Positions 1-64,000 of a stretch of DNA of 64,000 bases are shown here, piece by piece (within the stretch, counting starts at the first letter, position 1; every line of letters starts with the position of its first letter). The notes below the pieces were generated by a model that was not told where the DNA came from, did no database searches, and saw only the letters and a program-made list of their open reading frames with translations. The position numbers and the translations under genes were made by a program. Source of the stretch: Gemmatimonadaceae bacterium (GTDB lineage Bacteria; Latescibacterota; UBA2968; UBA8231); assembly GCA_026706075.1 (NCBI GenBank), contig JAPOZM010000043.1, positions 1-64,000 on the forward strand, in the 5' to 3' direction.

Positions 1-488
1 GGGTCGGAGATGCGCGAGCCCACAAGGCTGAAGCTCGACTTGCGGGAGGAGGCGTCGAAGCGGATGCCGTTGAGCCGGCTCAGGTTGAGGGTGAGGGAGG
101 AGAACCGCGTCGGCACGGCGTCGCCCACCATGATCGAGGCCGCCCAGCCCCGGTAGGAATCCATACCGATCATCAGGTTGCGGAAGATGCTCGGATAGAG
201 CGGGCTCTTGAAGATGCCGCTGCCCCGCTCCGGTCCCTGGGTTCGGGTCTCCTCGAGGGCGAAGACGGGGACTCCGTCGATCAGGTAGACACCGAAGGGA
301 TCGTAGACCCGCCGCTCCACGTCGCGCTCGTCGAAGTCGCGGTACCCGAAGCGGCCGATGTTCTCGTACGCCTCCTTCTCCCACAGGGGGTAGTCGTCTC
401 GGGACAGCATCTGGGCCTCGGCGGACCGGCAGAGCAGCAGGGGCGCTGCCACCGCGAGAGCGAACCCTGTGATGATTCCGACCTTCAC
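1..488 (-). CDS. Large barrel-like surface protein, N-terminal part (cut by window edge)
   Basis: Only the first 162 codons lie in the window. A GTG start at 488 follows a GAGGGG Shine-Dalgarno, and the protein opens with a signal peptide (hydrophobic core to about residue 24, then 'AEAQ'). The following text (YDPFGVYLIDG, then FRNLMIG.DSY...IMVGD, then LTLNLSRLNGIRFD) matches, in order, the N-termini of the three large proteins at 48651-56949, so this is a fourth member of that family. It sits 30 nt after the discoidin/FlgD-like gene, the same order as in the distant copy, and is probably co-transcribed with it. Function is unknown. The family context suggests an outer-membrane or surface location. 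Confidence 0.75.
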   Translation of the reverse strand, partial: MKVGIITGFALAVAAPLLLCRSAEAQMLSRDDYPLWEKEAYENIGRFGYRDFDERDVERRVYDPFGVYLIDGVPVFALEETRTQGPERGSGIFKSPLYPSIFRNLMIGMDSYRGWAASIMVGDAVPTRFSSLTLNLSRLNGIRFDASSRKSSFSLVGSRISD

Positions 489-518
489 GACCCCTCGGGA
501 CCTCCGCGGGAAAGCCTC

Positions 519-2666
519 TCAGTAGACCACATGGACCACACCGGAGCCGGCCTCGTCGCCGCCATCCAGGTTCGCGCGCACCGAGAACAGGTAAATCCCC
601 GGAGGCACCAGGTTGCCGGCGTCGTCCCTTCCGTCCCAGAAGCCGGGAGAGAAGGCCGACCCCGCCGCGCCCAGGCCGGGATGGAGATAGCGGCCCCCGA
701 TGAGCCGGGGCGTCTCCAGCCTCCGGACCCGGCGCCCTCTCAGATCGTACAGATCCACGTCCACCCGGCGGGGCTCGGTGACCTTGGCGAGGGCGAACTC
801 GATGACCGTGAAGTCGTTGATCCCGTCGCCGTTGGGCGAGAAGGCCGGGGGCTGCGCCCTGACCTGCAGCAGGTCTCCGACCACGACGTCGGTCACCACC
901 ACGGTCCAGGAGGCCCCGTCAGCGGTCTCCTCCAGCACGTTCAGGGGATTCTCCGAGCCTGGGCTGAAGAGGGAGGCGCGGAACTCGTGGGTGTCGGTGT
1001 AGAGGGCGCACCGCGCCGAGATGGCAAAGGAGATCTCGCTGCCGTCGGCGGATGTAAGGGGGGGGTCGAAGGCGACGTCCAGGTCCCGCACGTCGGTGGG
1101 GGTCACCCACAGGGTCCGCCCGCCCGCGTCCAGGCCTCCTTCGCCCGTGGGGAACTCAGGCACGGCGATCTCCTGCCCCAGGAGCTGGATCGAGTTCACG
1201 GCGGTGGGGAGGCTGGGAAGTCGCAGGCGGATCCGCTCGAGTGCATCCCCCTCCTCCAGGGCCATGCCGACGCTGACGAGGAAGTCCACGTCCTGCCCCA
1301 TGGGGGCCTCGTTGGGGACCACGGAGGCAGTGGCGCTCCGCGCCGCGATCCCCTCCGGGTCATACCCTATCTCGAGGCTGTCGAGGGCGGGGGTGAACTC
1401 GAGATCGTCGGTGCGCAGGTTCACGCGGTAGCGCAGGTAGCGGCGCGGCTCGGGAGAAGGGATGAGGGCCCCGGAGTCCTCGAACTCCTCGCTCCAGGCG
1501 CTCCAGCTCCCGTCCTGCGTGTCCGGGCTGTCGCCGGTGCTGAACTGCAGGCCGAGGGACGTGGCGGGAGGCACTTCCCCCCACCACCGGACACGGCCGA
1601 AGTTCTTCACCGCCTCCGGGTCTCCCAGGTCCAGGGGCGGGGAGACGTAGGCCCCGGCGGGGACGAAGTCGACCCCGTAGATCTGAACCTCCGCGACCTT
1701 GGCGGGGTCGGCCCCGACCTCGGCCTGGGTCACCTGGACGCGGACGTGGCGCGCCAGGACCGGATTGAAGCGGACCTCCGTGAAGAGATGGTTCTCGATG
1801 TCGTTGAGGCCCCCCATCTCGATCCAGCGGGACTGGTCCTCGCTGATCTGCACCGAGTATCCGAGGAGGGAGTTGCCCTCCCAGGTCTCGTTGCCCTCGG
1901 GGGGCTTGGTGATCACCCGGACCCGCTCGATCCGGGTCAGTTCCGGCAGGGCGATGTTGAGGACGCGATTCAGCGCTCCCAGTCCCTGGGGCAGGGACCA
2001 CACGGGGAGGCCGATGTTCCCGTCGGTCACGCCCACCTCGCTGGCGTTGGCCCCGAGGGCGATGTTCCGTCCCCGTTGATCGGCCAGGACGATGCGGCCC
2101 TCCGGCGAGCCGGCGAGATTCACCTCGTTCGGATAGCCGGCGACCGCCTCGGCCTCGGGGTGGAAGATCGCCTCGCTCACCCGCACCCGGTCGATCGACC
2201 CGGCGCCGACCCGGCTCCACGTGTCTTGCACGGCAGCCGTGGTCCAGCCCGTGCCGTCCTGCCTTTCCCCCGTCCAGTACCAGGGGGAGGTCTCGTCGGA
2301 GAAGGTGCTGCGGGCGACCAGGGGACCGCCCTGAAGGCTGAGGAGCAGGCCTGCCCCGCCTTCCCCGGGAAGGTTGGTCACCGCCAGGGCTATGTGGTTG
2401 TCGCCCTGCTGCACGGAGACGGGGACCGCCTCGGCGGTCAGCCAGTCGCCGTCCGCAGCGACCTCGGCGCCGTTGAGATAGAGGACGTACTCCCCCGCGG
2501 CGGTGATCCGCAGCAGGGCGTCCCTGGCCTCATCGGCGTCGAAGGTGTGGCGGTACCAGGTGGTCTGCTGCCAGTGGCCGACGCGGAGCGCGTCGCCCCC
2601 GGCCGGCCCGGCGAGGACGCCGAGAAGCAGCAGACCCGGCGCGAGCGAAGGAAGTCTTGTTCCCAA
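519..2666 (-). CDS. Secreted discoidin-like protein with FlgD/CHU_C-type C-terminal domain
   Basis: A 715-residue exported protein. The start chosen is TTG at 2666, preceded by AAGAAGG at 6 nt and followed directly by a signal peptide (SLAPGLLLLGVLAGPAGG). Longer in-frame starts exist, but they have no ribosome site and would put a Pro-rich stretch before the signal. Residues of about 25-120 look like a jelly-roll sugar-binding domain (YRHTF...YLNG...GDNHIALAV). About 195-335 resembles an F5/8 (discoidin) domain (ITKPPEGNETW, YSVQISEDQSRW, ARHVRVQV). The C-terminus carries 'FSPNGDGINDFTVIEF', then 'VDLYDLRGRRV' and 'WDGRDDAGNLVPPGIYLFSV', a FlgD-Ig/CHU_C-type tail. It is a clear paralogue of the gene at 56975, including the shared motif LFSPGSENPLNV. 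It lies behind a terminator and ahead of a barrel-like gene. Confidence 0.8.
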   Translation of the reverse strand: MGTRLPSLAPGLLLLGVLAGPAGGDALRVGHWQQTTWYRHTFDADEARDALLRITAAGEYVLYLNGAEVAADGDWLTAEAVPVSVQQGDNHIALAVTNLPGEGGAGLLLSLQGGPLVARSTFSDETSPWYWTGERQDGTGWTTAAVQDTWSRVGAGSIDRVRVSEAIFHPEAEAVAGYPNEVNLAGSPEGRIVLADQRGRNIALGANASEVGVTDGNIGLPVWSLPQGLGALNRVLNIALPELTRIERVRVITKPPEGNETWEGNSLLGYSVQISEDQSRWIEMGGLNDIENHLFTEVRFNPVLARHVRVQVTQAEVGADPAKVAEVQIYGVDFVPAGAYVSPPLDLGDPEAVKNFGRVRWWGEVPPATSLGLQFSTGDSPDTQDGSWSAWSEEFEDSGALIPSPEPRRYLRYRVNLRTDDLEFTPALDSLEIGYDPEGIAARSATASVVPNEAPMGQDVDFLVSVGMALEEGDALERIRLRLPSLPTAVNSIQLLGQEIAVPEFPTGEGGLDAGGRTLWVTPTDVRDLDVAFDPPLTSADGSEISFAISARCALYTDTHEFRASLFSPGSENPLNVLEETADGASWTVVVTDVVVGDLLQVRAQPPAFSPNGDGINDFTVIEFALAKVTEPRRVDVDLYDLRGRRVRRLETPRLIGGRYLHPGLGAAGSAFSPGFWDGRDDAGNLVPPGIYLFSVRANLDGGDEAGSGVVHVVY

Positions 2667-2797
2667 TGAGAGCCTTCTTCCCTTTTCTGGCGGAGGATTC
2701 CCTGTCGGCCCCGCGCCCTCACGGATCATGGGAAGTGCCGGCGAGCGGCCCTGCTGCGGGCCTTCGCGCCGAACCCCGGGGAGGCTTAAAACAGACA

Positions 2798-2829
2798 AGG
2801 TGAGCGACCCTCGAAGAGATCGCTCACCT
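2798..2829 (-). terminator. Intrinsic terminator after the PNPFNP-tailed gene
   Basis: A perfect 10-bp inverted repeat (2798-2807 with 2820-2829, 12-nt loop). On the minus strand it is followed by TGTCTGTTTT. It lies between the stop of the 2859 gene and the start of the 519 gene. The paralogous module has an even stronger terminator at the same place. Confidence 0.8.
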
Positions 2830-2858
2830 CGTCCATCTGCCGAAACTGCCGCTGGCCG

Positions 2859-4754
2859 CTACTTGAGCAGGGTCAGCTTCTTGGTGGCCTGGAAGGAGCC
2901 GGCCTGCAGGCTGTACAGGTAGACGCCGCTGGCCGCGCTCTCCCCGGACTCGTTCATCCCGTCCCAGACGCTCTCATACACGCCGGCCTCCACGAACCCC
3001 TCGTGCAGGGTCTTGACCAGCTGGCCCGACAGGCTGAAGACCTGCAGGCTCACGTGCTCCTCCCGGGGGAGGCTGAAGCGGATCGTCGACTCCGGGTTGA
3101 AGGGGTTGGGATAGGCGTCGGCCAGGGAATAGGACCCGGGCCTGCCGGCGCCCGCCACTTCCTCCACGGCCGTGTCGCTGTTGATCACAGCCGACTTGAG
3201 GTCGAAGGGGAAGTGGATCGCCTGACGCGCCGGGTATCCGGTGAAGTCGGGCACGTCCCAGGGATCGGAGCCGCCGCCGCGCCGCGAGCCGATGTCCCAG
3301 TAGAGGCCGTCGTAGGGACCGTCCTCCTCGATCGACTCGACCCACTGCGGCCAGTGGGCGGGAGCGTGGGTGGCGACCATGTGCAGGATCCCCGTGCCGT
3401 CCGGGCCGAGGATGTCGACCGTGCTGGTGGTGCTGCCCAGCAGCGGGATGTAGGCGAAGCCCCAGCCGTCCTTGCTGCCCGAGCCCGCCGTGTTCCAGGG
3501 CGTGTAGGCGAAGGAGCCGTAGTCGTAGTCACCCGTGTCGGGGTTGAAGCTGTCGGCAAAGCCGTCGCCGTTGTTGTTGATCCACTTCAACTCGCCGTCG
3601 AGGGTGATCTTGAGGTGCAGCGGGGCGGCGTAGCCGACCACGTAGACGCCGGTGCCGTCGACCCAGATGTCGTGGGGGCTGAAGGACTGGTTGCCGGCGC
3701 CCACGTCGACCACGTTCCACTCGGACAGGTCGAGGACGTCGACGACATTGCCGGTGGCGGGGTCCTGGATGCCCACGTTCGAGTGGGCGGGCTGATCTCC
3801 ACCCCGGTCGTAGATCGGGTAGTAGATGAGGCCGTCCCAGGAATCGATGCCCGTGGAGCCGACTTTGAGGTTGCCGTCGCTGAAGGGCTCGAACTTCAGG
3901 CGGCCGTCGCCCTGGTCGCCGAAGTTGGTGTCGAGGGTGACCTGGCCGTTGGCCGGGTCGACGTTGAACTTGATCGACCCGTAGACCTCGCCGTCCCAGG
4001 AGTCGCCGTAGAAGTCGCCGGGCAGCGAGCCGTACTGCTTGCCGTTGCCGCCGCCGGCCCACTCGACGGGCACGATGTCGTCTTCGTGCCTGACGGCGGC
4101 CACCATGTCCTCCACATCGATCGCCTGCCAGGCGCCCGGGGTCTCGATCCAGTTGGTGCCGACCTTGGTGATGAACAGGTGGCGCGGGCCTCCGTCCGTG
4201 AGCTTGGGTATGCTGCCGCCGGTGAGGATGAAGAGATCGCCGTTCTGATCGCGGGCCAGGCAGGACTCCGCCGTATGCCGGGCGTTGGTGTAGCCCACCA
4301 TGTTGATCGGCGCCTGGTCATCGAGGGCGATGATGAAGAAGCGGTAGCTGCCGGACGGATCGACACCGTTGCCGCCCATGTCATTGCCGTCCCAGGTGAT
4401 CGAGTGCGAGCCGGGCTCGAACCGCGATCCGGGGGAGACGTACAGGGCGTAATCGATCTCCTGGTAGGTGTGCCAGTTCAACTCGCCCTCGGTGGTGCGT
4501 CCGGGCAGGTCGGCGTCGGAGAGGTTGGTGTACACGGCCAGGTAGACCGTGGCCGCCGAGCCGCTGGTGGTGAAGGGGATGTCCACGGGGAAGCTGCTGA
4601 CGGTCATGTCCTCGACCTCGACCGTGAGCACCGTGGGCATGCGGCTCTCGGTGATCTCGTTCTCCTCGCCGCCGATGGCGCCCTGGGCGGCCGCCATGCC
4701 GGCGGTGAGCGCCACCAGGGCTCCGGCGACGAAGATGAATCGTGCGGCTCTCAT
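2859..4754 (-). CDS. Secreted protein with PNPFNP (FlgD-like / type IX-like) C-terminal sorting-type domain
   Basis: A 631-residue protein with a typical signal peptide (positively charged MRAAR, hydrophobic core, cleavage near AAAQG at about 25). The ATG at 4754 has GGGAG about 9 nt upstream. About residues 60-160 form a Big/FlgD-like module (ATVYLAVYT, HSITWDGNDMGGNG, YRFFIIALDD). The middle is rich in Gly/Asp/Trp, resembling a beta-propeller or YVTN-type surface protein (DLSEWNVVDVGAG, GVYVVGYA). The last 85 residues are a canonical tail: 'AYPNPFNPESTIRFSLP', 'LQVFSLSGQLVKTL', 'WDGMNESGESAASGVYLYSL', ending KKLTLLK. Such tails are used for surface sorting in FCB bacteria, though whether a type IX pathway exists here is not shown. 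Paralogue of the gene at 59226. First gene of the left module. Confidence 0.82.
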   Translation of the reverse strand: MRAARFIFVAGALVALTAGMAAAQGAIGGEENEITESRMPTVLTVEVEDMTVSSFPVDIPFTTSGSAATVYLAVYTNLSDADLPGRTTEGELNWHTYQEIDYALYVSPGSRFEPGSHSITWDGNDMGGNGVDPSGSYRFFIIALDDQAPINMVGYTNARHTAESCLARDQNGDLFILTGGSIPKLTDGGPRHLFITKVGTNWIETPGAWQAIDVEDMVAAVRHEDDIVPVEWAGGGNGKQYGSLPGDFYGDSWDGEVYGSIKFNVDPANGQVTLDTNFGDQGDGRLKFEPFSDGNLKVGSTGIDSWDGLIYYPIYDRGGDQPAHSNVGIQDPATGNVVDVLDLSEWNVVDVGAGNQSFSPHDIWVDGTGVYVVGYAAPLHLKITLDGELKWINNNGDGFADSFNPDTGDYDYGSFAYTPWNTAGSGSKDGWGFAYIPLLGSTTSTVDILGPDGTGILHMVATHAPAHWPQWVESIEEDGPYDGLYWDIGSRRGGGSDPWDVPDFTGYPARQAIHFPFDLKSAVINSDTAVEEVAGAGRPGSYSLADAYPNPFNPESTIRFSLPREEHVSLQVFSLSGQLVKTLHEGFVEAGVYESVWDGMNESGESAASGVYLYSLQAGSFQATKKLTLLK

Positions 4755-4802
4755 GCTGATTTGCTCCCGTGCAGAGTTGGGGGATGGTTGATGACGAATC
4801 CG

Positions 4803-4819
4803 CCCACCGGTCCGGTGGG
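4803..4819. repeat. Perfect 17-nt palindrome just downstream of the -10 box
   Basis: CCCACCGG-T-CCGGTGGG is perfectly self-complementary around one central base. It begins about 9 nt after the predicted -10 of the surface-module promoter, so it would overlap the transcription start. A second half-site (CCGGTGG at 4821-4827) follows. It could be a repressor operator or an RNA 5' hairpin. Confidence 0.4.
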
Positions 4820-4827
4820 ACCGGTGG

Positions 4828-4857
4828 AATATAGGTCAGAGAAGGCCGGGACTCCAA
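4828..4857 (-). promoter_or_regulatory. Candidate sigma-70-type promoter of the left surface module
   Basis: On the minus strand TTGGAG (4857-4852) is separated by 18 nt from TATATT (4833-4828). The -10 is good in an otherwise GC-rich background; the -35 matches only TTG. It gives a leader of about 65 nt to the ATG at 4754. Confidence 0.4.
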
Positions 4858-5137
4858 GCGTTATTTCAGAACTCCCTTGCCCAAGGACGAAAGCGACGCG
4901 CGCACCGGGTCGTGATCAGGGTTCTCTACTCGTAACTCATTCTCCGACTGGAGGTTTCGGATCGCCTGGCCGGTGTCGACATCGTCCCGGGACGCTCCAG
5001 CAGGACCCTCCGCTCTCTTTTTCGCAGACCACTCCTCCCGAGTCCGCCGAGGTTCATCACGGGTGAAGCGGTCCCGCCGAGGACAGCCTATCTTACCTCC
5101 GGCCGCCGTGACCGCGGACTTACGGGAGCGAATTCGC

Positions 5138-6358
5138 ATGAGAGACGACGCCGACCGCAGGATCGCCGGCAGGAGCCTTCAGGACCTGCGGGACCGCTAC
5201 CACCGCCAGCTCTTCGAGGAGTTTCTGCCCCTGTGGGACCGCCACGGGGTCGACCACGAGTTGGGTGGGTTCCTGTGCAGCAGGGACCTCGACGGCAACC
5301 TGCGGGACGACTCCAAGTACATGTGGTACCAGGGCCGCGGCCTGTGGACCTACTCCCATCTGTACAACCACTTCGGCGGCGAGGAGCACCTCGAGGTGGC
5401 GCGCAAGGCCCGGGACTTCCTCCTGCGCCACGGGCGCGACGAGGACGGCAACTGGGTGACGGGCCTGGACCGCGAAGGCAACGTCACCGGTCCCGCCGAG
5501 GCCCGGGGCTACACCGCCATGTTCGTGGCCGAGGGGTTGCAGGAATACGCCCGGGCCACCGGTGACCAGGAATCGATGGACCTGGCCGTCGACAGCCTCT
5601 GGCGAGCCATGGAGCGGTGGGACGATCCGGAGATCGACACGAAGCAGGGCTACATCCCCCTCTCCTACCCGGGGATGCGCACCCTGGGCAGCCACATGAT
5701 CGCCATCCTGATCCTGTCGCAGATCCTCAGCCAGCACTCCGACCCGAAGCTGGAGGCCCTGGCCGACCGTGTCCTCGACGGCATCATCAACCGCTTCTGG
5801 AACCCGGAGTACCAGCTCACCAACGAAGCCCTGAACCACGACTACGAACGCCCCGACGACGAGAACGAGGACTTCATCTACCTCGGCCACGCCATCGAGA
5901 CCCTGTGGATGGTGATGCCCGAGGCGATGCGGCGCCGCGACCGGGCGCTCTTCGACCTCGCCGCCGAGCGCTTCCGCCGGCACATGGAGGTCGCCTGGGA
6001 CGACGTCTACGACGGCTTCTTCCGGGCCGTGGAGATCCACGGCGGCTACACCTTCGACAAGGTGCTCTGGCTGCAGGAGGAGGTCCTCATCGGCAACGCC
6101 ATCCTCATGGAGCACACGACGCTGGATTGGCCGGAGCAGTGGTTCGCGCAGACTTACGAGTACGTGCAGGACCGGTTCTACCTGGGTCCCCACGGCTACC
6201 GGACCTTCACACGGGGCGGCGACCGCAAGGTGACCTTCACCTCCGGCACGTCCCGCGCGGACATCTACCACCACCCCCGGCACCTGATGCGCAACCTCCT
6301 CGCCTTCCGCCGGATGGCCGACAGAGGCGGCGAGGTCTCCGGCTTCTGGGCGCAATGA
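5138..6358 (+). CDS. AGE-family sugar epimerase/isomerase, cytoplasmic
   Basis: A 406-residue member of the N-acylglucosamine 2-epimerase superfamily (alpha6/alpha6 barrel enzymes that epimerise or isomerise aldoses at C2, including GlcNAc 2-epimerase, cellobiose 2-epimerase and mannose isomerase). Family landmarks are WYQGRGLW (63-70), the catalytic-His motif GHAIE (His251), the segment KVLWLQEEVL (308-317) and YHHPRH (His378) near the C-terminus. The ATG at 5138 has GGGAG about 9 nt upstream. No signal peptide is present, so it should act in the cytoplasm. It is followed 13 nt later by a DUF6785 membrane protein. A close paralogue with a Tat signal lies at 8390. The exact sugar cannot be read from sequence. 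Confidence 0.85.
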   Translation: MRDDADRRIAGRSLQDLRDRYHRQLFEEFLPLWDRHGVDHELGGFLCSRDLDGNLRDDSKYMWYQGRGLWTYSHLYNHFGGEEHLEVARKARDFLLRHGRDEDGNWVTGLDREGNVTGPAEARGYTAMFVAEGLQEYARATGDQESMDLAVDSLWRAMERWDDPEIDTKQGYIPLSYPGMRTLGSHMIAILILSQILSQHSDPKLEALADRVLDGIINRFWNPEYQLTNEALNHDYERPDDENEDFIYLGHAIETLWMVMPEAMRRRDRALFDLAAERFRRHMEVAWDDVYDGFFRAVEIHGGYTFDKVLWLQEEVLIGNAILMEHTTLDWPEQWFAQTYEYVQDRFYLGPHGYRTFTRGGDRKVTFTSGTSRADIYHHPRHLMRNLLAFRRMADRGGEVSGFWAQ

Positions 6359-6371
6359 GCCCCCGCCCCAG

Positions 6372-8342
6372 ATGACCCGACCGGCCCCGGCCGCGGCGGG
6401 AACGAAGTCCTCCGGCGTCACCCTCCGGGCTTTCCTCACCGGCCTGGTCTGCTCGGCCCTTGTGGCCGGAGGGACCCAGTACGGCGAGATCTTCCTGCGC
6501 AGCTCCCGCATGTCCGACGACTTCAGCACCGGGGGCGCCCTGTTCGTGTTCTTCTTCCTGGTGGCCGGCGTCAACGTGGTCCTCAAGCTCCTCGGCCCGA
6601 GGGTTGCCTTCCGTCCCGCGGAGCTGATCCTCGTCTACGTGATGATGATGACCTCGTGCGCGGTCACGGGGATGGGGCTGACCCACTACCAGATCCCGCT
6701 GATGGCCACCCTCCCCTACTTCGCCACCCCGGAGAACGACTGGGCCAACCTGGTGGCACCCTTCGTCCGCGGCTGGATGGTGGTCGAGGATCCCCTGGCC
6801 GCCAAGTACTTCTTCGAGGGCCTGCCGGAGGGCGCATCCATTCCCTGGGGCCTGTGGCTGCGGCCCCTCGCCTTCTGGAGCGTGTTCTTCGCCGCCTTCT
6901 ACTTCGCCATGGTGGCCCTCATGGTGATCCTGCGGAAGCAGTGGATCGAGAACGAGAGGCTCATCTACCCGATCATCCGGGCTCCCCTGGACATGATCGG
7001 CGAACAACGCGGCGGCCTGCTCTCGAACTTTTTCAAGAACCCCCTCATGTGGCTCGGCTTCGCCGTCGCGTCGATCGTCACCTCCTCCATCGGCCTCCAC
7101 GAGTACTACGACTTCATCCCCTCCCTCAACGTGCTCTATCCGGGCATCACCCTGCCCATGCTCCGGGACGCGATCCAGCTGCGCTTCATGATCAGCTTCC
7201 CGGTCCTCGGCTTCGCCTACCTGATCAACCAGGACGTGGCCTTCGGCCTCTGGTTCCTCGACGTCCTCGCCAAGGTCCTGAACGGGGTCTTCAACACGGT
7301 GGGGGTCTACCTGCGGCTTCGCGTCAACCACTACGGCGGCAGCTCGGGGATCTTCTCCTCCACCGCCATCGGCGCCATGGTGACCCTCGTCCTCTACGGA
7401 GCCTGGGTCGCCCGGGGCCACCTGAAGGACGTGGTGCGCAAGGCTTTCACCCGCGCCCCCGACGTGGACGACTCCGGCGAGATCCTCTCCTACCGCAACG
7501 CCGTCCTCGGCCTGCTGGTCTCGGCGGCGGTCATGCTCCTGTGGCTGAGCGCCGCCGGGCTGCCGGTGTGGGCGGGGGTGCTGTTCCTCTTCATCGCCTT
7601 CGTCATCTTCATCGCCATCACCCGAATCGTCGTCGAGGGCGGCATGGCGGCCTGCCGGGCGCCCCTCATCGCCCCGAACTTCATGCTCTACGCCGTCGGC
7701 ACCCCCTCCCTCGGAGCCCAGGGGGTGACGGCCCTGGGCTACACCTACGGCTGGTCCTCGGACATCCGCACCTTCCTCATGGCGTCCATCGCCAACGGCC
7801 TGAAGCTCCTCGACGACACGCGCTTCCGCGGCAGCAAGCGCCTCGTCTTCGGCTGCGTCTTCGCCTCCCTGGCGGTCTCCCTCGTCGTCTCCTTCGGGCT
7901 CATGCTCCACCTCGCCTACGACGTGGGGGGGGTCAACATCCACTCCTGGTTCTGCCTGGGGGCGAACCTGCTGCCCTTCAACCTGGTCTCCACGGTGGTC
8001 AGCCGGCCGATCGACCTGACCTGGGGGATGTGGATGAACATGGGCTTCGGGGCCTCGGCCATGGGGCTGCTCACCTTCCTCCGCTACAAGTACCTGTGGT
8101 GGCCCCTCCATCCGCTGGGGCTGACGGTGGCCGGCAGCCGGGTCATGGACTGGACGTGGTTCAGCATCTTCCTGGCCTGGCTGGTGAAGATCGGCGTCCT
8201 GCACTACGGCGGGCCGAGGATGTTCCGCGCCCTGCGGCCCTTCTTCCTCGGCCTCGTGCTCGGTCAGTTCGTCTCGGTCGGCGCGTGGACGCTGATCGAC
8301 GCCTTCACCGGCATGACCGACAACATGATCTTCGTGATCTGA
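6372..8342 (+). CDS. DUF6785/DUF6784-type polytopic membrane protein (OPT-like, putative transporter)
   Basis: 656 residues with at least a dozen hydrophobic spans from residue 20 to the end (for example FLTGLVCSALVAGG, LFVFFFLVAGVNVVLKLL, AVMLLWLSAAGLPVWAG, GVLFLFIAFVIFIAI). The overall plan, with the EGGMAACRAP segment at about 420 and a Trp-rich C-terminal half, matches the DUF6785 family found in Planctomycetota and FCB candidate phyla, which is distantly related to oligopeptide (OPT) transporters. It lies 13 nt after the AGE gene, so the pair is likely co-transcribed and may import the sugar or glycopeptide that the epimerase uses; that link is inference. The N-terminal 15 residues are cytoplasmic-looking. 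No clear ribosome site is visible before this ATG. Confidence 0.7.
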   Translation: MTRPAPAAAGTKSSGVTLRAFLTGLVCSALVAGGTQYGEIFLRSSRMSDDFSTGGALFVFFFLVAGVNVVLKLLGPRVAFRPAELILVYVMMMTSCAVTGMGLTHYQIPLMATLPYFATPENDWANLVAPFVRGWMVVEDPLAAKYFFEGLPEGASIPWGLWLRPLAFWSVFFAAFYFAMVALMVILRKQWIENERLIYPIIRAPLDMIGEQRGGLLSNFFKNPLMWLGFAVASIVTSSIGLHEYYDFIPSLNVLYPGITLPMLRDAIQLRFMISFPVLGFAYLINQDVAFGLWFLDVLAKVLNGVFNTVGVYLRLRVNHYGGSSGIFSSTAIGAMVTLVLYGAWVARGHLKDVVRKAFTRAPDVDDSGEILSYRNAVLGLLVSAAVMLLWLSAAGLPVWAGVLFLFIAFVIFIAITRIVVEGGMAACRAPLIAPNFMLYAVGTPSLGAQGVTALGYTYGWSSDIRTFLMASIANGLKLLDDTRFRGSKRLVFGCVFASLAVSLVVSFGLMLHLAYDVGGVNIHSWFCLGANLLPFNLVSTVVSRPIDLTWGMWMNMGFGASAMGLLTFLRYKYLWWPLHPLGLTVAGSRVMDWTWFSIFLAWLVKIGVLHYGGPRMFRALRPFFLGLVLGQFVSVGAWTLIDAFTGMTDNMIFVI

Positions 8343-8366
8343 GCCGCCCGGGGCCGGGCCGGCTCA
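8340..8366. terminator. Strong GC hairpin between convergent genes
   Basis: TGAGCCG (8340-8346, starting at the stop codon) pairs with CGGCTCA (8360-8366). An inner CCCGG/CCGGG can extend the stem. It sits in the 47-nt gap between convergent genes, so it could terminate both. No U tract follows, so termination is uncertain. Confidence 0.4.
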
Positions 8367-8389
8367 CCCCCTCGGACGTGCGCGGCCCT

Positions 8390-9733
8390 CTACTGCCAGA
8401 CGTCGCTCACGCCGCCTCCCCGCGCGATCATGCGGTCGAGGGCGAGGAGGTTGAGCATCAGGTGCCGGGGGTGGTGGTAGTTGCCCTTGCGCGAGGTGCG
8501 GGGCCGGAAGGTGACCTTGCGGTCCCCTCCCATGATCCACATGGGATAGCCGTGGGGCTTCAGCGGGTACTTCTCCTGAACGTAGCGGAAGGTGCGGCCG
8601 AACCACCGCTCGGGCCATTCGAGGTCGGTGTGCTCGAGGAGGATCATCATGCCGATGAGGACCTCCTCCTGGAGCCACAGGACCTTGTCGAAGGTGAACG
8701 ATCCGTGGACTTCCATGGCGCGGAAGAAGCCGCCGTAGACATCGTCCCAGGCGACCTCCATGTGCCGCTTCATGCGCTCGGCGGCGAGGTCGAAGAGGGC
8801 CCGGTCGCCGCGGCGCAGCGCCTCGTGGAGGATCATCCAGAAGGTCTCGATGGCGTGGCCGAGGTAGATGTAGTCCTCGTTGTCGTCGTCGGGGCGCTCG
8901 TAGTCGTGGTTCAGGGCCTCGTTGTTGAGGCGGTACTCGGGGTTCCAGAACCGCTCCATGACGACCTTCACCGCATGGGCCAGGCGCGCCTCCAGCTTCG
9001 GGTCCTCGCGTTTCTGCAGCAGCTGGGTCAGCAGCACGATGGTGACCATCTCGAAGCCCTGGATGCGCATCCCGGGATAGCTCACGGGCAGGTATCCCTG
9101 CCCCACGTCCCGTTCGGGATCGTCATAGAGCCTCGCCCCCTTCCAGAAGCTCTCGATGGCCAGCTCCATCGACTCCTCGTCGCCCGCGGCCCTGGCATAC
9201 TCCTGGAGCCCCTCGGCGATGAAGAGGGCGGTATAGCCCATGCGGTCGGCGGCGCCGATCTGGCCGCCCTCGCGGTCGAGGGTCCGGACCCAGTGGCCCT
9301 CCCCGTCCATGCCGTGCCGCAGGATGAAGTCCCGGGTCTTGCGCGCCATCTCGAGGTGGATCTCGCCGCCGAAGTGGTTGTAGGCGAAGGCGTGGGTCCA
9401 CATCCCCCGGCCCTGGTACCACATGTGCTTGTCGGTGTTCACCTGGGTGCCGTCGTGGTCGACGGCGCACATGAAGCCGCCGAGCTCGAAGTCGAAGCCG
9501 GTCCGCTCCCAGAAGGGCAGGTAGTCGTCGAAGAGGTCGCTGCGGTACTGCTCGCGGAGGGCCTCGAGGCTCATGCCGGCGATCTGCGAGCGCATGCCCG
9601 CCGTGGACGGCCTCACGCCCGGCTGCGCGGAGGCCCCGGCGTGGCTGGAGGCGGCGGCCTCCACCCCCAGGACCGGGGAGAGATCGGCCACGGGCGCGAG
9701 GATCAGGCCCTTGAGGAGGTCGCGTCGCTTCAT
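8390..9733 (-). CDS. AGE-family epimerase/isomerase with Tat signal peptide
   Basis: A 447-residue paralogue of the protein at 5138, very similar along its whole length (WYQGRGMW, ALNHDYERPDD, YLGHAIETFW, KVLWLQEEVLIG, YHHPRHLM). It keeps both signature His motifs (GHAIE and YHHPR). It differs by an N-terminal extension, MKRRDLLKG plus a hydrophobic stretch ending near VEAAAS, which is a textbook twin-arginine signal. The ATG at 9733 is chosen because GGAG lies 9 nt upstream; the ATG at 9742 directly abuts it. Predicted to be folded in the cytoplasm and exported to the periplasm, which is unusual for this mostly cytoplasmic family. It follows a Tat-type M28 peptidase gene by about 96 nt. Confidence 0.85.
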   Translation of the reverse strand: MKRRDLLKGLILAPVADLSPVLGVEAAASSHAGASAQPGVRPSTAGMRSQIAGMSLEALREQYRSDLFDDYLPFWERTGFDFELGGFMCAVDHDGTQVNTDKHMWYQGRGMWTHAFAYNHFGGEIHLEMARKTRDFILRHGMDGEGHWVRTLDREGGQIGAADRMGYTALFIAEGLQEYARAAGDEESMELAIESFWKGARLYDDPERDVGQGYLPVSYPGMRIQGFEMVTIVLLTQLLQKREDPKLEARLAHAVKVVMERFWNPEYRLNNEALNHDYERPDDDNEDYIYLGHAIETFWMILHEALRRGDRALFDLAAERMKRHMEVAWDDVYGGFFRAMEVHGSFTFDKVLWLQEEVLIGMMILLEHTDLEWPERWFGRTFRYVQEKYPLKPHGYPMWIMGGDRKVTFRPRTSRKGNYHHPRHLMLNLLALDRMIARGGGVSDVWQ

Positions 9734-9829
9734 GGCGGCCATCTCCGTGATGCAGGAAGGGTTGCCGGGAGCATGTTACGGCGTTGGAGGCCCCCTTTCA
9801 ACGGCCTCCGGGGGTCAGGACCGGCCCGG

Positions 9830-11086
9830 CTACAGCGCCTGTAGCCTCCGCAGGTACTCGTCGAAGACGAGGAAGCTGTTCTCCACGCAGTCGAGGGGCA
9901 CCGTCTCGGCCGTGTCCTCGGGCCGGTGCCACAAGGGCAGCTGGTCCTCGTCGTACCCCCGGCTGTTGAGGTCGATGGTGCGGGCGCCGGCGTCGCTGAA
10001 GATCCGGGCCTCGCCGCGGATGAACGGCTGGTTCTCGAAGGCGATCGGATAGGCCGGGTCGAACCGGTTGTGTGGGCGCAGGTCGTCGTGGATGGCGTCC
10101 ATGACCCGCACCAGCTCCGGGTCGTCGGTGTGGACGTAGAGGTTCGGGCCGTAGGTGAGGGAGTCGAAGTTGACGCAGAACCGGATGCGGTCGAGGGTGC
10201 CCTCGGCCTCTCTCCGGGCGGCGTAGTGCAGGGCGCCGAGCAGGTTGTACTCCTCGGCGCCGGTGCCCATGAAGGTCAGGGTGCGCCGCGGACGGGTACC
10301 CGACACGGCGTGGGCGAGCATGAGGACGACGATCAGGGAGGCGGTGTTGTCGTTGGCCCCCTGCGTGTTGTACTGGGTATCGGCGTGGGCGAAGACGAGG
10401 ATCTCCTCCTCGGTCTCGCCGGGCAGGGTGCCGACGATGTTGCAGGTGCGGGCGCCGGGGACGAACTCCGCCTTGAAGTGCAGGCGGGCCCGCGCCCCCT
10501 CGGCAGCGGCCTGCTGGAGGAAGGAGACATCCTGCTTTCCGACGCACACCCGGGGGACGGTGGCGCCCTCGTGGCCGGGCGAGATGGCGCCGGTCACGGC
10601 CCGGCCGTAGGCGCTGACCGTCACGTGGGCCGCCGCCGCCCCCGAGGAAGGATCGACGATGGCGAAGGGCGCGCCCCCCTCCTCTTCCCGGGCCCTCAGG
10701 ATGCCGCGGGCCCCCTGCTCCGGGGGCCAGGCGCTGCCGAAGGCGGGATAGCACTCCAGGCTGCGCCCGTCGCAGTAGAACACGGGCTCCTCCAGCAGGC
10801 GCCAGCCGAGGAACTCGAACCAGTCGAGCTCGGTGTGCGGCACGGCCAGGGCCAGCTCGCGGCGGATCAGCTCGGCGGACAGGTCGTAGTCCTCGCTGCC
10901 GGCGTAGCGCGGGCCGAAGCCCGTGCACAGCATGTCGAGCATGCGGGCGAGGTAGCGGGCCCGGGCCTCCGGCGTGGCCACGAGGTGGCGGCTGTCGAGG
11001 GCGGCCGCCAGCAGCGGCAGCGGGCCGAGGGCCGCCGAGGCGGCGAGTGAGCTTCCGAGGGCGCCGATGAATCGCCGACGTCTCAT
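9830..11086 (-). CDS. M28-family zinc peptidase, Tat-exported
   Basis: 418 residues. The N-terminus MRRRRFIGALG followed by an Ala/Leu-rich core is a twin-arginine signal. The M28 di-zinc site is visible in order: His234 (FAHAD), Asp246 (GANDN), the Glu pair 278-279 (GTGAEE), Asp308 (NFDS) and His387 (LWHRPED). The family comprises aminopeptidases and carboxypeptidases, and related enzymes act on amino-acylated or cyclised substrates, so specificity is open. The insert between about 90 and 210 resembles a PA-like domain. It is the first gene of a minus-strand pair with the Tat-exported AGE enzyme and is divergent from the ABC importer operon (150-nt gap). A paralogue without a signal lies at 18323. 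Confidence 0.85.
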   Translation of the reverse strand: MRRRRFIGALGSSLAASAALGPLPLLAAALDSRHLVATPEARARYLARMLDMLCTGFGPRYAGSEDYDLSAELIRRELALAVPHTELDWFEFLGWRLLEEPVFYCDGRSLECYPAFGSAWPPEQGARGILRAREEEGGAPFAIVDPSSGAAAAHVTVSAYGRAVTGAISPGHEGATVPRVCVGKQDVSFLQQAAAEGARARLHFKAEFVPGARTCNIVGTLPGETEEEILVFAHADTQYNTQGANDNTASLIVVLMLAHAVSGTRPRRTLTFMGTGAEEYNLLGALHYAARREAEGTLDRIRFCVNFDSLTYGPNLYVHTDDPELVRVMDAIHDDLRPHNRFDPAYPIAFENQPFIRGEARIFSDAGARTIDLNSRGYDEDQLPLWHRPEDTAETVPLDCVENSFLVFDEYLRRLQAL

Positions 11087-11236
11087 GGGCTGGCTCCTTG
11101 GACGGGTTGGCGGCGATCAAGCTCGCCCCGGGCGGGCGGCGGTGCAAACGAAAAAGGCCCCGGGGCCGCCACGGGCAGGCGGGCCAGGCTCTGCCTATGT
11201 TCACCCAATCCGGTCCACATCGCAGGAAGAGACCTG

Positions 11237-13168
11237 TTGCCGTTGAGCACTGCGGACATCTGGCGTGGGAGACGCCTGTGCGGCGCCCTGGGCCGCCTGG
11301 CCGCCATGGGGCTGCTGCTGGCCCCGGCGCCGGAGGCCGGGGCGGCCGCATACCGCCAGGCGCCGCTGCTGGAGGAGGCGGTCCGGCGGGGCGAGCTGCC
11401 GCCGCTGGCCGAGCGCCTGCCGCCGGAGCCGATGGTGGTGACGCCGGCCCAGGAGATCGGGCGCTACGGCGGCACCTGGCACCGCATGATGCGCGGCTCC
11501 AGCGACTTCCACGCCTACGGCCGCTGCGTCTACGAGCAGATGGTCCGCTGGCGCGCCTCCGAGGAAGGCGGCCTCGAGGTCGGCCCGGGGCTCGTGCAGC
11601 GCTGGGAGTACGCCGACGGCGACCGCACCCTGAGGCTGCACCTGCGCCGGGGCCTGCGCTGGTCGGACGGCCATCCCTTCTCGGCCGACGACGTGCTGTT
11701 CTGGTGGGAGAAGATCGCCGGCGACCCCAACCTCAGCGGCACCGTGCCTCGTTACTGGGCGCCCGACGACGAGCCGATGGAGCTGGCCCGCATCGACAGC
11801 TTCACCGTGGAGCTGCGCTTCGCCCGTCCCTATCCGCTGGCGGTGAAGTACCTGGCCTTCAAGGGCAACCAGTGGCCCCTGGTCTTCGAGCGCGCCGGGT
11901 TCTTCGCCCCCCGCCACTACCTGGAGCGCTACCTGCCGGCGGCGGGCGCCGACGACCTGGCGGGGTACTCCCTCTTCGAGCAGAAAGCCAACGACTTCAA
12001 CCCCGAGCGCCCGGTCATGTCCGCCTGGCGCGTGGCCGAGTGGAAGCCGGGAAGCCACCTGCTGGCCGAGCGCAACCCCTACTACTGGAAGGTCGACCCG
12101 GCGGGCAACCAGCTCCCCTACCTCGACCGCATCCGCATGGAGATCTTCCTCAACCGGGAGATGATCAACTTCCGGGCGGTCACCGGCGCCCTGCAGATGC
12201 AGTTCCGCCACTTCAACCACGAGGACCTGCCCCTGCTGCGCTCCTTCACCGACGAGCGCGGCTACCGCATCATCGAGTACGACGCCCCAGGCATCCGCGG
12301 GATCATGCCCAACCTCGAGTACCCCGGCGATCCCGTGGTCCGCGAGCTGCTGCAGAGCCGGCACCTGCGCATCGCCCTGTCGCTGGCCATCGACCGGCAG
12401 CTGATCAACCGCCTCTGCTACGGCGGCTCGGGGCGGATCACGCCGATGGCCCTGCACCCCTCGGCGCCGGACTACGTGGAGGTGCCGGAGGCGCCCGACC
12501 ACGCCCGCTACGACCCGGAGCGGGCCAGGGCCCTGCTCGACTCGATCGGTCTCGACCGCCGCGACGACGCCGGCTTCCGCCTGGGGCCCGACGGCGAGCG
12601 GGTGAGCCTGATCCTCGAGCTGATGGTCGTCGAGGGGCCGGACATGGACGCCGTGGAGATCGTGCGCTCCCAGTGGGAGGAGGTGGGGATCCAGACGGCC
12701 CTGAAGCCGGAGGAGAGGACCCTCTACCACCAGCGGGTCACCCAGAACGGCGAGCACATGATCGGCATCGTCGGCGCCGAGGCCACCTTTCCGCTGCTGA
12801 GCTCGCCCCGGTGGTTCGCCACCAGCCTGTGGTCGGAGTGGGCCCACCACTGGGCGCGCTGGTACCTCAGCGGCGGCCGCCGGGGCGCCGAGCCGCCGCC
12901 GGGGGCCAGACGCCTCCAGGAGATCCAGGGCATCATGTCGGTCACCGTCGACCGCGCCGAGCGGCAGCGGCTGTGGCGCGAGGTGATCGCCAACCACGCC
13001 GAGAACATGTGGGTCATCCCGCTGGTCACCCAGGGATCGCAGATCGGCGTGCTGAGCGACGACTTCGGCAACGTCCCGGAGAGGGCGATCTCCTCGTGGG
13101 TCACCATGACCCCGGGGTACCTCAGCCCCGAGACCTTCTTCAGCCGCGGCGCCGGGGCCGGGCGCTGA
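11237..13168 (+). CDS. ABC importer substrate-binding protein, oligopeptide/nickel family (SBP_bac_5)
   Basis: 643 residues. The N-terminal 38 form a signal sequence (RLAAMGLLLAPAPEAGAAA). The start is TTG at 11237 with AGGAAGAG upstream; no ATG gives a better full signal. Body motifs of family 5 solute-binding proteins are present: LRLHLRRGLRWSDGHPFSADDV (129-150), the NPYYWKVDP segment near 280, LRIALSLAIDR near 380 and a C-terminal MSVTVD..ERQRLWREV helix. It captures oligopeptides or a related small ligand in the periplasm and delivers it to the permeases encoded next (9 nt downstream). It lacks an obvious lipobox, so it may be free in the periplasm. The length is at the large end for the family. 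Confidence 0.88.
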   Translation: MPLSTADIWRGRRLCGALGRLAAMGLLLAPAPEAGAAAYRQAPLLEEAVRRGELPPLAERLPPEPMVVTPAQEIGRYGGTWHRMMRGSSDFHAYGRCVYEQMVRWRASEEGGLEVGPGLVQRWEYADGDRTLRLHLRRGLRWSDGHPFSADDVLFWWEKIAGDPNLSGTVPRYWAPDDEPMELARIDSFTVELRFARPYPLAVKYLAFKGNQWPLVFERAGFFAPRHYLERYLPAAGADDLAGYSLFEQKANDFNPERPVMSAWRVAEWKPGSHLLAERNPYYWKVDPAGNQLPYLDRIRMEIFLNREMINFRAVTGALQMQFRHFNHEDLPLLRSFTDERGYRIIEYDAPGIRGIMPNLEYPGDPVVRELLQSRHLRIALSLAIDRQLINRLCYGGSGRITPMALHPSAPDYVEVPEAPDHARYDPERARALLDSIGLDRRDDAGFRLGPDGERVSLILELMVVEGPDMDAVEIVRSQWEEVGIQTALKPEERTLYHQRVTQNGEHMIGIVGAEATFPLLSSPRWFATSLWSEWAHHWARWYLSGGRRGAEPPPGARRLQEIQGIMSVTVDRAERQRLWREVIANHAENMWVIPLVTQGSQIGVLSDDFGNVPERAISSWVTMTPGYLSPETFFSRGAGAGR

Positions 13169-13177
13169 GAGCGGCCC

Positions 13178-14161
13178 ATGGCGACCTACATCCTGCGGCG
13201 GCTCCTGCGGCTGGTGCCGACCCTGTTCGTCATTTCGATCCTGACCTTCGTCGTCATCCAGCTGCCCCCGGGGGACTTCTTCGACTCCCTCCAGGCGCAG
13301 CTGGCCGAGAGCGAGTCCCGCGCCGACCAGCAGGCCTTCGACGCCCTGCGCGAGCAGTACCACCTCGACGACCCCCTGTGGAAGCAGTACCTCTACTGGA
13401 TCGGGGGCTGCCTGCAGGGGGACTTCGGCTACTCCTTCGAGTGGCGCCGGCCGGTGGCCGACCTCATCGGCGAGCGCCTCGGCCTGACCTTCGTCATGTC
13501 CCTCGGGTCGCTGCTGTTCATGTGGGCCGTGGCCATCCCCATCGGCATCTACTCCGCCCGCCACCGCCTCTCGGCGGGCGACTACGGCCTGACCTTCGTC
13601 GCCTTCATCGGCCTCTGCGTCCCCAACTTCGTCATCGCCCTGGTGGCGATGTACGCCTCCGTGTTCTGGTTCGGGGGCAGCGCCGGCGGCCTGTTCTCGC
13701 CGGAGTACAAGTACGCCCCCTGGAGCCTGGACCGGGTGTGGGACCTGCTGCGCCACCTGTGGATCCCGGTCGTCGTCATCGGCGCCGCGGGGACGGCGAC
13801 GATGACGCGCCTCATGCGCACGAGCATGCTCGACGTCCTCGGCCGGCCCTACATCACCACGGCCCGCGCCAAGGGGCTGGCCGAGCGCTGGGTGATCTAC
13901 AAGTACGCCGTGCGCGTGGCGATCAACCCCATGATCAGCATCATGGGTCTGCAGATCCCGCAGCTCGTCTCGGGCTCGATCATCGTCTCCATCGTCCTGG
14001 GCCTGCCGACCACGGGCCCCCTGTTCTACCGGGCCCTGGAGACGCAGGACATGTACCTGGCCGGCACCTTCCTGATGCTGCTGGCGGTGCTGCTCCTCCT
14101 CGGCAACCTGGTGGCCGACATCCTCCTGGCCCTCGTCGACCCGAGGATCCGCCTTGAGTGA
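13178..14161 (+). CDS. dppB: Oligopeptide-type ABC transporter permease, DppB/OppB-like
   Basis: A 327-residue inner-membrane permease. The N-terminal MATYILRRLLRLVPTLFVI is diagnostic of the DppB/OppB class. About six membrane helices follow, with the BPD_transp_1 coupling (EAA) loop around 230-250 (TTARAKGLAERWVIYKYAVR). There is an expanded loop (QAQLAESESRADQQ) between helices 1 and 2. It forms a heterodimeric channel with the next gene, whose TTG start overlaps its stop by 8 nt. Confidence 0.9.
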   Translation: MATYILRRLLRLVPTLFVISILTFVVIQLPPGDFFDSLQAQLAESESRADQQAFDALREQYHLDDPLWKQYLYWIGGCLQGDFGYSFEWRRPVADLIGERLGLTFVMSLGSLLFMWAVAIPIGIYSARHRLSAGDYGLTFVAFIGLCVPNFVIALVAMYASVFWFGGSAGGLFSPEYKYAPWSLDRVWDLLRHLWIPVVVIGAAGTATMTRLMRTSMLDVLGRPYITTARAKGLAERWVIYKYAVRVAINPMISIMGLQIPQLVSGSIIVSIVLGLPTTGPLFYRALETQDMYLAGTFLMLLAVLLLLGNLVADILLALVDPRIRLE

Positions 14162-15254
14162 GCCCCGCGACAGCCTCTCCACGGCGGGCCAGTGGAAGCT
14201 GGCCTGGATCGGCTTCCGCCGGAACCGGGTGGCCCTCGCCTCCGGCGTCGTCCTCGGCCTCCTCTACCTGGTGACCCTGCTCTCCGGGTTCCTGGCCCCC
14301 TACGGGCCCGACCACCGCTTCGCCCGCCGCGCCTACGTGCCGCCCCAGGGCCTGCACCTGTTCACCGCCGAGGGCTTCCACTGGCCGCCCTTCGCCTACG
14401 GCCTGAGGACGAGCGTCGACGAGCGCAGCGGCCGCACCCTGTACGCGCCCGACCCGGAGCGCATCCATCCCTTCCGGCTCTTCGCCCGCGGCGACGAGCA
14501 CTCCTTCCTGGGGGTGAGGACCGACCTCCACCTCTTCGGCGTCGACGCCCCGCCCGGGGAGGGGCTGTTCCTCTTCGGCACCGACCGCCAGGGGCGCGAC
14601 CAGCTCTCGCGCATCCTCTACGGCGCCCGCATCTCCCTGACCATCGGCCTCGTGGGCGTCACCATCAGCGTCCTCCTCGGCGCCGTCCTCGGGGTCACCT
14701 CCGGCTACTTCGGGGGCTGGATCGACGAGCTCCTGCAGCGCACGGTGGAGATGCTGCGCGCCTTCCCGCAGATCCCCCTGTGGATGGCCCTGTCGGCGGC
14801 GATCCCGCCGGACATCGACCAGGTGACCAGCTACTTCATGATCACCCTGATCCTCTCCCTGCTGGGCTGGACGTCGCTGGCCCGCATCGTCCGCGGCAAG
14901 GTCCTCTCCCTGCGCAGCGAGGAGTTCGTCGCCGCCGCGGTGCTCATGGGGGCGAGCCACAAGCGCATCATCTTCCGCCACCTGATCCCGGGCGTCATGG
15001 GCGAGATCATCGTCGTCGCCACCATCGCCGTGCCCACCATGATCCTCGCCGAGAGCGCCCTCTCCTTCCTCAACCTGGGGATCCGCCCGCCCATGACCAG
15101 CTGGGGCGTCCTGCTGCAGGACGGCCGCAACCTCACCACCCTCTACTTCCACCCCTGGCTGCTGATGCCGGCGCTCTTCATCGTCGTCGTCGTCCTCTGC
15201 TTCAACTTCCTCGGCGACGCCTTCCGCGACGCCGCCGACCCGTACACCGACTGA
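14154..15254 (+). CDS. dppC: Oligopeptide-type ABC transporter permease, DppC/OppC-like
   Basis: A 366-residue permease. The start is TTG at 14154, overlapping the upstream stop codon. Helix 1 (NRVALASGVVLGLLYLVTLLSG) is followed by a long periplasmic insert (about 50-135) typical of the longer OppC subtype. The core then begins with FGTDRQGRDQLSRILYGARIS. The EAA-like loop AAAVLMGASHKRIIFRHLIP (257-276) contacts the ATPases, and LNLGIRPPMTSWG is conserved. The next gene starts after 2 nt. Confidence 0.9.
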   Translation: MSEPRDSLSTAGQWKLAWIGFRRNRVALASGVVLGLLYLVTLLSGFLAPYGPDHRFARRAYVPPQGLHLFTAEGFHWPPFAYGLRTSVDERSGRTLYAPDPERIHPFRLFARGDEHSFLGVRTDLHLFGVDAPPGEGLFLFGTDRQGRDQLSRILYGARISLTIGLVGVTISVLLGAVLGVTSGYFGGWIDELLQRTVEMLRAFPQIPLWMALSAAIPPDIDQVTSYFMITLILSLLGWTSLARIVRGKVLSLRSEEFVAAAVLMGASHKRIIFRHLIPGVMGEIIVVATIAVPTMILAESALSFLNLGIRPPMTSWGVLLQDGRNLTTLYFHPWLLMPALFIVVVVLCFNFLGDAFRDAADPYTD

Positions 15255-15256
15255 CG

Positions 15257-16294
15257 ATGACCGCGGCCCCCGACGCACGCGAGACGGTCCTCGAGATCGA
15301 GGACCTGAACCTCTCCTTCGACACCCTCGACGGCGGCGTCGACGTCATCCAGGGGGTCGACCTCGTGGTCCACCGCGGCGAGGCCGTGGGACTCGTGGGC
15401 GAGAGCGGCTCGGGCAAGAGCGTCACCGCCATGAGCGTGCTGCGGCTGCTGCGGGAGCCCCCGGCGCGCCTGGCCGGCTCGATCCGCCTCCACCAGCCGC
15501 GGGGGGCGCCGCCCACCGACCTGGCCCGCCTCGACCCGGGGAGCCGGCGCCTCCAGGAGGTCCGCGGCAACGACGTGGCCATGGTCTTCCAGGAGCCGAT
15601 GAGCTCCCTGTCGCCGGTCTTCAGCGTCGGCCACCAGGTGGCCGAGGTGATCTGGCTGCACCAGGACAAGAGCCGGGCCCGGGCCCACGCCGAGGCCGAG
15701 GAGCTGCTCGAGCAGGTGGGGATCCCGGAGCCGGCCCGCGTGGCCGGCCTGTACCCGCACAACCTCTCGGGCGGCCAGCTGCAGCGGGTGATGATCGCCA
15801 TGGCCCTCGCCTGCCGGCCGGCCCTGCTCATCGCCGACGAGCCGACCACGGCCCTGGACGTGACCATCCAGGCCCAGATCATGGAGCTGCTGGGGCAGCT
15901 GCGGGCCTCCCTCGACCTGGCGGTGCTGCTCATCACCCACGACCTCGGGGTGGTGGCCGGCTTCTGCTCGCGGGTGAACGTGATGTACATGGGCCGCATC
16001 GTCGAGGAAGGCCCGGTGGAGCGCATCTTCGAGGCGCCCGCCCACCCGTACACGCAGGGCCTGCTGAGGAGCATTCCGCAGCCGGGGCAGCGGCACAAGG
16101 AGCGCTTCCCGGCGATCCGGGGGACCGTGCCCGACCCGCGCCAGGTGCCGCCGGGATGCGCCTTCGGGCCGCGGTGCGACCTCTTCGAGGCCGGCCTCTG
16201 CGACCGCCCGCGGCCCGTCCCCCCGGCGGCAGTCGGGGACGGGCACAGCGCCCGGTGCTACCGGACGGAGGCGGCCGCCGATGCCCGCTCCTGA
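15257..16294 (+). CDS. dppD: Oligopeptide-type ABC transporter ATPase, DppD/OppD-like
   Basis: A 345-residue ATP-binding subunit. Walker A is GESGSGKS (48-55), Q-loop FQEPMSSLSP (111-120), signature LSGGQ (170-174), Walker B LLIADEP (190-196) and the H-loop His is in LLITHDLG. The C-terminal oligo_HPY extension carries four Cys residues in the order CAFGPRC...LC...RCY, as in DppD proteins that bind an Fe-S cluster or zinc there. Its start lies 2 nt after dppC and its end overlaps dppF by 14 nt. It powers import together with DppF. Confidence 0.92.
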   Translation: MTAAPDARETVLEIEDLNLSFDTLDGGVDVIQGVDLVVHRGEAVGLVGESGSGKSVTAMSVLRLLREPPARLAGSIRLHQPRGAPPTDLARLDPGSRRLQEVRGNDVAMVFQEPMSSLSPVFSVGHQVAEVIWLHQDKSRARAHAEAEELLEQVGIPEPARVAGLYPHNLSGGQLQRVMIAMALACRPALLIADEPTTALDVTIQAQIMELLGQLRASLDLAVLLITHDLGVVAGFCSRVNVMYMGRIVEEGPVERIFEAPAHPYTQGLLRSIPQPGQRHKERFPAIRGTVPDPRQVPPGCAFGPRCDLFEAGLCDRPRPVPPAAVGDGHSARCYRTEAAADARS

Positions 16295-17294
16295 CGTGAT
16301 CCTGAAGGTCCGGGGACTGAAGACCTACTTCCCCGTCCTCAAGGGGCTGATCCGCCGGCCGGTGGGCGCGGTCAAGGCCGTGGACGGCGTCGACCTGGAC
16401 GTTCACCAAGGCGAGATCCTCGGCCTGGCCGGCGAGAGCGGCTGCGGCAAGACGACGACGATCCGCAGCGTCATCCGCGCCATCGAGCCGACAGCGGGAA
16501 CGGTGGAGTACCGGGGGCCGGACGGCTGGATGGACGTCCTGAGCCTCGACGCGGAGGGCCTGAAGACGCTGCGGGCCCAGATGCAGTATGTCTTCCAGAA
16601 CCCCTATTCCGCCCTCGACCCGCGCATGACGGTGCGCGACATCGTCGCCGAGCCCCTGATCATCCGAGGGCGCATCAGGGGCGCCGAGCTCACCGACCAG
16701 GTGGCGGGTCTGCTGGAGCGGGTGGGGCTGAACGCGGCCCACATGAACCGCTACCCCCACGCCTTCAGCGGCGGCCAGCGGCAGCGCATCGGCATCGCCC
16801 GGGCCCTGGCCCTCAAGCCGCGGCTGCTGATGCTGGACGAGCCCGTGTCGGCCCTGGACGTCTCGGTGCGGGCCCAGATCCTCAACCTGCTCCTCGACCT
16901 GCAGCAGGAGGAGGGCCTCACCTACATCATCGTCGCCCACGACCTCAGCGTGCTCGAGCGGATCTGCGACCGCATCGCGGTGATGTACCTGGGCCAGATC
17001 ATGGAGCTGGCCGAGAGCCGCCGCCTCTTCGCCGGGCCCCGCCACCCCTACACGCGGTCCCTGCTGTCGGCGATCCCCGTAGCCGACCCCCGGGCCCGGG
17101 TCGAGCGCGAGATCCTGGAGGGGGACACGCCGAACCCGGCCGACTCGCCCGAGGGCTGCAAGTTCTGCGGCCGCTGTCCGCTGGTGGAGCCGCGGTGCGT
17201 GGAGGAGGAGCCGCCCATGTCCTACGTTTCCGGCGGCGGTCTGGCGCGCTGCCACCTGGTCCATGGCGACGCCGATCCGACACCGACGCGATGA
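16281..17294 (+). CDS. dppF: Oligopeptide-type ABC transporter ATPase, DppF/OppF-like
   Basis: 337 residues. Walker A is GESGCGKT (51-58), Q-loop FQNPYSALDPRM, signature FSGGQRQRIG, Walker B LLMLDEP and H-loop IIVAHDLSV. The C-terminal oligo_HPY region has a CKFCGRC...RC cluster. It pairs with DppD as the asymmetric ATPase dimer. Its stop overlaps the start of an MNT-type nucleotidyltransferase (ATGA), extending the operon. Confidence 0.92.
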   Translation: MPAPDVILKVRGLKTYFPVLKGLIRRPVGAVKAVDGVDLDVHQGEILGLAGESGCGKTTTIRSVIRAIEPTAGTVEYRGPDGWMDVLSLDAEGLKTLRAQMQYVFQNPYSALDPRMTVRDIVAEPLIIRGRIRGAELTDQVAGLLERVGLNAAHMNRYPHAFSGGQRQRIGIARALALKPRLLMLDEPVSALDVSVRAQILNLLLDLQQEEGLTYIIVAHDLSVLERICDRIAVMYLGQIMELAESRRLFAGPRHPYTRSLLSAIPVADPRARVEREILEGDTPNPADSPEGCKFCGRCPLVEPRCVEEEPPMSYVSGGGLARCHLVHGDADPTPTR

Positions 17295-17800
17295 ACAACC
17301 GGGGCCACATCGGTTACGACGACTACCGCGAGTACCTCCAGCTCCTGCTCGAGCGCCTGCGGGACCACCACTCCGGCGAGCAGGTGCTCGGCTGCGCCCT
17401 CTTCGGCTCGGTGGCCCGCGCCGAGGCCCGTCCGGACAGCGACATCGACCTGCTGGTCGTCGTCGCCCGCGTCGCCAGCGACACGATGCCGCGCTTCGTG
17501 CGCCTCCTCCACGAACTCGAGGCCGATCCGGTGGCAACCCGCCTGCGCGACCGGGGCCTGCGTCCCGACCCCTACCCGGTCTTCATGACCGCGCGGGACC
17601 TGGAGGCCCGTCCCCTGATCCTCCTCGACATCCTGGACCACGGCATCGTGCTCCACGACTCCGGCCCCCTGGGGGACCGCATGGAACGCCTGCGCCGGCG
17701 CATGGACGAGCTGGGTACCCGCAAGGTGACGCACGCCGACGGCTCCTGGCACTGGGACCTCAAGCCGGACTGGGCGCCGGGCGAGGTGGTCGAGCTGTGA
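17291..17800 (+). CDS. MNT-type minimal nucleotidyltransferase domain protein
   Basis: A 169-residue protein of the DNA-polymerase-beta-like nucleotidyltransferase fold. The catalytic signature is GS (39-40) followed by the Asp pair 51/53 in DSDIDLL. The start codon overlaps the dppF stop (ATGA) and the stop overlaps the next gene (GTGA), so translation is coupled on both sides. MNT proteins paired with HEPN proteins often act as antitoxins that adenylylate the HEPN partner, or as stand-alone modifiers. This one is longer than the usual 95-110-residue antitoxin, with an extra C-terminal helical part (100-169). Its place inside a transporter operon is odd. Confidence 0.8.
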   Translation: MNNRGHIGYDDYREYLQLLLERLRDHHSGEQVLGCALFGSVARAEARPDSDIDLLVVVARVASDTMPRFVRLLHELEADPVATRLRDRGLRPDPYPVFMTARDLEARPLILLDILDHGIVLHDSGPLGDRMERLRRRMDELGTRKVTHADGSWHWDLKPDWAPGEVVEL

Positions 17801-18264
17801 CCAACCACGACGTCGCCCGGAGGCTGTTGGACGAGGCCCGGCTCCTGGCCGAGGAGCTGGACCGGAGCTGGGAGCGGGAGCGCTGGAACCTGGCGGTGCG
17901 GCGAGCCCAGGAGATCGTGGAGCTATCGCTGAAGGGGCTGCTCAAGGCGATGTGCATGGAGTACCCGCGCCTGCATGACGTGGGCAGCGCCTTCGCCGAG
18001 GCGGCAGCCGCCAAGGGACCGGGCGTCGACGCCGAGACGATCGACAGGATCCGGCAGGTCTCGTCCTACCTGGCGCGAGACCGGGCCCCGGCGTTCTACC
18101 TCGAGGCGGAGTTCTCCCGAGAGCAGGCCCGGCAGGCACGACTCGACGCGCGGTTCGTCCTGGACTTCGCCGCCGGCATGGCGCCGTGCCTGCTGCCGCC
18201 GGACGCTCCGCCCCCGGGGCCCGCCGACCAGGATGGCGGAGAGGGGCCGCCCGAGACGCCCTGA
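17797..18264 (+). CDS. HEPN-domain protein
   Basis: A 155-residue helical protein starting at GTG 17797, overlapping the MNT stop. The core RRAQEIVELSLKGLLKAM followed by YPRLHDVGSAF (37-66) matches the HEPN pattern (A.E..lKalL...g..p..tHdl). I do not find the canonical RNase motif R-x(4-6)-H: the only His in the core is His60, with Arg58 two residues before it. So it may be a non-nuclease HEPN. The C-terminus is Pro-rich and probably disordered. It could be a toxin/antitoxin partner or a regulatory pair with the MNT protein. Last gene of the importer operon, convergent with the M28 gene. Confidence 0.72.
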   Translation: MTNHDVARRLLDEARLLAEELDRSWERERWNLAVRRAQEIVELSLKGLLKAMCMEYPRLHDVGSAFAEAAAAKGPGVDAETIDRIRQVSSYLARDRAPAFYLEAEFSREQARQARLDARFVLDFAAGMAPCLLPPDAPPPGPADQDGGEGPPETP

Positions 18265-18322
18265 TTTCGTCTCCCCGGCTGCAGAAGCGCAGTCAGGCTG
18301 GCGCCGACCGATCCCCGGCCCG

Positions 18323-19456
18323 TCAGGTCTCCCCGACCCCCGCGATGCGGGCCACCACCTCTCTCAGGGTCACGAAGGCGCTCTCCACGCAGTCCATGGG
18401 CACGTTGGCGGCGTCGTCGGCCGGCGAGTGGTTGGCTGCCAGGGTGTCGTACCCCCGGCTGTTGAAGTTGATACCCGTGATCCCCGGGTTCAGGTCCTTG
18501 AAGGGGGCGGCGTCGTTCATCCAGCAGGGGGACTCGTCGTAGATGGGCACCGTCTCCGAGCCCAGGTCCTCGTGGACGCGGCGAACCAGGGCCATCAGCT
18601 CCGGGTCGTGGGTCGAGGGCCAGAGGTTCGGCCCGTAGGTGAGGGAATCGAAGTTGATCACGCACTCGATCTCCCGGTGGGTCCCCTCCTCGATCCTCCG
18701 CTTCACGTAGTGCCGGGCGCCGACCAGGCCGTACTCCTCGCTCCCGGTGATGACGAAGGTGAGGGTCCTCCCGGGCCTTTCGCCCGCGAAGGCGTGGGCG
18801 AGCATCATGGCGACGATGGCGGAGGCCATGTTGTCGTTGGCCCCCTCCGAGCGGATCACCGAGTCGGCGTGGGCCATGACGATCACCTCGCCGGTCCCCG
18901 TCCCGGGGATGCGGGCCAGGACGTTGTAGGTCGGACGCTCCGGAGCGTAGACGACGCGGAGCCTCACCTGCACAACCGCTTCGTCCTGGACCAGGAGGTC
19001 GAGGAAGGGGACGTCCCGGATGCCGGCGACGAACCTGGGCGGACAGAGGATGTCGTCGCCGTATAGGTAGACGGGCACCACGCCCACGTCGCGGCCGACC
19101 TGGACATGCGCTTCGGGCCGCCCGGACTCGACGTTCTCGATCGGATAGAGGGTGGGCTCGCCGGAGGCGGCGCGGATGACGCCGTCGAAGCCGGCGTCGG
19201 TCGTGCCCGAGCAGTTCTCGGCGACTCCCAGGTGGAGGCGGTTCCCCTTGTGGCAGATCTCGGGACGGGGAAGGGCCGTCCAGAAATCCAGGTAACGGTC
19301 GAGCTTGACGTCGGCGATGGAGGTCCGCAGGTCCTCGTGGACGATGCGCACCACCTCCTCGAAGGCGGCCGTGCCCGACGGGTGCGGCCCGATCTCCTCG
19401 CACAGACGCTTCAGCATGTCCCCGGCGTACTTCAACCTGCTCTCGGGTGTGTCCAC
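18323..19456 (-). CDS. M28-family zinc peptidase without signal peptide
   Basis: 377 residues, GTG start at 19456 with GGAGG 8 nt upstream. The metal ligands are all present: His196 (MAHAD), Asp208 (GANDN), Glu240-241 (TGSEE), Asp270 (NFDS) and His343 (ANHSPAD). It shares [11 protein letters not shown] and NSRGYD with the Tat-exported M28 protein at 9830, so the two are paralogues, but this one starts directly with the mature-like part and should be cytoplasmic. It is the last gene of the minus-strand phosphodiesterase operon, 81 nt after the membrane-protein gene. Substrate unknown. Confidence 0.83.
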
Positions 19457-19537
19457 GCTGTTACCCTCCTTTCGGTTGCCGGCTCTTCGACGGCCGGTTG
19501 AGCTGCAGGTCTCGAGCTTCGCCGCCGGACTACCCGC

Positions 19538-20359
19538 TCACTGGCGGGGGTCCCGCAGCCGCGCCAGCAGCCGGTAGGCGACAAGAGCGGCGGCCAGCGA
19601 CAGCACCCCCGGCCAGATCAGCGGTTGCGCGCCGGAGCGGGGGTACTCTACCCAGATGCGGCGCAGCCCGGAGCCCTCTGGCAGCGGCTGACCCCGCGGG
19701 TGGACCAGCAGCCCCCAGAGGCTCGACTCCCGGGTGGCGGCGATGCTGCTCCGCACGGCGCCAGCAAAGAGCGGAAAGGCCTCAACCCCGGTGGGGCCGG
19801 CCAGGTGCAGGGTGTGGACCCCCGGCTCCAGCGGCCGCAGGCGCCAGACGATCCGGTGCACGGAGGGCTGCCGCACGACGGCGGTGATCTCTCCCCGGCC
19901 CGCCTCCCAGGCCAGCTGCGGCCACGCCGGGTCTCCCGCCTCGGCCTTCAGCTCCGCCGTCAGCAGGATGTCGGCGCCGGGCACGGCCGGCTCCAGGCCG
20001 AAGCGGTGCCAGGCCTGGACGAGCACGGGAGCCGCCAGCGCTGCGCAGAGCACCAGGGGCGGAAACAGGTCGCGCAGGTAGCGCACATTCGCCCGCAGGA
20101 GGCGGCCCTCGGCGCGCAGGACGAGGACGGGGTCGTGGCGGTAGAGCCAGATCTCGAGGAGAATGGCGCCCAGCTCCCGGCGGGACTCTCTCAGGGCGGA
20201 GCTGTCCGCGAAGCGGTGGAAGACAGCCGCCGTGACCGCCCCCAGGAGGAGGGCCACGGCGGCTGTCTCGGCGCTCGGCCCCAGGACGCCGGGCAGGGAG
20301 AGGCCGGCGTCGAAGAGGCGGTTGGCCAGACCGTTGAGGCCGGCGATCAGGGACTGCAC
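19538..20359 (-). CDS. Membrane protein of unknown function
   Basis: 273 residues from a GTG start at 20359. Hydrophobic helices lie at about 30-48 (TAAVALLLGAVTAAVFH), about 98-115 (FPPLVLCAALAAPVLVQAW) and near the C-terminus (PGVLSLAAALVAYRLLA). A charged cytoplasmic-type loop (RESRRELGAILLEIWLYRHDP) lies between helices 1 and 2. Residues 130-240 look like a periplasmic beta-rich domain. I do not recognise the family. It follows an RHH-like gene by 12 nt in the phosphodiesterase operon, which suggests an envelope role linked to those enzymes. Confidence 0.6.
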   Translation of the reverse strand: MQSLIAGLNGLANRLFDAGLSLPGVLGPSAETAAVALLLGAVTAAVFHRFADSSALRESRRELGAILLEIWLYRHDPVLVLRAEGRLLRANVRYLRDLFPPLVLCAALAAPVLVQAWHRFGLEPAVPGADILLTAELKAEAGDPAWPQLAWEAGRGEITAVVRQPSVHRIVWRLRPLEPGVHTLHLAGPTGVEAFPLFAGAVRSSIAATRESSLWGLLVHPRGQPLPEGSGLRRIWVEYPRSGAQPLIWPGVLSLAAALVAYRLLARLRDPRQ

Positions 20360-20371
20360 GGACCGCCGCCC

Positions 20372-20566
20372 TCACTCGATGTAGCCGAGGCCCCGCAGGC
20401 GCTCCCGCTGCATGTCGTCATCGGCGGCCTCGCCGGCCGAGATCTCCTTGTCGAGGCAGTGGCGGACGAACTCCTCCACGCTGGCGTAGCCGGCGCGCTC
20501 CACGTGTCTGCGGAGGCGCTCCATCAGCTCGCCGTCGATGGTCACCCTGTGCCTGAAGAGTCGCAT
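20372..20566 (-). CDS. Small ribbon-helix-helix-like protein
   Basis: 64 residues. The first 45 (FRHRVTIDGELMERLRRHVERAG, then SVEEFVRHCLDKEI) fit a ribbon-helix-helix/CopG-like fold: a short basic strand followed by two amphipathic helices. The tail after residue 50 ends in LRGLGYIE, a string also typical of the C-termini of alkaline-phosphatase-superfamily proteins. It is set 16 nt after the phosphodiesterase stop and 12 nt before the membrane-protein gene, so it is part of the operon. It may be a local DNA-binding regulator or a small partner protein. Confidence 0.6.
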   Translation of the reverse strand: MRLFRHRVTIDGELMERLRRHVERAGYASVEEFVRHCLDKEISAGEAADDDMQRERLRGLGYIE

Positions 20567-20582
20567 GGCCCCCCGGGTGCTC

Positions 20583-22592
20583 TCACTTCGGCCAGATCGA
20601 GCGGCCGGTCATCCTCTCCGGCCGGCCGACTCCATAGTAGTCTAGGATGCTCACGGGAAGGTCCCGCAGGTGGAACTCGGCGCCGGGGCGCAGGGGCAGG
20701 CTGCTCACCAGGACGCCCGGCACGGTGTGGGCGGCCATGCAGTGGTCGCCGCTCCAGGGGGAGAGGTTGTCGCTCAGGACGTCCGCCTCGAGGCGGCCCA
20801 GAGCCGCGGCCCCGGAGGCGCGGTACCCGCGCGCGTAGCCGATGAGCAGGTCGGGGGCGGGGCCCTCCGCGGCTTCCCCGTCGACCCGGTAGACCCGCTC
20901 GACGACCGGACGGCCGTCAGCGGGATCCCTGAGAGCCAGCAGCTTCTCCCCGATCTCTTCCAGCTTCGAGCCCCCCTTTCCGGCTTCCACCACCCCCCGC
21001 TCCTCCCGGCCCCGCAGATTCAGGTACAGGGCGTTCAGGCCCAGGCCGTACGCCACTGTCCGCTCCCAGGCGATGGAGTCGTCGAGGATGGATGCCTCCA
21101 CTGCGCCGATCCCTTCCCGCACCCCGAGGTAGCCCTCCCCCATCAGCCAGGTGTTGAGGTTGAAGGAGCGCTCGTAAGGGGCGAATCCGTGGTCCGACAG
21201 GACGACGATTTCGCCGCGCTCGCCGAAGGCGGCCATCGCCGCTCCCAGCAGTTCGTCCATCGCCTCGTAGCGACGGTCGATGGCCCGGCGGTGGGGCGCG
21301 AACTCGTCCCGGTACCCGGGGTGGGCGGGGTCCGCCGCCCGCCACAGCATGTGGCTCACCTGGTCGAGGCTGTGAACGTAGAAGAACAGGAGCCCCGAAT
21401 CGAGCCGGTCCAGTTCGCGGCGCAGGTGCTCGCGGCGCTCGTCCAGTGCCAGCCCGTCCTGGGCGAGAAACTCCCCGTAGTCGAGGACCTCCGCTTCCAG
21501 GGCCTTGGTGTCGGCAGGCATGCCCTGGGTGTAGTAGGGTCCCAGGGCGGCCTCCAGCCGCGGCGCCTCCCCATCCGGCACCGAGACCGGCATCGCGGGG
21601 TCTCCCGGGTCGAGGTTGACCGGGGTCATGTAGAGCCCCAGGTGCGGCTCGAGCGACTTCAGGTAGAAGCGCACGATTCCGGTCAGCCGGGCCAGGCTCA
21701 AAGGCTTGCGCCCGTAGTCGACGCGCAGCCACGGGCTCCACTCGCCCGGGCGCAGGACCGTGCGCCGGCCGCCGAGATCGATCTCCGCGGCGCCCTCCCC
21801 GCCCCCCGGTCCGCGGTCGACGAACAGCTCGAAGCGCCCCCGCTTCTCCCCCCCCTCCGAGTTCGGGCCGTGGATCTCCGGCGCCGCCCGCCCGTCGCGC
21901 AGCTCCAGGCCGACGATGCGGCCCCCGGCGATCTCCAGCTCGCCTCCCGGGGTCAGGACCTGTCCGGCCTCCTCCGTGTGGGCGGGCGCGGTGTAGGGCC
22001 CGTCGGTGTACCAGGTGAAGGTGCCGTACGTGCCGAGCATGTCCGGCGTCCCCATGCCGGCGAAGGCGCGGTAGCAGCCGCACCCGGCCAGCGGCCACGG
22101 GCCCGAGCGCGGCGCCTCCGGCGGGAAGTTGGCCGGCACCTTGAAGATCGTCACCGGTATGTCCCGCTCGATGAGGAAATCCCAGAAGGGACGGCCGCGG
22201 CGCAGCAGCTCCATCCGGCCTCCCCGACCCTTCCTCGAGGTGGACAGGTAGGGCTGCAGGGTGAGTGGATCGCGGCGGATGAAGTCGAGGATCCCGTGCC
22301 CGGCGGGCTCGAGGCCGGTGATGAAGGTCGACCAGGCCACCGGGCTCTGGGGAGGCATGGTGGTCGCCAGCGGTGCGAAGCCGCCGGAGGCGGCCAGGGC
22401 TTCGAAGTGGGGCATGCGGCCGGCGTCCAGCAGCCTCGTGAGGATCTCCGGGTCCATGCCGTCGATCCCGAGCACCAGCAGCGGCGGGGCGGCCTTCCGG
22501 GGGGCGCACCCGACGGAGGCCGCCAGGAGCCCCGCGGCCAGCAGGGCGGCGGCCCGGGCCGACGGGCTACGGCGCCGGATCCGGCCGTCCAT
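20583..22592 (-). CDS. Alkaline-phosphatase-superfamily phosphodiesterase, probable lipoprotein
   Basis: 669 residues. The start is ATG 22592, which overlaps the upstream gene by 26 nt and has GGAGAGG about 9 nt away. The N-terminus (hydrophobic run ending SVGC, Cys29) suggests lipid attachment, though the lipobox is imperfect. The catalytic architecture of type I phosphodiesterase/nucleotide pyrophosphatases is visible: Asp44 in LGIDGMDP, a Ser/Thr nucleophile region AWSTFITG (87-94), GHGILDFI, and later VLSDHGFAP with the metal-binding Asp-His. A final WSGDHCMAAHTVPGVL matches the same superfamily. Likely hydrolyses phosphoesters in the periplasm. Tandem paralogue of the preceding gene. Confidence 0.82.
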   Translation of the reverse strand: MDGRIRRRSPSARAAALLAAGLLAASVGCAPRKAAPPLLVLGIDGMDPEILTRLLDAGRMPHFEALAASGGFAPLATTMPPQSPVAWSTFITGLEPAGHGILDFIRRDPLTLQPYLSTSRKGRGGRMELLRRGRPFWDFLIERDIPVTIFKVPANFPPEAPRSGPWPLAGCGCYRAFAGMGTPDMLGTYGTFTWYTDGPYTAPAHTEEAGQVLTPGGELEIAGGRIVGLELRDGRAAPEIHGPNSEGGEKRGRFELFVDRGPGGGEGAAEIDLGGRRTVLRPGEWSPWLRVDYGRKPLSLARLTGIVRFYLKSLEPHLGLYMTPVNLDPGDPAMPVSVPDGEAPRLEAALGPYYTQGMPADTKALEAEVLDYGEFLAQDGLALDERREHLRRELDRLDSGLLFFYVHSLDQVSHMLWRAADPAHPGYRDEFAPHRRAIDRRYEAMDELLGAAMAAFGERGEIVVLSDHGFAPYERSFNLNTWLMGEGYLGVREGIGAVEASILDDSIAWERTVAYGLGLNALYLNLRGREERGVVEAGKGGSKLEEIGEKLLALRDPADGRPVVERVYRVDGEAAEGPAPDLLIGYARGYRASGAAALGRLEADVLSDNLSPWSGDHCMAAHTVPGVLVSSLPLRPGAEFHLRDLPVSILDYYGVGRPERMTGRSIWPK

Positions 22593-24681
22593 CGAAGAGA
22601 TCCTCTCCCTGCATGTAGGCAGGCGGCTCGACCCCGAAGAGGCGCAGGATCGACACCGGCACGTCGAGCAGGTGCGGGTCCTGCCTGTCGATGGGCCGGT
22701 TGCAGAACAGGACCCCCGGCACCTGGGCGGGATCGACGCAGTGGTCGCCGCTCCAGTGGCGGGTGTTGTCCTCGAAGACGCGGTCCCCGACCCGTCCCCT
22801 GGCACCGGTCCAGGAGGCCCGGTATCCGGCGTTGTAGCCGACGAGCAGGTCCGGCGCCTCCTTCCTGTAGGGGCCGCGGAAGTGGCTCTCCGCGTCCCAG
22901 ACCTTGCGGATCGCCGGCTGGCCGTCATGGTCGGCGAGACCCTCCAGGCCGGCGATCAGCTCCCGCTTCAGGTCCTCCGCCTCCGCCTCGGTCACGACGC
23001 CGCGGGCCTCGCGCCCGGCGCGGTTGAGGAAGATCCCTGCCAGGCCGAGGGCGAAGGCCCGGGTCCGGGACCAGTCGACGCCGGCGAGCCAGTCCCTGCC
23101 GGCCTCCCCCGCCCCTGCCGGATCGTCCTCGAGGGCCATGTAGCCGTTGTCGCGGAGCCAGGCATTGAGGTTCACCCCCCGCCGGAAGGGGCAGAAGCCG
23201 TGGTCGGAGATCACCAGGAGGGTGGTCTCTCCGTCGTCGGCGCGGTCCATGACACGGCCCACCAGGTCGTCCATCTCCCCGTACAGGTCCGGCAGGACAT
23301 CCTGGAAGTCGGCCACGCGGCGGCCCTCGTTGGCCGGGTGGCCGGGGTCCAGGGTGCGGTAGAACATGTGCTGCACGCGGTCGGGCCCGTCGAAGACGCA
23401 GACCAGGAGGCCCTGGCGGGTCCGGTCCAGGGCGTGGAAGAGCATCTTCTCGCGCTCCTCGTGGAGGGAGCGCGCCTGCTCCAGGAAGGCCTCCTCGTCG
23501 ATGACCCCGGCATCGAGGGCCTCCGTGTCCTCGGCCAGACCGAGGGTGCCGTACTTCCCCAGGCGGCGGCTCAGCCAGGCGGCGTAGGAAGCCGGGTGGG
23601 AGAGGGGCAGGCAGGGCCGGTCCGGATCGATCTGGATCGCCGTGAGGTAGAGCTTCAGCGGCTCGGCCGCGGCCAGCCGGAACCGGCAGATGCCGCGCAC
23701 CCGGACCCCGGGGGCCCCGTGGAAGGTCAGTTCCACCCAGGGGGACTGGACGCCCTCGCGCAGGTTGAGCCGCCGGCCGCCGGCGGTGAGCCGCAGGACA
23801 CCCGCCCCGGCGTCGCGCTGCAGCTCGATCGCAGCATGGAGGGGGGGATCGCCGTTGGCGCCGAAGCCAGCGGGAGGCCCCGGGATGTCGACGCGGCGGC
23901 TCTGCCCGGGGTGCAGGCTGACCTCGATCCAGCGGCCCACGCCCCGTGCGTCCGGGCCCTCATCCGGGGTCTCGGTCAGGCAGGTGAACTCGCCCTGGGT
24001 CCCGCGCAGGTCGGGGACGCACATGCCCGCGAGCAGGTGGCCGCCGAAGGGCTCGGGGGGGAAGGTGATCGGCACGCGCAGGATGGAGCTGAAGACGCCC
24101 TTGTCGCCGAGGAGCTTCCAGAAAGGCTGGCTGCCCTTGAGGTTGCGGATGCGCGGCCTGGACAGGGGCAGGCGCAGCCGTCCGAGCTTCAGGCTCCGGC
24201 GCGGCGGCAACACCCTGGCCGAGGAGAGCACGGGTCCGTAGGTCCGGGGATCGCGGGTGATGAAGTCGTAGATGTTGTGGCCGGAGGGATCGGTCCCGGT
24301 GGCGAAGGAGGACCAGGCCGCCGGGGTGATCGCCGGCAGGGTGGTCCCGAGGGGGCGGAACGTCCCCTGGGCCGCGAGTCTGCGCAGGTTGGGCAGGCGT
24401 CCCTCGTCCATCCAGCGGGCGCAGAGTCCGGGGTCGAGGCCGTCGAGACCGATGACGACGACGCGCCGGGCCCGCGATGCGGGGCGCCTCCTCCGGCGAA
24501 GCCAGGTCAGCCCCATCCGGAAGGGGAGGAACAGCAGGACCGCCGCGGCGAGAAGGATGACCAGCAGGGTCCAGAAGCCGCCGGCGATGGCGATGCCGGC
24601 GCCCGGCCCCACGTAGGCATGGACCGCGGCCGGCCCGGCGACGAGGGCGGCCAGAGCGGAGAGCTGCCGGACCGGTCTCAT
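22567..24681 (-). CDS. Membrane-anchored alkaline-phosphatase-superfamily phosphodiesterase
   Basis: 704 residues. A signal-like N-terminus plus a strong transmembrane helix at about 33-53 (WTLLVILLAAAVLLFLPF) is followed by an Arg cluster (62-66), then the catalytic domain. Motifs are VVVIGLDGLDP (metal Asp80), AAWSSFATG (nucleophile Ser124/125), GHNIYDFI, LVISDHGFCPF and HWSGDHC near the C-terminus. It shares the whole layout with the next gene, including PFW...FPPE and the tail 'VSILRLFGVEPP'. First gene of a five-gene minus-strand operon and divergent from the DUF4838 gene (83-nt gap). Substrate unknown; phospholipid-, nucleotide- or glycan-linked phosphodiesters are all possible. Confidence 0.82.
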   Translation of the reverse strand: MRPVRQLSALAALVAGPAAVHAYVGPGAGIAIAGGFWTLLVILLAAAVLLFLPFRMGLTWLRRRRRPASRARRVVVIGLDGLDPGLCARWMDEGRLPNLRRLAAQGTFRPLGTTLPAITPAAWSSFATGTDPSGHNIYDFITRDPRTYGPVLSSARVLPPRRSLKLGRLRLPLSRPRIRNLKGSQPFWKLLGDKGVFSSILRVPITFPPEPFGGHLLAGMCVPDLRGTQGEFTCLTETPDEGPDARGVGRWIEVSLHPGQSRRVDIPGPPAGFGANGDPPLHAAIELQRDAGAGVLRLTAGGRRLNLREGVQSPWVELTFHGAPGVRVRGICRFRLAAAEPLKLYLTAIQIDPDRPCLPLSHPASYAAWLSRRLGKYGTLGLAEDTEALDAGVIDEEAFLEQARSLHEEREKMLFHALDRTRQGLLVCVFDGPDRVQHMFYRTLDPGHPANEGRRVADFQDVLPDLYGEMDDLVGRVMDRADDGETTLLVISDHGFCPFRRGVNLNAWLRDNGYMALEDDPAGAGEAGRDWLAGVDWSRTRAFALGLAGIFLNRAGREARGVVTEAEAEDLKRELIAGLEGLADHDGQPAIRKVWDAESHFRGPYRKEAPDLLVGYNAGYRASWTGARGRVGDRVFEDNTRHWSGDHCVDPAQVPGVLFCNRPIDRQDPHLLDVPVSILRLFGVEPPAYMQGEDLFDGRPDPAP

Positions 24682-24764
24682 TGTCTCGCCAAAGATAGGG
24701 CCTGATCTTTGCCCGTGGCGGCCCGGGCGGGGAGGCGCGGGCGCCGGAAAGAGAGGAACCGACG

Positions 24765-27119
24765 ATGATTCCCGGTATCCTGGCCATCGCCATCGGGATC
24801 TTTTTTCAGGAGGCAGCGGCCATGGTCATCGTTCAGGACGGTCAGCCGCGGGCGGTCATCGTCACCGCCGCCGAGCCGAGCCCCTCGGCGGCGAGGGCCG
24901 CGGCGGAGCTGAAGCACTTCGTCGAGGCGATCTCCGGCGCCGGGCTGCCCGTGTACGCCGGCGCCGCAGCCGTGCCCGACGGCCTCCGGGACCACGCGCG
25001 CCTGCACGTGGGCCGCTCCGAGGCGGTGCGCCGCCTCGGCGTCGACCCGCCCGCCGGCCACGACCGGGACGCCACCGGCGAGGGCTTCGTCCTGCGCACG
25101 GCGGGCCCCCGCGACCTCGTGCTCGCCGGCAACGAGGACGCCCACTACCGCGGCACCGAGTACGCCGTGTACGAGCTGCTGGAGCGGCTCGGGTGCCGGT
25201 GGTACTTCCCGGGCGAGTTCGGCCAGGTCCTCCCGCGGCTGGAGACGATCACCGTACCCGACCTCGACGTCCGGCAGAGGCCCTCCTTCGTGGTGCGCAA
25301 CATCTGGATGTCGGGGTGGGCCGACGACTCGGGCGACCACCCCGACTGGCTCGTCCGCAACAAGGGCACCCTCGCCCGGCCCTTCGCCTTCGCCGGCGAC
25401 GGCTCCATCGGCCGCCTGGCGCCGCCGGAGATCTACGAGGACGTCCACCCCGAGATCTACGCCATGGGCCCGGACGGGCAGCGCCGGTCCCGGGGGCCGA
25501 AGGGCGAGCTCCACCTGACCATGCTCTGCGTCACCAATCCCCTCACCGTGGAGATCGCGGTACGGACGATCAAGGGGTACTTCCGCAGCCATCCCGAGGC
25601 CAACAGCTACGGATTCTCGGCCCCCGACTGGTCGCCGCGGTGCCACTGCGAGGTCTGCGTCGCCGGCGACCACGGCTTCTCCATCGACAGCGGCCTTCAG
25701 GAGTCGATCTCCGACGCCTACTTCAACTTCGTCAACAACGTCGCCCACGGGGTCAACGCCGAGTTCCCGGACCGCTACATCGTCATCCTCGCCTACGACA
25801 ACCGGGTGCGTCCCCCCGAAGGGCTGGACCGGCCCTGGAACCGCAACATCGTCGTCCAGCTCGCCCGCCTCGGCGTCAGCGCCCTGCGCCCCATCCCCGG
25901 CGGCGGCGACCTCTTCGCGCGGCGGCGCGAGCGCACGATCAGGGCCTGGGCCCGCATCGCCCCCAGGCTGGTGATCTACGACTACGACCCCCACGCCACC
26001 CTGAACCGCATGCCCTTCTGGAATGTCCACTCCATCCGCGCCAACCTGCCCTTCTACCACGAGCACAACGTCGTCGGCTTCACCACCGAGGGGCACAACA
26101 CCTTCCTGCGCACCGGCCTCAACTACTACGTGCGGGCCAGGCTGATGTGGGACGTGGACGCCGACGTGGACGCCCTCGTGGACGACTTTCACCGGCGCTT
26201 CTTCGGGCCCGCCGAGGCGCCCATGCGGGCCTTCTTCGACCAGGTCGAGGGCCTGCTGGCCGCCTCGCCCGAGCACGTGACCTGGACCTCGAAGCTGGGG
26301 GACTGGACGCGCATCTACCCTCCGGAGCGGACCCTGGCCCTGGGGGCGCTTCTCGACCGGGCCGAGAGCCTCGCCGACACCCCCCCGCTGCGCCGCCGCA
26401 TCGCCGCCTACCGGGCCCTGCACGAGTACATGACGACCCACAACGCCATGGTGACCCGCGTCCACGAGGGGCGCTACCGCGAGGCCCTGGCCGAGCTGGA
26501 GCGGCTGAGCCTCCCCGTGGAGGCCGCCGAGGCGATCCAGCCCGGCCTGCTGCCACCCGAGCCGCAGTGGGTGGTCGACTCCGACAGGGGCCTGAGCACC
26601 TGGCGCGTCTACATCGAGGCCCTGGTGCAGCGCGACGGCGGCGGCCTCGGCCGGCGCCTGGCCCTGGGACCCGCCACCGCGGGATTCCGCACCGACCGCC
26701 ACGACGAGGGCCTCTTCGAGCAGTGGCACCTCGACGAGGTGGCCGCGGACCTGGAATGGGACGAGATCCCCGTGACCACCGACTGGACCCAGGGCGGATA
26801 CCGCGACGCCGATGGCTACGCCTACCCGGGGCTCGGCTGGTACCGGTTCTCGGCGCCGGTCCCGCGGGCCGAGCCGGGCGCGGCGGCGCGGCTCTACGTG
26901 CCGCTGGTCTATGCCGACAGGATGTGGGTCTGGGCCAACGGGCAGCTCGTCCACTCCCCCACCGACGAGCTGCACCGCTACGGCACCGACATCGACGTCT
27001 CCCGCTGGCTCCGTCCAGGCGAGGTGAACACCTTCACCTTCCGCATGAGCGGCACCTGGGACCGGGCCCAGCGCCATGGACTCGGGGACCGCTGGCTCCT
27101 GTGGACGCCCGGGGGGTGA
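24765..27119 (+). CDS. DUF4838-domain glycosidase-like protein
   Basis: 784 residues; ribosome site GAGAGGAA 6 nt before the ATG. An N-terminal hydrophobic stretch (PGILAIAIGIFFQEAAA) may be a signal. Residues 30-150 resemble the alpha-glucuronidase/hexosaminidase accessory domain (AAAELKHFVEAISGAGLPV, then EGFVLRT..DLVLAGNED and TEYAVYELLERLGCRWYFPGE). The DUF4838 catalytic-like part follows (SFVVRNIWMSGW, SAPDWSPRCHCEVC, YDYDPHATL..MPFWN, GFTTEG). About 650-780 forms a jelly-roll domain like the sugar-binding domain of GH2 enzymes (YRFSAPVP...RMWVWANGQLV). DUF4838 is related to GH67/GH20-type hydrolases, but activities are mostly unproven. Probably a glycan hydrolase. Confidence 0.8.
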   Translation: MIPGILAIAIGIFFQEAAAMVIVQDGQPRAVIVTAAEPSPSAARAAAELKHFVEAISGAGLPVYAGAAAVPDGLRDHARLHVGRSEAVRRLGVDPPAGHDRDATGEGFVLRTAGPRDLVLAGNEDAHYRGTEYAVYELLERLGCRWYFPGEFGQVLPRLETITVPDLDVRQRPSFVVRNIWMSGWADDSGDHPDWLVRNKGTLARPFAFAGDGSIGRLAPPEIYEDVHPEIYAMGPDGQRRSRGPKGELHLTMLCVTNPLTVEIAVRTIKGYFRSHPEANSYGFSAPDWSPRCHCEVCVAGDHGFSIDSGLQESISDAYFNFVNNVAHGVNAEFPDRYIVILAYDNRVRPPEGLDRPWNRNIVVQLARLGVSALRPIPGGGDLFARRRERTIRAWARIAPRLVIYDYDPHATLNRMPFWNVHSIRANLPFYHEHNVVGFTTEGHNTFLRTGLNYYVRARLMWDVDADVDALVDDFHRRFFGPAEAPMRAFFDQVEGLLAASPEHVTWTSKLGDWTRIYPPERTLALGALLDRAESLADTPPLRRRIAAYRALHEYMTTHNAMVTRVHEGRYREALAELERLSLPVEAAEAIQPGLLPPEPQWVVDSDRGLSTWRVYIEALVQRDGGGLGRRLALGPATAGFRTDRHDEGLFEQWHLDEVAADLEWDEIPVTTDWTQGGYRDADGYAYPGLGWYRFSAPVPRAEPGAAARLYVPLVYADRMWVWANGQLVHSPTDELHRYGTDIDVSRWLRPGEVNTFTFRMSGTWDRAQRHGLGDRWLLWTPGG

Positions 27120-27303
27120 GGACGGTCCGAGGCCCGGGGGCGTTGTCGAGCGGGACGCCGGCGGAGGCGAGACCCTGGTCATTCCCGCGGCCCCGGTGCG
27201 GACGGGCCCGCTGGAGAGGTTCTGGGACCCGGACCCGCGGCCGGCAGCGTCTACACGGAAGCGGAGCTCGAGGGCGTTCCGGCCCCGGAACAGCAGGGCC
27301 GGA

Positions 27304-28836
27304 TCAGCGGAAGGTCACGCTGTCGCCGTGAACGGTGATGGCGGGATGCCGGACGACCGCCCGGAACTCCCAGGCCGTCCCCTCCTCGAGCCCTTCGACC
27401 TGCGCCGAGTACTCCCCCGTGGACCTTCGGGTCTCGAAGGAAGTGTCCACCCAGTCTTCGAGGGCATCGGTGAGCAGCCTCCTCGGCCGGTACTGGAAGC
27501 CCGCCTCCACCGCGTCCCCCGCGCCGAGGTCGGCCAGGGAGGCGTGGAACCGCCAGCTCCCGGCGGCCTCGTCCCGCACGGCCTCGCCCGTCACCACCGA
27601 CGGCGGCACCAGCCCCACCCGAGCGTCGGTGATCCTCAGGACCACGGGGTTCGGCCAGCGCCGGTTGTTGTAGAGCCTCTGCATGCGCCCGGCCCGGATG
27701 CGCAGCCCGTCCTCCTCCTGGCTCCACTCGACGGCGGGCCCCTGTTCGTCGCTCAGGCCGTCGGCCTGGCCGAGGACGTGCACCTCCATCGCCGGCCCGG
27801 CGCGGACCGACGACAGGGTCCACTCCCGGCGTTCGTAGAGCGGCCACTCCCCCTCGCCCGTGAGGAAGGCGTAGAGCGCGCCCCCGTCCTTGCGGGCGGC
27901 GAACCAGACCCCGCCTTCGCCGGGCACCCTCCAGGGCTCGACCTCGTAGATCGCCTCGCCGTTGACGAAGGTCCACAGGGCGATCTCGCGCAGCAGGGCC
28001 TCCTGCTCGATGGGCAGCTCCCCGTTCGGCCTGGGGCCGACGTTGAGCACCAGGTTGCCGCCCTTGGCCCGGGTCTCGATGAGCAGCTCGATCAGTTGGG
28101 TCCCCGACTTGTAGCTCTCGTTCGTCGGCTTGTACTGCCATCCCGTGCCCATGGTCACGCACGCCTCCCAGGGCTCCGCCGACCGGACCCCCGGGATCCA
28201 CTGCTCCGGCGTCCGCATCGCTCCCCGGGTGATGACGACGTCCGGGCGCAGCTCCCAGCACAGCTCCCTCAGACCGTCGGAGGGACCGTCGAAGAACATG
28301 ATGTCGATGTCGCCGTAGTTGGTCAGCAGCTCGCGCACCTGGGTCTTGTTGTGCTCAAGCAGCCCGTCGCAGGCCTCGGGCCGGATCCCCCGCCGCACCG
28401 GCATGCCCTTGCCGTGGAGGAAGTGGAAGTCGTCGGGCGAGTGGTAGAGGCCGATGGCGATCCCCTGGCGGCGGAAGGCCTCGATGATCTCGCCCGTCAC
28501 GTCCCTCCCGAAGGCGGTGTTGGCCACGTTGAACTCGGTGGACCGGGTGTGGAACATGCAGAAGCCGGAGTGGTGCTTGGTGGTGAAGACGACGTAGCGC
28601 ATCCCCGCCAGCCGGGCCAGAACCGCCCATTCGTCGGGGTCGAACCTCTTGGGGTTGAAGGTGGACGGCAGGATCCGCGTGAACTTCTCCAGGTAGTCCT
28701 CGGAGGCGCGGGCCATGGAGTGGCCGATGACCGAGCCGAGCTGGCTGTCGATGCTCCAGTGGATGAACATCCCGAAGCCGAGGCGGTTGAACCACTGCAG
28801 GCGCTCCGGCCGGTTGCCGGGGGCGGATTCAGTCAT
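27304..28836 (-). CDS. GH29-family alpha-L-fucosidase
   Basis: 510 residues, AAGGAG 5 nt before the ATG. Typical GH29 order: WFNRLGFGMFIHW (15-27), YVVFTTKHHSGFCMF (81-95), GIAIGLYHSPDDF (125-137), and the nucleophile Asp183 in IMFFDGPSDG. The C-terminal third is a beta-sandwich (FAARKDGGALYAFLTG onwards) with an extra domain from about 400. It should release terminal alpha-L-fucose from glycans by a retaining mechanism. Unlike most GH29 enzymes of this type it shows no signal peptide, so it may act on imported oligosaccharides. It follows the unknown gene at 28871 by 34 nt. Confidence 0.88.
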   Translation of the reverse strand: MTESAPGNRPERLQWFNRLGFGMFIHWSIDSQLGSVIGHSMARASEDYLEKFTRILPSTFNPKRFDPDEWAVLARLAGMRYVVFTTKHHSGFCMFHTRSTEFNVANTAFGRDVTGEIIEAFRRQGIAIGLYHSPDDFHFLHGKGMPVRRGIRPEACDGLLEHNKTQVRELLTNYGDIDIMFFDGPSDGLRELCWELRPDVVITRGAMRTPEQWIPGVRSAEPWEACVTMGTGWQYKPTNESYKSGTQLIELLIETRAKGGNLVLNVGPRPNGELPIEQEALLREIALWTFVNGEAIYEVEPWRVPGEGGVWFAARKDGGALYAFLTGEGEWPLYERREWTLSSVRAGPAMEVHVLGQADGLSDEQGPAVEWSQEEDGLRIRAGRMQRLYNNRRWPNPVVLRITDARVGLVPPSVVTGEAVRDEAAGSWRFHASLADLGAGDAVEAGFQYRPRRLLTDALEDWVDTSFETRRSTGEYSAQVEGLEEGTAWEFRAVVRHPAITVHGDSVTFR

Positions 28837-28870
28837 GGTCTCTCCTTGTCATTCGACGACTTCGCTCCGA

Positions 28871-30073
28871 TCAGCGCCACGGCAGCAGCAGGTCGGGGGC
28901 CTGCCGGTCGAGGCAGGCGCCGCTCGGCCTGGGACCGCGGGGGCGGATGACCCGCCCGTCGCCGCGGGTCTCGTAGGCCATCTCCAGGTACGGCGTCTCC
29001 ACGACCCGGTGGCCCTCGTGCCGGGAGTTCATCACCGCGTCGATGACGCCGGTGGTCAGCAGGGTGCGCTCGGGCGGGGTGGGCGCCTCCCCCTCCTGGA
29101 AGAACCTCTCGATGTTGCGGCACAGGTAGCCGAAGTTGGCTCCCGGTCCGTCGGGCTGCAGGTAGAACTCGCTCGCCTGCACCCGTCCGTCGACGCGCTC
29201 CGCGTAGGCCCAGTCCGAGACGTATCCCTGCAGCAGCAGGGCCGCCGTCCGCAACCCGTCCACGTGCTCCATCATCAACAGGCGCGGCGTCTTCGCGTGC
29301 TCCTCCATCGGACCCGGCGGCTTGTTCTCGATCGCCGCGCAGGCCGCCTCGGCCAGCTCCCGGGACCACAGTCCGAGGTCGGCGGCCTTCCACACCTCCT
29401 CGCCTTCGATGCACTGCACCGAACGCACGCCGCTCTCGCCGCCCGGCCGGGCCTCGATCATGCACTGCAGGACCTCCAGGGTGTGGAATCCGTAGGCCTC
29501 GACCTTGCCGTAGCCAACGGCCAGGGCCTCCTCGATGGGTGCCCCCCTCTCGGGCTCGAGCCACGGATTGCGCCACGCCAGGGGCAGGCAGGAACCGGCC
29601 ATGAGCGGGATCCGCAGCTCCCGCGCCCGGTTCCACACCCACAGGGCGTCGGTGAAGTCCCAGGCGAGGTGCTTGTCGTTGAAGACGGGCACCGGGCGGC
29701 CGCCGCGGCCGATCTCGCCGGCGATCTGCTCGAAGAAGGGGCGCCGGGGGTAGAGGATCCTCTCGCGCTCGTCCCACGGGTAGTCTCCGTGCTCGCCGAT
29801 GAGCAGCACCGCGTCGACGTCGAGGCGGGCGCCGCCCCGGGTCAGGGCCCGGCGGATGCTCGGGTACACGGGGACGCCGTGCTCCCGGGCGAGGGCGAGG
29901 CCGATGTCGTTCTCCGGGACCTGGTCCAGATAGAGAGAGACGACGTCGACCTCGGGGGCGAAGAAGCCCTCGTCGATGGACATTCCCTTGAGGAACTTGG
30001 TGACGATGGCGTCGGCGTGGGAGGCGGCGTAGTAGACGGTGCAGACCGCCGCCACGCGCAGGCGGCCGGTCAT
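28871..30073 (-). CDS. Conserved protein of unknown function, GH29 operon partner
   Basis: 400 residues. The ATG at 30073 is chosen because the mature-like strand RLRVAAVCTVYYAASHAD begins there and GGAGG lies about 10 nt upstream. Ordered motifs are VVSLYLDQVPENDIGLALA (88-106), VLLIGEHGDYPW (133-144), VPVFNDKHLAWDF (172-184), MAGSCLPLAWR (201-211) and AYGFHTLEVLQ (237-247). Similar proteins are widespread in Planctomycetota and related bacteria next to sugar dehydrogenases and hydrolases, but I know of no proven activity. No signal peptide or metal site can be named with confidence. Being upstream of the fucosidase suggests a cytoplasmic sugar-metabolism role. Confidence 0.6.
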   Translation of the reverse strand: MTGRLRVAAVCTVYYAASHADAIVTKFLKGMSIDEGFFAPEVDVVSLYLDQVPENDIGLALAREHGVPVYPSIRRALTRGGARLDVDAVLLIGEHGDYPWDERERILYPRRPFFEQIAGEIGRGGRPVPVFNDKHLAWDFTDALWVWNRARELRIPLMAGSCLPLAWRNPWLEPERGAPIEEALAVGYGKVEAYGFHTLEVLQCMIEARPGGESGVRSVQCIEGEEVWKAADLGLWSRELAEAACAAIENKPPGPMEEHAKTPRLLMMEHVDGLRTAALLLQGYVSDWAYAERVDGRVQASEFYLQPDGPGANFGYLCRNIERFFQEGEAPTPPERTLLTTGVIDAVMNSRHEGHRVVETPYLEMAYETRGDGRVIRPRGPRPSGACLDRQAPDLLLPWR

Positions 30074-30436
30074 GGGTCGGTGGCCTCCGGGCGCCTCCGG
30101 AGGCAGACCCGGGACCCGCCCGCGTACACCGCTCCGGGAGACTCGGTGTACCGTGCTCTGCGGCCGGTCTGCCGCGGGGCTGCGACGATGTCGCGCGGGC
30201 ACCACACTGGCACGTGGGAGGGTCCCTTCATGTCGAGAATGTAGTCACGGCTCCAGAGGGGCACAGTCGCCTCCGCCGCCAGGGAAACGGAGAGAGGTCC
30301 ACGCCTCGACGGGACCCATATTGGTTGTGAACCCCAAGGCATATCCGTACAATGTGACATTGCTCTTGAGTCGTGTCCGTGGAGCAGCCATCTCCCGCTC
30401 CGCAACCCGGCCGACCGACTCGTAAAGGAGGATCCG
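30074..30436. promoter_or_regulatory. Divergent intergenic region upstream of exbB
   Basis: A 363-nt spacer. The right half contains a noticeably AT-richer island (about 30315-30380) with the exbB promoter listed below, and a perfect AAAGGAGGA ribosome site at 30424-30432. The left half (30074-30300) is GC-rich with no recognised gene; nothing else stands out. Confidence 0.5.
30325..30353 (+). promoter_or_regulatory. Sigma-70-type promoter of the exbB-exbD-exbD operon
   Basis: TTGTGA (30325-30330), 17-nt spacer, TACAAT (30348-30353). The spacing is ideal and five of six -10 bases match. The predicted start near 30360 gives a leader of about 77 nt ending in a very strong ribosome site 4 nt before ATG 30437. 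Confidence 0.6.
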
Positions 30437-31114
30437 ATGGAGTTGCTCACCCAACTCTGGGGATCGATGGCAATCACCGGCAAGGTGGTTGTCCTGGTCC
30501 TGTTCGCCCTGTCCATCTACTCCTACGCAGTCATGGTGGACCGTTTCCTGGCCTTGCGCACGGACCGGCAGCGCTCGGGTGCCTTCGTCGAGGAGATCGA
30601 GGGCGAGAGCGATGCCGGCCACATCCTCGGCGCCGCCCGAGAGGCGGTTGCGGAGGGCCGGTGCTCCCTCGGCTCGGTGGTTGCGGCCGGCCTTGACGAG
30701 TACGGGTCCCTGCGCGCCGACGACCAACCCGGAGCCGTAGTCGTCGAAGGCGTGGACGAGGCCGTCAGCCGCGAACTCGACGTGGCGGTCATCAACCTGC
30801 GCGTGCGGCTCAGCGGCATGGCCACCATCTCGGGCGTGGCGCCCTTCCTGGGCCTCTTCGGCACGGTCACCGGTCTCATCGCCGCCTTCCGCGGCATCGC
30901 CGAGACCGGCTCGGGAGGACTGGCCACGGTCTCCGGCGGGATCTCCGAGGCCCTGGTGACCACGGTGATCGGCCTCTTCGTCGCCATTCCGGCCTTGTGG
31001 GCCTACAACTTCTTCATGAACAGAATCGACGTGATAGCCGTGGAACTGGACAATGCCGCGACGCGGGTGGTAAACCGCGCGGTCCGTCACGCCTTGCGAG
31101 CCAGCGCCGCCTAG
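30437..31114 (+). CDS. exbB: ExbB/TolQ/MotA-family proton-channel protein
   Basis: 225 residues. Three membrane helices lie at about 13-33, 127-150 and 168-192, with the large cytoplasmic domain between the first two, as in ExbB/TolQ. Helix 2 has the family motif PFLGLFGTVTGLIAAF; helix 3 has GGISEALVTTVIGLFVAIPAL, with Glu171 at the position of the conserved E. coli ExbB Glu176. ExbB pentamers with an ExbD dimer use the proton motive force to energise a TonB-like partner across the periplasm. Preceded by a good promoter and a near-perfect ribosome site; followed by two exbD genes. Confidence 0.92.
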   Translation: MELLTQLWGSMAITGKVVVLVLFALSIYSYAVMVDRFLALRTDRQRSGAFVEEIEGESDAGHILGAAREAVAEGRCSLGSVVAAGLDEYGSLRADDQPGAVVVEGVDEAVSRELDVAVINLRVRLSGMATISGVAPFLGLFGTVTGLIAAFRGIAETGSGGLATVSGGISEALVTTVIGLFVAIPALWAYNFFMNRIDVIAVELDNAATRVVNRAVRHALRASAA

Positions 31115-31142
31115 CCAGCACGGCCCACCGGTCCAACCTGGA

Positions 31143-31577
31143 ATGCCACGCAGGAAGCGTCAGTTGCGAACGGCTGCCGGGCAGCGGGAGCGAACGAGTC
31201 CCATGCCCGACATCACCCCCGTGGTGAACGTGGCCCTGGTGTTGCTGATCATCTTCATGATCGTCATGCCCATCATCCGCGAGGGGGTCGAGGTCGACAC
31301 ACCCCGGGCCGACCACGCCGACCGGATGGAGGAGGCCGCCGAGCAGTTGGTCGTGTTGTCGGTCAAGGAGGATGGGAGTCTGTTCGTCAACCTGACCGAG
31401 GTGGACAAGACCCGCCTCAAGGATGAGCTGGCCCTCGCCTACCAGGGCCAGGAGGGCAGCCCGATCATCATCAAGGGCTCCCGGAATCTGCCGTACAACG
31501 AGATCCTCGAACTGATGGAGGTGTGCCAGGGCATCGGCGCGCCCGCCGTCGACCTGCTGGCCAGGAAGGAACGCTAG
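31143..31577 (+). CDS. exbD: ExbD/TolR-family protein, Asp-to-Asn variant in the membrane helix
   Basis: 144 residues: a basic cytoplasmic N-terminus (MPRRKRQLR), one membrane helix (about 25-43) and a periplasmic domain ending ILELMEVCQGIGAPAVDLL. The helix reads ITPVVNVALVLLIIFM. In E. coli ExbD the same place is TPFIDVMLVLLIIFM, where the Asp (Asp25) is essential for proton transfer. Here it is Asn29. The subunit would therefore be unable to protonate at that point and probably works as the passive half of a heterodimer with the next gene. It starts 28 nt after exbB and ends immediately before exbD2. Confidence 0.85.
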   Translation: MPRRKRQLRTAAGQRERTSPMPDITPVVNVALVLLIIFMIVMPIIREGVEVDTPRADHADRMEEAAEQLVVLSVKEDGSLFVNLTEVDKTRLKDELALAYQGQEGSPIIIKGSRNLPYNEILELMEVCQGIGAPAVDLLARKER

Positions 31578-31976
31578 ATGCCCCGCCGGCGCAGGGCCCT
31601 CGGCCGCCTCGAGTCCAACATCAACATCACCCCCATGGGCGATGTTTCCCTCTGTCTGCTCCTGGGTTTCCTCGTCATCACGCCGATCCTCATCGAGACC
31701 CTGGAGGCCAACCTCCCCCAGGCCGGGGCGGTCTCCTCGGGGCAGTTGAAGCCCGATCCCGTCGTCGTCCTCACCGCGGACGGCAGGATCCTGGTCGACG
31801 ACGAGGAGGTGGCCTTCGAGGCCCTCGCCGTCAAGATGGAGGAGCTGTTCCCGAAGGGAGTGCTGACCGAGCGCAAGGTGATGTTCAGCGGCTCGGGCGA
31901 GGTCCCCTACCAGGACGTGATCCGGTTGCTCGACAGGCTCCGCGGACTCGGCGTCGAGACCTTCGGTATCCGCTAG
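31578..31976 (+). CDS. exbD: ExbD/TolR-family protein retaining the essential Asp
   Basis: 132 residues. The helix NINITPMGDVSLCLLLGFLVITP keeps the proton-relay Asp (Asp22) in the motif TP..DV. The periplasmic domain follows the ExbD fold (VVVLTADGRILVDDEEV, then VPYQDVIRLLDRLRGLGVETFGI). The ATG directly abuts the stop of the first exbD gene. The helix ends differently from exbD1 (GFLVITPILIE), so the two subunits are not recent copies. Confidence 0.88.
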   Translation: MPRRRRALGRLESNINITPMGDVSLCLLLGFLVITPILIETLEANLPQAGAVSSGQLKPDPVVVLTADGRILVDDEEVAFEALAVKMEELFPKGVLTERKVMFSGSGEVPYQDVIRLLDRLRGLGVETFGIR

Positions 31977-31983
31977 CCCGCAG

Positions 31984-32006
31984 CTGGGGCGGCGCAGTTG
32001 CCCCAG
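31984..32006 (+). terminator. Hairpin after exbD2 (weak terminator or attenuator)
   Basis: CTGGGGC (31984-31990) pairs perfectly with GCCCCAG (32000-32006), 9-nt loop, no U tract. It sits in the 82-nt gap before the repeat-protein pair and may reduce read-through or protect the exb mRNA. Confidence 0.35.
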
Positions 32007-32058
32007 AGCGGCACGAACCCAGGGGCCGTCCCCAGGACCAACCTTCCGCGGGCACTCC

Positions 32059-34233
32059 ATGAAACCGACCTGCATCGCGGCGGCCGTGATCCTGGCATCG
32101 GTGCCGCCCCTCGCCGCCGATCCCCCCGACCGCCTCGCCGAGGCCCTGTCCGCCGTCGCCTTCGAGCGCTCCGACCTCGGCTGCCGCCCGAAGACCTGGT
32201 GGTCCCGCTTCGGCCACTTCGCCGGGACCCGGCGGATCCCCTTCTTCTTCCCCGACCTCTTCGCCGAGCCCCTGCGCACCTACGAGTCGAGCCGGGTGAT
32301 GGCGGGCGCCATGGAGCGCTATCTGTCGTCCTCCTACCGGGCCGCCAACGAGGACGGCGCCTTCAAGTCCGCCTACTTCCTCGGCTTCACCCACCTGTCT
32401 CCGGCGCACCGCGGCTACCGCGCCGGGGTCGTCGACCTTCCCCCGGACCTGGCCGATCCCCTGGCGGCCGCCATGGAGGAGCTCCACCGCGCCGGCGGGG
32501 GGACGGCCGGCGCCGACCTGCTGGCCCGGGTACGGGCCGAGGCGGCCACCCTGCCCGGGACGCTGCATCGCCCCATGGCCCTGTTCCTCTGGCGCCTGGC
32601 CGGTGCCCACCGCTGGGCGGAGGAGGCCTTCGAGGCGGTTCCGGCGGCCGACCAGACCTGGATCGCCGCCGAGCAGGCCGCCCACCAGATCGAGTACGCC
32701 CCGGCCCTGCGGCGGGCCTCGGCGGAGGCCGACCTGGTGCTGCTGACCAATGCGGCCCAGCAGGTCCTGCAGGCGGCCGAGTCGGCGCACAGGCAGCTCT
32801 CGGCGGCCGTGGACAGCGCCGGTCCCGTGGACGCCAGCATCCTCTGGCCGACGCCCCTGGGCCGGGTGCTGATCGCCGGCACCGGCGCGGACGAGCATCG
32901 ATGCGGGGACTGCCTAGCGGTGATCGACCTCGGTGGCGGCGACACCTACGGCGCCGGCGCCGGCGCCGGACCGGACCAGCGCATCGCCGTGATCCTCGAC
33001 CTCTCCGGGGACGACACCTACCGGGGCGGAGGCCCGGGCGAGCCCGTGCAGGGCGCCGGGGTCTTCGGCGCAGGCCTGCTCTGGGACGGCGGCGGCAACG
33101 ACAGCTACGAGGCCGAGGGCATCGCCCAGGGCAGCGGCTTCTTCGGCGCCGGCATCCTCTGGGACGAGGGGGAGGGCGCCGACGCCTACCGGGCCCGGTT
33201 CTCGGCCCAGGGAGCCGGGTATTTCGGATTGGGCCTGCTGGTCGACGGCGGCGGCGACGACACCTACTACCTGTGGGGGGACGGCCAGGGCTTCGGCGGT
33301 CCCGGCGGCGGCATCGGCGTCCTCGGCGACGCCGGAGGCGACGACACCTACACCGCGGAGGTCGACGCCCGCATCACGGGGCGGGGTTCCTACCACACGG
33401 CCAACCGCGTCACCAGCTCCCACGCCCAGGGCGCCGCCATCGGCCGGCGCGCCGATCTCGAGGAGGGCTACTCCTGGGCGGGAGGCCTGGGGGCGCTCGT
33501 CGACCTGTCCGGGGACGACGTCCGGCGCGCCGGCAACTGGGCCCTCGGGTCGGGGTACTGGTTCGGCACGGGGCTGGTCTACGACGGCGGCGGGGACGAT
33601 CTCTACGAGGCGGTCTACTACTCGATGGCCTCGGGGGCCCACTTCTGCATCGGGGCGATCTTCGACGAGGGGGACGGCGACGACCGCTACCGCCTCGTCG
33701 ACCCGCCCCTCGAGCCGCGGAGCGAGACGATGAACGCCTCGGCGGGGGCCGGCCTCGCCTTCGGCTGGGACTACACCATGGGACTCCTCGTCGACAAGGG
33801 CGGCGACGACTGGTACGAGGCGCGGATCATCTCCGGGGCCCAGGCGATGATCCGCTCCACCGCCATCCTCGCCGACCTCGGCAGCGGCAGCGACACCTAC
33901 GTGCTGCCCGAGGGCGCCGGCGGGGGCCACGGAGCCTTCCGCGACAGCTACGCCAGGGACCGCCATCCCCACGAGATCGGCTACGGCCCCTACAGCCACC
34001 ACGGCACCAACTTCGGCTTCCTCCTCGACACCGGGGGCGAGGACCGCTACCTGAACTACTCCGACACGGGAGAGCACCCGCCGTCGGCGGTCTGGAAGGA
34101 CGGGTCCACCTGGCTGCAGCCGGCGCCCGGGTCCGAGGAATACGGCTTCGACTCCTTCGGGGTGGGCATGGACGTCGAGGGCGGCACGATCCCCGAGTTC
34201 ACCGTCTTCGCACCCATGGGAGAGAGGGAATGA
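32059..34233 (+). CDS. Secreted GDDxY-repeat protein, copy 1
   Basis: 724 residues with a short signal peptide (MKPTCIAAAVILASVPPLAA). Residues 20-280 are a helical N-terminal domain (LAEALSAVAFERSDLG, WWSRFGHF). From about 285 to 690 runs a tandem repeat with period about 26-29: G(D/N)D.Y, a short variable stretch, AQG.G.FG.G.L.D. I count at least nine units, for example LSGDDTYRG, GGGNDSYEAEG, GGGDDTYYLWGDGQG. The pattern differs from RTX (GGxGxDxUx), but the Asp pairs suggest metal binding and the even period suggests a solenoid or beta-helix. Ends with GMDVEGGTI. Translationally coupled to copy 2 (ATGA). Function unknown; located after the exb genes. Confidence 0.72.
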   Translation: MKPTCIAAAVILASVPPLAADPPDRLAEALSAVAFERSDLGCRPKTWWSRFGHFAGTRRIPFFFPDLFAEPLRTYESSRVMAGAMERYLSSSYRAANEDGAFKSAYFLGFTHLSPAHRGYRAGVVDLPPDLADPLAAAMEELHRAGGGTAGADLLARVRAEAATLPGTLHRPMALFLWRLAGAHRWAEEAFEAVPAADQTWIAAEQAAHQIEYAPALRRASAEADLVLLTNAAQQVLQAAESAHRQLSAAVDSAGPVDASILWPTPLGRVLIAGTGADEHRCGDCLAVIDLGGGDTYGAGAGAGPDQRIAVILDLSGDDTYRGGGPGEPVQGAGVFGAGLLWDGGGNDSYEAEGIAQGSGFFGAGILWDEGEGADAYRARFSAQGAGYFGLGLLVDGGGDDTYYLWGDGQGFGGPGGGIGVLGDAGGDDTYTAEVDARITGRGSYHTANRVTSSHAQGAAIGRRADLEEGYSWAGGLGALVDLSGDDVRRAGNWALGSGYWFGTGLVYDGGGDDLYEAVYYSMASGAHFCIGAIFDEGDGDDRYRLVDPPLEPRSETMNASAGAGLAFGWDYTMGLLVDKGGDDWYEARIISGAQAMIRSTAILADLGSGSDTYVLPEGAGGGHGAFRDSYARDRHPHEIGYGPYSHHGTNFGFLLDTGGEDRYLNYSDTGEHPPSAVWKDGSTWLQPAPGSEEYGFDSFGVGMDVEGGTIPEFTVFAPMGERE

Positions 34234-36485
34234 ACCGCACCGGAAGCCCCCTGGTGGCCGCGGCCCTGGCCGCCGCCCTCGCCGCCAGCGCCGCCGGCGC
34301 CCGGGAGCCCTCCTTCGAGCCGGCCCTCGGCGTCGACCGGCTGACCCAGGCCCTCGACATGGTCGGCTTCGACCGCTCCGACCTCGGCGTGCGGCCCAAG
34401 GCCTACTGGTCGCGCTTCCCGCGCATCGACCGGGTCCCCCACATCCTGCCCTTCCTGCCGGAGCTGCTGGCCGAGCCGCTGGAGACCTACGGCTTCGTCC
34501 GGGTCATGGCCGGCGCCGTGGAGGAGCACCTCGACCCCGGGTACCGCGACCAGCGTCCCAACGCCATGTTCAAGGTGGTTCACTTCCTCGGGGTGGAGAA
34601 GAAGGTCGTGGGGCCTCGCGGCTACGACTACGCCATCGACTTCGCCACCTTCTCCAAGGCCTACGGCGGCGGCCCGGCCGAGGCCGCTCCGGACCTGGCC
34701 GCGTCCCTCGAGCAGCTCCACCGCTCGGCCGGCGCGCCCTTCGACGCCGGCCGCCTGCGGGAGGCGGTGTCCCGGGTGCCGTCGGCCCTGCACCCGCCGC
34801 TGACGGCGCTGCTGGCGGGGCTCGAGCAGGCCTGCCGCTGGCACGGCACCGCCTTTCACTCGGTCGATCCCGGCGACCGCGCCGCCGCCCTGGAGCGCAG
34901 CCCGCTGCACGAGAAGGACTACGCGCCCGAGCTCGACCGCATCTCCCGGGACCTCGACGCCGTCTCCCTCTACCACGCCGCCCAGCTGGCCGTCTCGACC
35001 GTGGAGCGGGCTTCCCGGGACCTGGCCGAGGCCGGGGACCGCCTTCTGGAGGGAGATCGGGCTTTCGCCCCCGTCGACCTGCCCACGCCCCTCGGCCGCA
35101 TCGTCGTGGCCGGCGCCGGCAACGACCGGCACGGGGACTGCGGCGACTGCCTGGCCCTGGTCGACCTGGGGGGCGACGACGTCTACGACGGCTCCGTGGG
35201 AGCCGCCTTCGATCGGCCCGTCAGCGTCGCTCTCGACCTCGCGGGTGACGACCGCTACCTGGCGCCGCCCCCGGGCCGCCCCACCCAGGGGGCGGGCCTG
35301 CTCGGCGTGGGCGTGCTCCTCGACGTGGCGGGGAACGATCGCTACGAGGCCGAGTCCATCGCCCAGGGCCTGGGCTTCTTCGGGCTGGGCCTGCTGTGGG
35401 ACGACGAAGGCGATGACACCCGTCGGCTCCGCTTCAGCGGCCAGGGCGCCGCCTACTTCGGAATCGGCCTGCTCGTCGACGGCGCCGGCGACGACGTCTA
35501 CGACCTCTGGGGCGACGGCCAGGGCTTCGGCGGCATCGGCGGCGGCGTCGGCGTCCTGGCCGATCGCTCCGGCGACGACCGTTACACCGCCGAGATCGAC
35601 GCCCACGTCACCGGCCGCGGCTCCGGGCACACGCGCAAGCGGGTGACCTACTCCAACGCCCAGGGCGCCGCCAACGGGCGCCGCGGCGACCTCTCCGACG
35701 GCCACGCCTGGGCCGGCGGCCTTGGAGCGCTCCTCGACCTGGAGGGGGACGACGCCTACGAGGCCGGCAACTGGGCCCTGGGCGCCGGCTACTGGTTCGG
35801 CGCCGGCATCCTCTACGACGGGGGCGGCAACGACCGCTACCGGTCGGTCTACTACTCCCTGGCCTCCGGCGCCCACTTCTGCCTGGGCGCCGTCTTCGAC
35901 GACGGCGACGGCGACGACACCTACACCGTCTGGGACCCGCCCATCGCCGACGACCTGGTCCCGCCGGGGCTGGGGATGAACGCCGCCGCTGGCGCCGGGC
36001 TCTCCTTCGCCTGGGACTTCTGCGTCTCCCTGCTGGTCGACAAGGGAGGCGACGACACCTACACGGGGCGCATCATCTCCGGCGCCCGGGCCATGATCCG
36101 CTCCACGGCGATCCTGGCCGACCTCGGCGACGGCGACGACGTCTACACCCTGCCCGAAGGCGCCGGGGGCGGCAGCGCCGCCTCCTCCTACCACGGGCCG
36201 GCCGATACCTTGCTGAGCAGCTTCCTGGTCGAGTACACCCCGGCGAGCCAGTACGGCACCAACTTCGCCTTCCTCCTCGACGCCGGGGGCACCGACCATT
36301 ACCGCTCCTTCGACGACGACGGCGCCCACACCCCCCATCCCCTGTGGGCGGACGGACGCACCTGGCAGCAGCCGCCGCCCGGCGCCGTGGACTACGGCAA
36401 CGACTCGTACGGGATCGGTATGGACGTGGAGGGCGGCACGATCCACGAGTTCCACCGCTTCCAGCGGCAGCAGCACCGCCGCTGA
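34230..36485 (+). CDS. Secreted GDDxY-repeat protein, copy 2
   Basis: 751 residues. The ATG overlaps the stop of copy 1 (ATGA). Signal peptide MNRTGSPLVAAALAAALAASAAGA. Same two-part structure as copy 1: a helical N-terminal domain (DRLTQALDMVGFDRSDLG, YWSRFPRI) and repeats from about 306 to 700 (LGGDDVYDG, LAGDDRYLA, VAGNDRYEAES, GAGDDVYDLWGDGQG, RSGDDRYTAEI and so on). The whole length aligns to copy 1 (both contain IISGA.AMIRSTAILADLG and end GMDVEGGTI), so this is a tandem duplication. The stop at 36485 is convergent with a CRTAC1 gene. Probably periplasmic or surface located; substrate or partner unknown. Confidence 0.72.
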   Translation: MNRTGSPLVAAALAAALAASAAGAREPSFEPALGVDRLTQALDMVGFDRSDLGVRPKAYWSRFPRIDRVPHILPFLPELLAEPLETYGFVRVMAGAVEEHLDPGYRDQRPNAMFKVVHFLGVEKKVVGPRGYDYAIDFATFSKAYGGGPAEAAPDLAASLEQLHRSAGAPFDAGRLREAVSRVPSALHPPLTALLAGLEQACRWHGTAFHSVDPGDRAAALERSPLHEKDYAPELDRISRDLDAVSLYHAAQLAVSTVERASRDLAEAGDRLLEGDRAFAPVDLPTPLGRIVVAGAGNDRHGDCGDCLALVDLGGDDVYDGSVGAAFDRPVSVALDLAGDDRYLAPPPGRPTQGAGLLGVGVLLDVAGNDRYEAESIAQGLGFFGLGLLWDDEGDDTRRLRFSGQGAAYFGIGLLVDGAGDDVYDLWGDGQGFGGIGGGVGVLADRSGDDRYTAEIDAHVTGRGSGHTRKRVTYSNAQGAANGRRGDLSDGHAWAGGLGALLDLEGDDAYEAGNWALGAGYWFGAGILYDGGGNDRYRSVYYSLASGAHFCLGAVFDDGDGDDTYTVWDPPIADDLVPPGLGMNAAAGAGLSFAWDFCVSLLVDKGGDDTYTGRIISGARAMIRSTAILADLGDGDDVYTLPEGAGGGSAASSYHGPADTLLSSFLVEYTPASQYGTNFAFLLDAGGTDHYRSFDDDGAHTPHPLWADGRTWQQPPPGAVDYGNDSYGIGMDVEGGTIHEFHRFQRQQHRR

Positions 36486-36516
36486 GGGGCCGGACGCGGC
36501 TGGCCGGCCGGCGGCC

Positions 36517-38232
36517 TCACCAGGGCCCGGCTCCCGACTCCTCGTCGATCAGCAGGTAGCGGTCCACGGGCAGCTCTTCCAGCACCTGCACCAACCCGCT
36601 CGGCCAGCTCACCGCCAGCCTGTCCACCGAGGTCGCCGCCCCGAGTCCGAAGTGGGCCCGCAGGTCGTTCGACGACAGGAAGCTGGCCCCCGCCCGGACC
36701 TCCCGCACCTGGGTGCGCCCCCCGGCGGTGACCCGGATCCGGGCGCCGATGCCGTCGCGGTTGCTGCGCCGCCCGCGCAGGCGCACGCCGAGCCAGTGGC
36801 CGCCGGCGCCGTCGTTGCGCAGCAGGGTCGGCGCGTCGTCGGCATTCAGCACCAGGATGTCCATGTCGCCGTCCTCGTCGTAGTCCCCGAAGGCCGTGCC
36901 CCGGCTCACCTTCCGTACCCCCAGTCCGGGCCCGGCGCGGGCGCTCGCATCCTCGAAGAGACCCTGCCCCTGGTTGGCGAAGACCAGGTTCGGCTGCGCG
37001 TAGGAGGTGCCCAGGTCGTGATCGTCGACGACGGGGTAGACGTGGCCGTTGGCGACGAAGAGGTCGAGGTCGGCGTCGTTGTCGAGGTCGGCGAAGGCGG
37101 TGCCCCATCCGACCCAGGGCATGCTCGCCTCCCCGACTCCGGCCCGGAAGGAGAGATCGGCGAAGTAGCCGCCGCCTTCGTTCCGGTAGAGGGTGTTGTA
37201 GTCGTCCGAGAAGTGGGTGACGAAGAGATCCAGGTCGCCGTCGCCGTCGTAGTCCCCGAGGCCGACCCCCATCCCGGCCTGCACGTCGCCGTTGACGTTG
37301 TGGCTGGCCCCGGAGCGGAGGGAGACGTCCCGGAAGGTGCCGTCGCCCTGGTTGCGGAAGAACAGGTTCGGCGTCGTGTCGTCGGCGACGTAGATGTCCG
37401 GCCAGCCGTCGTCGTCGAGATCGGCGAAGACCGGCTGGAACCCCTTGTACGGCGCGGCCAAGGTCACGCCGGCCTCCCGGCTCACGTCGCGGAAGGCTCC
37501 GCCTTCATCGTTCCGGTAGAGGACGTCCGGCGCCCCGGGGTAGGCCTCGGGGCCGTAGAACACCTCGACGCCCTTCCACTGGCAGTACTCCATGGCCCTC
37601 GGCCTGAGGTCCTTGCGGAAACGGACGAAGTTGGCGGCGTAGAGGTCGAGGTCCCCGTCGCGGTCGTAGTCGCCCCACGCGGCGCCCGTGCCCCAGAGCG
37701 TGTCCCCTACCCCGGCGGCGGCGGTGACGTCGGAGAAACGGCCGGACCCCTCGTTCTCGAAGAGGCGGTTGGCGCCGTAGTTGGTGACGTAGACGTCGGC
37801 GTCGCCGTCGTTGTCGAAGTCGGCCACGGCGGCGCCCATGCTCCACGAGGTGTCTCCGAGGCCGGAGCGCGACGTTACGTCGACGAAGGGCGAGGGTCCG
37901 TCGTTTCGGTAGAGCCGGTTGTGGGCTTGCGGATCGGTCCGGCCGAAGGTGGAGCCGCTGAGCAGGTAGATGTCGAGGTCGCCGTCTCCGTCGGCATCGA
38001 GGAAGGCCGCGCCCCCGCCCTTGGCCTCGATCAGGTAGCGCTTGGAGGGACTGCCGGAGACGTTCCGGGCGGTGAGCCCGGCCTCGGCGGCGACATCGGT
38101 GAACCTCAGCTCCCTTGGGAGTTCGAGATCCGGGGCCTCCCCGCGCGTGCAGCCGGCCAGCAGCCCGGCCGCGGCGGCGGCGAGGCCGAGGGCCGCGGCG
38201 GGCCTCGGCAGATGACCTTTCCGTTCCTCCAT
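36517..38232 (-). CDS. CRTAC1-family lipoprotein (FG-GAP/VCBS repeats plus UnbV_ASPIC domain)
   Basis: 571 residues from ATG 38232 (GGAG upstream; an in-frame TTG at 38247 is possible). Lipobox LLAGC after a hydrophobic run. Then repeated FG-GAP/VCBS units with Ca-binding loops of the form DxDxDGxxD (AFLDADGDGDLDIYLL, VADFDNDGDADVYVT, WGDYDRDGDLDLYAA, FADLDDDGWPDIYVA, LGDYDGDGDLDLFVT, and more), predicting a beta-propeller. The C-terminal UnbV_ASPIC domain holds GARIRVTAGGRTQVREV and AHFGLGAATSVDRLAVSWPSG. Cell-surface role, possibly binding or adhesion. Divergent from the lipoprotein at 38325, which is followed by a second CRTAC1 protein. Confidence 0.85.
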   Translation of the reverse strand: MEERKGHLPRPAAALGLAAAAAGLLAGCTRGEAPDLELPRELRFTDVAAEAGLTARNVSGSPSKRYLIEAKGGGAAFLDADGDGDLDIYLLSGSTFGRTDPQAHNRLYRNDGPSPFVDVTSRSGLGDTSWSMGAAVADFDNDGDADVYVTNYGANRLFENEGSGRFSDVTAAAGVGDTLWGTGAAWGDYDRDGDLDLYAANFVRFRKDLRPRAMEYCQWKGVEVFYGPEAYPGAPDVLYRNDEGGAFRDVSREAGVTLAAPYKGFQPVFADLDDDGWPDIYVADDTTPNLFFRNQGDGTFRDVSLRSGASHNVNGDVQAGMGVGLGDYDGDGDLDLFVTHFSDDYNTLYRNEGGGYFADLSFRAGVGEASMPWVGWGTAFADLDNDADLDLFVANGHVYPVVDDHDLGTSYAQPNLVFANQGQGLFEDASARAGPGLGVRKVSRGTAFGDYDEDGDMDILVLNADDAPTLLRNDGAGGHWLGVRLRGRRSNRDGIGARIRVTAGGRTQVREVRAGASFLSSNDLRAHFGLGAATSVDRLAVSWPSGLVQVLEELPVDRYLLIDEESGAGPW

Positions 38233-38324
38233 GGGCTCCGCAGGCAAACTTCGGGGGTGAGAGACGAGGATCGCAAGACGCCGGGCCGTCCCGCCCTCCC
38301 CGGAGGCGTCGCTATATTCGGGAC

Positions 38325-40079
38325 ATGTCTCGGCGCATCCTGATCGCCGGCCTCACCCTTGCCATGGTCGCCTGCCACACCGAACCGGATTCCCCCGACG
38401 GCCGGTGGGCGCGTTACGAGTTCAGCGAGGGATCGCCGATCCCGGGAGTCACCCACTTGGTCCTGGCCGTGCCCGGACGTGAGACCGCCGCGGCCGGACC
38501 GGCCCTCTGGTGGCGGCTGGAGGCCTTCTCCGGCGACGGCCGGCGCTTCTCCATCGACCTGCTCGCCGACGGCCTCGACTTCCTGCACCCGGGCGCCCCA
38601 CCCGTCTTCGTCCATCGCTACCTGCTGACGGACGAAGACGGGGCGGTCTTCGACTACGTCGACGCCGCCACCGGCGGGGCCCTGCTGCCGAAGCTCGGCT
38701 TCTTCACCCACCTGACGCCGCGGGCGGCCTCCGTCGACGATCCCGGACTGCCCCTCTTCGAGCGCGGGAGCTGGCTCGGCAAGCCGGTCCACCGCGCCGC
38801 CGCCGGCACCGGAGCCTCTCCCGCCGAGGTCAGCGGCGCCCGGCGCCTCACCCTCGACTCGCAGATCCTCGTCGGCACGAGCCGCTCCTTCCGGGACGAT
38901 CGCTCCGGGCGGCTCTACGAACCCTCGCCGGAGTGGAGCCGGGACGGTCCCGACTACCAGTACGTCGAGCTCGACGGGGACGACTACGAATCCATGATCG
39001 AGGCCGGCTTCAACATCTTCCGGGTCCCCGAGGACCACCTGAAGTGGGTGCGGGACGAGCCGGTCTGGTTCCTGGTGCGCGGCGGCTTCGGGACCCGTCC
39101 CGACCTTCTCTTCCGGCCCAACTTCTTCGGGGCCGTCATGTACATGGACGAGCCCGCCATCCGCGCCATGGCCTTCGACGGCATGTTCCGCCGCTTCCGG
39201 GACCCGGCGAGGGCCGCCGAGGTCGTCGCCGAGCTCACCCGGGGGCGCTACCACGGCGACGGCAGCTACGGACGGGGTCACCTGCAGCGCCTGCTCGCCA
39301 GGGACGGCTGGGACTTGGGGGCCATGGAGATCCCGCAGCCCGACTACCCGGTATGGGAGACCGTGGCCAGCGCCTGCTGGTACGAGATGGAGGCAGGCGC
39401 GGCGGGCTGGTGCATGGAGGGACGCTATCAGCCGGCGTGGTTCGCCCGACGGATGGGCGACGAGCTCGGCGTCGACTTCCCCGACGATGCCGAGGCCACG
39501 ATCCGCTTCCACCAGGCCTTCTTCACGGGGGCCGCCCGCCGTTTCGGCGCCCGCTGGGGAGTCGCCATCTACGGCCAGATGGACCGAACGGCCGCCGACC
39601 TCCTCTTCCCCATCGCCTACGATCAGGGGGCGACCTACTTCTGGTTCTGGACGAGCGATCACGCCCACCATGTGCCCTTCGAGGAGCAGCTCCAGCACGC
39701 CCGCGCCCTGCGGCGTCACGCGGCGGCCCATCCACGCCCGGACCCGGCCGGCCGGACAGCCGCGGCCCAGGTGGCCATCGCCCTGCCCTGGGGATACCTG
39801 CTCGATCACTACCAGCTGAAGCGCTACACCTACCACGGCGAGACCTTCCAGCGGGGACGCATGTGGTGGAGCCGCGAGATGGAGCTGACCGACAGGAACG
39901 AGGCGGGGGCCACCTACGGGCAGGTGCTGGCCGCGGCGGCTTCCCAGGCGGCGGAGCTGCTGAGGGCCGGCACGGCCTTCGATTTCGTCTACCTGCGGCG
40001 GGGAGAGGCCGCCCCCACGGGGTACGCCGAGGTGCGGCGGGTCCGGGAGAGCGGCGAGGTGGTGGTGGGGCGCCCTTGA
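38325..40079 (+). CDS. Lipoprotein of unknown function between two CRTAC1 genes
   Basis: 584 residues. MSRRILIAGLTLAMVAC is a lipoprotein-type signal with Cys17 (the lipobox is imperfect: M-V-A-C). Residues 20-200 are beta-rich (ARYEFSEGSPIPGVTHLVLAV, WWRLEAFSGDGRRF). Residues 210-500 look like an alpha/beta barrel of glycosidase type: ESMIEAGFNIFRVPED, DEPAIRAMAFDGMF, WGVAIYGQMD, YDQGATYFWFWTSDH. I cannot name the family or a catalytic pair. The stop overlaps the start of the next gene (TTGA), so the two are coupled. Possibly an anchored glycan-active enzyme. Confidence 0.6.
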   Translation: MSRRILIAGLTLAMVACHTEPDSPDGRWARYEFSEGSPIPGVTHLVLAVPGRETAAAGPALWWRLEAFSGDGRRFSIDLLADGLDFLHPGAPPVFVHRYLLTDEDGAVFDYVDAATGGALLPKLGFFTHLTPRAASVDDPGLPLFERGSWLGKPVHRAAAGTGASPAEVSGARRLTLDSQILVGTSRSFRDDRSGRLYEPSPEWSRDGPDYQYVELDGDDYESMIEAGFNIFRVPEDHLKWVRDEPVWFLVRGGFGTRPDLLFRPNFFGAVMYMDEPAIRAMAFDGMFRRFRDPARAAEVVAELTRGRYHGDGSYGRGHLQRLLARDGWDLGAMEIPQPDYPVWETVASACWYEMEAGAAGWCMEGRYQPAWFARRMGDELGVDFPDDAEATIRFHQAFFTGAARRFGARWGVAIYGQMDRTAADLLFPIAYDQGATYFWFWTSDHAHHVPFEEQLQHARALRRHAAAHPRPDPAGRTAAAQVAIALPWGYLLDHYQLKRYTYHGETFQRGRMWWSREMELTDRNEAGATYGQVLAAAASQAAELLRAGTAFDFVYLRRGEAAPTGYAEVRRVRESGEVVVGRP

Positions 40080-42865
40080 TCCGGGGTCTCGCCTGTCTGA
40101 TCCTGGGCGCTCTCTGGGCCTGCGGCGCGGACCAGCCACCCGATGCGGCAGCCCCCACGGGCTTCCGGTTCCTGGACGTCACCGTAGACGCCGGCCTGCA
40201 CGACCATCGCAACGTCTCCGGCTCTCCGCAGCAACGCTGGATCGTGGAGACCATGTCGGCGGGCGCCGCGATCCTCGATGCCGATGGCGACGGCGCGCTG
40301 GACCTCTTCCTCGTGGGCGGCACACGCTTCCGGGACGCCCCGCCGCCCACGGCCGGCGACCGGCTCTTCCGGCAGGTGGACAGAGGGCCTGACGGCGTGC
40401 CTCGGTATGCGGACGTCACCGGGAGGGCGGGTCTCGACAGGATCGGCTGGGGCATGGGAGCGGCCGTGGCCGACATCGACGCCGACGCCGACCCGGACCT
40501 CTACGTGACGCGCTGGGGCCGCAACGAGCTCTACCGGAACCGCGGCGGCGGCACCTTCGCTGCCATCGCCGGATCGGCCTCGGTCGACGACGGCGGCTGG
40601 GGCTCCAGCGCCGCCTTCGGCGACCTGGACGCCGACGGCCTCCTCGACCTCTACGTGACCAACTACCTCGAGTTCGATCCCGCCCGGCCGCCGGGAGGGG
40701 GCGAGCCGTGCTCGTACCGCGGACTCGACGTCTTCTGCGGCCCCCTCGACGTGGAGCGCCAACCCGACCGGCTCTACCGGAACCTCGGGGACGGCCGCTT
40801 CCAGGACGTGAGCCGGGCCGCCGGCGTCGAGAGCTTGCGGCGGGCGGCTCTCGGCGTGCTCTTCGCCGACCTCGACGGGGACGGCGACCAGGACCTCTAC
40901 GTGGCCAACGATTCCGATCCGAACACCCTCTACCGCAACGACGGCGACTGGCGGCTCACGGAGGTGGGGGCCCTGGCCGGGGCCGCCTTTTCGGAGGACG
41001 GCCAGCCCCAGGCGGGGATGGGCGTCGGCGCCGGTGACTTCGACCGCGACGGCGACCTGGACCTGTTCGTCACAAACTTCGCCGACGACTACAACACGCT
41101 CTACAGGAACGACGGGACCGGCCGCTTCACGGACGCCTCCGCGGCCGCCGGCCTGGTGATGGACTCCCGGCCCCTTCTCGGATGGTCGACCGCCTTCGTG
41201 GACTTCGACAACGACGGCTGGCTGGACCTCTTCGTCTCCAACGGGCACCTCTATCCCCAGCTCGCGGCCCACGAGGGCGGCCTGAGCTATCCCCAGGCCA
41301 ACCTGTTGTACCGGAACCGCAAGGGCCGCTTCGCCCCCGCTGACGGCGGCCCGGGATGGGACCGCCGGACCGTGGGGCGGGCGGCGGCGGTGGGCGATCT
41401 CGACGACGACGGCGACGCCGACCTGCTGCTCGTCGACCTGAACGAGCGGCCGACGCTGCTGCTCAACGACGGCGGCAATCGCCGCCCGTGGGTCGGCCTG
41501 CGCCTCCTCGACGCGGCGGGGAGCGTGGCCGTGGGCGCCCGGGTGGAGCTGTTCTCAGGGGGATCGCGGCAGACCGCGGAGGTCCGCGCCGGCCACGGCT
41601 TCCAGTCCAGCCACGATCCCCGCCTGCTCTTCGGCCTCGGCGCGGCGGGGAGGGTCGACAGCCTCCGCGTGCGCTTTGCCTCCGGGCGACAACGGAGACT
41701 GGGGAGCCTGGAGACCCGGCGCTACCACACCCTTCGGGAAGGAGCCGCGGCGGCGGTGGCCGGCCTTCCCGTGCCGCCCCCGGAAGGTGGACCGGCGGCC
41801 GTGCCTCGGCGGCCGCTTCCGACGGTGGAGGTGCGTCCCGAAGACCGGCAGCTGCCGGCCTCCGGGCTGGTCGCCCGCGGCAAAGCCCTCTACCGGGAGG
41901 GCCGCTACGAGCAGGCCGAGGCCTACCTGCGGCGCGGCCTGGAGCTGGCGCCTGACAGCCTGCAGGCCCGGGTGAACCTGGCCGTCGTGCTCTACGCGGG
42001 CCTCGGCCGCCCCCGCGAGGCCGCCGGTCTGCTGTCGGCGGTGGCGCAGGGGGCGCCGGAGCGCGCCGACGTTCACATGCTGCTGGGCAAGGTGCATCTG
42101 AGCCTGGACAGGACCCCGGAGGCGGCCTCGGCTTTCGCCCGCGCCGCGGAACTGTCGCCGCACTCCTACGAGGTGTTCACGTGGCTCGGCGTCGCCCGCC
42201 TGCGGGAGGGGGACCTGGCCGGCGCCCGGCAGGCCCTGGAGAGAGCGGTGCGCCTGGGACCCGGGCAGCCGCGGCCCCACCTGCTCCTGGCCCAGGTCTA
42301 CGACCGCCTCGGACGGACCGCCGAGGCGCGGCGCCTGGCCGCCCGGCATGGCCGGCTGGCCGAGCTGGACAGGGACCTGGAGGTCCTGCGCCAGCGCAGC
42401 CTGCGGGACCCGTCGGACCTGACCTCGCGGACCCGGCTCGGCAACCTGCTGCTGGCGCGGGGCGACGTGCCGGCGGCGGGAGCCGCCTTCCAGGAAGCCC
42501 TCGCCCTCGACGGCGCCCACGGACCCGCCTGGTACGGACTGGCCTCGGTGCTCGTGCGCTACGGCGACATGGCCCGGGCCGAGCAGGCCCTGATGCGGGC
42601 CACCGCGCACCGGCCCGAGGATCCCCGCGCCTGGAACGACCTGGGAATGACGAGGCTGCAACTGGGCCGGGCCGGGGACGCCCTGAAGGCCTTCCGGCGC
42701 GCCCTGGCGCTGCGCGACGACGTCGCCCTGGTGCACGCCAACCTGGGCCGGGCCCTGCTGGCCCTCGAGCGGCCCTCCGAGGCACGGCGTGCCCTCGAGC
42801 GGGCCCTGGAGCTGGAGCCGGAAAACCGCGAAACGGCAGAGATATTGCGCGGCCTGGACCGCTGA
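40076..42865 (+). CDS. CRTAC1-type FG-GAP/ASPIC lipoprotein fused to TPR repeats
   Basis: 929 residues from a TTG start overlapping the upstream stop (GGTGGGG 5 nt before). Lipoprotein-like N-terminus (LILGALWAC). Residues 30-470 carry FG-GAP/VCBS repeats with DxDxDG loops (AAILDADGDGALDLFLV, FGDLDADGLLDLYVT, FADLDGDGDQDLYVA, AGDFDRDGDLDLFVT, FVDFDNDGWLDLFVS). About 480-545 is UnbV_ASPIC (GARVELFSGGSRQTAEV, LLFGLGAAGRVDSL). From about 590 to 925 there are roughly nine TPR units (ARGKALYREGRYEQAEAYLRRGLEL and similar). The propeller-TPR fusion suggests a surface scaffold. Convergent with the large minus-strand operon. Confidence 0.83.
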   Translation: MIRGLACLILGALWACGADQPPDAAAPTGFRFLDVTVDAGLHDHRNVSGSPQQRWIVETMSAGAAILDADGDGALDLFLVGGTRFRDAPPPTAGDRLFRQVDRGPDGVPRYADVTGRAGLDRIGWGMGAAVADIDADADPDLYVTRWGRNELYRNRGGGTFAAIAGSASVDDGGWGSSAAFGDLDADGLLDLYVTNYLEFDPARPPGGGEPCSYRGLDVFCGPLDVERQPDRLYRNLGDGRFQDVSRAAGVESLRRAALGVLFADLDGDGDQDLYVANDSDPNTLYRNDGDWRLTEVGALAGAAFSEDGQPQAGMGVGAGDFDRDGDLDLFVTNFADDYNTLYRNDGTGRFTDASAAAGLVMDSRPLLGWSTAFVDFDNDGWLDLFVSNGHLYPQLAAHEGGLSYPQANLLYRNRKGRFAPADGGPGWDRRTVGRAAAVGDLDDDGDADLLLVDLNERPTLLLNDGGNRRPWVGLRLLDAAGSVAVGARVELFSGGSRQTAEVRAGHGFQSSHDPRLLFGLGAAGRVDSLRVRFASGRQRRLGSLETRRYHTLREGAAAAVAGLPVPPPEGGPAAVPRRPLPTVEVRPEDRQLPASGLVARGKALYREGRYEQAEAYLRRGLELAPDSLQARVNLAVVLYAGLGRPREAAGLLSAVAQGAPERADVHMLLGKVHLSLDRTPEAASAFARAAELSPHSYEVFTWLGVARLREGDLAGARQALERAVRLGPGQPRPHLLLAQVYDRLGRTAEARRLAARHGRLAELDRDLEVLRQRSLRDPSDLTSRTRLGNLLLARGDVPAAGAAFQEALALDGAHGPAWYGLASVLVRYGDMARAEQALMRATAHRPEDPRAWNDLGMTRLQLGRAGDALKAFRRALALRDDVALVHANLGRALLALERPSEARRALERALELEPENRETAEILRGLDR

Positions 42866-42873
42866 CGGCGAGC

Positions 42874-42890
42874 GGGGCGGGGCTCGCCCC
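42874..42890. terminator. Short GC hairpin between convergent operons
   Basis: GGGGCG (42874-42879) pairs with CGCCCC (42885-42890) around a 5-nt loop in the 28-nt gap between convergent genes. No U tract, so a weak bidirectional terminator at best. Confidence 0.3.
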
Positions 42891-42893
42891 TGT

Positions 42894-44198
42894 CTACTCG
42901 GGCCGCACGTCCTGGAACTCGAAGTAGACCCTCGCCGTCACCCGCGCCGAAGTGGGCCCCCGGACCGGAACCGGGGCCATGTCGGAGTCGGACGGCTCCT
43001 CCGTCCCGGCCGCCACCGGGGCCACGCCGGTAGAAGGCGGCAGCCGCCAGGACCGCACCCGCTCCTCGACGCAGCGGCTCACCTCGTCGCTGACCACGGT
43101 GGCTTCCAGGATCTGGGCCGACTCCACCATGCCGCTGGCGAGGACGACGAACTGGGCCGTCACCTTCCCCTCCGAGGCCTTGCCTTCCATGAAGGGGCCT
43201 TCGAAGCAGTCGTTCACCTGCTCCAGCCGGGTGCGGGCGAAGGCGTCGATGGCGGTCACGTCGCGGGTGATGTCTCCCGTGGCGTTGCCCACGACCTGGC
43301 TGGCCGCCGCCAGACGGGCCTCGGAGAACTCCCACTCCTCGGCGCGCTCGAACTCGAGAACCTGCTGCTCCACGGTCCGGCGGAAGGCGAAGGCGACGTC
43401 CGTCGTCTCCAGGGGCTTGCCGAAGGCGTTGAACTTCAGGACGAAGTCCTCCAGGTGCAGACGCACGTCGGTCACCTCGTCCTCCAGGGGATCGAAGACG
43501 AGGAACCCCGAGTACTGCTCGCCCTTGAAGATCTCCTCGTCCACGGCATAGTTGTTCGTGCGCACCAGGCCCATGCGCATGTTGAACCGGTAGTCCTCGT
43601 TGCCGCTGGGTCCCTTCAGGGCGCGGTAGTAGGACTCGAAGTTGCGGGAGGCAGAGCCGGCCAGCACCCCGTAGGCCCCGAGGACCTCGCCCGGGCGGTT
43701 CGTCGTCAGCTGCGACCGCAGGGGCTGCAGGGCCACCTTGGCGAGGTCCTGATTGGTGACCGTGATCCGGAACACGGTAAAGCGGGTCCGAACGTAGCCC
43801 AGGGCCGGGTCGACGTAATCTCCGTAGGTATAGGGGTTGATCGAGTACTGCCCCTGGTTGGACTCGTTCGGGAACATGCCGTTGAGCTCGTGGTCGGTCA
43901 TGTGCTCGACGGCGATCCTCAACCCTTCCATCTCGTAGGTGACCAGTCCGCCCTCGCCGACGGTGATGACCTGCTCGGCCTGCTCCCCCGGCAGGAGGGA
44001 GACCACCCGGTCGTAGCGCTCGGGGTAGATCGCCTCGCGCAGAAAGCTGCAGTGGACGGTGAGCAGGGATGACGCCAGGGCGAGGCCAAAGGCCGCCCGC
44101 CCAGGCCGATGGCCTCGGCGCCTCGCCCGTCGGTGCTGATTGCCTTTGCCCATGCGGTTCATTCCTTGTCTGTCCGGGCCAATGGGATCCGGCCTCAT
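42894..44198 (-). CDS. Exported protein with AgmX/PglI (TonB-like) C-terminal domain
   Basis: 434 residues from an ATG that overlaps the DUF4159 stop (ATGA); a start at 44162 (MNRMGKG) is also possible. A basic N-terminus and hydrophobic run end in LLTVHC (Cys50), perhaps a poor lipobox. The middle is an unknown mixed domain. About 325-391 has the AgmX/PglI/TonB-type pattern: a first Cys (NDCF), GKVTAQFVVLASGMVESAQIL, a second Cys in SRCVEERVRSWRLPPS. In myxobacterial gliding and related systems such domains sit in proteins working with ExbB/ExbD-like motors and TPR proteins. Last gene of the large operon. No TonB-like Pro-rich linker is seen. Confidence 0.7.
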   Translation of the reverse strand: MRPDPIGPDRQGMNRMGKGNQHRRARRRGHRPGRAAFGLALASSLLTVHCSFLREAIYPERYDRVVSLLPGEQAEQVITVGEGGLVTYEMEGLRIAVEHMTDHELNGMFPNESNQGQYSINPYTYGDYVDPALGYVRTRFTVFRITVTNQDLAKVALQPLRSQLTTNRPGEVLGAYGVLAGSASRNFESYYRALKGPSGNEDYRFNMRMGLVRTNNYAVDEEIFKGEQYSGFLVFDPLEDEVTDVRLHLEDFVLKFNAFGKPLETTDVAFAFRRTVEQQVLEFERAEEWEFSEARLAAASQVVGNATGDITRDVTAIDAFARTRLEQVNDCFEGPFMEGKASEGKVTAQFVVLASGMVESAQILEATVVSDEVSRCVEERVRSWRLPPSTGVAPVAAGTEEPSDSDMAPVPVRGPTSARVTARVYFEFQDVRPE

Positions 44199-45394
44199 TG
44201 GCTGTGCTGGTTGTAGAAGTCGATCTGCTGCTGGGCGATGGAGCCCTTCTGCGTCAGGGCGAAGACCACCATGTTCACCCCCATCTTCAAATGAGGCTCG
44301 TTCTGCGTCTCCCTTTCCCAGAAGATGCCGTACCCCTTGTCCGAGTAGACGGCAACCAGCCGGTCGCCGAGGTAGATCCCTTCCAGGAAGTAGACCGTTC
44401 GGCGGTAGGTCCGGTTCGAGACCTCGCCGCCCGGCGGCGGGCCGTCGTCGAAGTCGAAGAAGATGTGGTAGATGGGGTGGTCGTTCTGGAGAGGCACGAA
44501 GCGGGCGTCCCGGCCCAGGGCCTCGCGGAACATCTGCCGCAGGCTGGCCTCGGCGGGGCCGAATTCCAGGTCCGGCCGGCCGTTGTCGGCGACGACGAAG
44601 CCGCCGCTGCGCAGGTAGCGGGCCAGGTTCTTGGCCTCGTGCTCGGTCAGCTCGAAGGCCCGGTTCGCCGCGATGTAGACGAAGGGCGCCTTGAACAGGG
44701 CCTGCGAGTCGAGGAACATCTGGTCGTATTCCTGGGCCTCGATCCGGGTGTAGTTGTTGATCGCCCGCACGAGCTGGTTGATCGAGCGTTTCTGGGAGGG
44801 CTCCAGGATGCTTCCCCAGGCCAGGGCCAGGTAGACGAAGCCGGTGATGTTCTGCTTGTCCGTCGGATCCTGGATCACCATGCCCCGGTAGCGGCCCGTG
44901 TTGAGGGCCGTCAGGTCGAGGAACTCGGCCTCCATGTCGATCCGCCGCTCCGGCTCCTTCAGGCTCGTCAGCTCCACCGCCTCGAAGCGGGGCAGGCCGA
45001 CCACGGCGGCACTGAGGTCGCCGGCGCCGACGTCGACCAGGAAGTCGGCGCTCCCCCCGGTTCGGGTCCAGGTGGCCGAGGTGGGGGCCGTGCGCACGCG
45101 GCCCACGGCGCCGCCCACGGTGGTCGAGGTCTCGTCGCCGCTCGACCGCACGATCGGCGTGCCCTGGGGGATCGGCTGCTTGCGGAAGGCGAACTCCCGG
45201 GCCAGCCGCGGCGCCGGCACGAAGAGGGGCGTGTCCTGTTCCTGGAACTCGAAGCGGGCCACGACCCGCTCCTCCTCCTCGTCCTTCGGCAGGAGCCAGA
45301 CGGCTCCGACCACCAGGTGGAGAGCGACCGACGCCACCAGCCCCAGGTAGAGGAGCCTGCGTCCGTAGCGAAGAACCGACAGACGGTCCGTCAC
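44195..45394 (-). CDS. DUF4159-domain protein with N-terminal membrane anchor
   Basis: 399 residues from GTG 45394, which overlaps the TPR stop (GTGA). One membrane helix at about 14-34 (RLLYLGLVASVALHLVVGAVWLL) is followed by an acidic/basic TonB-like juxtamembrane region (PKDEEEERVVARFEFQEQ). Residues of about 180-395 form a DUF4159 domain, related to glutamine-amidotransferase-like folds: YDQMFLDSQALFKAPFVYIAANRAF, LRSGGFVVADNGRP, HPIYHIFFDFDDGPPPGG, LGDRLVAVYSDKGYGIFWE, MGVNMVVFALTQKG. Function of DUF4159 is unknown, but it recurs in envelope operons of gliding and FCB bacteria. Probably periplasmic, anchored in the inner membrane. Confidence 0.8.
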   Translation of the reverse strand: MTDRLSVLRYGRRLLYLGLVASVALHLVVGAVWLLPKDEEEERVVARFEFQEQDTPLFVPAPRLAREFAFRKQPIPQGTPIVRSSGDETSTTVGGAVGRVRTAPTSATWTRTGGSADFLVDVGAGDLSAAVVGLPRFEAVELTSLKEPERRIDMEAEFLDLTALNTGRYRGMVIQDPTDKQNITGFVYLALAWGSILEPSQKRSINQLVRAINNYTRIEAQEYDQMFLDSQALFKAPFVYIAANRAFELTEHEAKNLARYLRSGGFVVADNGRPDLEFGPAEASLRQMFREALGRDARFVPLQNDHPIYHIFFDFDDGPPPGGEVSNRTYRRTVYFLEGIYLGDRLVAVYSDKGYGIFWERETQNEPHLKMGVNMVVFALTQKGSIAQQQIDFYNQHSQ

Positions 45395-48300
45395 AGGTGC
45401 CTCCTCCTGATCGTGCCGCTGCGGCGCTGGCAGAAGGCCAGGACGTTCGGTTCGACCGGGGCGCCGCTCTCGGAGGCGGCGACGACCTCGTCGAAGATGT
45501 CGACCGCCTCTCTCCACCTCTTCAGCTTCTGGAGTGCGACCGCCATGTTCACGCGGGCGCCGATGCCGCTGGAGGTCTCGGGATACTCATCCCAGATCAC
45601 CTCGAGCCGGGGAATCACCGCCCGCAGGCCGTCGTCGCTCTCGCCCTCCACGGCCAGGCTGAACTCCTCCATGGCCGCTTCGTAGGCCTTGTAGGCCACG
45701 GCTTCCCTGAGGTCCGGGAGAGCCCCGGCGGCTCGGCGCGCCGCCTCGGTCCCGGGGAACTCCTCCTCGATCGCCACGAACATGCCGTAGGCCGCGTCGT
45801 ACTCCCCGGCGTTGTAACGGATCTCCGCCAGGGTGTACCGCGCCGTGGACGCCCAACGTCCGCCGGGCCAGGCCCCCAGGTAGGACTCCAGGCTGCGCCG
45901 CGCCTCGGCCTCGTTCCGCCCCTGCTCGCCGCGCATGTTCAGATGACACCAGGCGACGTTGTAGAGCGCTTCCTCGGCCAGCGGCGTCGACGGGAAGCGG
46001 CCGTGGAACTCCTTGTAGGCTCCCGCGGCCTCGGCGAAGCGGCCGAGGTTGTAGACGCACTCTGCCGTGCGGAAGGCGGCGTCGGCCGCGACATCGATCT
46101 CCGGGTGCTCCCGCAGCAGCCGGCGGAAGTCCTCCTCCGCCTCCCGGAACATGGCCTGGTTGAAGTGCCCGTAACCCCGGTAGTAGAGGGCGTACGGGGC
46201 GTTGCCGTGGTCGGGGAAGCGCCGCAGCATGCGCGTGAAGGAAGCCACGGAGGACTCGTTGGCATCGGCTTGCAGGTCGGCAAGACCCCGCAGGAAGAGG
46301 AAATCGGCGGCGAAGTGCCCCCCCGGAAACCGCTGCCAGCCCCTCGCCGCCGCACCGGACGCTTCGACGAACCGGCCCAGCCGCAGAGAGGCGTCGGCCT
46401 TGAGGAAATAGGCTTTCTCGAGGACGTGGTACGGGCGGGATTCGGGCAGCTCCGTCTCGGTGACCTCCAGGGCCTCGATGGCGAGGCAGGCCTCGACGAC
46501 CTCCTCGTAGCGCTCCTGCCGGTAGCGGATCTCGGCGTGGGCCAGACGGAACTCGGCCTCCTCCAGGTCCGTCTCCGTCTCCAGGGCGAGTCTCTGGTAC
46601 ACCTCCAGGGCCTCGTCGGCCCTGTCGAGCTGGGTGAAGCAGGCCGCCAGGAGCCTGGAAGCCGAGCTCAGAAGGTCCGCCTGCTGCCACGGGCGGTCCA
46701 GGTCTGCCGCCGCCTCCTCCAGGCGCCCCATCCGGAAGTAGGCGAGCCCGCGTCCGTAGACGGCCTGCTCCAGGACGGCCGGGACGGCCCCTTCGACGGC
46801 CATGGAGAACCAGGGCAGGGATGCCTCGTACTGCTCCAGGCGTGAATGGCCCGCGCCGAGGAGGTAGTACAGCAGGGCCAGGGTCTCCCCGTCGGCCTGT
46901 CCCTGTTGCGACAGGCCCTCCTCGAGGATGGGGATGGCCTCGGCGGTGCGTCCGGCGGAGAACAGGGACTGCCCGGCCTCGAGGCGTGAACGGGCGAACA
47001 GCTCGGTCTCTGGATCGACCTGCCGGTATGCGGCGACGGCCTCGTCGAGCCCCCCGGCGTCGCGCAGGACGTTGGCGAGCTCGAAGCGGGCGATCTGCAC
47101 CTCGGCACGATCCGCCATCTCCCCGATGACCCGGCGGTACTGATCGGCGGCGGCCTCGAAGTCCTGGCGCTGGTGGAGGATCCGGGCGGCCTGGAAGCGG
47201 GCGCTCTGGCGGTAGCCGCCGGCCCGGGGATCCTCGATGAGCTCGAGGTAGAGGGCGAGGGCCTCGGTGGTCTTGGCCTCGTCCTCCTGCCGCTCGAGGG
47301 CGAGGCCGAGATTGAAGCGCAGCTCCACGTCGTACGTCGAGCCCGGATAGGCGCGCAGCGTGCTCTTCAACTCCGCCTCGGCGCGCCGGTACGGGTCAAG
47401 GCGCCGGCCGGACTCCAGCCGGTCCGCCTCCCGGAACCAGGCCCGGGCGATCTGCAGGCCCACGCCTTCCACGGGCAGGCCGGCGGCCGCCGCCCACATG
47501 GCGTAGGTATCGCGGTAGATGGTGTACTCCAGGGCCGCCTCCGGGTAGTGCCCGGTCTCGAAGTAGCGGTTCGCCATCAGCAGCTGCAGGCGGGCCTTGT
47601 CCCCCATGTCGGGGTCGTTCTCGATCGCCCGCCGGTAGACGGCGATACAGGCTTCGAAGTCGCCGCGGTCGTAGTGCATGTCCGCGTGGCGGAGGTAGGC
47701 TTCCTCCGCCAGCCGCTGCTCCTCCTGGAACTGCGTCGCCACGGTCTCGAAGGCGAGGCTCGCCTCCCCGTATTCGCCGATTCGCTCGTAACACTCGCCG
47801 AGGCGGATCATCGCCTTGGCGGCCAGCTCCAGGGCCGTCTCATCCACCAGGCCGGCGAGCTTCTCGCGCTTCATGACAAGCAACTCGCGCTGCGACATCT
47901 GGCCGATCCGCTGCGACTCGACGAGGCGCCGGAACTGGGGGATGGCGTCGCGGTAGCGCTCCAGCCGGAAGTACGACTCGCCGATCTGGAAGAGAGCCCG
48001 GTTCCCCCGGTACCCGGAGGGGAAACGCTGCACGAGGCGCTCGAAGGCGGCGGCGCTGGAGGCGTAGTCCTCCATGTCGAAGTACGCCCAGCCGATGTCG
48101 TACATGGCCTGCACCACGTACTTGCTCGCGGGGTAGCGCTCTATCAGGACCCGGGCCGCGTCGATGGTCCTCTCATAGTCCCCGCGCTTGTAGTGGCAGG
48201 TGACGATCTGGCTGCGGGCCAGGGCCCGCAGGACGTCCACCGTGGCCCGCTCCTCGGTGAGCTCGAAGTGGCCCACGGCCTCGGCCAGGAGGTCCGCGGC

Positions 48301-48642
48301 CCGGGCCTGGAGGTCCTGCCGGGTCTCCAGGTCGCGGGCCCTGGCACGGCGCTCCAGAACCTCCTCGGCCATCCGCAGATGGGCGTTGCCGATCTGGTAG
48401 GTGGCCACCTCCTGGAGAGGAGCCTCGATGTCGCCCACCGAGACGGTGACGCCCTCCATCCTCAAGAGCGAGTTGCGGCTCTCGAGGATCGAGCGGTACT
48501 CGCCGATGGCCTGATCGTAGGCGCCGGAGGAGTAGAACTTCTGGCCGTGATCGAAGGAGGCCCTGATCTCGTCGGCCGTGGGCACGTTGCGCGTGGCCCC
48601 GTAGAAGCCGACGATGAGAGCGAGTGTGATCCAGGGGAACAT
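45391..48642 (-). CDS. Large exported TPR protein (envelope scaffold)
   Basis: 1083 residues. ATG 48642 has AGAAGGA 2 nt upstream and begins with a hydrophobic helix (MFPWITLALIVGFYGA). The rest is almost wholly tetratricopeptide repeats, about 25 units, in recognisable form (for example KFYSSGAYDQAIGEYRSIL, YDIGWAYFDMEDYASSAAAFERLVQRFPSG, RLGRFVEASGAAARGWQRFPGG). This resembles the YbgF/BamD-like and gliding-motility TPR scaffolds that hold envelope complexes together. It starts 8 nt after the third barrel-like gene and its stop overlaps the DUF4159 start, so all are translated as a coupled chain. Confidence 0.85.
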   Translation of the reverse strand: MFPWITLALIVGFYGATRNVPTADEIRASFDHGQKFYSSGAYDQAIGEYRSILESRNSLLRMEGVTVSVGDIEAPLQEVATYQIGNAHLRMAEEVLERRARARDLETRQDLQARAADLLAEAVGHFELTEERATVDVLRALARSQIVTCHYKRGDYERTIDAARVLIERYPASKYVVQAMYDIGWAYFDMEDYASSAAAFERLVQRFPSGYRGNRALFQIGESYFRLERYRDAIPQFRRLVESQRIGQMSQRELLVMKREKLAGLVDETALELAAKAMIRLGECYERIGEYGEASLAFETVATQFQEEQRLAEEAYLRHADMHYDRGDFEACIAVYRRAIENDPDMGDKARLQLLMANRYFETGHYPEAALEYTIYRDTYAMWAAAAGLPVEGVGLQIARAWFREADRLESGRRLDPYRRAEAELKSTLRAYPGSTYDVELRFNLGLALERQEDEAKTTEALALYLELIEDPRAGGYRQSARFQAARILHQRQDFEAAADQYRRVIGEMADRAEVQIARFELANVLRDAGGLDEAVAAYRQVDPETELFARSRLEAGQSLFSAGRTAEAIPILEEGLSQQGQADGETLALLYYLLGAGHSRLEQYEASLPWFSMAVEGAVPAVLEQAVYGRGLAYFRMGRLEEAAADLDRPWQQADLLSSASRLLAACFTQLDRADEALEVYQRLALETETDLEEAEFRLAHAEIRYRQERYEEVVEACLAIEALEVTETELPESRPYHVLEKAYFLKADASLRLGRFVEASGAAARGWQRFPGGHFAADFLFLRGLADLQADANESSVASFTRMLRRFPDHGNAPYALYYRGYGHFNQAMFREAEEDFRRLLREHPEIDVAADAAFRTAECVYNLGRFAEAAGAYKEFHGRFPSTPLAEEALYNVAWCHLNMRGEQGRNEAEARRSLESYLGAWPGGRWASTARYTLAEIRYNAGEYDAAYGMFVAIEEEFPGTEAARRAAGALPDLREAVAYKAYEAAMEEFSLAVEGESDDGLRAVIPRLEVIWDEYPETSSGIGARVNMAVALQKLKRWREAVDIFDEVVAASESGAPVEPNVLAFCQRRSGTIRRRHL

Positions 48643-48650
48643 GATCCTTC

Positions 48651-51512
48651 TCAGTCGATGGTGTAGCCAAGGAGGACGCGCAGGAAGATGGACAGGACCT
48701 GCATGTCCTCCAGCTCCCGCGTCGGGTCCTCGTAGTCGCGGTCGACGCTCTTGACGCCGAGGGTCATGGCGGTGTCGTAGCCGAGATACGGAGACTTGTT
48801 GGTCAGCTGCGCCACCCAGACCCGTTCCTCGCGGGAGTGGAACCCGTCGGCCCGGTCCTTCACCACGAGGGGCAGGCCGGGCAGTCCCTGCACACCGAGC
48901 CACAGGTCGGTACGCGGCGTCAGGGCATAGCGGCCTTTGACGATGGGCACGAAGGTGCGCTGGTCCTGCAGGTCCGTGGGTACGCTGGCCCGGTCCTCGC
49001 GTAGGAACAGCCCCTTGGCCTGGCCGAAGATCTGCCAGCTTCGGGTCGGCTCCCAGACGTATTCCGCCTTGAGGACCGAGGTCCACAGGCCGATCTCGTC
49101 CGGCCCCAGGTCGCGGCCCTCGATGAGGACGCCGCCCTTCTGGTCGTTGAGGGAGTGGCGCACGTTGCCCCACAGCCTCAGCCCGAGCAGGGGCTGCACC
49201 TCGCACTCCAGGTAGTGCTGGCGCTCGGTGCTGTTGCGCCACTCCAGGGGATCGCGCACGACGACGCGGTGGTAGGCGGTGGCGCCGGCAAAGGTGAAGC
49301 CGCCGCTGCCGAGGGGCTCGCCGAGGACCTCGTCGAGGCGGAAGTACGGATTGGGTACGTCGTCGTGGACCCGCTCGAGAAGGGTCTCGAAGCGGACCTG
49401 GGCCACACCGGGGACCCCGGCCCTCCAGATGAGCTGACCGTAGTCGCTCTCGTTGCGTCCGCCGTTGGCGATGCCCTCGGCGTCGAGACGGCCGAGGCCG
49501 AGGGTCAGCACCCCGGGGAACCAGCGGCTCCTCAGGTTGAGGCGGCCGTACACGTGGGCGCCGGCCTGACCGAGCTGGTACGGGAAGTCGGGCTCGAGGT
49601 CGTCCTCGCGCTCATCGGCGACGCCGTTGTGGTTCCAGTCGCGGCCGTAGACGTACTCGTCGGGTTCCACGTAGAACAGGAGGAAGGCTTCCTCGTAGTC
49701 GGGCAGGTCGTTCTGGTTCCGGTTGGTGTCGGGGATGCCGTCGTTGTCCTCGTCCTTGCCGGGGAAGACGCCGTCCGGGTCGGAGGACTTGTCTCCGAAG
49801 TGCCGGGGCCGGTCTCCCGGGCCGGCGTCGGGCCAGCTGTCGTTGTCGTCGTTGTCCTCCACGAAGCCGTCGGTACGGGCCAGGGCGAAGGTGGAGGTGG
49901 TGGGCAGGTGGCGGTTGAAGCGGTCGGGAAGCGAGAAAGCCTCGGCGCCGCCTTCCCACAGGCCGCGCCCCCACTCGGCGGTCACGTACCAGGCCTGCTC
50001 CGTGTGCCGGCTCACCTCCCCTTTCCAGATCCGGACACCGGTGATCTCCTTGGGCTGGCGGTGGCCCGGAGACCCGTCCGGATACTGGAAGTAGTCGAAG
50101 CTGCGGGCGTACTCCCAGCGGACCCGGCCGTCCCGTCCCTCCCAGGAGCCGTTCCAGCCCAGGACGTAGCGCCCCGTCCAGGCGCCGGCGTCGACGCTGA
50201 CCCAGCCGAGGTTGGACAGGTCCTGCACGTTGCCCTTCGCCCTCGCCTGCCCCTCGATGCCCCCCGCCGACCAGCGGCCCTCGTAGGTCCGTTGCCGCGG
50301 GTCGTCGTCGAAGAGTCCCACCACGTCGATGCGGTAGTCGTTGCCCACCAGGGCACGCACCTCGACGGAGCTCACCGACGGCTCGGCCCGAAGGTCGAAC
50401 CAGGCGAGGATGACCCACTCGCCGCTCGCCTCCAGCCGGGCCGCTGGCGACAGGACCTGGATGAAGCGCTCCAGCTCCTCGAGGTTGACGTTGTCCACCG
50501 ACTCCCCGGCCAGCTGGTCCAGGCGATAGAAGTAGTCGGCGAAGCGGATCCCGCCGTCGTCGTAGATGGTGCGGCTGAACTGACCCGTGATCCGGTTGGT
50601 GCGCCCCAGGGCCGTGGGATTCGTGGAATTGATGCGCACGTAGGTCGGCTGCAGGTCGTGACGCTCGACGCCGTCGACGACGAGGATGACGTCGTTGATC
50701 ACGGCGCCGCCCTCCTCGTCGTGGGGCGAGTCGTCGGAGAACTTGACCACGATGAAGCTCGGCTTGACCTGGCCGGACTGGAGCTGGCCCTTGAGGTTGA
50801 AGGACTCCTGGTTGGCGTCGGCGTTGTGGTAGTTGAGCACCGTGCCGCCGGTGACGAGGCGGCCCACCTGAACGTCGGCGTGGCCGGCCATGAGCATGGA
50901 GAGGGTGCGGCGCGTGTCCTGCTGCTCGCCGGTGACGTTCCCCGTCCACACGGGAGCGGTCCACCGCGAGGCCAGGGCCGTGAACCGGGTGGACCACTGG
51001 GGGAACTGCCGCTGGGCGTCGAGGCGCACACCGTTGATGCCGGTCATGCTCAGCGTCAGGGGGGTGAACTTCGTGCGCATCTCCTCGCCCAGGATGAGCG
51101 CCGTGGCCCAGCCCTTGTGCGATTCCCTGGCCACCAGGTTCTGCTGGAAGATGCCCATGTTCGCCTTCGACAAGGTGCTGTTGGGCGCGTCGCCGCGGCT
51201 CGAGTTGGCCCGCGTTTCCACCCACCGGTAGGAATCGTAGCCGTTGAGGAGGAAGTTCCCCATGGGGCCGTAGTGGTTGCGCCGGGCCAGCCAGGAAGTC
51301 TCCGGAAGCTGGAAGTCCTGGATGCCGAAGTTCTCGTAGTCCGCCCAGGCCCGGTAGAGGAAGTCCTCTCCGGGCACCACGCGGGTGACGCCCAGCCGGT
51401 CCGGGGCCTCCTCCTCCTTGTCCAGCCAGGGCGTTTCGCCCTCCAGGTCGGCCTGCTGACCCCAGGCGGCCGTTGCGGCCAGGAGCACGGCCAGGATCTG
51501 GATCCGCTTCAC
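48651..51512 (-). CDS. Barrel-like surface protein, third tandem paralogue
   Basis: 953 residues from GTG 51512 (AGGGG 8 nt upstream; a GTG at 51521 overlapping the previous stop is the alternative). Signal peptide VKRIQILAVLLAATAAWGQQ. Residues of about 130-190 repeat the family N-terminal motif (ATALILGEEMRTKFTPLTL, then INGVRLD). About 544-637 is an Asp/Asn-rich stretch (DNDDNDSWPD, GKDEDNDGIPDTNRNQ, DWNHNGVADEREDD) like thrombospondin-3/EF-hand Ca loops. From about 640 on come alternating amphipathic beta strands rich in Tyr/Trp/Arg with a C-terminal LRVLLGYTI, as expected for an outer-membrane barrel. It is the most diverged of the three. Confidence 0.72.
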   Translation of the reverse strand: MKRIQILAVLLAATAAWGQQADLEGETPWLDKEEEAPDRLGVTRVVPGEDFLYRAWADYENFGIQDFQLPETSWLARRNHYGPMGNFLLNGYDSYRWVETRANSSRGDAPNSTLSKANMGIFQQNLVARESHKGWATALILGEEMRTKFTPLTLSMTGINGVRLDAQRQFPQWSTRFTALASRWTAPVWTGNVTGEQQDTRRTLSMLMAGHADVQVGRLVTGGTVLNYHNADANQESFNLKGQLQSGQVKPSFIVVKFSDDSPHDEEGGAVINDVILVVDGVERHDLQPTYVRINSTNPTALGRTNRITGQFSRTIYDDGGIRFADYFYRLDQLAGESVDNVNLEELERFIQVLSPAARLEASGEWVILAWFDLRAEPSVSSVEVRALVGNDYRIDVVGLFDDDPRQRTYEGRWSAGGIEGQARAKGNVQDLSNLGWVSVDAGAWTGRYVLGWNGSWEGRDGRVRWEYARSFDYFQYPDGSPGHRQPKEITGVRIWKGEVSRHTEQAWYVTAEWGRGLWEGGAEAFSLPDRFNRHLPTTSTFALARTDGFVEDNDDNDSWPDAGPGDRPRHFGDKSSDPDGVFPGKDEDNDGIPDTNRNQNDLPDYEEAFLLFYVEPDEYVYGRDWNHNGVADEREDDLEPDFPYQLGQAGAHVYGRLNLRSRWFPGVLTLGLGRLDAEGIANGGRNESDYGQLIWRAGVPGVAQVRFETLLERVHDDVPNPYFRLDEVLGEPLGSGGFTFAGATAYHRVVVRDPLEWRNSTERQHYLECEVQPLLGLRLWGNVRHSLNDQKGGVLIEGRDLGPDEIGLWTSVLKAEYVWEPTRSWQIFGQAKGLFLREDRASVPTDLQDQRTFVPIVKGRYALTPRTDLWLGVQGLPGLPLVVKDRADGFHSREERVWVAQLTNKSPYLGYDTAMTLGVKSVDRDYEDPTRELEDMQVLSIFLRVLLGYTID

Positions 51513-51517
51513 CGCCC

Positions 51518-54250
51518 TCACCCCTTGAAAGGCTCGGCGCCGAGAATCAGGCGCAGGAAGAACAGGGAGCGGTCGACGCCCTCGTGACGGCGCGCCCTCT
51601 CCTCGAACTCGACCACTTGCAGGTGCCAGCCCATGTTGAGGCTCAACTGCTGCCCCTGGTAGGTGGTTCGGTTGGTGAGGGAGACGATGTAGTCCCGCGA
51701 GTTCCAGTCCGTCTCCGCATGGGTGAGATCGCGGAAGCGGGCCTCCAGGAAGGGAATCCCCTGGGCGCCGGCGGAGACCGTCGTCTGGTCCGTGAGAGCG
51801 TAGCTGGCCAGGAGCATGGGATAGAAGTATCGCTCCGAGACCGGGTAGCGCCGCCCCTCCCGGTCCGATCGGCGGTAGACCATGTACTTGAGGCGCGGCC
51901 GGACCGTGAGGTCGCGCAGGTGCCAGGCGTAGTCCGCCCTCAGCACCCAGGACCACTCCGCCAGCCGGTTGGCGGGCTGGAGGGGGGTCTCGCGCTGCCA
52001 GTTGGACTGGTACTTCAGGCGGTTGTTGATGTTGAGGTTGGCGAAGCGGAAGAGGGTGGCATCGAGGTAGCTGGTGTTCACCAGGCTGTCGCGCATCCAC
52101 AGCTCGTCCGGCACCTGCACGTTCAGCAGGGATCCCACCCCGGTCCCCGGCTGCAGCGGCAGCTGGTTCGGTGAGTACACGGACAGGAAGGGGGCGTCGT
52201 CCTCGATGTCGTCGCGCACGTTCTTGAGGTAGTTGGTGAGCAGCACCTTGCCATAGGGAAAGAGGGTGCGCTCGTAGTCGACCCGGGCATAGCTCACGTC
52301 GTTCCTGCCTCCGCCCCAGATCTCGTCGGTGCGGAAGCGCCCCAGGCGCATGCGCAGGTCGCGAAGGGGGTCGAGATCGACGAAGAGGTGGTAGCCCTCC
52401 AGGTCGACGTCGTACGGGTAGTCGGGCGCCAGGTCGTCTTCGCGGTGGTCGATGATGTTGTTGTTGTTGAGATCGTCGCCGTACTCGAACTCGGCGGGAT
52501 CGGAGTGATAGAGAAAGAAGGGCTCCAGGTAGTCGGGGATGCCGTTGCCATTCTGGTTGTCGTCGATCCGGCCGTCGAGGTCGAGGTCGCGGCCCGGAAG
52601 GACGCTGCCGTCCTGCAAGTGGGGAAGGAAGTGGAAGTCCGGAGCCAGGTCCTTGTCGTCGTTGTCGTCGACGGTGTCCATGTCGACGGTGTTGTTGCGG
52701 TCGATGGGAAAGGAGTGAGGGATCCCGAAGGGACTGTTGAGATCGTCGGAATAGCTGGAGTACTCGGGGTCCTCCACCGACACCCTGGTGCTGTACAGGG
52801 GATCCATGCGGAACAGCTCGCCGCCCACCACGAGGCCCGCCAGGTGCTTCTCGAAGTTGACGAACCAGGCCTGGGAGCGGGTGGTCTGCCACGCCTTCCG
52901 GCCCACGGTGGAAGGGTGCTGGCGGAAGTCCCATGTGCCGGCCATCTCCGCCGTGAGCTCGAAGCCGGGACGCTCGTACTCCATGCGCACGCTGCCGGTG
53001 GTGCGTCCCGTCTGGCGGCCGTAGGAGAACTCGATCCACTCCAGGTTCGACTGGTCCCTCACGTTGCCCCGCGATCCGGCTACGGGATAGTAGTAGGTAG
53101 CCCGCTCGCCGCTGACGGAGGGGTTGCCTGATGTCTCGCGGCCGATGGGGAGGAAGACCTCCGACAGCTCGATGTGGTAGTCGTCGGATACCAGGGCCTG
53201 GAATTCGACCTCCGAGATCGTGTCCCGGAGCTCTTGCGGGATCTGGAACCAGAAGATGAGATACTCCGTGCCGTCGGCCTGGTAGTATCCTTCCGGGCGG
53301 CGCTGGGCGGGCGGGAACTCCCCCTTCAGGAACTGCACGTACGGCGGGATGCGGCGTCCCTGGGGGAAGAACTGATCGCCGTTCGGATAGGACTGGTCGA
53401 TCACCTCCGTGTCGTGGAGGGTTACGGCGGCCACCACGTGGGCCAGCTCCGGGTTCTTGATGCGGACCTCGTGGACCCGGGCCCCCTCCTCGTCGTCGTC
53501 GGAGCCGTCGTTGACCCGCACGGCGATCCAGGCCGGCGGCCGGTTGACGGCCGACGGGAGTACGCCGCGAATGTTGTTGTCCCCCCAGTCGACCAGGCTG
53601 TCCGTGCGGTGCAGGTTGACGTAGTTGAAGCCCAGGTTCATGGCGCCGAAGCGGCGCTCCACGTGGCCGCCCAGGAGGTAGGACGACCAGCGGCGCTCCC
53701 GGTGGGCCTCGTTGTCGCGGTCGGTCCGCGCCAGCAGCCTCCCCGAGGGAAAGATGGGCCAGTCCATGCGCGACGACACGAGGGTGATCTGCGTGGGGTT
53801 CAGGTCGATGTCCCAGCGCACGCCGTTCAGGGAGGCCAGGTCGAGGGTCAGGGCGCTGAACTTCGTGCGGATGAAGTCCCCCACCATGATCCGGCTCGAC
53901 CGGTCACCGTAGGAATCGTGGCCGATGACGAGGCGGTTGAGGTTGATGCGGTATTCGACCGACTCGTCCACGAGGCTGCCCGCCAGGGGGTCGTTCTCGC
54001 GGGCTTCCTCGGTGCGAAAGACCTGCACCCCCTGCATCAGGTAGTTGCCGAGCTCGTCGAAGGCGGGCCTCCGCAGCTCGGACCAGACGCCGCCGGTGTA
54101 GGGCCGGTAACCCTGGCGCGCATAGTTGACGTAGCGCCACTCTTCGTGGTTCCACAGCATCTGAGCCGATGTCGGGGCCGGGAGATCCGCCGTCAGGGTC
54201 AGCAGCAGGGCGAGGCCGGCGGCCCTGGCCTTCGTCCGTACGATGGCCAT
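51518..54250 (-). CDS. Barrel-like surface protein, second tandem paralogue
   Basis: 910 residues. ATG 54250 overlaps the previous stop (TGATG). Signal peptide to about residue 29 (LALLLTLTADLPAPTSAQ). Family N-terminal block RLVIGHDSYGDRSSRIMVGD...FSALTLDLASLNGVRWD at 110-155. Beta-rich middle with a YYYPVAGSRGNVRDQSNLEWIEF block (each paralogue has 'GN V.D.SNL.W'). About 517-610 is Asp-rich: DDNDDKDLAPD, GRDLDLDGRIDDNQNGNGIPDY, DDLNNNNIIDHREDD. The barrel-like part has RNDVSYARVDYER, KNVRDDI, LRADYAWHLRDLTVRPRLKY and NRTTYQGQQLSLNMGW, ending LFFLRLILG. Function unknown; predicted surface or outer-membrane location. Confidence 0.75.
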   Translation of the reverse strand: MAIVRTKARAAGLALLLTLTADLPAPTSAQMLWNHEEWRYVNYARQGYRPYTGGVWSELRRPAFDELGNYLMQGVQVFRTEEARENDPLAGSLVDESVEYRINLNRLVIGHDSYGDRSSRIMVGDFIRTKFSALTLDLASLNGVRWDIDLNPTQITLVSSRMDWPIFPSGRLLARTDRDNEAHRERRWSSYLLGGHVERRFGAMNLGFNYVNLHRTDSLVDWGDNNIRGVLPSAVNRPPAWIAVRVNDGSDDDEEGARVHEVRIKNPELAHVVAAVTLHDTEVIDQSYPNGDQFFPQGRRIPPYVQFLKGEFPPAQRRPEGYYQADGTEYLIFWFQIPQELRDTISEVEFQALVSDDYHIELSEVFLPIGRETSGNPSVSGERATYYYPVAGSRGNVRDQSNLEWIEFSYGRQTGRTTGSVRMEYERPGFELTAEMAGTWDFRQHPSTVGRKAWQTTRSQAWFVNFEKHLAGLVVGGELFRMDPLYSTRVSVEDPEYSSYSDDLNSPFGIPHSFPIDRNNTVDMDTVDDNDDKDLAPDFHFLPHLQDGSVLPGRDLDLDGRIDDNQNGNGIPDYLEPFFLYHSDPAEFEYGDDLNNNNIIDHREDDLAPDYPYDVDLEGYHLFVDLDPLRDLRMRLGRFRTDEIWGGGRNDVSYARVDYERTLFPYGKVLLTNYLKNVRDDIEDDAPFLSVYSPNQLPLQPGTGVGSLLNVQVPDELWMRDSLVNTSYLDATLFRFANLNINNRLKYQSNWQRETPLQPANRLAEWSWVLRADYAWHLRDLTVRPRLKYMVYRRSDREGRRYPVSERYFYPMLLASYALTDQTTVSAGAQGIPFLEARFRDLTHAETDWNSRDYIVSLTNRTTYQGQQLSLNMGWHLQVVEFEERARRHEGVDRSLFFLRLILGAEPFKG

Positions 54251-56949
54251 CAGAGGATCCGCGCCTGGACGAAGAACTGGGCGAAGTCCCGCACGCTCCC
54301 GGCCTCCAGGTTGATCAGCTGCTCACGGCTGCGGCGCAGGCCGACGTTGATGCTGGCGTTGTAGCCGGTGTAGCTGCGCCGGGTGTGGAAGGTGATCACG
54401 AAGTGGCGGGCGTCGAAGTTGGAGGATCTGGACTCGGCGTGGCGGTAGCGGTGCTTGAAGGGGAACCCCTGCACGCCGGTGCGGACCCCCGTGGTCTCGC
54501 TGAAGGAGAGGTCGAGGCGCAGGATCGGGAACCACTCCCACGTGTGGCGGTCGGCGATGAGGTCCCCGGGGCCGTCCAGGCGCTGTACCAGCAGCTTGGC
54601 CATGGGGGTGAGGGTCAGGTGCCTGGAGAGTCCGACGGCGTAGTCCGCCTTGCTGACCCAGGTCCAGTCCGTGATGGTGCGGCCCCTGTCTCCCCGGTCG
54701 TCGAGTCGCCGATTGACGTCCAGCTTGGTGGCGTTCACCACGGTCAGGCCGCCCATCCCATCGTAGAGGGACTCGGCGTAGACGGTGTTGACCATGCTGT
54801 TGAGGGTCAGCAGGCGGTCGAGATGGATCGCCGTGGCCCGGTTGGTCGCCGACAGGGGCTCCACGACCGTGATGTACGTGGGGTCGGGGATGTCGTCCCT
54901 CACCCGACGAAGGCGGTAGCGCAGGTCCAGGCGGCCGGCGCGGGATGGTCGCCACCGATAGCGGCCCTCGGCATAGGAGACCTCGTTGCGCCCGTCCCCG
55001 GCCGTCTGCCGGAACTCGTAGCGGCCGACGCGGGCATGGAGCCGGGCTCCGCCCCGAAAGCTCCCGAAGACATGGTAGCCGTCCGTATCCAGTGGATAGG
55101 GATAGTCGGGGCGGTTGTCGTTCTCCCGGCCGTCGACGACGCCGTTGTTGTTGAAGTCGTCTCCGTAGACGAACTCGTCCGGCTCCACGTAGTACATCAG
55201 GAAGGGCTCCACGTAGTCGGCGAACTCGTTGCGGTTGACGTTGGTGTCCGGCTGGCCGTCCTGGTCCGCGTCGAGGCCCGGGTAGACACCGTAGGTGAAG
55301 TCCCCTCCAAAGCCGTAGTCGCTGCTCACCTCGGACAGAAGGGCGTCCACGTCGACGTTGTTCTTCTTGTTGATGATGTACGTGGGGTGAAGGGGATCCC
55401 AGTGTTCGTACTCGTCCGGCCACTCGTCGCGGTCGTCGTTGTCCTCCACCATGTGGTAGGCCAGGACCTTGCGGGCGCTGTGGGACCACATGGGCAGGGA
55501 GTTGACGTAGTCGGACGGCATGCGATGAATCTCGCCGCCCAGCCGCCAGCCTTTGCCCATGCGCCGCACGCCCTTGAGATACCACGCCGCCGTGCGCTCC
55601 CGGAAGTGGTCGCCGAAGATCGGGACCTGGTAGTTCGAGGTATTGCGGACGTACTCGCCCTTCACCTCCACATCCCACAGGTTGATCTCGATATCGGCGC
55701 CGAGATTGGCCAGGCCCGTGGGAAAGCCGTAGCGGAGATCGACCCAGCCGAGGTTCGACCCGTCGTGGACGTTGCCCGGCGCCCGGGCCACGTTGTGCCA
55801 GTCGGACCAGGCCCGGTCGGGCACCTCCGCCAGCACGTAGGAGGCGCCCAGATCGAGGTTGTAGTCGCCCGAGGCCAGCACCCGGAAGTGCAGCTCCTCC
55901 GGCTCGATGGGCGCGTCGAAGCGGAATACCAGCAGGTCCGTGCCGGCCACCTCCGTGCCCCGGCCGTCGACCACGGCGGGGATGCCGCTGCTGTAGAAGC
56001 GACCCCTTCCGGGCTGTACCGGCTTCAGCAGCCGGTCCGCCTCCATCGACCGGACCGCCCACGATCCGTTCCTCCGGATGTGGGCCGCGTCATCGGCGCG
56101 CGCCGCGCCCAGGACCCAGCGCGCGTCGGCCCGGGCGTCGACCCGCCTCCCCTTGGACCACATCTCGACGGCGTACACCAGCGGCCCCACACCGTCCTCG
56201 GGGCTGTCGTCGCTGACGATGACGAAGTAGGAGTCCGCGGGGTTCAGGTCCTTCGGGAAGACGCCGCGGAAATCACCCTTCCTCTGGGAGGTGTCGCGCA
56301 GGTGGACGTCGGCGTAGGTCGCCCCGAAGGTGGCGATATCGCCCAGCTGGCTCTGCCAGCGGCCCCCGTAGAGATAGGTTCCGAACGGTATGGTCCGGGG
56401 AGCCCTTGCGGGCCGGTGGGAAACACGGGAGGTGAGGATGGAGATCATGTTGCGGTGCGAGGAGGCGTCCCACCGGATGCCGTCGAAGGTCGCCCGGGCG
56501 TGGGACAGGGGTGACAGGTGGGCCTTCAGACGTTGCCCGAGCATCAGCCTCGTCGACCAGCTCCCGTAGTGATCCTTCATGATCACCAGGTTCCGGAACT
56601 GTCCGAAGTTCGGGCCCGTGGGGATCCGGGAACTGTCGCCCGGATGCAAGGTCCGGTACTCCTCGATGCGGAGAATCTCGCTGCCGTCGAGCAGGTACAG
56701 CCCGAAGGGGTCGTACCTGGGTTGTTCCCCTCGAATGGGGAAGTTCCGGTAGCTGAGGAAGGACAGGTTCTCGTAGCGCTCGTCCCAGAAGGGCCGGTAC
56801 TCGCGCGTCAGGAACTGCTGGTAGCCCCACTCGATGTCCCGGTCGAGGGACTGCCCCCCGGAATCGCCGGCTCCTGCCAGCAGCGCCATGAGGGCTCCCG
56901 TGCCGGCCCTCACGGCCCGCCTGCGCCCCGTGCCCGGCGTGGGAGTCAT
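54250..56949 (-). CDS. Barrel-like surface protein, first tandem paralogue
   Basis: 899 residues from ATG 56949 (AGGA 8 nt upstream; an ATG at 56958 abuts it). Signal peptide with an RRRAVRAGTG n-region. YDPFGLYLLDG near 65 is shared with the partial gene at the window start (YDPFGVYLIDG), so those two are the closest pair. Then NLVIMKDHYGSWSTRLMLG and FDGIRWD. About 496-620 is the Asp-rich region (DNDDRDEWPD, GLDADQDGQPDTNVNRN, DDFNNNGVVDGREND). The C-terminal barrel-like part has GRNEVSYAEGRYRW, LRRVRDDIPD, KADYAVGLSRHLTLTPMAK, GVQGFPFKHRYR and YTGYNASINVGL. It starts 25 nt after the discoidin/FlgD gene. Confidence 0.75.
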   Translation of the reverse strand: MTPTPGTGRRRAVRAGTGALMALLAGAGDSGGQSLDRDIEWGYQQFLTREYRPFWDERYENLSFLSYRNFPIRGEQPRYDPFGLYLLDGSEILRIEEYRTLHPGDSSRIPTGPNFGQFRNLVIMKDHYGSWSTRLMLGQRLKAHLSPLSHARATFDGIRWDASSHRNMISILTSRVSHRPARAPRTIPFGTYLYGGRWQSQLGDIATFGATYADVHLRDTSQRKGDFRGVFPKDLNPADSYFVIVSDDSPEDGVGPLVYAVEMWSKGRRVDARADARWVLGAARADDAAHIRRNGSWAVRSMEADRLLKPVQPGRGRFYSSGIPAVVDGRGTEVAGTDLLVFRFDAPIEPEELHFRVLASGDYNLDLGASYVLAEVPDRAWSDWHNVARAPGNVHDGSNLGWVDLRYGFPTGLANLGADIEINLWDVEVKGEYVRNTSNYQVPIFGDHFRERTAAWYLKGVRRMGKGWRLGGEIHRMPSDYVNSLPMWSHSARKVLAYHMVEDNDDRDEWPDEYEHWDPLHPTYIINKKNNVDVDALLSEVSSDYGFGGDFTYGVYPGLDADQDGQPDTNVNRNEFADYVEPFLMYYVEPDEFVYGDDFNNNGVVDGRENDNRPDYPYPLDTDGYHVFGSFRGGARLHARVGRYEFRQTAGDGRNEVSYAEGRYRWRPSRAGRLDLRYRLRRVRDDIPDPTYITVVEPLSATNRATAIHLDRLLTLNSMVNTVYAESLYDGMGGLTVVNATKLDVNRRLDDRGDRGRTITDWTWVSKADYAVGLSRHLTLTPMAKLLVQRLDGPGDLIADRHTWEWFPILRLDLSFSETTGVRTGVQGFPFKHRYRHAESRSSNFDARHFVITFHTRRSYTGYNASINVGLRRSREQLINLEAGSVRDFAQFFVQARIL

Positions 56950-56974
56950 GCCGATCATCCTGGGTCGCCGGCGG

Positions 56975-59071
56975 TCAGTAGGCGACGGCCACGGTTCCCA
57001 CCGAGACTTCGTCACCCGTGTCCAGCTGCACCTGCACGCGGTAGAGATACAGGCCCGGGGGCACCAGCGCCCCCGCTCCGTCGCGCCCGTCCCAGTACCC
57101 GGTACTCCCGGGGCCGGTGACAGCGTCCGAGAAGTAGGTGCCGGCCGTCAGCCCCGCCTCCCCCAGACTCGCTACGCGGCGACCCGAGAGGTCATGGATC
57201 TCGACCCTTACCGGCGCGGGGATGTCGACCTTGGACAGCACCATCTCGATCACCGTGTAATCGTTGATCCCGTCGCCGTTCGGGGAGAAGGCCGGGGGAT
57301 TGGCCCGCACCCGGGACAGGACCTCCTGGGGGGCCAGGATGGCCAGCAAGTGCCAGGAGAGGGCCTCCCCCGTCGCCTCGTCGACATCCGTGTTCTCCTG
57401 CACGTTGAGGGGGTTCTCCGAGCCCGGCGAGAACAGGGCGGAGCGGAAGCCGTGGGCCGTGGCGAATGTCGCGGTGCGGAAGGAGATGCCCAGCTGGGTA
57501 TCCTCCCGCAGGGGCTCGTCGAACTCCAGCTGCAGGCTGCGCTGCGTCGACGACCAGGAGCGGACCGATCGAGGCCCCAGTCCCGAGACCGACAGCAACT
57601 CCGCCTGGCTCGGGACCTCGATGGCCAGACGCTCCACTCCCCGGGACTCGTCGCCGAAGCTCAGGTCCAGGGTATAGTGGAACGTCGTATCCACACCGAT
57701 GCGCGCCGTCTTGGGACTGACGTGAGCCCGCGCCTCGGCGACAGCCAGGTCCTGGGAACTCTCGATGGCGAGGTGGCGGAAGACGGGCGTGCGGGTATCG
57801 TCGCGCGTCGACATGCTGACGCGATACTGCAGCAGGCGGGCCGGCTCCGCCGCGGGAAACCAGAGGGTGTCGCCGGGGCCGTGGAAAGTCCGGCTCCAGC
57901 CCGCCTCCGGGTCGCCGAAGTCCTCCTGCGTCTGGCCGCTCCGGAACTGCACCGACAGCTGGGTGCGTTCCGGCACCTCGGCCTGCCACCACAGGCGTCC
58001 GAGGTTCTTGGCCGTGTCGGCCAGTCCGAAATCCAGCGGTTCGGAGACGAAGGCTCCCTGGTCGGTATGGCCGGACCCGTAGACCTCCACTTCCGCCACC
58101 CTGGGCTGGGTGACGGCATTGATCTCCATGATGACCAGGCGGATGTAGCGAGTCCAGGTAGGCCGGAACTCCACCTCGGTGCTGGCGTACTCGGTGATGC
58201 CCCGCAGGACGCCGACCTCCGACCAGCGGATCTGGTCGTCGCTGATGTGCACCGAGTAGCCGCGCAGGGAGTTGTCCTCCAGCTCCTGCTCGCTGCGGCC
58301 GGGCCGGGTCAGGGCGCGCAGGGTGTGGATGTTGCGCCGCACCTGCAGGTCGAGGCTGGCCGTGAAGTTGAGGGCGTTGACCGGGGGGTCCCACGAGGTG
58401 TTCAGATCGCCATCGACGACCTCGATGCGATTGGCCGGCGTGCCGACGGCCAGGTTCTGGCCGTCGATCTGCTTCAGCCGCAGCCCCCCTTCGGGATGGC
58501 CGGCATCGATCCCGCCCGGGTAGCCGGCCACGGCGGTCCTGGCCCCGGAGGGCAGGCCCTCCACGCCAGCCGGGTCGAAGCTGCCCTTCTGGACCACGTT
58601 CCAATCGAGATCCTCTGCTTCAACCGTGGTCCAGTCGATGTCCTCCTGGGGCGCCTCGCTCCAGTACCAGCTCTGGATGCTGCGGTCCGTCGTGGTATGT
58701 ACGCCCGCCAGCGTATCGGCGGCGACGACGGACACCATGCCGTGCCCCTCACCAAGGCCGTGGTTCACGACCCGGACGGCGATGTGGTTGCCGCCGTTGG
58801 CCACCTCCACCGGGATCTCGGCGGCCCTCCGGGCTTCGGCGGAGGCTCCGACCGGCTCACCGTTGAACCACACCTGGAAACTGTCGACGGCGGCGACGTA
58901 CAGCGTCCCGGGACGGGCTCCTTCGGCGGAGAAAGTGTTCCGGTAGTGAATCGCCGTTGGCCACCGGTCCAGATCGACGAGATGATCGTCGGCATCGACC
59001 GTGGTGCCGCCGGCGACGGCCATCATCGTCAATGCGCGGAGCATCCTGGCGAAATCCTTGCTCGGGGTCAC
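56975..59071 (-). CDS. Secreted discoidin-like protein with FlgD/CHU_C-type C-terminal domain (second copy)
   Basis: 698 residues from GTG 59071 (GGAGGGGG, spacing about 6). Short signal (FARMLRALTMMAVAGG). Residues 40-100 form the jelly-roll domain (YRNTFSAEG, FQVWFNGEPVG, GNHIAVRVVNHG). About 190-340 is discoidin-like (VVDGDLNTSWDPPV, YSVHISDDQIRWSEVG, TRYIRLVIMEINAV). The late segment LFSPGSENPLNV and tail FSPNGDGINDYTVIEM, VEIHDLSGRRVASL, WDGRDGAGALVPPGLYLYRV match the gene at 519 nearly motif for motif. It is preceded by a strong terminator and followed by the three barrel-like genes, so its mRNA depends on read-through or an unseen promoter. Confidence 0.82.
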   Translation of the reverse strand: MTPSKDFARMLRALTMMAVAGGTTVDADDHLVDLDRWPTAIHYRNTFSAEGARPGTLYVAAVDSFQVWFNGEPVGASAEARRAAEIPVEVANGGNHIAVRVVNHGLGEGHGMVSVVAADTLAGVHTTTDRSIQSWYWSEAPQEDIDWTTVEAEDLDWNVVQKGSFDPAGVEGLPSGARTAVAGYPGGIDAGHPEGGLRLKQIDGQNLAVGTPANRIEVVDGDLNTSWDPPVNALNFTASLDLQVRRNIHTLRALTRPGRSEQELEDNSLRGYSVHISDDQIRWSEVGVLRGITEYASTEVEFRPTWTRYIRLVIMEINAVTQPRVAEVEVYGSGHTDQGAFVSEPLDFGLADTAKNLGRLWWQAEVPERTQLSVQFRSGQTQEDFGDPEAGWSRTFHGPGDTLWFPAAEPARLLQYRVSMSTRDDTRTPVFRHLAIESSQDLAVAEARAHVSPKTARIGVDTTFHYTLDLSFGDESRGVERLAIEVPSQAELLSVSGLGPRSVRSWSSTQRSLQLEFDEPLREDTQLGISFRTATFATAHGFRSALFSPGSENPLNVQENTDVDEATGEALSWHLLAILAPQEVLSRVRANPPAFSPNGDGINDYTVIEMVLSKVDIPAPVRVEIHDLSGRRVASLGEAGLTAGTYFSDAVTGPGSTGYWDGRDGAGALVPPGLYLYRVQVQLDTGDEVSVGTVAVAY

Positions 59072-59151
59072 GTCCCCCTCCCCCCTGATGATCTGCGAAG
59101 CAGCGGGATCGTCCTTCACGCACTCGACCCCGGAGTCGTCCGGGGAAGCAA

Positions 59152-59199
59152 AAAGGTCAGGTAGGTCCAGACCGCATCTGTGGGACCTACCTGACCTTT
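59152..59199 (-). terminator. Strong intrinsic terminator after the PNPFNP-tailed gene
   Basis: A perfect 17-bp inverted repeat (59152-59168 with 59183-59199, 14-nt loop). On the minus strand the stem is followed by the remaining T residues (TTTTTGC across the stem end). It lies between the stop at 59226 and the next start at 59071, in the middle of an apparent operon. Confidence 0.88.
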
Positions 59200-59225
59200 C
59201 TTCTCTGGGCCACTGTGGACCAGGG

Positions 59226-61124
59226 CTACTTCAGCAGCGTCATCCGTTTCGACTCGACGAAATCGGCTCCGGCGCGGACCGTGTAGAGATAGACCCCGCT
59301 CGACACCAGGCGGCCGTTCATGTCCCGGCCGTCCCAGGTGGCTTCGTAGACTCCCGAACGCATCGGCTCGTCAGCCAGCACGGCCACCTGCTGCCCGGCG
59401 GTGTTGTACACCGCGATGTGAACGTGAAGGTCGCCGCCAGTCTCGGGAATCGACACCCGGAAGCTGGTTTCGGGGTTGAACGGATTGGGCGCCGCATCGC
59501 TCAACTGGAAGGCGCCGGGCACGACCGCGCCCTCGACCTCGGCCACCGACGTGGTGCCCTCGGAGATGCTGGCCTTGACGATGTCGAAGGGCCACTGCAC
59601 GGCGCGCATGCAGCAGACCGGGATGTACAACCCGTCGTACTCGCCGCCGCGGTCGATGATGACCACCTCGCCGCCGAGATCGGGCCCCATATGAGGCAGA
59701 TCCAGGCGCAGCAGACCGGAACCGTCGGGGCCGAAGATGTAGCCCCAGGCCGGGTCGTTGTAGCCGCCGGCCACCGAGATGCCGTGGCGCGTGACGCTGA
59801 TGTCGGTGTTGACCATCTGGTCGACGACCACGATACCGAGAGCCTCGGCCTCTTCGCCCGTGTAGCGGTCGATGAACCCGTCGCCGTTCTGGTTCTGCCA
59901 GATGATGTCGCCATCCTGGGTGTACTTCGTCGGGAAGGCCCGCGGCGCCTGCATCCAGTAGGCGCTTGCGTAGATGCCCGTGTCATCCACGTCGATGCCG
60001 GATGGCCCCGGCACGTACGGGGCGTCGGGCGTGTCGGTGTCCGGGCGGGTCTGCACGTACAGGTCCGTCAGGTCCATGACGTTGGCGATGTCGCCCGTGG
60101 CGCGATCGAACATCACGATCTGGGGCGTGAAGGGCTCCTCGCGGTCCATGTGGCTCATGTAGATGAGACCATCGTCGCTGAGCCACTCCTTGGTGTGCTC
60201 GGCCATCAGGGCCGCGTCGAAGACACGCTGCTCCCAGACGATGTGACCGCGGTCTCCGAAGCTCTCCTCGGGCGAGGTGGAGACGTTGTCGAGGTCGATG
60301 TTGACCTTCCAGAAGCCGCCCGGCATGCCGGCGCAGCATCCGTAGTTGCCCACGTACGCCACGTTCGGATCCTGAGGGTCGATCTCGACGAAGGACAGGT
60401 CCCACTGGTCGGGGTTCATCTCGGCGTTGATCTCCTTCAGCCGGGGTACCATCCACGGCATCAGGAAGTTCGTGGGCACGTCGCCGTTGGCGATCAGATC
60501 GACGCCCATGGGGCCCCGCTCGAGCCGCTGCTCGTAGCTGGTGCCGTCCTCCGGATTGGAACCCATCCCGTTGGTGTTCCACACCACGGGAGGATCGAAC
60601 CGGAAATCGTAGGCCCGGCTGCTCCACACGTAGGAGCCGCGGCCGGTCCAGGTCGGCTTGGAGACGTCGTCGATGGCGATGATGAAGAAGTCGTAATTCC
60701 CCGGGGCCACGGCATTGCCGGTGTGGTCGTTGCCGTCCCAGGCGATGGTGTGGGATCCGGCGTTGAAGGACTCCCCCGCGGACAGGGACACCAGGGTGTC
60801 GATGCCGGCTGCCCTCAGAGCGGCTCCGCCGATGCCGCCCACTCCGAAGGGATCGCCGCCGTACTGCGGGTTGGCGCCACTGGTGTAGACCGCCAGGTAG
60901 ACGGTGGCCCGCGTGCCGGTGATGGTGAAGGGGATCTGCAGGGGATTGCCGTCGAACTCGTACCCTACGTTCTGGGTGCTGGCGGTCAGCACGATGGGCA
61001 TGCCGCTGCGCCAGTCCCTCTCCACGGTGAAGTCCGGATCGCCGTAGTACGTGGTCTGGGCGAAGGCGGAACCGGCGAGAAGGGCGGCCAGGCTCACGGC
61101 CGTGAGCCATCGAGAAACTCGCAT
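59226..61124 (-). CDS. Secreted protein with PNPFNP (FlgD-like) C-terminal sorting-type domain (second copy)
   Basis: 632 residues. ATG 61124 has GGAGGA 8 nt upstream. Signal peptide MRVSRWLTAVSLAALLAGSAFAQ. A FlgD-like N-terminal module (ATVYLAVYTSG, SHTIAWDGNDHTGNAV, YDFFIIAIDDV) is shared with the gene at 2859. The middle is propeller-like, with Cys pairs (GNYGCCAGMPGG and VCCMRA) not seen in the other copy. The tail has 'APNPFNPETSFRVSIP', 'IAVYNTAGQQVAVL', 'WDGRDMNGRLVSSGVYLYTV' and ends KRMTLLK. Expected to be surface-displayed or released through a sorting route that recognises such tails. A strong promoter precedes it and a strong terminator follows, so it is probably highly expressed. 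Confidence 0.84.
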   Translation of the reverse strand: MRVSRWLTAVSLAALLAGSAFAQTTYYGDPDFTVERDWRSGMPIVLTASTQNVGYEFDGNPLQIPFTITGTRATVYLAVYTSGANPQYGGDPFGVGGIGGAALRAAGIDTLVSLSAGESFNAGSHTIAWDGNDHTGNAVAPGNYDFFIIAIDDVSKPTWTGRGSYVWSSRAYDFRFDPPVVWNTNGMGSNPEDGTSYEQRLERGPMGVDLIANGDVPTNFLMPWMVPRLKEINAEMNPDQWDLSFVEIDPQDPNVAYVGNYGCCAGMPGGFWKVNIDLDNVSTSPEESFGDRGHIVWEQRVFDAALMAEHTKEWLSDDGLIYMSHMDREEPFTPQIVMFDRATGDIANVMDLTDLYVQTRPDTDTPDAPYVPGPSGIDVDDTGIYASAYWMQAPRAFPTKYTQDGDIIWQNQNGDGFIDRYTGEEAEALGIVVVDQMVNTDISVTRHGISVAGGYNDPAWGYIFGPDGSGLLRLDLPHMGPDLGGEVVIIDRGGEYDGLYIPVCCMRAVQWPFDIVKASISEGTTSVAEVEGAVVPGAFQLSDAAPNPFNPETSFRVSIPETGGDLHVHIAVYNTAGQQVAVLADEPMRSGVYEATWDGRDMNGRLVSSGVYLYTVRAGADFVESKRMTLLK

Positions 61125-61342
61125 ATGCCATTTCCTCCTGCTGGGGGAGTGGATGCCCGAGTGTAGCTTGGACGGGGGGGAAAGGTGTGGCTCTCGAAGG
61201 CCGGCTGTCTTCGGATCCAGGCGGTCCCCGGAGTCTGGATGAGCGACTCTTTGAGCCTGTCTATTCATCTGTTACGACCCCGGTGCCCGGGGCCTGAATC
61301 CTCTCGCGGGACTCTGCGGGCCCGTCAAGGGGCCATCGGTAT

Positions 61343-61372
61343 CTTATACAACCCTATCGAGCGGCAAGTCAA
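61343..61372 (-). promoter_or_regulatory. Strong sigma-70-type promoter of the right surface module
   Basis: On the minus strand TTGACT (61372-61367), 18-nt spacer, TATAAG (61348-61343); each box matches five of six consensus bases. It overlaps the end of the gene at 61381. The start near 61336 gives an unusually long leader of about 210 nt to the ATG at 61124, in which I recognise no riboswitch. Confidence 0.7.
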
Positions 61373-61380
61373 GCCTTTTT

Positions 61381-62001
61381 TCACCGTTCGGCGGGGGGCT
61401 CATGACGCAGCATATCCAAAGGCCCTGAGGCTTCCGTGTGGCGAATGCCCTGCTTGGCCCAGTCCGGTAAAGGGCCCACCGAGATCAGCCTCGTGAAGGG
61501 GTTGACCATGATGCGAGGGAAGTCGCCGTCCGCATCCCAGACCCGCGCCGGGCTCCCCTCCATGGGCCGGCCCGGGGTGGACGGCCGGCGCAACCCAAGG
61601 GTGCGGAAGGCCTGTTCTTCGTCGAAGGGCCCCTCCTCGGGCAACCGGTAGGTGACATAGGTGCTGTTGGAGTCACTGTAGGCGACGAGGACCCGGATGC
61701 CGCCGAGGTCGTTCCAGCGCAGGAAGCCGATCCGCGCGGGTGTCTCCTCGATGTGCATGTCCGCGGCCCCCAGGCGGGCCATGAGCGCCTCCGGAGTGCG
61801 TCCCGTCAGTTCGGCGGGATGCAGCAGCGGACGCTCGGGGTCGCCACAGCCGGGGAGGGCTGCCATCGCCCAGACCAGGACTCCGGCGGCAACCCTGGCC
61901 GCCGCCCTCCCGGAGGAGGCGGGACAGGTCCCTGGGAAGCCCCCGTCCCGTGTGGCGCCCGCAGGGCATCCTGGGTGAGTCTGTCGGTTTGAGGGCGGCA
62001 T
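61381..62001 (-). CDS. Small putative lipoprotein of unknown function
   Basis: 206 residues from ATG 62001 (AGGAG about 10 nt upstream). The first 30 residues are Pro/Thr-rich, followed by a hydrophobic run VAAGVLVWAMAALPGC (Cys at about 52), a possible lipobox. The rest (TGRTPEALMARLG, GFLRWNDLGGIRVLVAYSDSNSTYVTYRL, FPRIMVNPFTRLISVGPLPDWAKQ) looks like a small alpha/beta domain I do not recognise. It lies 180 nt after the TPR lipoprotein gene and its 3' end overlaps the promoter of the surface module. Confidence 0.55.
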   Translation of the reverse strand: MPPSNRQTHPGCPAGATRDGGFPGTCPASSGRAAARVAAGVLVWAMAALPGCGDPERPLLHPAELTGRTPEALMARLGAADMHIEETPARIGFLRWNDLGGIRVLVAYSDSNSTYVTYRLPEEGPFDEEQAFRTLGLRRPSTPGRPMEGSPARVWDADGDFPRIMVNPFTRLISVGPLPDWAKQGIRHTEASGPLDMLRHEPPAER

Positions 62002-62181
62002 GGAGGGCTCACTCCTGCTATCTGCTTGTGAGGTCCCGGTATGTCCGGAACCCGCGAGTAACTGGATCACGTGGTGACGGGGTATAGATAAGTGCGCTGG
62101 AGGCGATTCGAAAACAGGGGAGCGCCTCGCCCTATGCCCTACGGGAAGAAGACCTCCTGTGCCACCGCCACCGCGCCACTC

Positions 62182-63762
62182 TCACGATCCGGCCGCCTCC
62201 CTCTGGCGCCGCTCTATGGCGCGCAGCAGTTCAGCAGCCCGGGGAAAGGTTGGATCCCCCTCCACGACTCTTTCGAGGAGACGCCTGGCCTCGTCCGGAC
62301 GCTCGGTGCGCAGGAGGATCACGGCCAGTTGGAACCGGACCGTTTCCGGATCGACTCCTTTGGCCGGAACGCGCAACAGGTCCTTCAGCAGCTTCTCCGC
62401 CTCCCCCAGCCGACCCCGGGTCTCCTCTATGCGGGCCATCTCCAGCCGCGCCTTTCCGTGCGCCGGCCGGATCTCCAGGATCCGGCCCAGGGTCCGGGCG
62501 GCCTCCGCCGTCATCCCGGCCCCGGCGTAGGCCTGGGCCAGGCGCACGCCGTAGGCCGCCGAATCGGGCTCGATCCGGACCGCCTCGGCCAGGGCCCCGA
62601 TCGAGCCCGCCCAGTCCTTCTGGCGGGCGAGGACCAGACCGAGATCGTACAGCACCCCTGCGTGCCGGGGATCCAGGGCGCCTGCCACGAGCAGCTGTTC
62701 CCTGGCCTCCGACAGCCGCCCGTCGTCGATCAGCCGCGCAGCCAGGGCCCGGCGGGAGCCGGGGTCCCGGGGTTGCCGCTGCACCGCCGCCCGGGCCGCG
62801 GCCAGTCCGACCTCGCCCCGGGCCTCGAGGGACTCGAAGCGGACCAGTACGCTGTCCCCCTCCTCCCTCCGCCCGTCCCGGTGGAGGACCCGGCCGAGGC
62901 TGTAGAGAGCGTCGGCGTACTTCGGCCGGAGGGCCACCGCCCGTTCGTAGGCCCGGACCGCCTCGGGGAGCCGTCCGAGCCCCTCGAAGGCCCGGCCCCT
63001 GAAATAGTGTCCCTCGGCATCCTTCGGCTCCGCCGCCACGGCCCCGCTCAAGTGCTCGAGGGCGGGCTCGAACCTGCCGGCGACGACCAGCGACTTCCCG
63101 AGGTACAGGCGGGTGTCCTGCCGGCCGGTGTCGAGACTCAGGGCCTCTCCGAAGGCCTCGGCCGCCTCTCCATACCTGGCGGCCAGGTACAGGACACGGC
63201 CGAGGTTGTGCCGGTAGAGGGGGTTCTCGGGCCACTGGCCGACCGCCGCCGCGCAGTGAGCGAGGGCGCTGTCCAGGTCGGCCTGCACCACCCGCTCCGG
63301 CGAGCCGGCGGCGGCGACCGGGGCCCGATGGGCGTACGCCCCGCAGAGACTGAGGCGGAGGTCCGCGAAACCCGGCTCCCGGCGCACGGCCCCCGTGAGG
63401 GTCTCCACCGCCTCCCCGAGGCGACCGAGGCGGCGTTGCATATCGCCCAGGTTGTACAGAACCCTCACCTCTTCTGGATGGAAGCCGCGGGCCTCCTCCA
63501 GAACCTCCAGGGCGGGCCCCAGCCGCCCCCCGGCGGCCAGGGCCGCAGCCAGGTCGCAGCGGTCGTCCGCCGACGCCCGGCCGCGGTCCACCGCAGCCTG
63601 CAAGGCCGCGATCGACCCGGCTCCGGCGGCTCCCAGCGGGTAGCGGGCACGGAGTCGCTGCTGCCGCTCCGCAGGGCCGGGGTCGCAAGCGCAGACCGCT
63701 GCCCCGATCAGGACCATGCGGGGCCATGGCAGGCGCACGGGACTCGGTATCCTCCGGGTCAT
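62182..63762 (-). CDS. TPR-repeat protein, putative lipoprotein
   Basis: 526 residues from ATG 63762. The N-terminus RLPWPRMVLIGAAVCAC suggests a lipoprotein signal (Cys at about 24-26). The rest consists of about 12 TPR units: VLYNLGDMQRRLGRLGEAVETL, YRHNLGRVLYLAARYGEAAEAFGEAL, YFRGRAFEGLGRLPEAVRAYERAV, LYDLGLVLARQKDWAGSIGALAEAV and similar. A protein-interaction scaffold, probably facing the periplasm. Divergent from the sulfatase that begins about 100 nt away. The precise partner is unknown. Confidence 0.78.
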   Translation of the reverse strand: MTRRIPSPVRLPWPRMVLIGAAVCACDPGPAERQQRLRARYPLGAAGAGSIAALQAAVDRGRASADDRCDLAAALAAGGRLGPALEVLEEARGFHPEEVRVLYNLGDMQRRLGRLGEAVETLTGAVRREPGFADLRLSLCGAYAHRAPVAAAGSPERVVQADLDSALAHCAAAVGQWPENPLYRHNLGRVLYLAARYGEAAEAFGEALSLDTGRQDTRLYLGKSLVVAGRFEPALEHLSGAVAAEPKDAEGHYFRGRAFEGLGRLPEAVRAYERAVALRPKYADALYSLGRVLHRDGRREEGDSVLVRFESLEARGEVGLAAARAAVQRQPRDPGSRRALAARLIDDGRLSEAREQLLVAGALDPRHAGVLYDLGLVLARQKDWAGSIGALAEAVRIEPDSAAYGVRLAQAYAGAGMTAEAARTLGRILEIRPAHGKARLEMARIEETRGRLGEAEKLLKDLLRVPAKGVDPETVRFQLAVILLRTERPDEARRLLERVVEGDPTFPRAAELLRAIERRQREAAGS

Positions 63763-63859
63763 ACCTTGCTCAAGGTATCTCTTTGATGTTGCGTCCGGGA
63801 GAGCGGGCGAGGCCCGCGGCTCCCCCGCCAACCACACGAGAAACCCCGGCCCCGTTCCC

Positions 63860-64000
63860 TTGATCCTCCCTCTCCTCGCCGCCGCAGCGGCCGCCCTGTC
63901 CGGGCTGACCGCCTGCGCCGCCCCGAAGGCCCCGAGGCCGAACATCCTCATCCTCCTCATGGACACACTGAGGGCGGACCGTCTCGGGTGCTACGGATAC
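63860..64000 (+). CDS. Sulfatase, N-terminal part (cut by window edge)
   Basis: 47 codons from a TTG at 63860 to the window end. A lipoprotein-type signal (LLAAAAAALSGLTAC) is followed by RPNILILLMDTLRADRLGCYGY, the characteristic N-terminus of arylsulfatase-type sulfatases, with the metal-binding Asp. The catalytic Cys/Ser (C/S-x-P-x-R) would lie beyond the window, so activity and class cannot be judged. No ATG or clear ribosome site is seen upstream in frame, so the exact start is uncertain. Probably removes sulfate from glycans outside the inner membrane. Confidence 0.75.
   Translation, partial: MILPLLAAAAAALSGLTACAAPKAPRPNILILLMDTLRADRLGCYGY

Follow-up and report, generated by a model that had tools for sequence, protein, structure and literature searches.

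Genes of the two module copies

The window analysed here, that is, the whole stretch of 64,000 nucleotides (G000:C71:1-64000), encodes near each end, and always on the minus strand, a PNPFNP-tailed secreted protein, a discoidin/type-B-CTD protein (hereinafter, disc) and a large barrel protein. The left copy (module 1) runs into the contig end and is represented by three genes:

3-488, minus strand: barrel A of module 1, first 162 aa; the contig end cuts the gene, and the remainder lies on contig C77 (L066:10402-12639)
519-2798, minus strand: disc of module 1, homologous to 56975-59119; start codon uncertain (2666 or 2798); F5_F8_type_C 27.6 bits and CHU_C 23.6 bits, both slightly below the cut-offs
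2859-4754, minus strand: PNPFNP-tailed secreted protein of module 1 (type I), 631 aa, homologous to 59226-61268; FlgD_ig 59.8 bits; Por_Secre_tail 25.3 bits (cut-off 27)

The minus-strand end of contig C71 shares an exact 55-base overlap with an end of C77. Exact 55-base overlaps also link C53 with C100, C59 with C64, and C74 with C93, and this uniform length is suggestive of joins in the assembly graph. After the join, the left barrel A on C77 is followed by barrels B and C, a DUF5683 protein, a small protein, a DUF4159 protein, ExbB, ExbD and a second ExbD. Module 1 is adjoined by two genes of the GlcNAc-2-epimerase family (5108-6358 and 8390-9742), which flank a DUF6785 transporter-like gene (6372-8342).

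The right copy (module 2) is more extensive, and motor genes that probably belong to it are encoded on the opposite strand:

59226-61268, minus strand: PNPFNP-tailed secreted protein of module 2 (type II), likely start ~61124; FlgD_ig 54.4 bits; TIGR04183 T9SS type A tail 22.5 bits (cut-off 23)
56975-59119, minus strand: discoidin/type-B-CTD protein (disc) of module 2; F5_F8_type_C 37.5 bits; CHU_C 26.5 bits (cut-off 27)
54250-57015, minus strand: barrel A of module 2, likely start 56889; membrane beta-barrel in the AF2 model
51518-54250, minus strand: barrel B of module 2, by alignment; falls in the barrel B clade
48651-51521, minus strand: barrel C of module 2, by alignment; falls in the barrel C clade
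45391-48642, minus strand: TPR protein, 1083 aa, with an N-terminal hydrophobic segment; TPR_6 and others, YbgF/BamD/PorW-like TPR matches
44195-45394, minus strand: DUF4159 protein, candidate force transducer; PF13709 110 bits, AF2 model, Foldseek, SxxxH (SVALH)
42894-44162, minus strand: lipoprotein-like protein with a conserved N-terminal domain (family alignment) and a fused AgmX/PglI (TonB-like) C-terminal domain; NF033768 51.3 bits (cut-off 40)
30437-31114, plus strand: ExbB (MotA/TolQ/ExbB); PF01618 104 bits; relatives lie directly upstream of type II modules L082, L083 and L092
31143-31577, plus strand: ExbD1, TM Asp replaced by Asn; PF02472 75.9 bits; DITPVVNVALVLL
31578-31976, plus strand: ExbD2, TM Asp kept; PF02472 68.6 bits; NITPMGDVSLCLL

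A preliminary description of the window claimed that three gene pairs at its two ends are homologous and share order and strand. This claim holds: pairwise protein alignment gives 31% identity over 687 columns for the PNPFNP pair (2859-4754 and 59226-61268; E 2e-67), 37% over 695 columns for the disc pair (519-2798 and 56975-59119; E 1e-124) and 40% over the 136 aa available for barrel A (3-488 and 54250-57015; E 8e-27). The six proteins are genuine ORFs where they had been placed, and every motif that had been quoted was found (ATVYLAVYT; FSPNGDGIND; YDPFG.YL.DG with the LNGIR.D block). The extent and number of the copies required correction. Each copy is longer than three genes, with two further tandem barrels after barrel A; the left copy is not whole within the window, where its barrel is reduced to 162 aa because base 1 is the contig end; and the genome harbors at least four modules, not two.

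Modules in the genome and their types

The 5.6-Mb genome has four loci with a full-length PNPFNP protein, and its full-length disc proteins map to exactly these four: module 1 (C71 left and C77), module 2 (C71 right), module 3 (C10) and module 4 (C53 and C100). The genome is a draft with an estimated contamination of 9%; modules 1 and 2 share one contig. Module 3 consists of the same eight genes as module 2 in the same order. The fuller unit includes PNPFNP, disc, barrels A, B and C, the 1083-aa TPR protein, the DUF4159 protein and the lipoprotein, with ExbB-ExbD-ExbD nearby. Neither a TPR nor a lipoprotein gene is present in type I modules (see below).

A distant class of barrel and disc genes is located on C85, C92, C105, C74, C9, C119, C59+C64 and C10:118-129 kb. 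Most of the distant barrels (L064, L068-L075) have one to three disc-like neighbors that carry the same tail, and these loci are often near SurA/parvulin chaperone-like and TPR proteins.

In the barrel tree (150 sequences, FastTree), A, B and C form separate clades, and the same module types recur inside each of these as well as in the PNPFNP and disc trees, although not every locus is represented in every tree. Type I unites module 1 with L093, L095, L096, L110 and L115; type II unites modules 2 and 3 with L082, L083 and L092; type III unites module 4 with L097-L100, L118 and L120; types IV and V are also resolved. A single genome (RKRN01) supplies types I, II, III and IV (L110, L092, L100 and L117, respectively). 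The left PNPFNP protein of the window is 79% identical to a type I protein of another genome, compared with ~31% to its counterpart in the window. Given these identities and the recurrence of the types, the types must have split before these species did, with the modules staying together. A sister relation of the two window copies was considered and is not supported by the trees (five proteins; no AU test).

Upstream of type I modules, we observed another DUF4159 protein, short and beginning like a lipoprotein (L093:1097-1939, L115:1058-1891). DUF6785 transporters were considered as module partners; three of the four modules (1, 3 and 4) have one within ~6 kb, but there are 26 such genes in the genome, and the association is no more than suggestive. 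DUF6785 genes also adjoin the type I locus L093 and the type III locus L118.

Conservation of the gene set across phyla

A scan of 84,980 species genomes with the barrel returned 255 relatives and 71 loci, from Latescibacterota, Gemmatimonadota-labelled genomes, Zixibacteria, KSB1, Ignavibacteria/Bacteroidota, Kryptonia and Neomarinimicrobia. A core of the module recurs in Ignavibacteria, Kryptonia, Zixibacteria, KSB1 and Marinimicrobia, usually with the addition of a PorV-like gene; the typical operon outside Latescibacterota consists of disc, PorV-like, one barrel, TPR, (ExbB, ExbD,) DUF4159 and lipoprotein genes. Among the 18 single-barrel loci (at least 20 kb long, all found via the barrel), disc and the lipoprotein are present in every one, TPR and DUF4159 in 17 each, the PorV-like gene in 14 and ExbB/ExbD in 10. 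Because these loci had been found through the barrel, searches seeded with the other proteins were added. Of 26 disc matches scoring above 650 bits, 22 lie no more than 1.5 kb from a barrel, and PNPFNP matches of at least 400 bits adjoin disc in 14 of 17.

The copy number differs sharply between lineages. One barrel gene each was found in the 12 genomes tested behind the Ignavibacteria, Kryptonia, Zixibacteria, KSB1 and Marinimicrobia loci, whereas Latescibacterota carry many barrels per genome, up to 93 barrel match segments (G076). Within the phylum of the window, the barrel is found in 39 of 64 genomes, including all 25 of the same family, and in none of the 22 genomes from three sister families of the same class (f2-f4). 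Its absence from the sister families, yet presence in other classes of the phylum, might result from either loss or lateral transfer.

These results bear on the remaining claims of the preliminary description. An old duplication retained as a unit is supported: the PNPFNP, disc and barrel A, B and C trees all give the same module types. The possibilities that would have undone this reading are not borne out, given that all three pairs are significantly similar and that the disc- and PNPFNP-seeded searches find the families together, not mostly apart, in other genomes. That the three proteins function together is supported as well and remains an inference from gene order; the gene set itself is well supported by sequence, and its function is inferred. 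What had been missed is that the two window copies are not each other's nearest relatives, being types I and II that both occur in other species; that a motor and a candidate force transducer are encoded in the neighborhood; and that the ancestral set was not made up of the three named genes, as PNPFNP and barrels B and C were encountered only in Latescibacterota-type loci. For the claim that no system with this set has been described, we can only add that no published description was found in the open-access literature.

Barrels, secreted proteins and type IX secretion

The AF2 model of barrel A is a membrane beta-barrel (pLDDT 77.9, pTM 0.77) with, by our own count, roughly 22-26 long strands and an inserted beta domain at ~220-345. 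An acidic loop at ~481-600 holds many invariant residues (D483, N484, D485, D486, D488, D540, D578, N582, D586, D591, D595) and, judging from the model, might bind calcium; the N-terminal segment is conserved and poorly modelled. Neither a Pfam nor an NCBIfam family was detected on barrels A, B and C, and no Pfam family on the Kryptonia barrel. Identity with TonB-dependent receptors or SusC was rejected, as there was no match to the plug or to a receptor barrel family, and no SusD-like lipoprotein was found among the module genes scanned. Homology with SprA was likewise rejected (hhalign probability of 0.2% against the SprA of the same genome), and a PDB sequence match of the barrel profile to saporin (18 bits, E 0.004, short stretch) was taken as chance. 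Foldseek with the barrel model recovered only generic outer-membrane barrels, with TM-scores of ~0.2.

The genome encodes SprA, the translocon of the type IX secretion system (T9SS) (~2126 aa; G000:C92:43240-44511, L081:1435-7815), and therefore a T9SS is probably present. More than 100 places on many contigs match the PNPFNP/FlgD-type tail, so that the organism most likely exports a very large set of tailed proteins. FlgD_ig is above the cut-off on the window PNPFNP proteins, and CHU_C is above the cut-off in the disc of L114; the window proteins fall just under the CHU_C, Por_Secre_tail and TIGR04183 cut-offs. The disc protein also carries sugar-binding-type (galactose-binding/discoidin-type) domains. 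The PorV-like genes are supported by PorV_fam matches of 84 bits (cut-off 90) in L101 and 54 bits in L114 and L135; in the modules of the window, no PorV-like gene was detected.

These features raise the possibility of an accessory or alternative secretion or assembly apparatus, parallel to T9SS, in which the motor, TPR protein and barrel export or install the neighboring secreted proteins. The PorV-like gene in the core, the TPR protein with its PorW/SprE-type matches, the T9SS-type tails on disc and PNPFNP, and the SurA-like proteins noticed by eye beside several distant barrel loci all fit this explanation. Against it, the barrels are unlike SprA, SprA is already encoded in the genome, and the abundance of the PNPFNP/FlgD-type tail elsewhere indicates that the tail itself needs no module. 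We consider such an apparatus unlikely.

The motor and the candidate force transducer

ExbB-ExbD-ExbD in the window sits 11 kb from the remainder of module 2. Because its closest relatives are the motors directly upstream of the type II modules L082, L083 and L092, it is probably part of module 2 despite this gap. Such motors also adjoin modules of type I (C77, L093, L105, L115), type II (L082, L083, L092) and type IV, and 5 of the 7 ExbB genes of the genome lie within 15 kb of a DUF4159 gene. Directly after the window motor (32086-36485) are two proteins of 715 and 743 aa without a Pfam match, relatives of which were not found near other modules.

In nearly every motor examined, the TM Asp is kept in at least one ExbD; in type II, ExbD1 has Asn in its place and ExbD2 keeps the Asp. 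An ExbD with this Asn was seen at 31143-31577 of the window and in L082, L083, L092 and L149, each time paired with an Asp-keeping ExbD.

The DUF4159 proteins have one N-terminal helix, which by our own count carries a His at a TonB-like position (as SxxxH or AxxxH) in 32 of the 44 sequences; those of types I and IV lack this His, though motors adjoin their loci. The AF2 model shows a helix at 2-34 with high confidence, disorder at 78-159 and an alpha/beta domain, for which the best Foldseek match is Hoch_4089 (4i66; E 1.9e-12), followed by weaker matches to ThuA-like and flavodoxin folds. The DUF4159 protein is thus predicted to be built like TonB, with a TM helix carrying SxxxH, a disordered linker and a globular domain. 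The combination of TM helix, linker and domain with a motor-binding His has been used as a criterion for new transducers (PMC12204202).

On a skeptical view, the genes form no joint machine; they would be a conserved locus for the outer-membrane surface, and the nearby Ton motor would be a general-purpose one whose receptors are unrelated. Indeed, the motor is undetected near 8 of the 18 full single-barrel loci and is 11 kb off in module 2, and an ExbBD motor need not be adjacent to the many receptors it can serve. Against this view, the DUF4159 and TPR genes are in the neighborhood of 17 of the 18 single-barrel loci, the motor subtype tracks the module type (ExbD1 and ExbD2 of the window best match type II loci), and the barrels are not TonB-dependent receptors. 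This explanation appears the least plausible of those discussed here.

A putative energised machine across the envelope

We propose that the module encodes a trans-envelope machine, driven by the proton-motive force, which would act on the large barrels of the outer membrane and on a surface protein of T9SS type and most likely functions in substrate capture and uptake; we regard this reading as about as likely as not to be correct. In this view, ExbB-ExbD would be the inner-membrane motor. The DUF4159 protein would be the force transducer, with its TM helix docked on the motor, its disordered linker spanning the periplasm and a globular end; the large TPR protein and the lipoprotein would link this transducer to one or three large outer-membrane beta-barrels. 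Disc and, in Latescibacterota, the PNPFNP protein would be exported by T9SS and remain on the outside, where either the barrels or the PorV-like protein would hold them. Such a machine would most likely capture large substrates, probably containing carbohydrate, and use energy to take them up, similarly to SusCD-TonB but with unrelated outer parts; in Latescibacterota, whole modules were copied and diversified, a pattern known from substrate-specific transporters. Homology, gene order, module types, motor genes, the TM-linker-domain architecture and the barrel fold come from sequence or from model prediction, whereas the joint complex, the direction of force and the substrate are inferred only, without any experiment.

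In favor of the machine reading are the gene neighborhood kept across phyla, the motors beside modules of types I, II and IV, the TonB-like helix and three-part build of the DUF4159 protein, the TM Asp retained in the motors, the barrel fold, the excess of barrels over motors, the sugar-binding-type domains of disc, the presence of SprA, and the anchoring of type B CTD proteins by PorP-like barrels in Bacteroidetes. Several findings speak against it. The barrels have no TonB-dependent-receptor family match, and their fold matches are generic; DUF4159 proteins of types I and IV lack the His; the motor of module 2 is 11 kb away, and a motor is near only 10 of the 18 single-barrel loci; type I modules have neither the TPR protein nor the lipoprotein; and the CTD matches in the window are just below the curated cut-offs.

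The main competing function is movement. In a gliding or surface-movement machine, the ExbBD-DUF4159 motor would move the disc adhesin on barrel or PorV-like carriers, similarly to Agl-Glt of Myxococcus or SprB/SprF of Flavobacterium. In favor of this possibility, many loci combine a single ExbB with two ExbD, the composition of AglR-AglQ-AglS; the set includes a large TPR protein; the window lipoprotein has an AgmX/PglI C-terminal domain with a gliding_GltG match (E 3e-9); disc resembles SprB in having a type B CTD and adjoins a PorV-like gene; the set is single-copy in Ignavibacteria-type genomes; and a comparable core set has been described (PMC3169522). However, the AgmX/PglI match is confined to the fused C-terminal domain of the window lipoprotein and has not been shown to be general, the GltG match is far under the cut-off (36 vs 650 bits), and the dozens of barrel copies in Latescibacterota are hard to square with a motility apparatus. 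A gliding role accordingly remains possible without being favored.

Between these roles, the evidence divides. Substrate-specific uptake is favored because there are many barrels per few motors and because whole modules were duplicated and diverged; the genome of the window contains tens of barrel matches compared with 7 ExbB and 9 DUF4159 genes, and many barrels to few motors is the usual ratio for TonB-dependent transporters. A motility or adhesin-type role is favored by the type B tail, by the AgmX/PglI domain and by the fact that the Ignavibacteria-type genomes tested carry the core only once, which suits a core function better than nutrient uptake. On balance, our inference gives most weight to an energised complex of some kind, with uptake in a moderate lead.

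A bolder formulation, which could as readily prove wrong as right, is that the FCB superphylum has a proton-driven outer-membrane machine that has so far gone undescribed. Its transducers would form a separate class, with DUF4159 replacing the TonB end, and its barrels of ~900-1000 residues a separate family; the machine would be encoded by a single core copy in Ignavibacteria, Kryptonia, Zixibacteria, KSB1 and Marinimicrobia and by whole-module paralogues in Latescibacterota. Few transducers are known that couple the proton gradient to the outer membrane, namely, TonB, TolA, GltG, GldM and a proposed vWA class. If correct, the proposal would extend this short list by a machine whose transducer ends differently, whose barrels are a new family and whose surface proteins are of T9SS type. 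The gene set is conserved across several mostly uncultured, poorly studied phyla, and the barrels, otherwise unannotated, are present in dozens of copies per Latescibacterota genome, so that knowing their role would explain much of the cell surface. In the open-access literature searched (preprints and subscription papers were outside the search), we found neither DUF4159 nor Latescibacteria together with type IX secretion.

Comparison with known systems

The vWA force transducers (PMC12204202) differ from the module in their globular end, which is vWA instead of DUF4159, and in that the operon of the module includes outer-membrane barrels and type B CTD proteins; a search of the text of that article found neither 'DUF' nor 'AgmX'.

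With the Agl-Glt system of Myxococcus (PMC3169522), the module has in common one TolQ-like and two TolR-like subunits (30437-31976; C77), an AgmX/TonB-like protein and an envelope-spanning set with outer-membrane components. In contrast, the transducer, barrels and surface protein of the module belong to other families as far as tested, and there is no evidence of motility.

In Bacteroidetes, type B CTD proteins are held by PorP-like barrels (PMC9143113). The module resembles T9SS and this mode of anchoring in its candidate CHU_C/type B and PNPFNP/type A tails, in the PorV-like barrel adjoining disc in the core operon, in the TPR protein with PorW/SprE-like matches and in the proton-driven motor. 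It differs in that the barrel is not SprA and the motor is ExbBD, and in that disc lies within a conserved operon in phyla outside Bacteroidia; no PorV-like gene was detected in the modules of the window. Parts are shared with both T9SS and Agl-Glt, and the defining features of these systems either failed or are unsettled.

A further likeness is to TonB-ExbB-ExbD with SusC/SusD or other TonB-dependent transporters. Shared are the ExbB/ExbD motor with the conserved TM Asp (in the window, in ExbD2 only); a transducer with a TM helix carrying SxxxH, a linker and a globular end (not in types I and IV); large outer-membrane barrels; a surface protein with sugar-binding-type domains; and many barrels per few motors. 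Unlike TonB, the transducer of the module ends in a ThuA/flavodoxin-like DUF4159 domain, not in the TonB CTD, and the TonB-like AgmX/PglI domain sits on a separate protein, the lipoprotein. Furthermore, the barrels match no TonB-dependent receptor or SusC family, no SusD was found among the module genes scanned, and the module includes a TPR protein and T9SS-type tails. We infer that the module works like TonB-ExbBD but fails membership in that system on the transducer end and the receptors.
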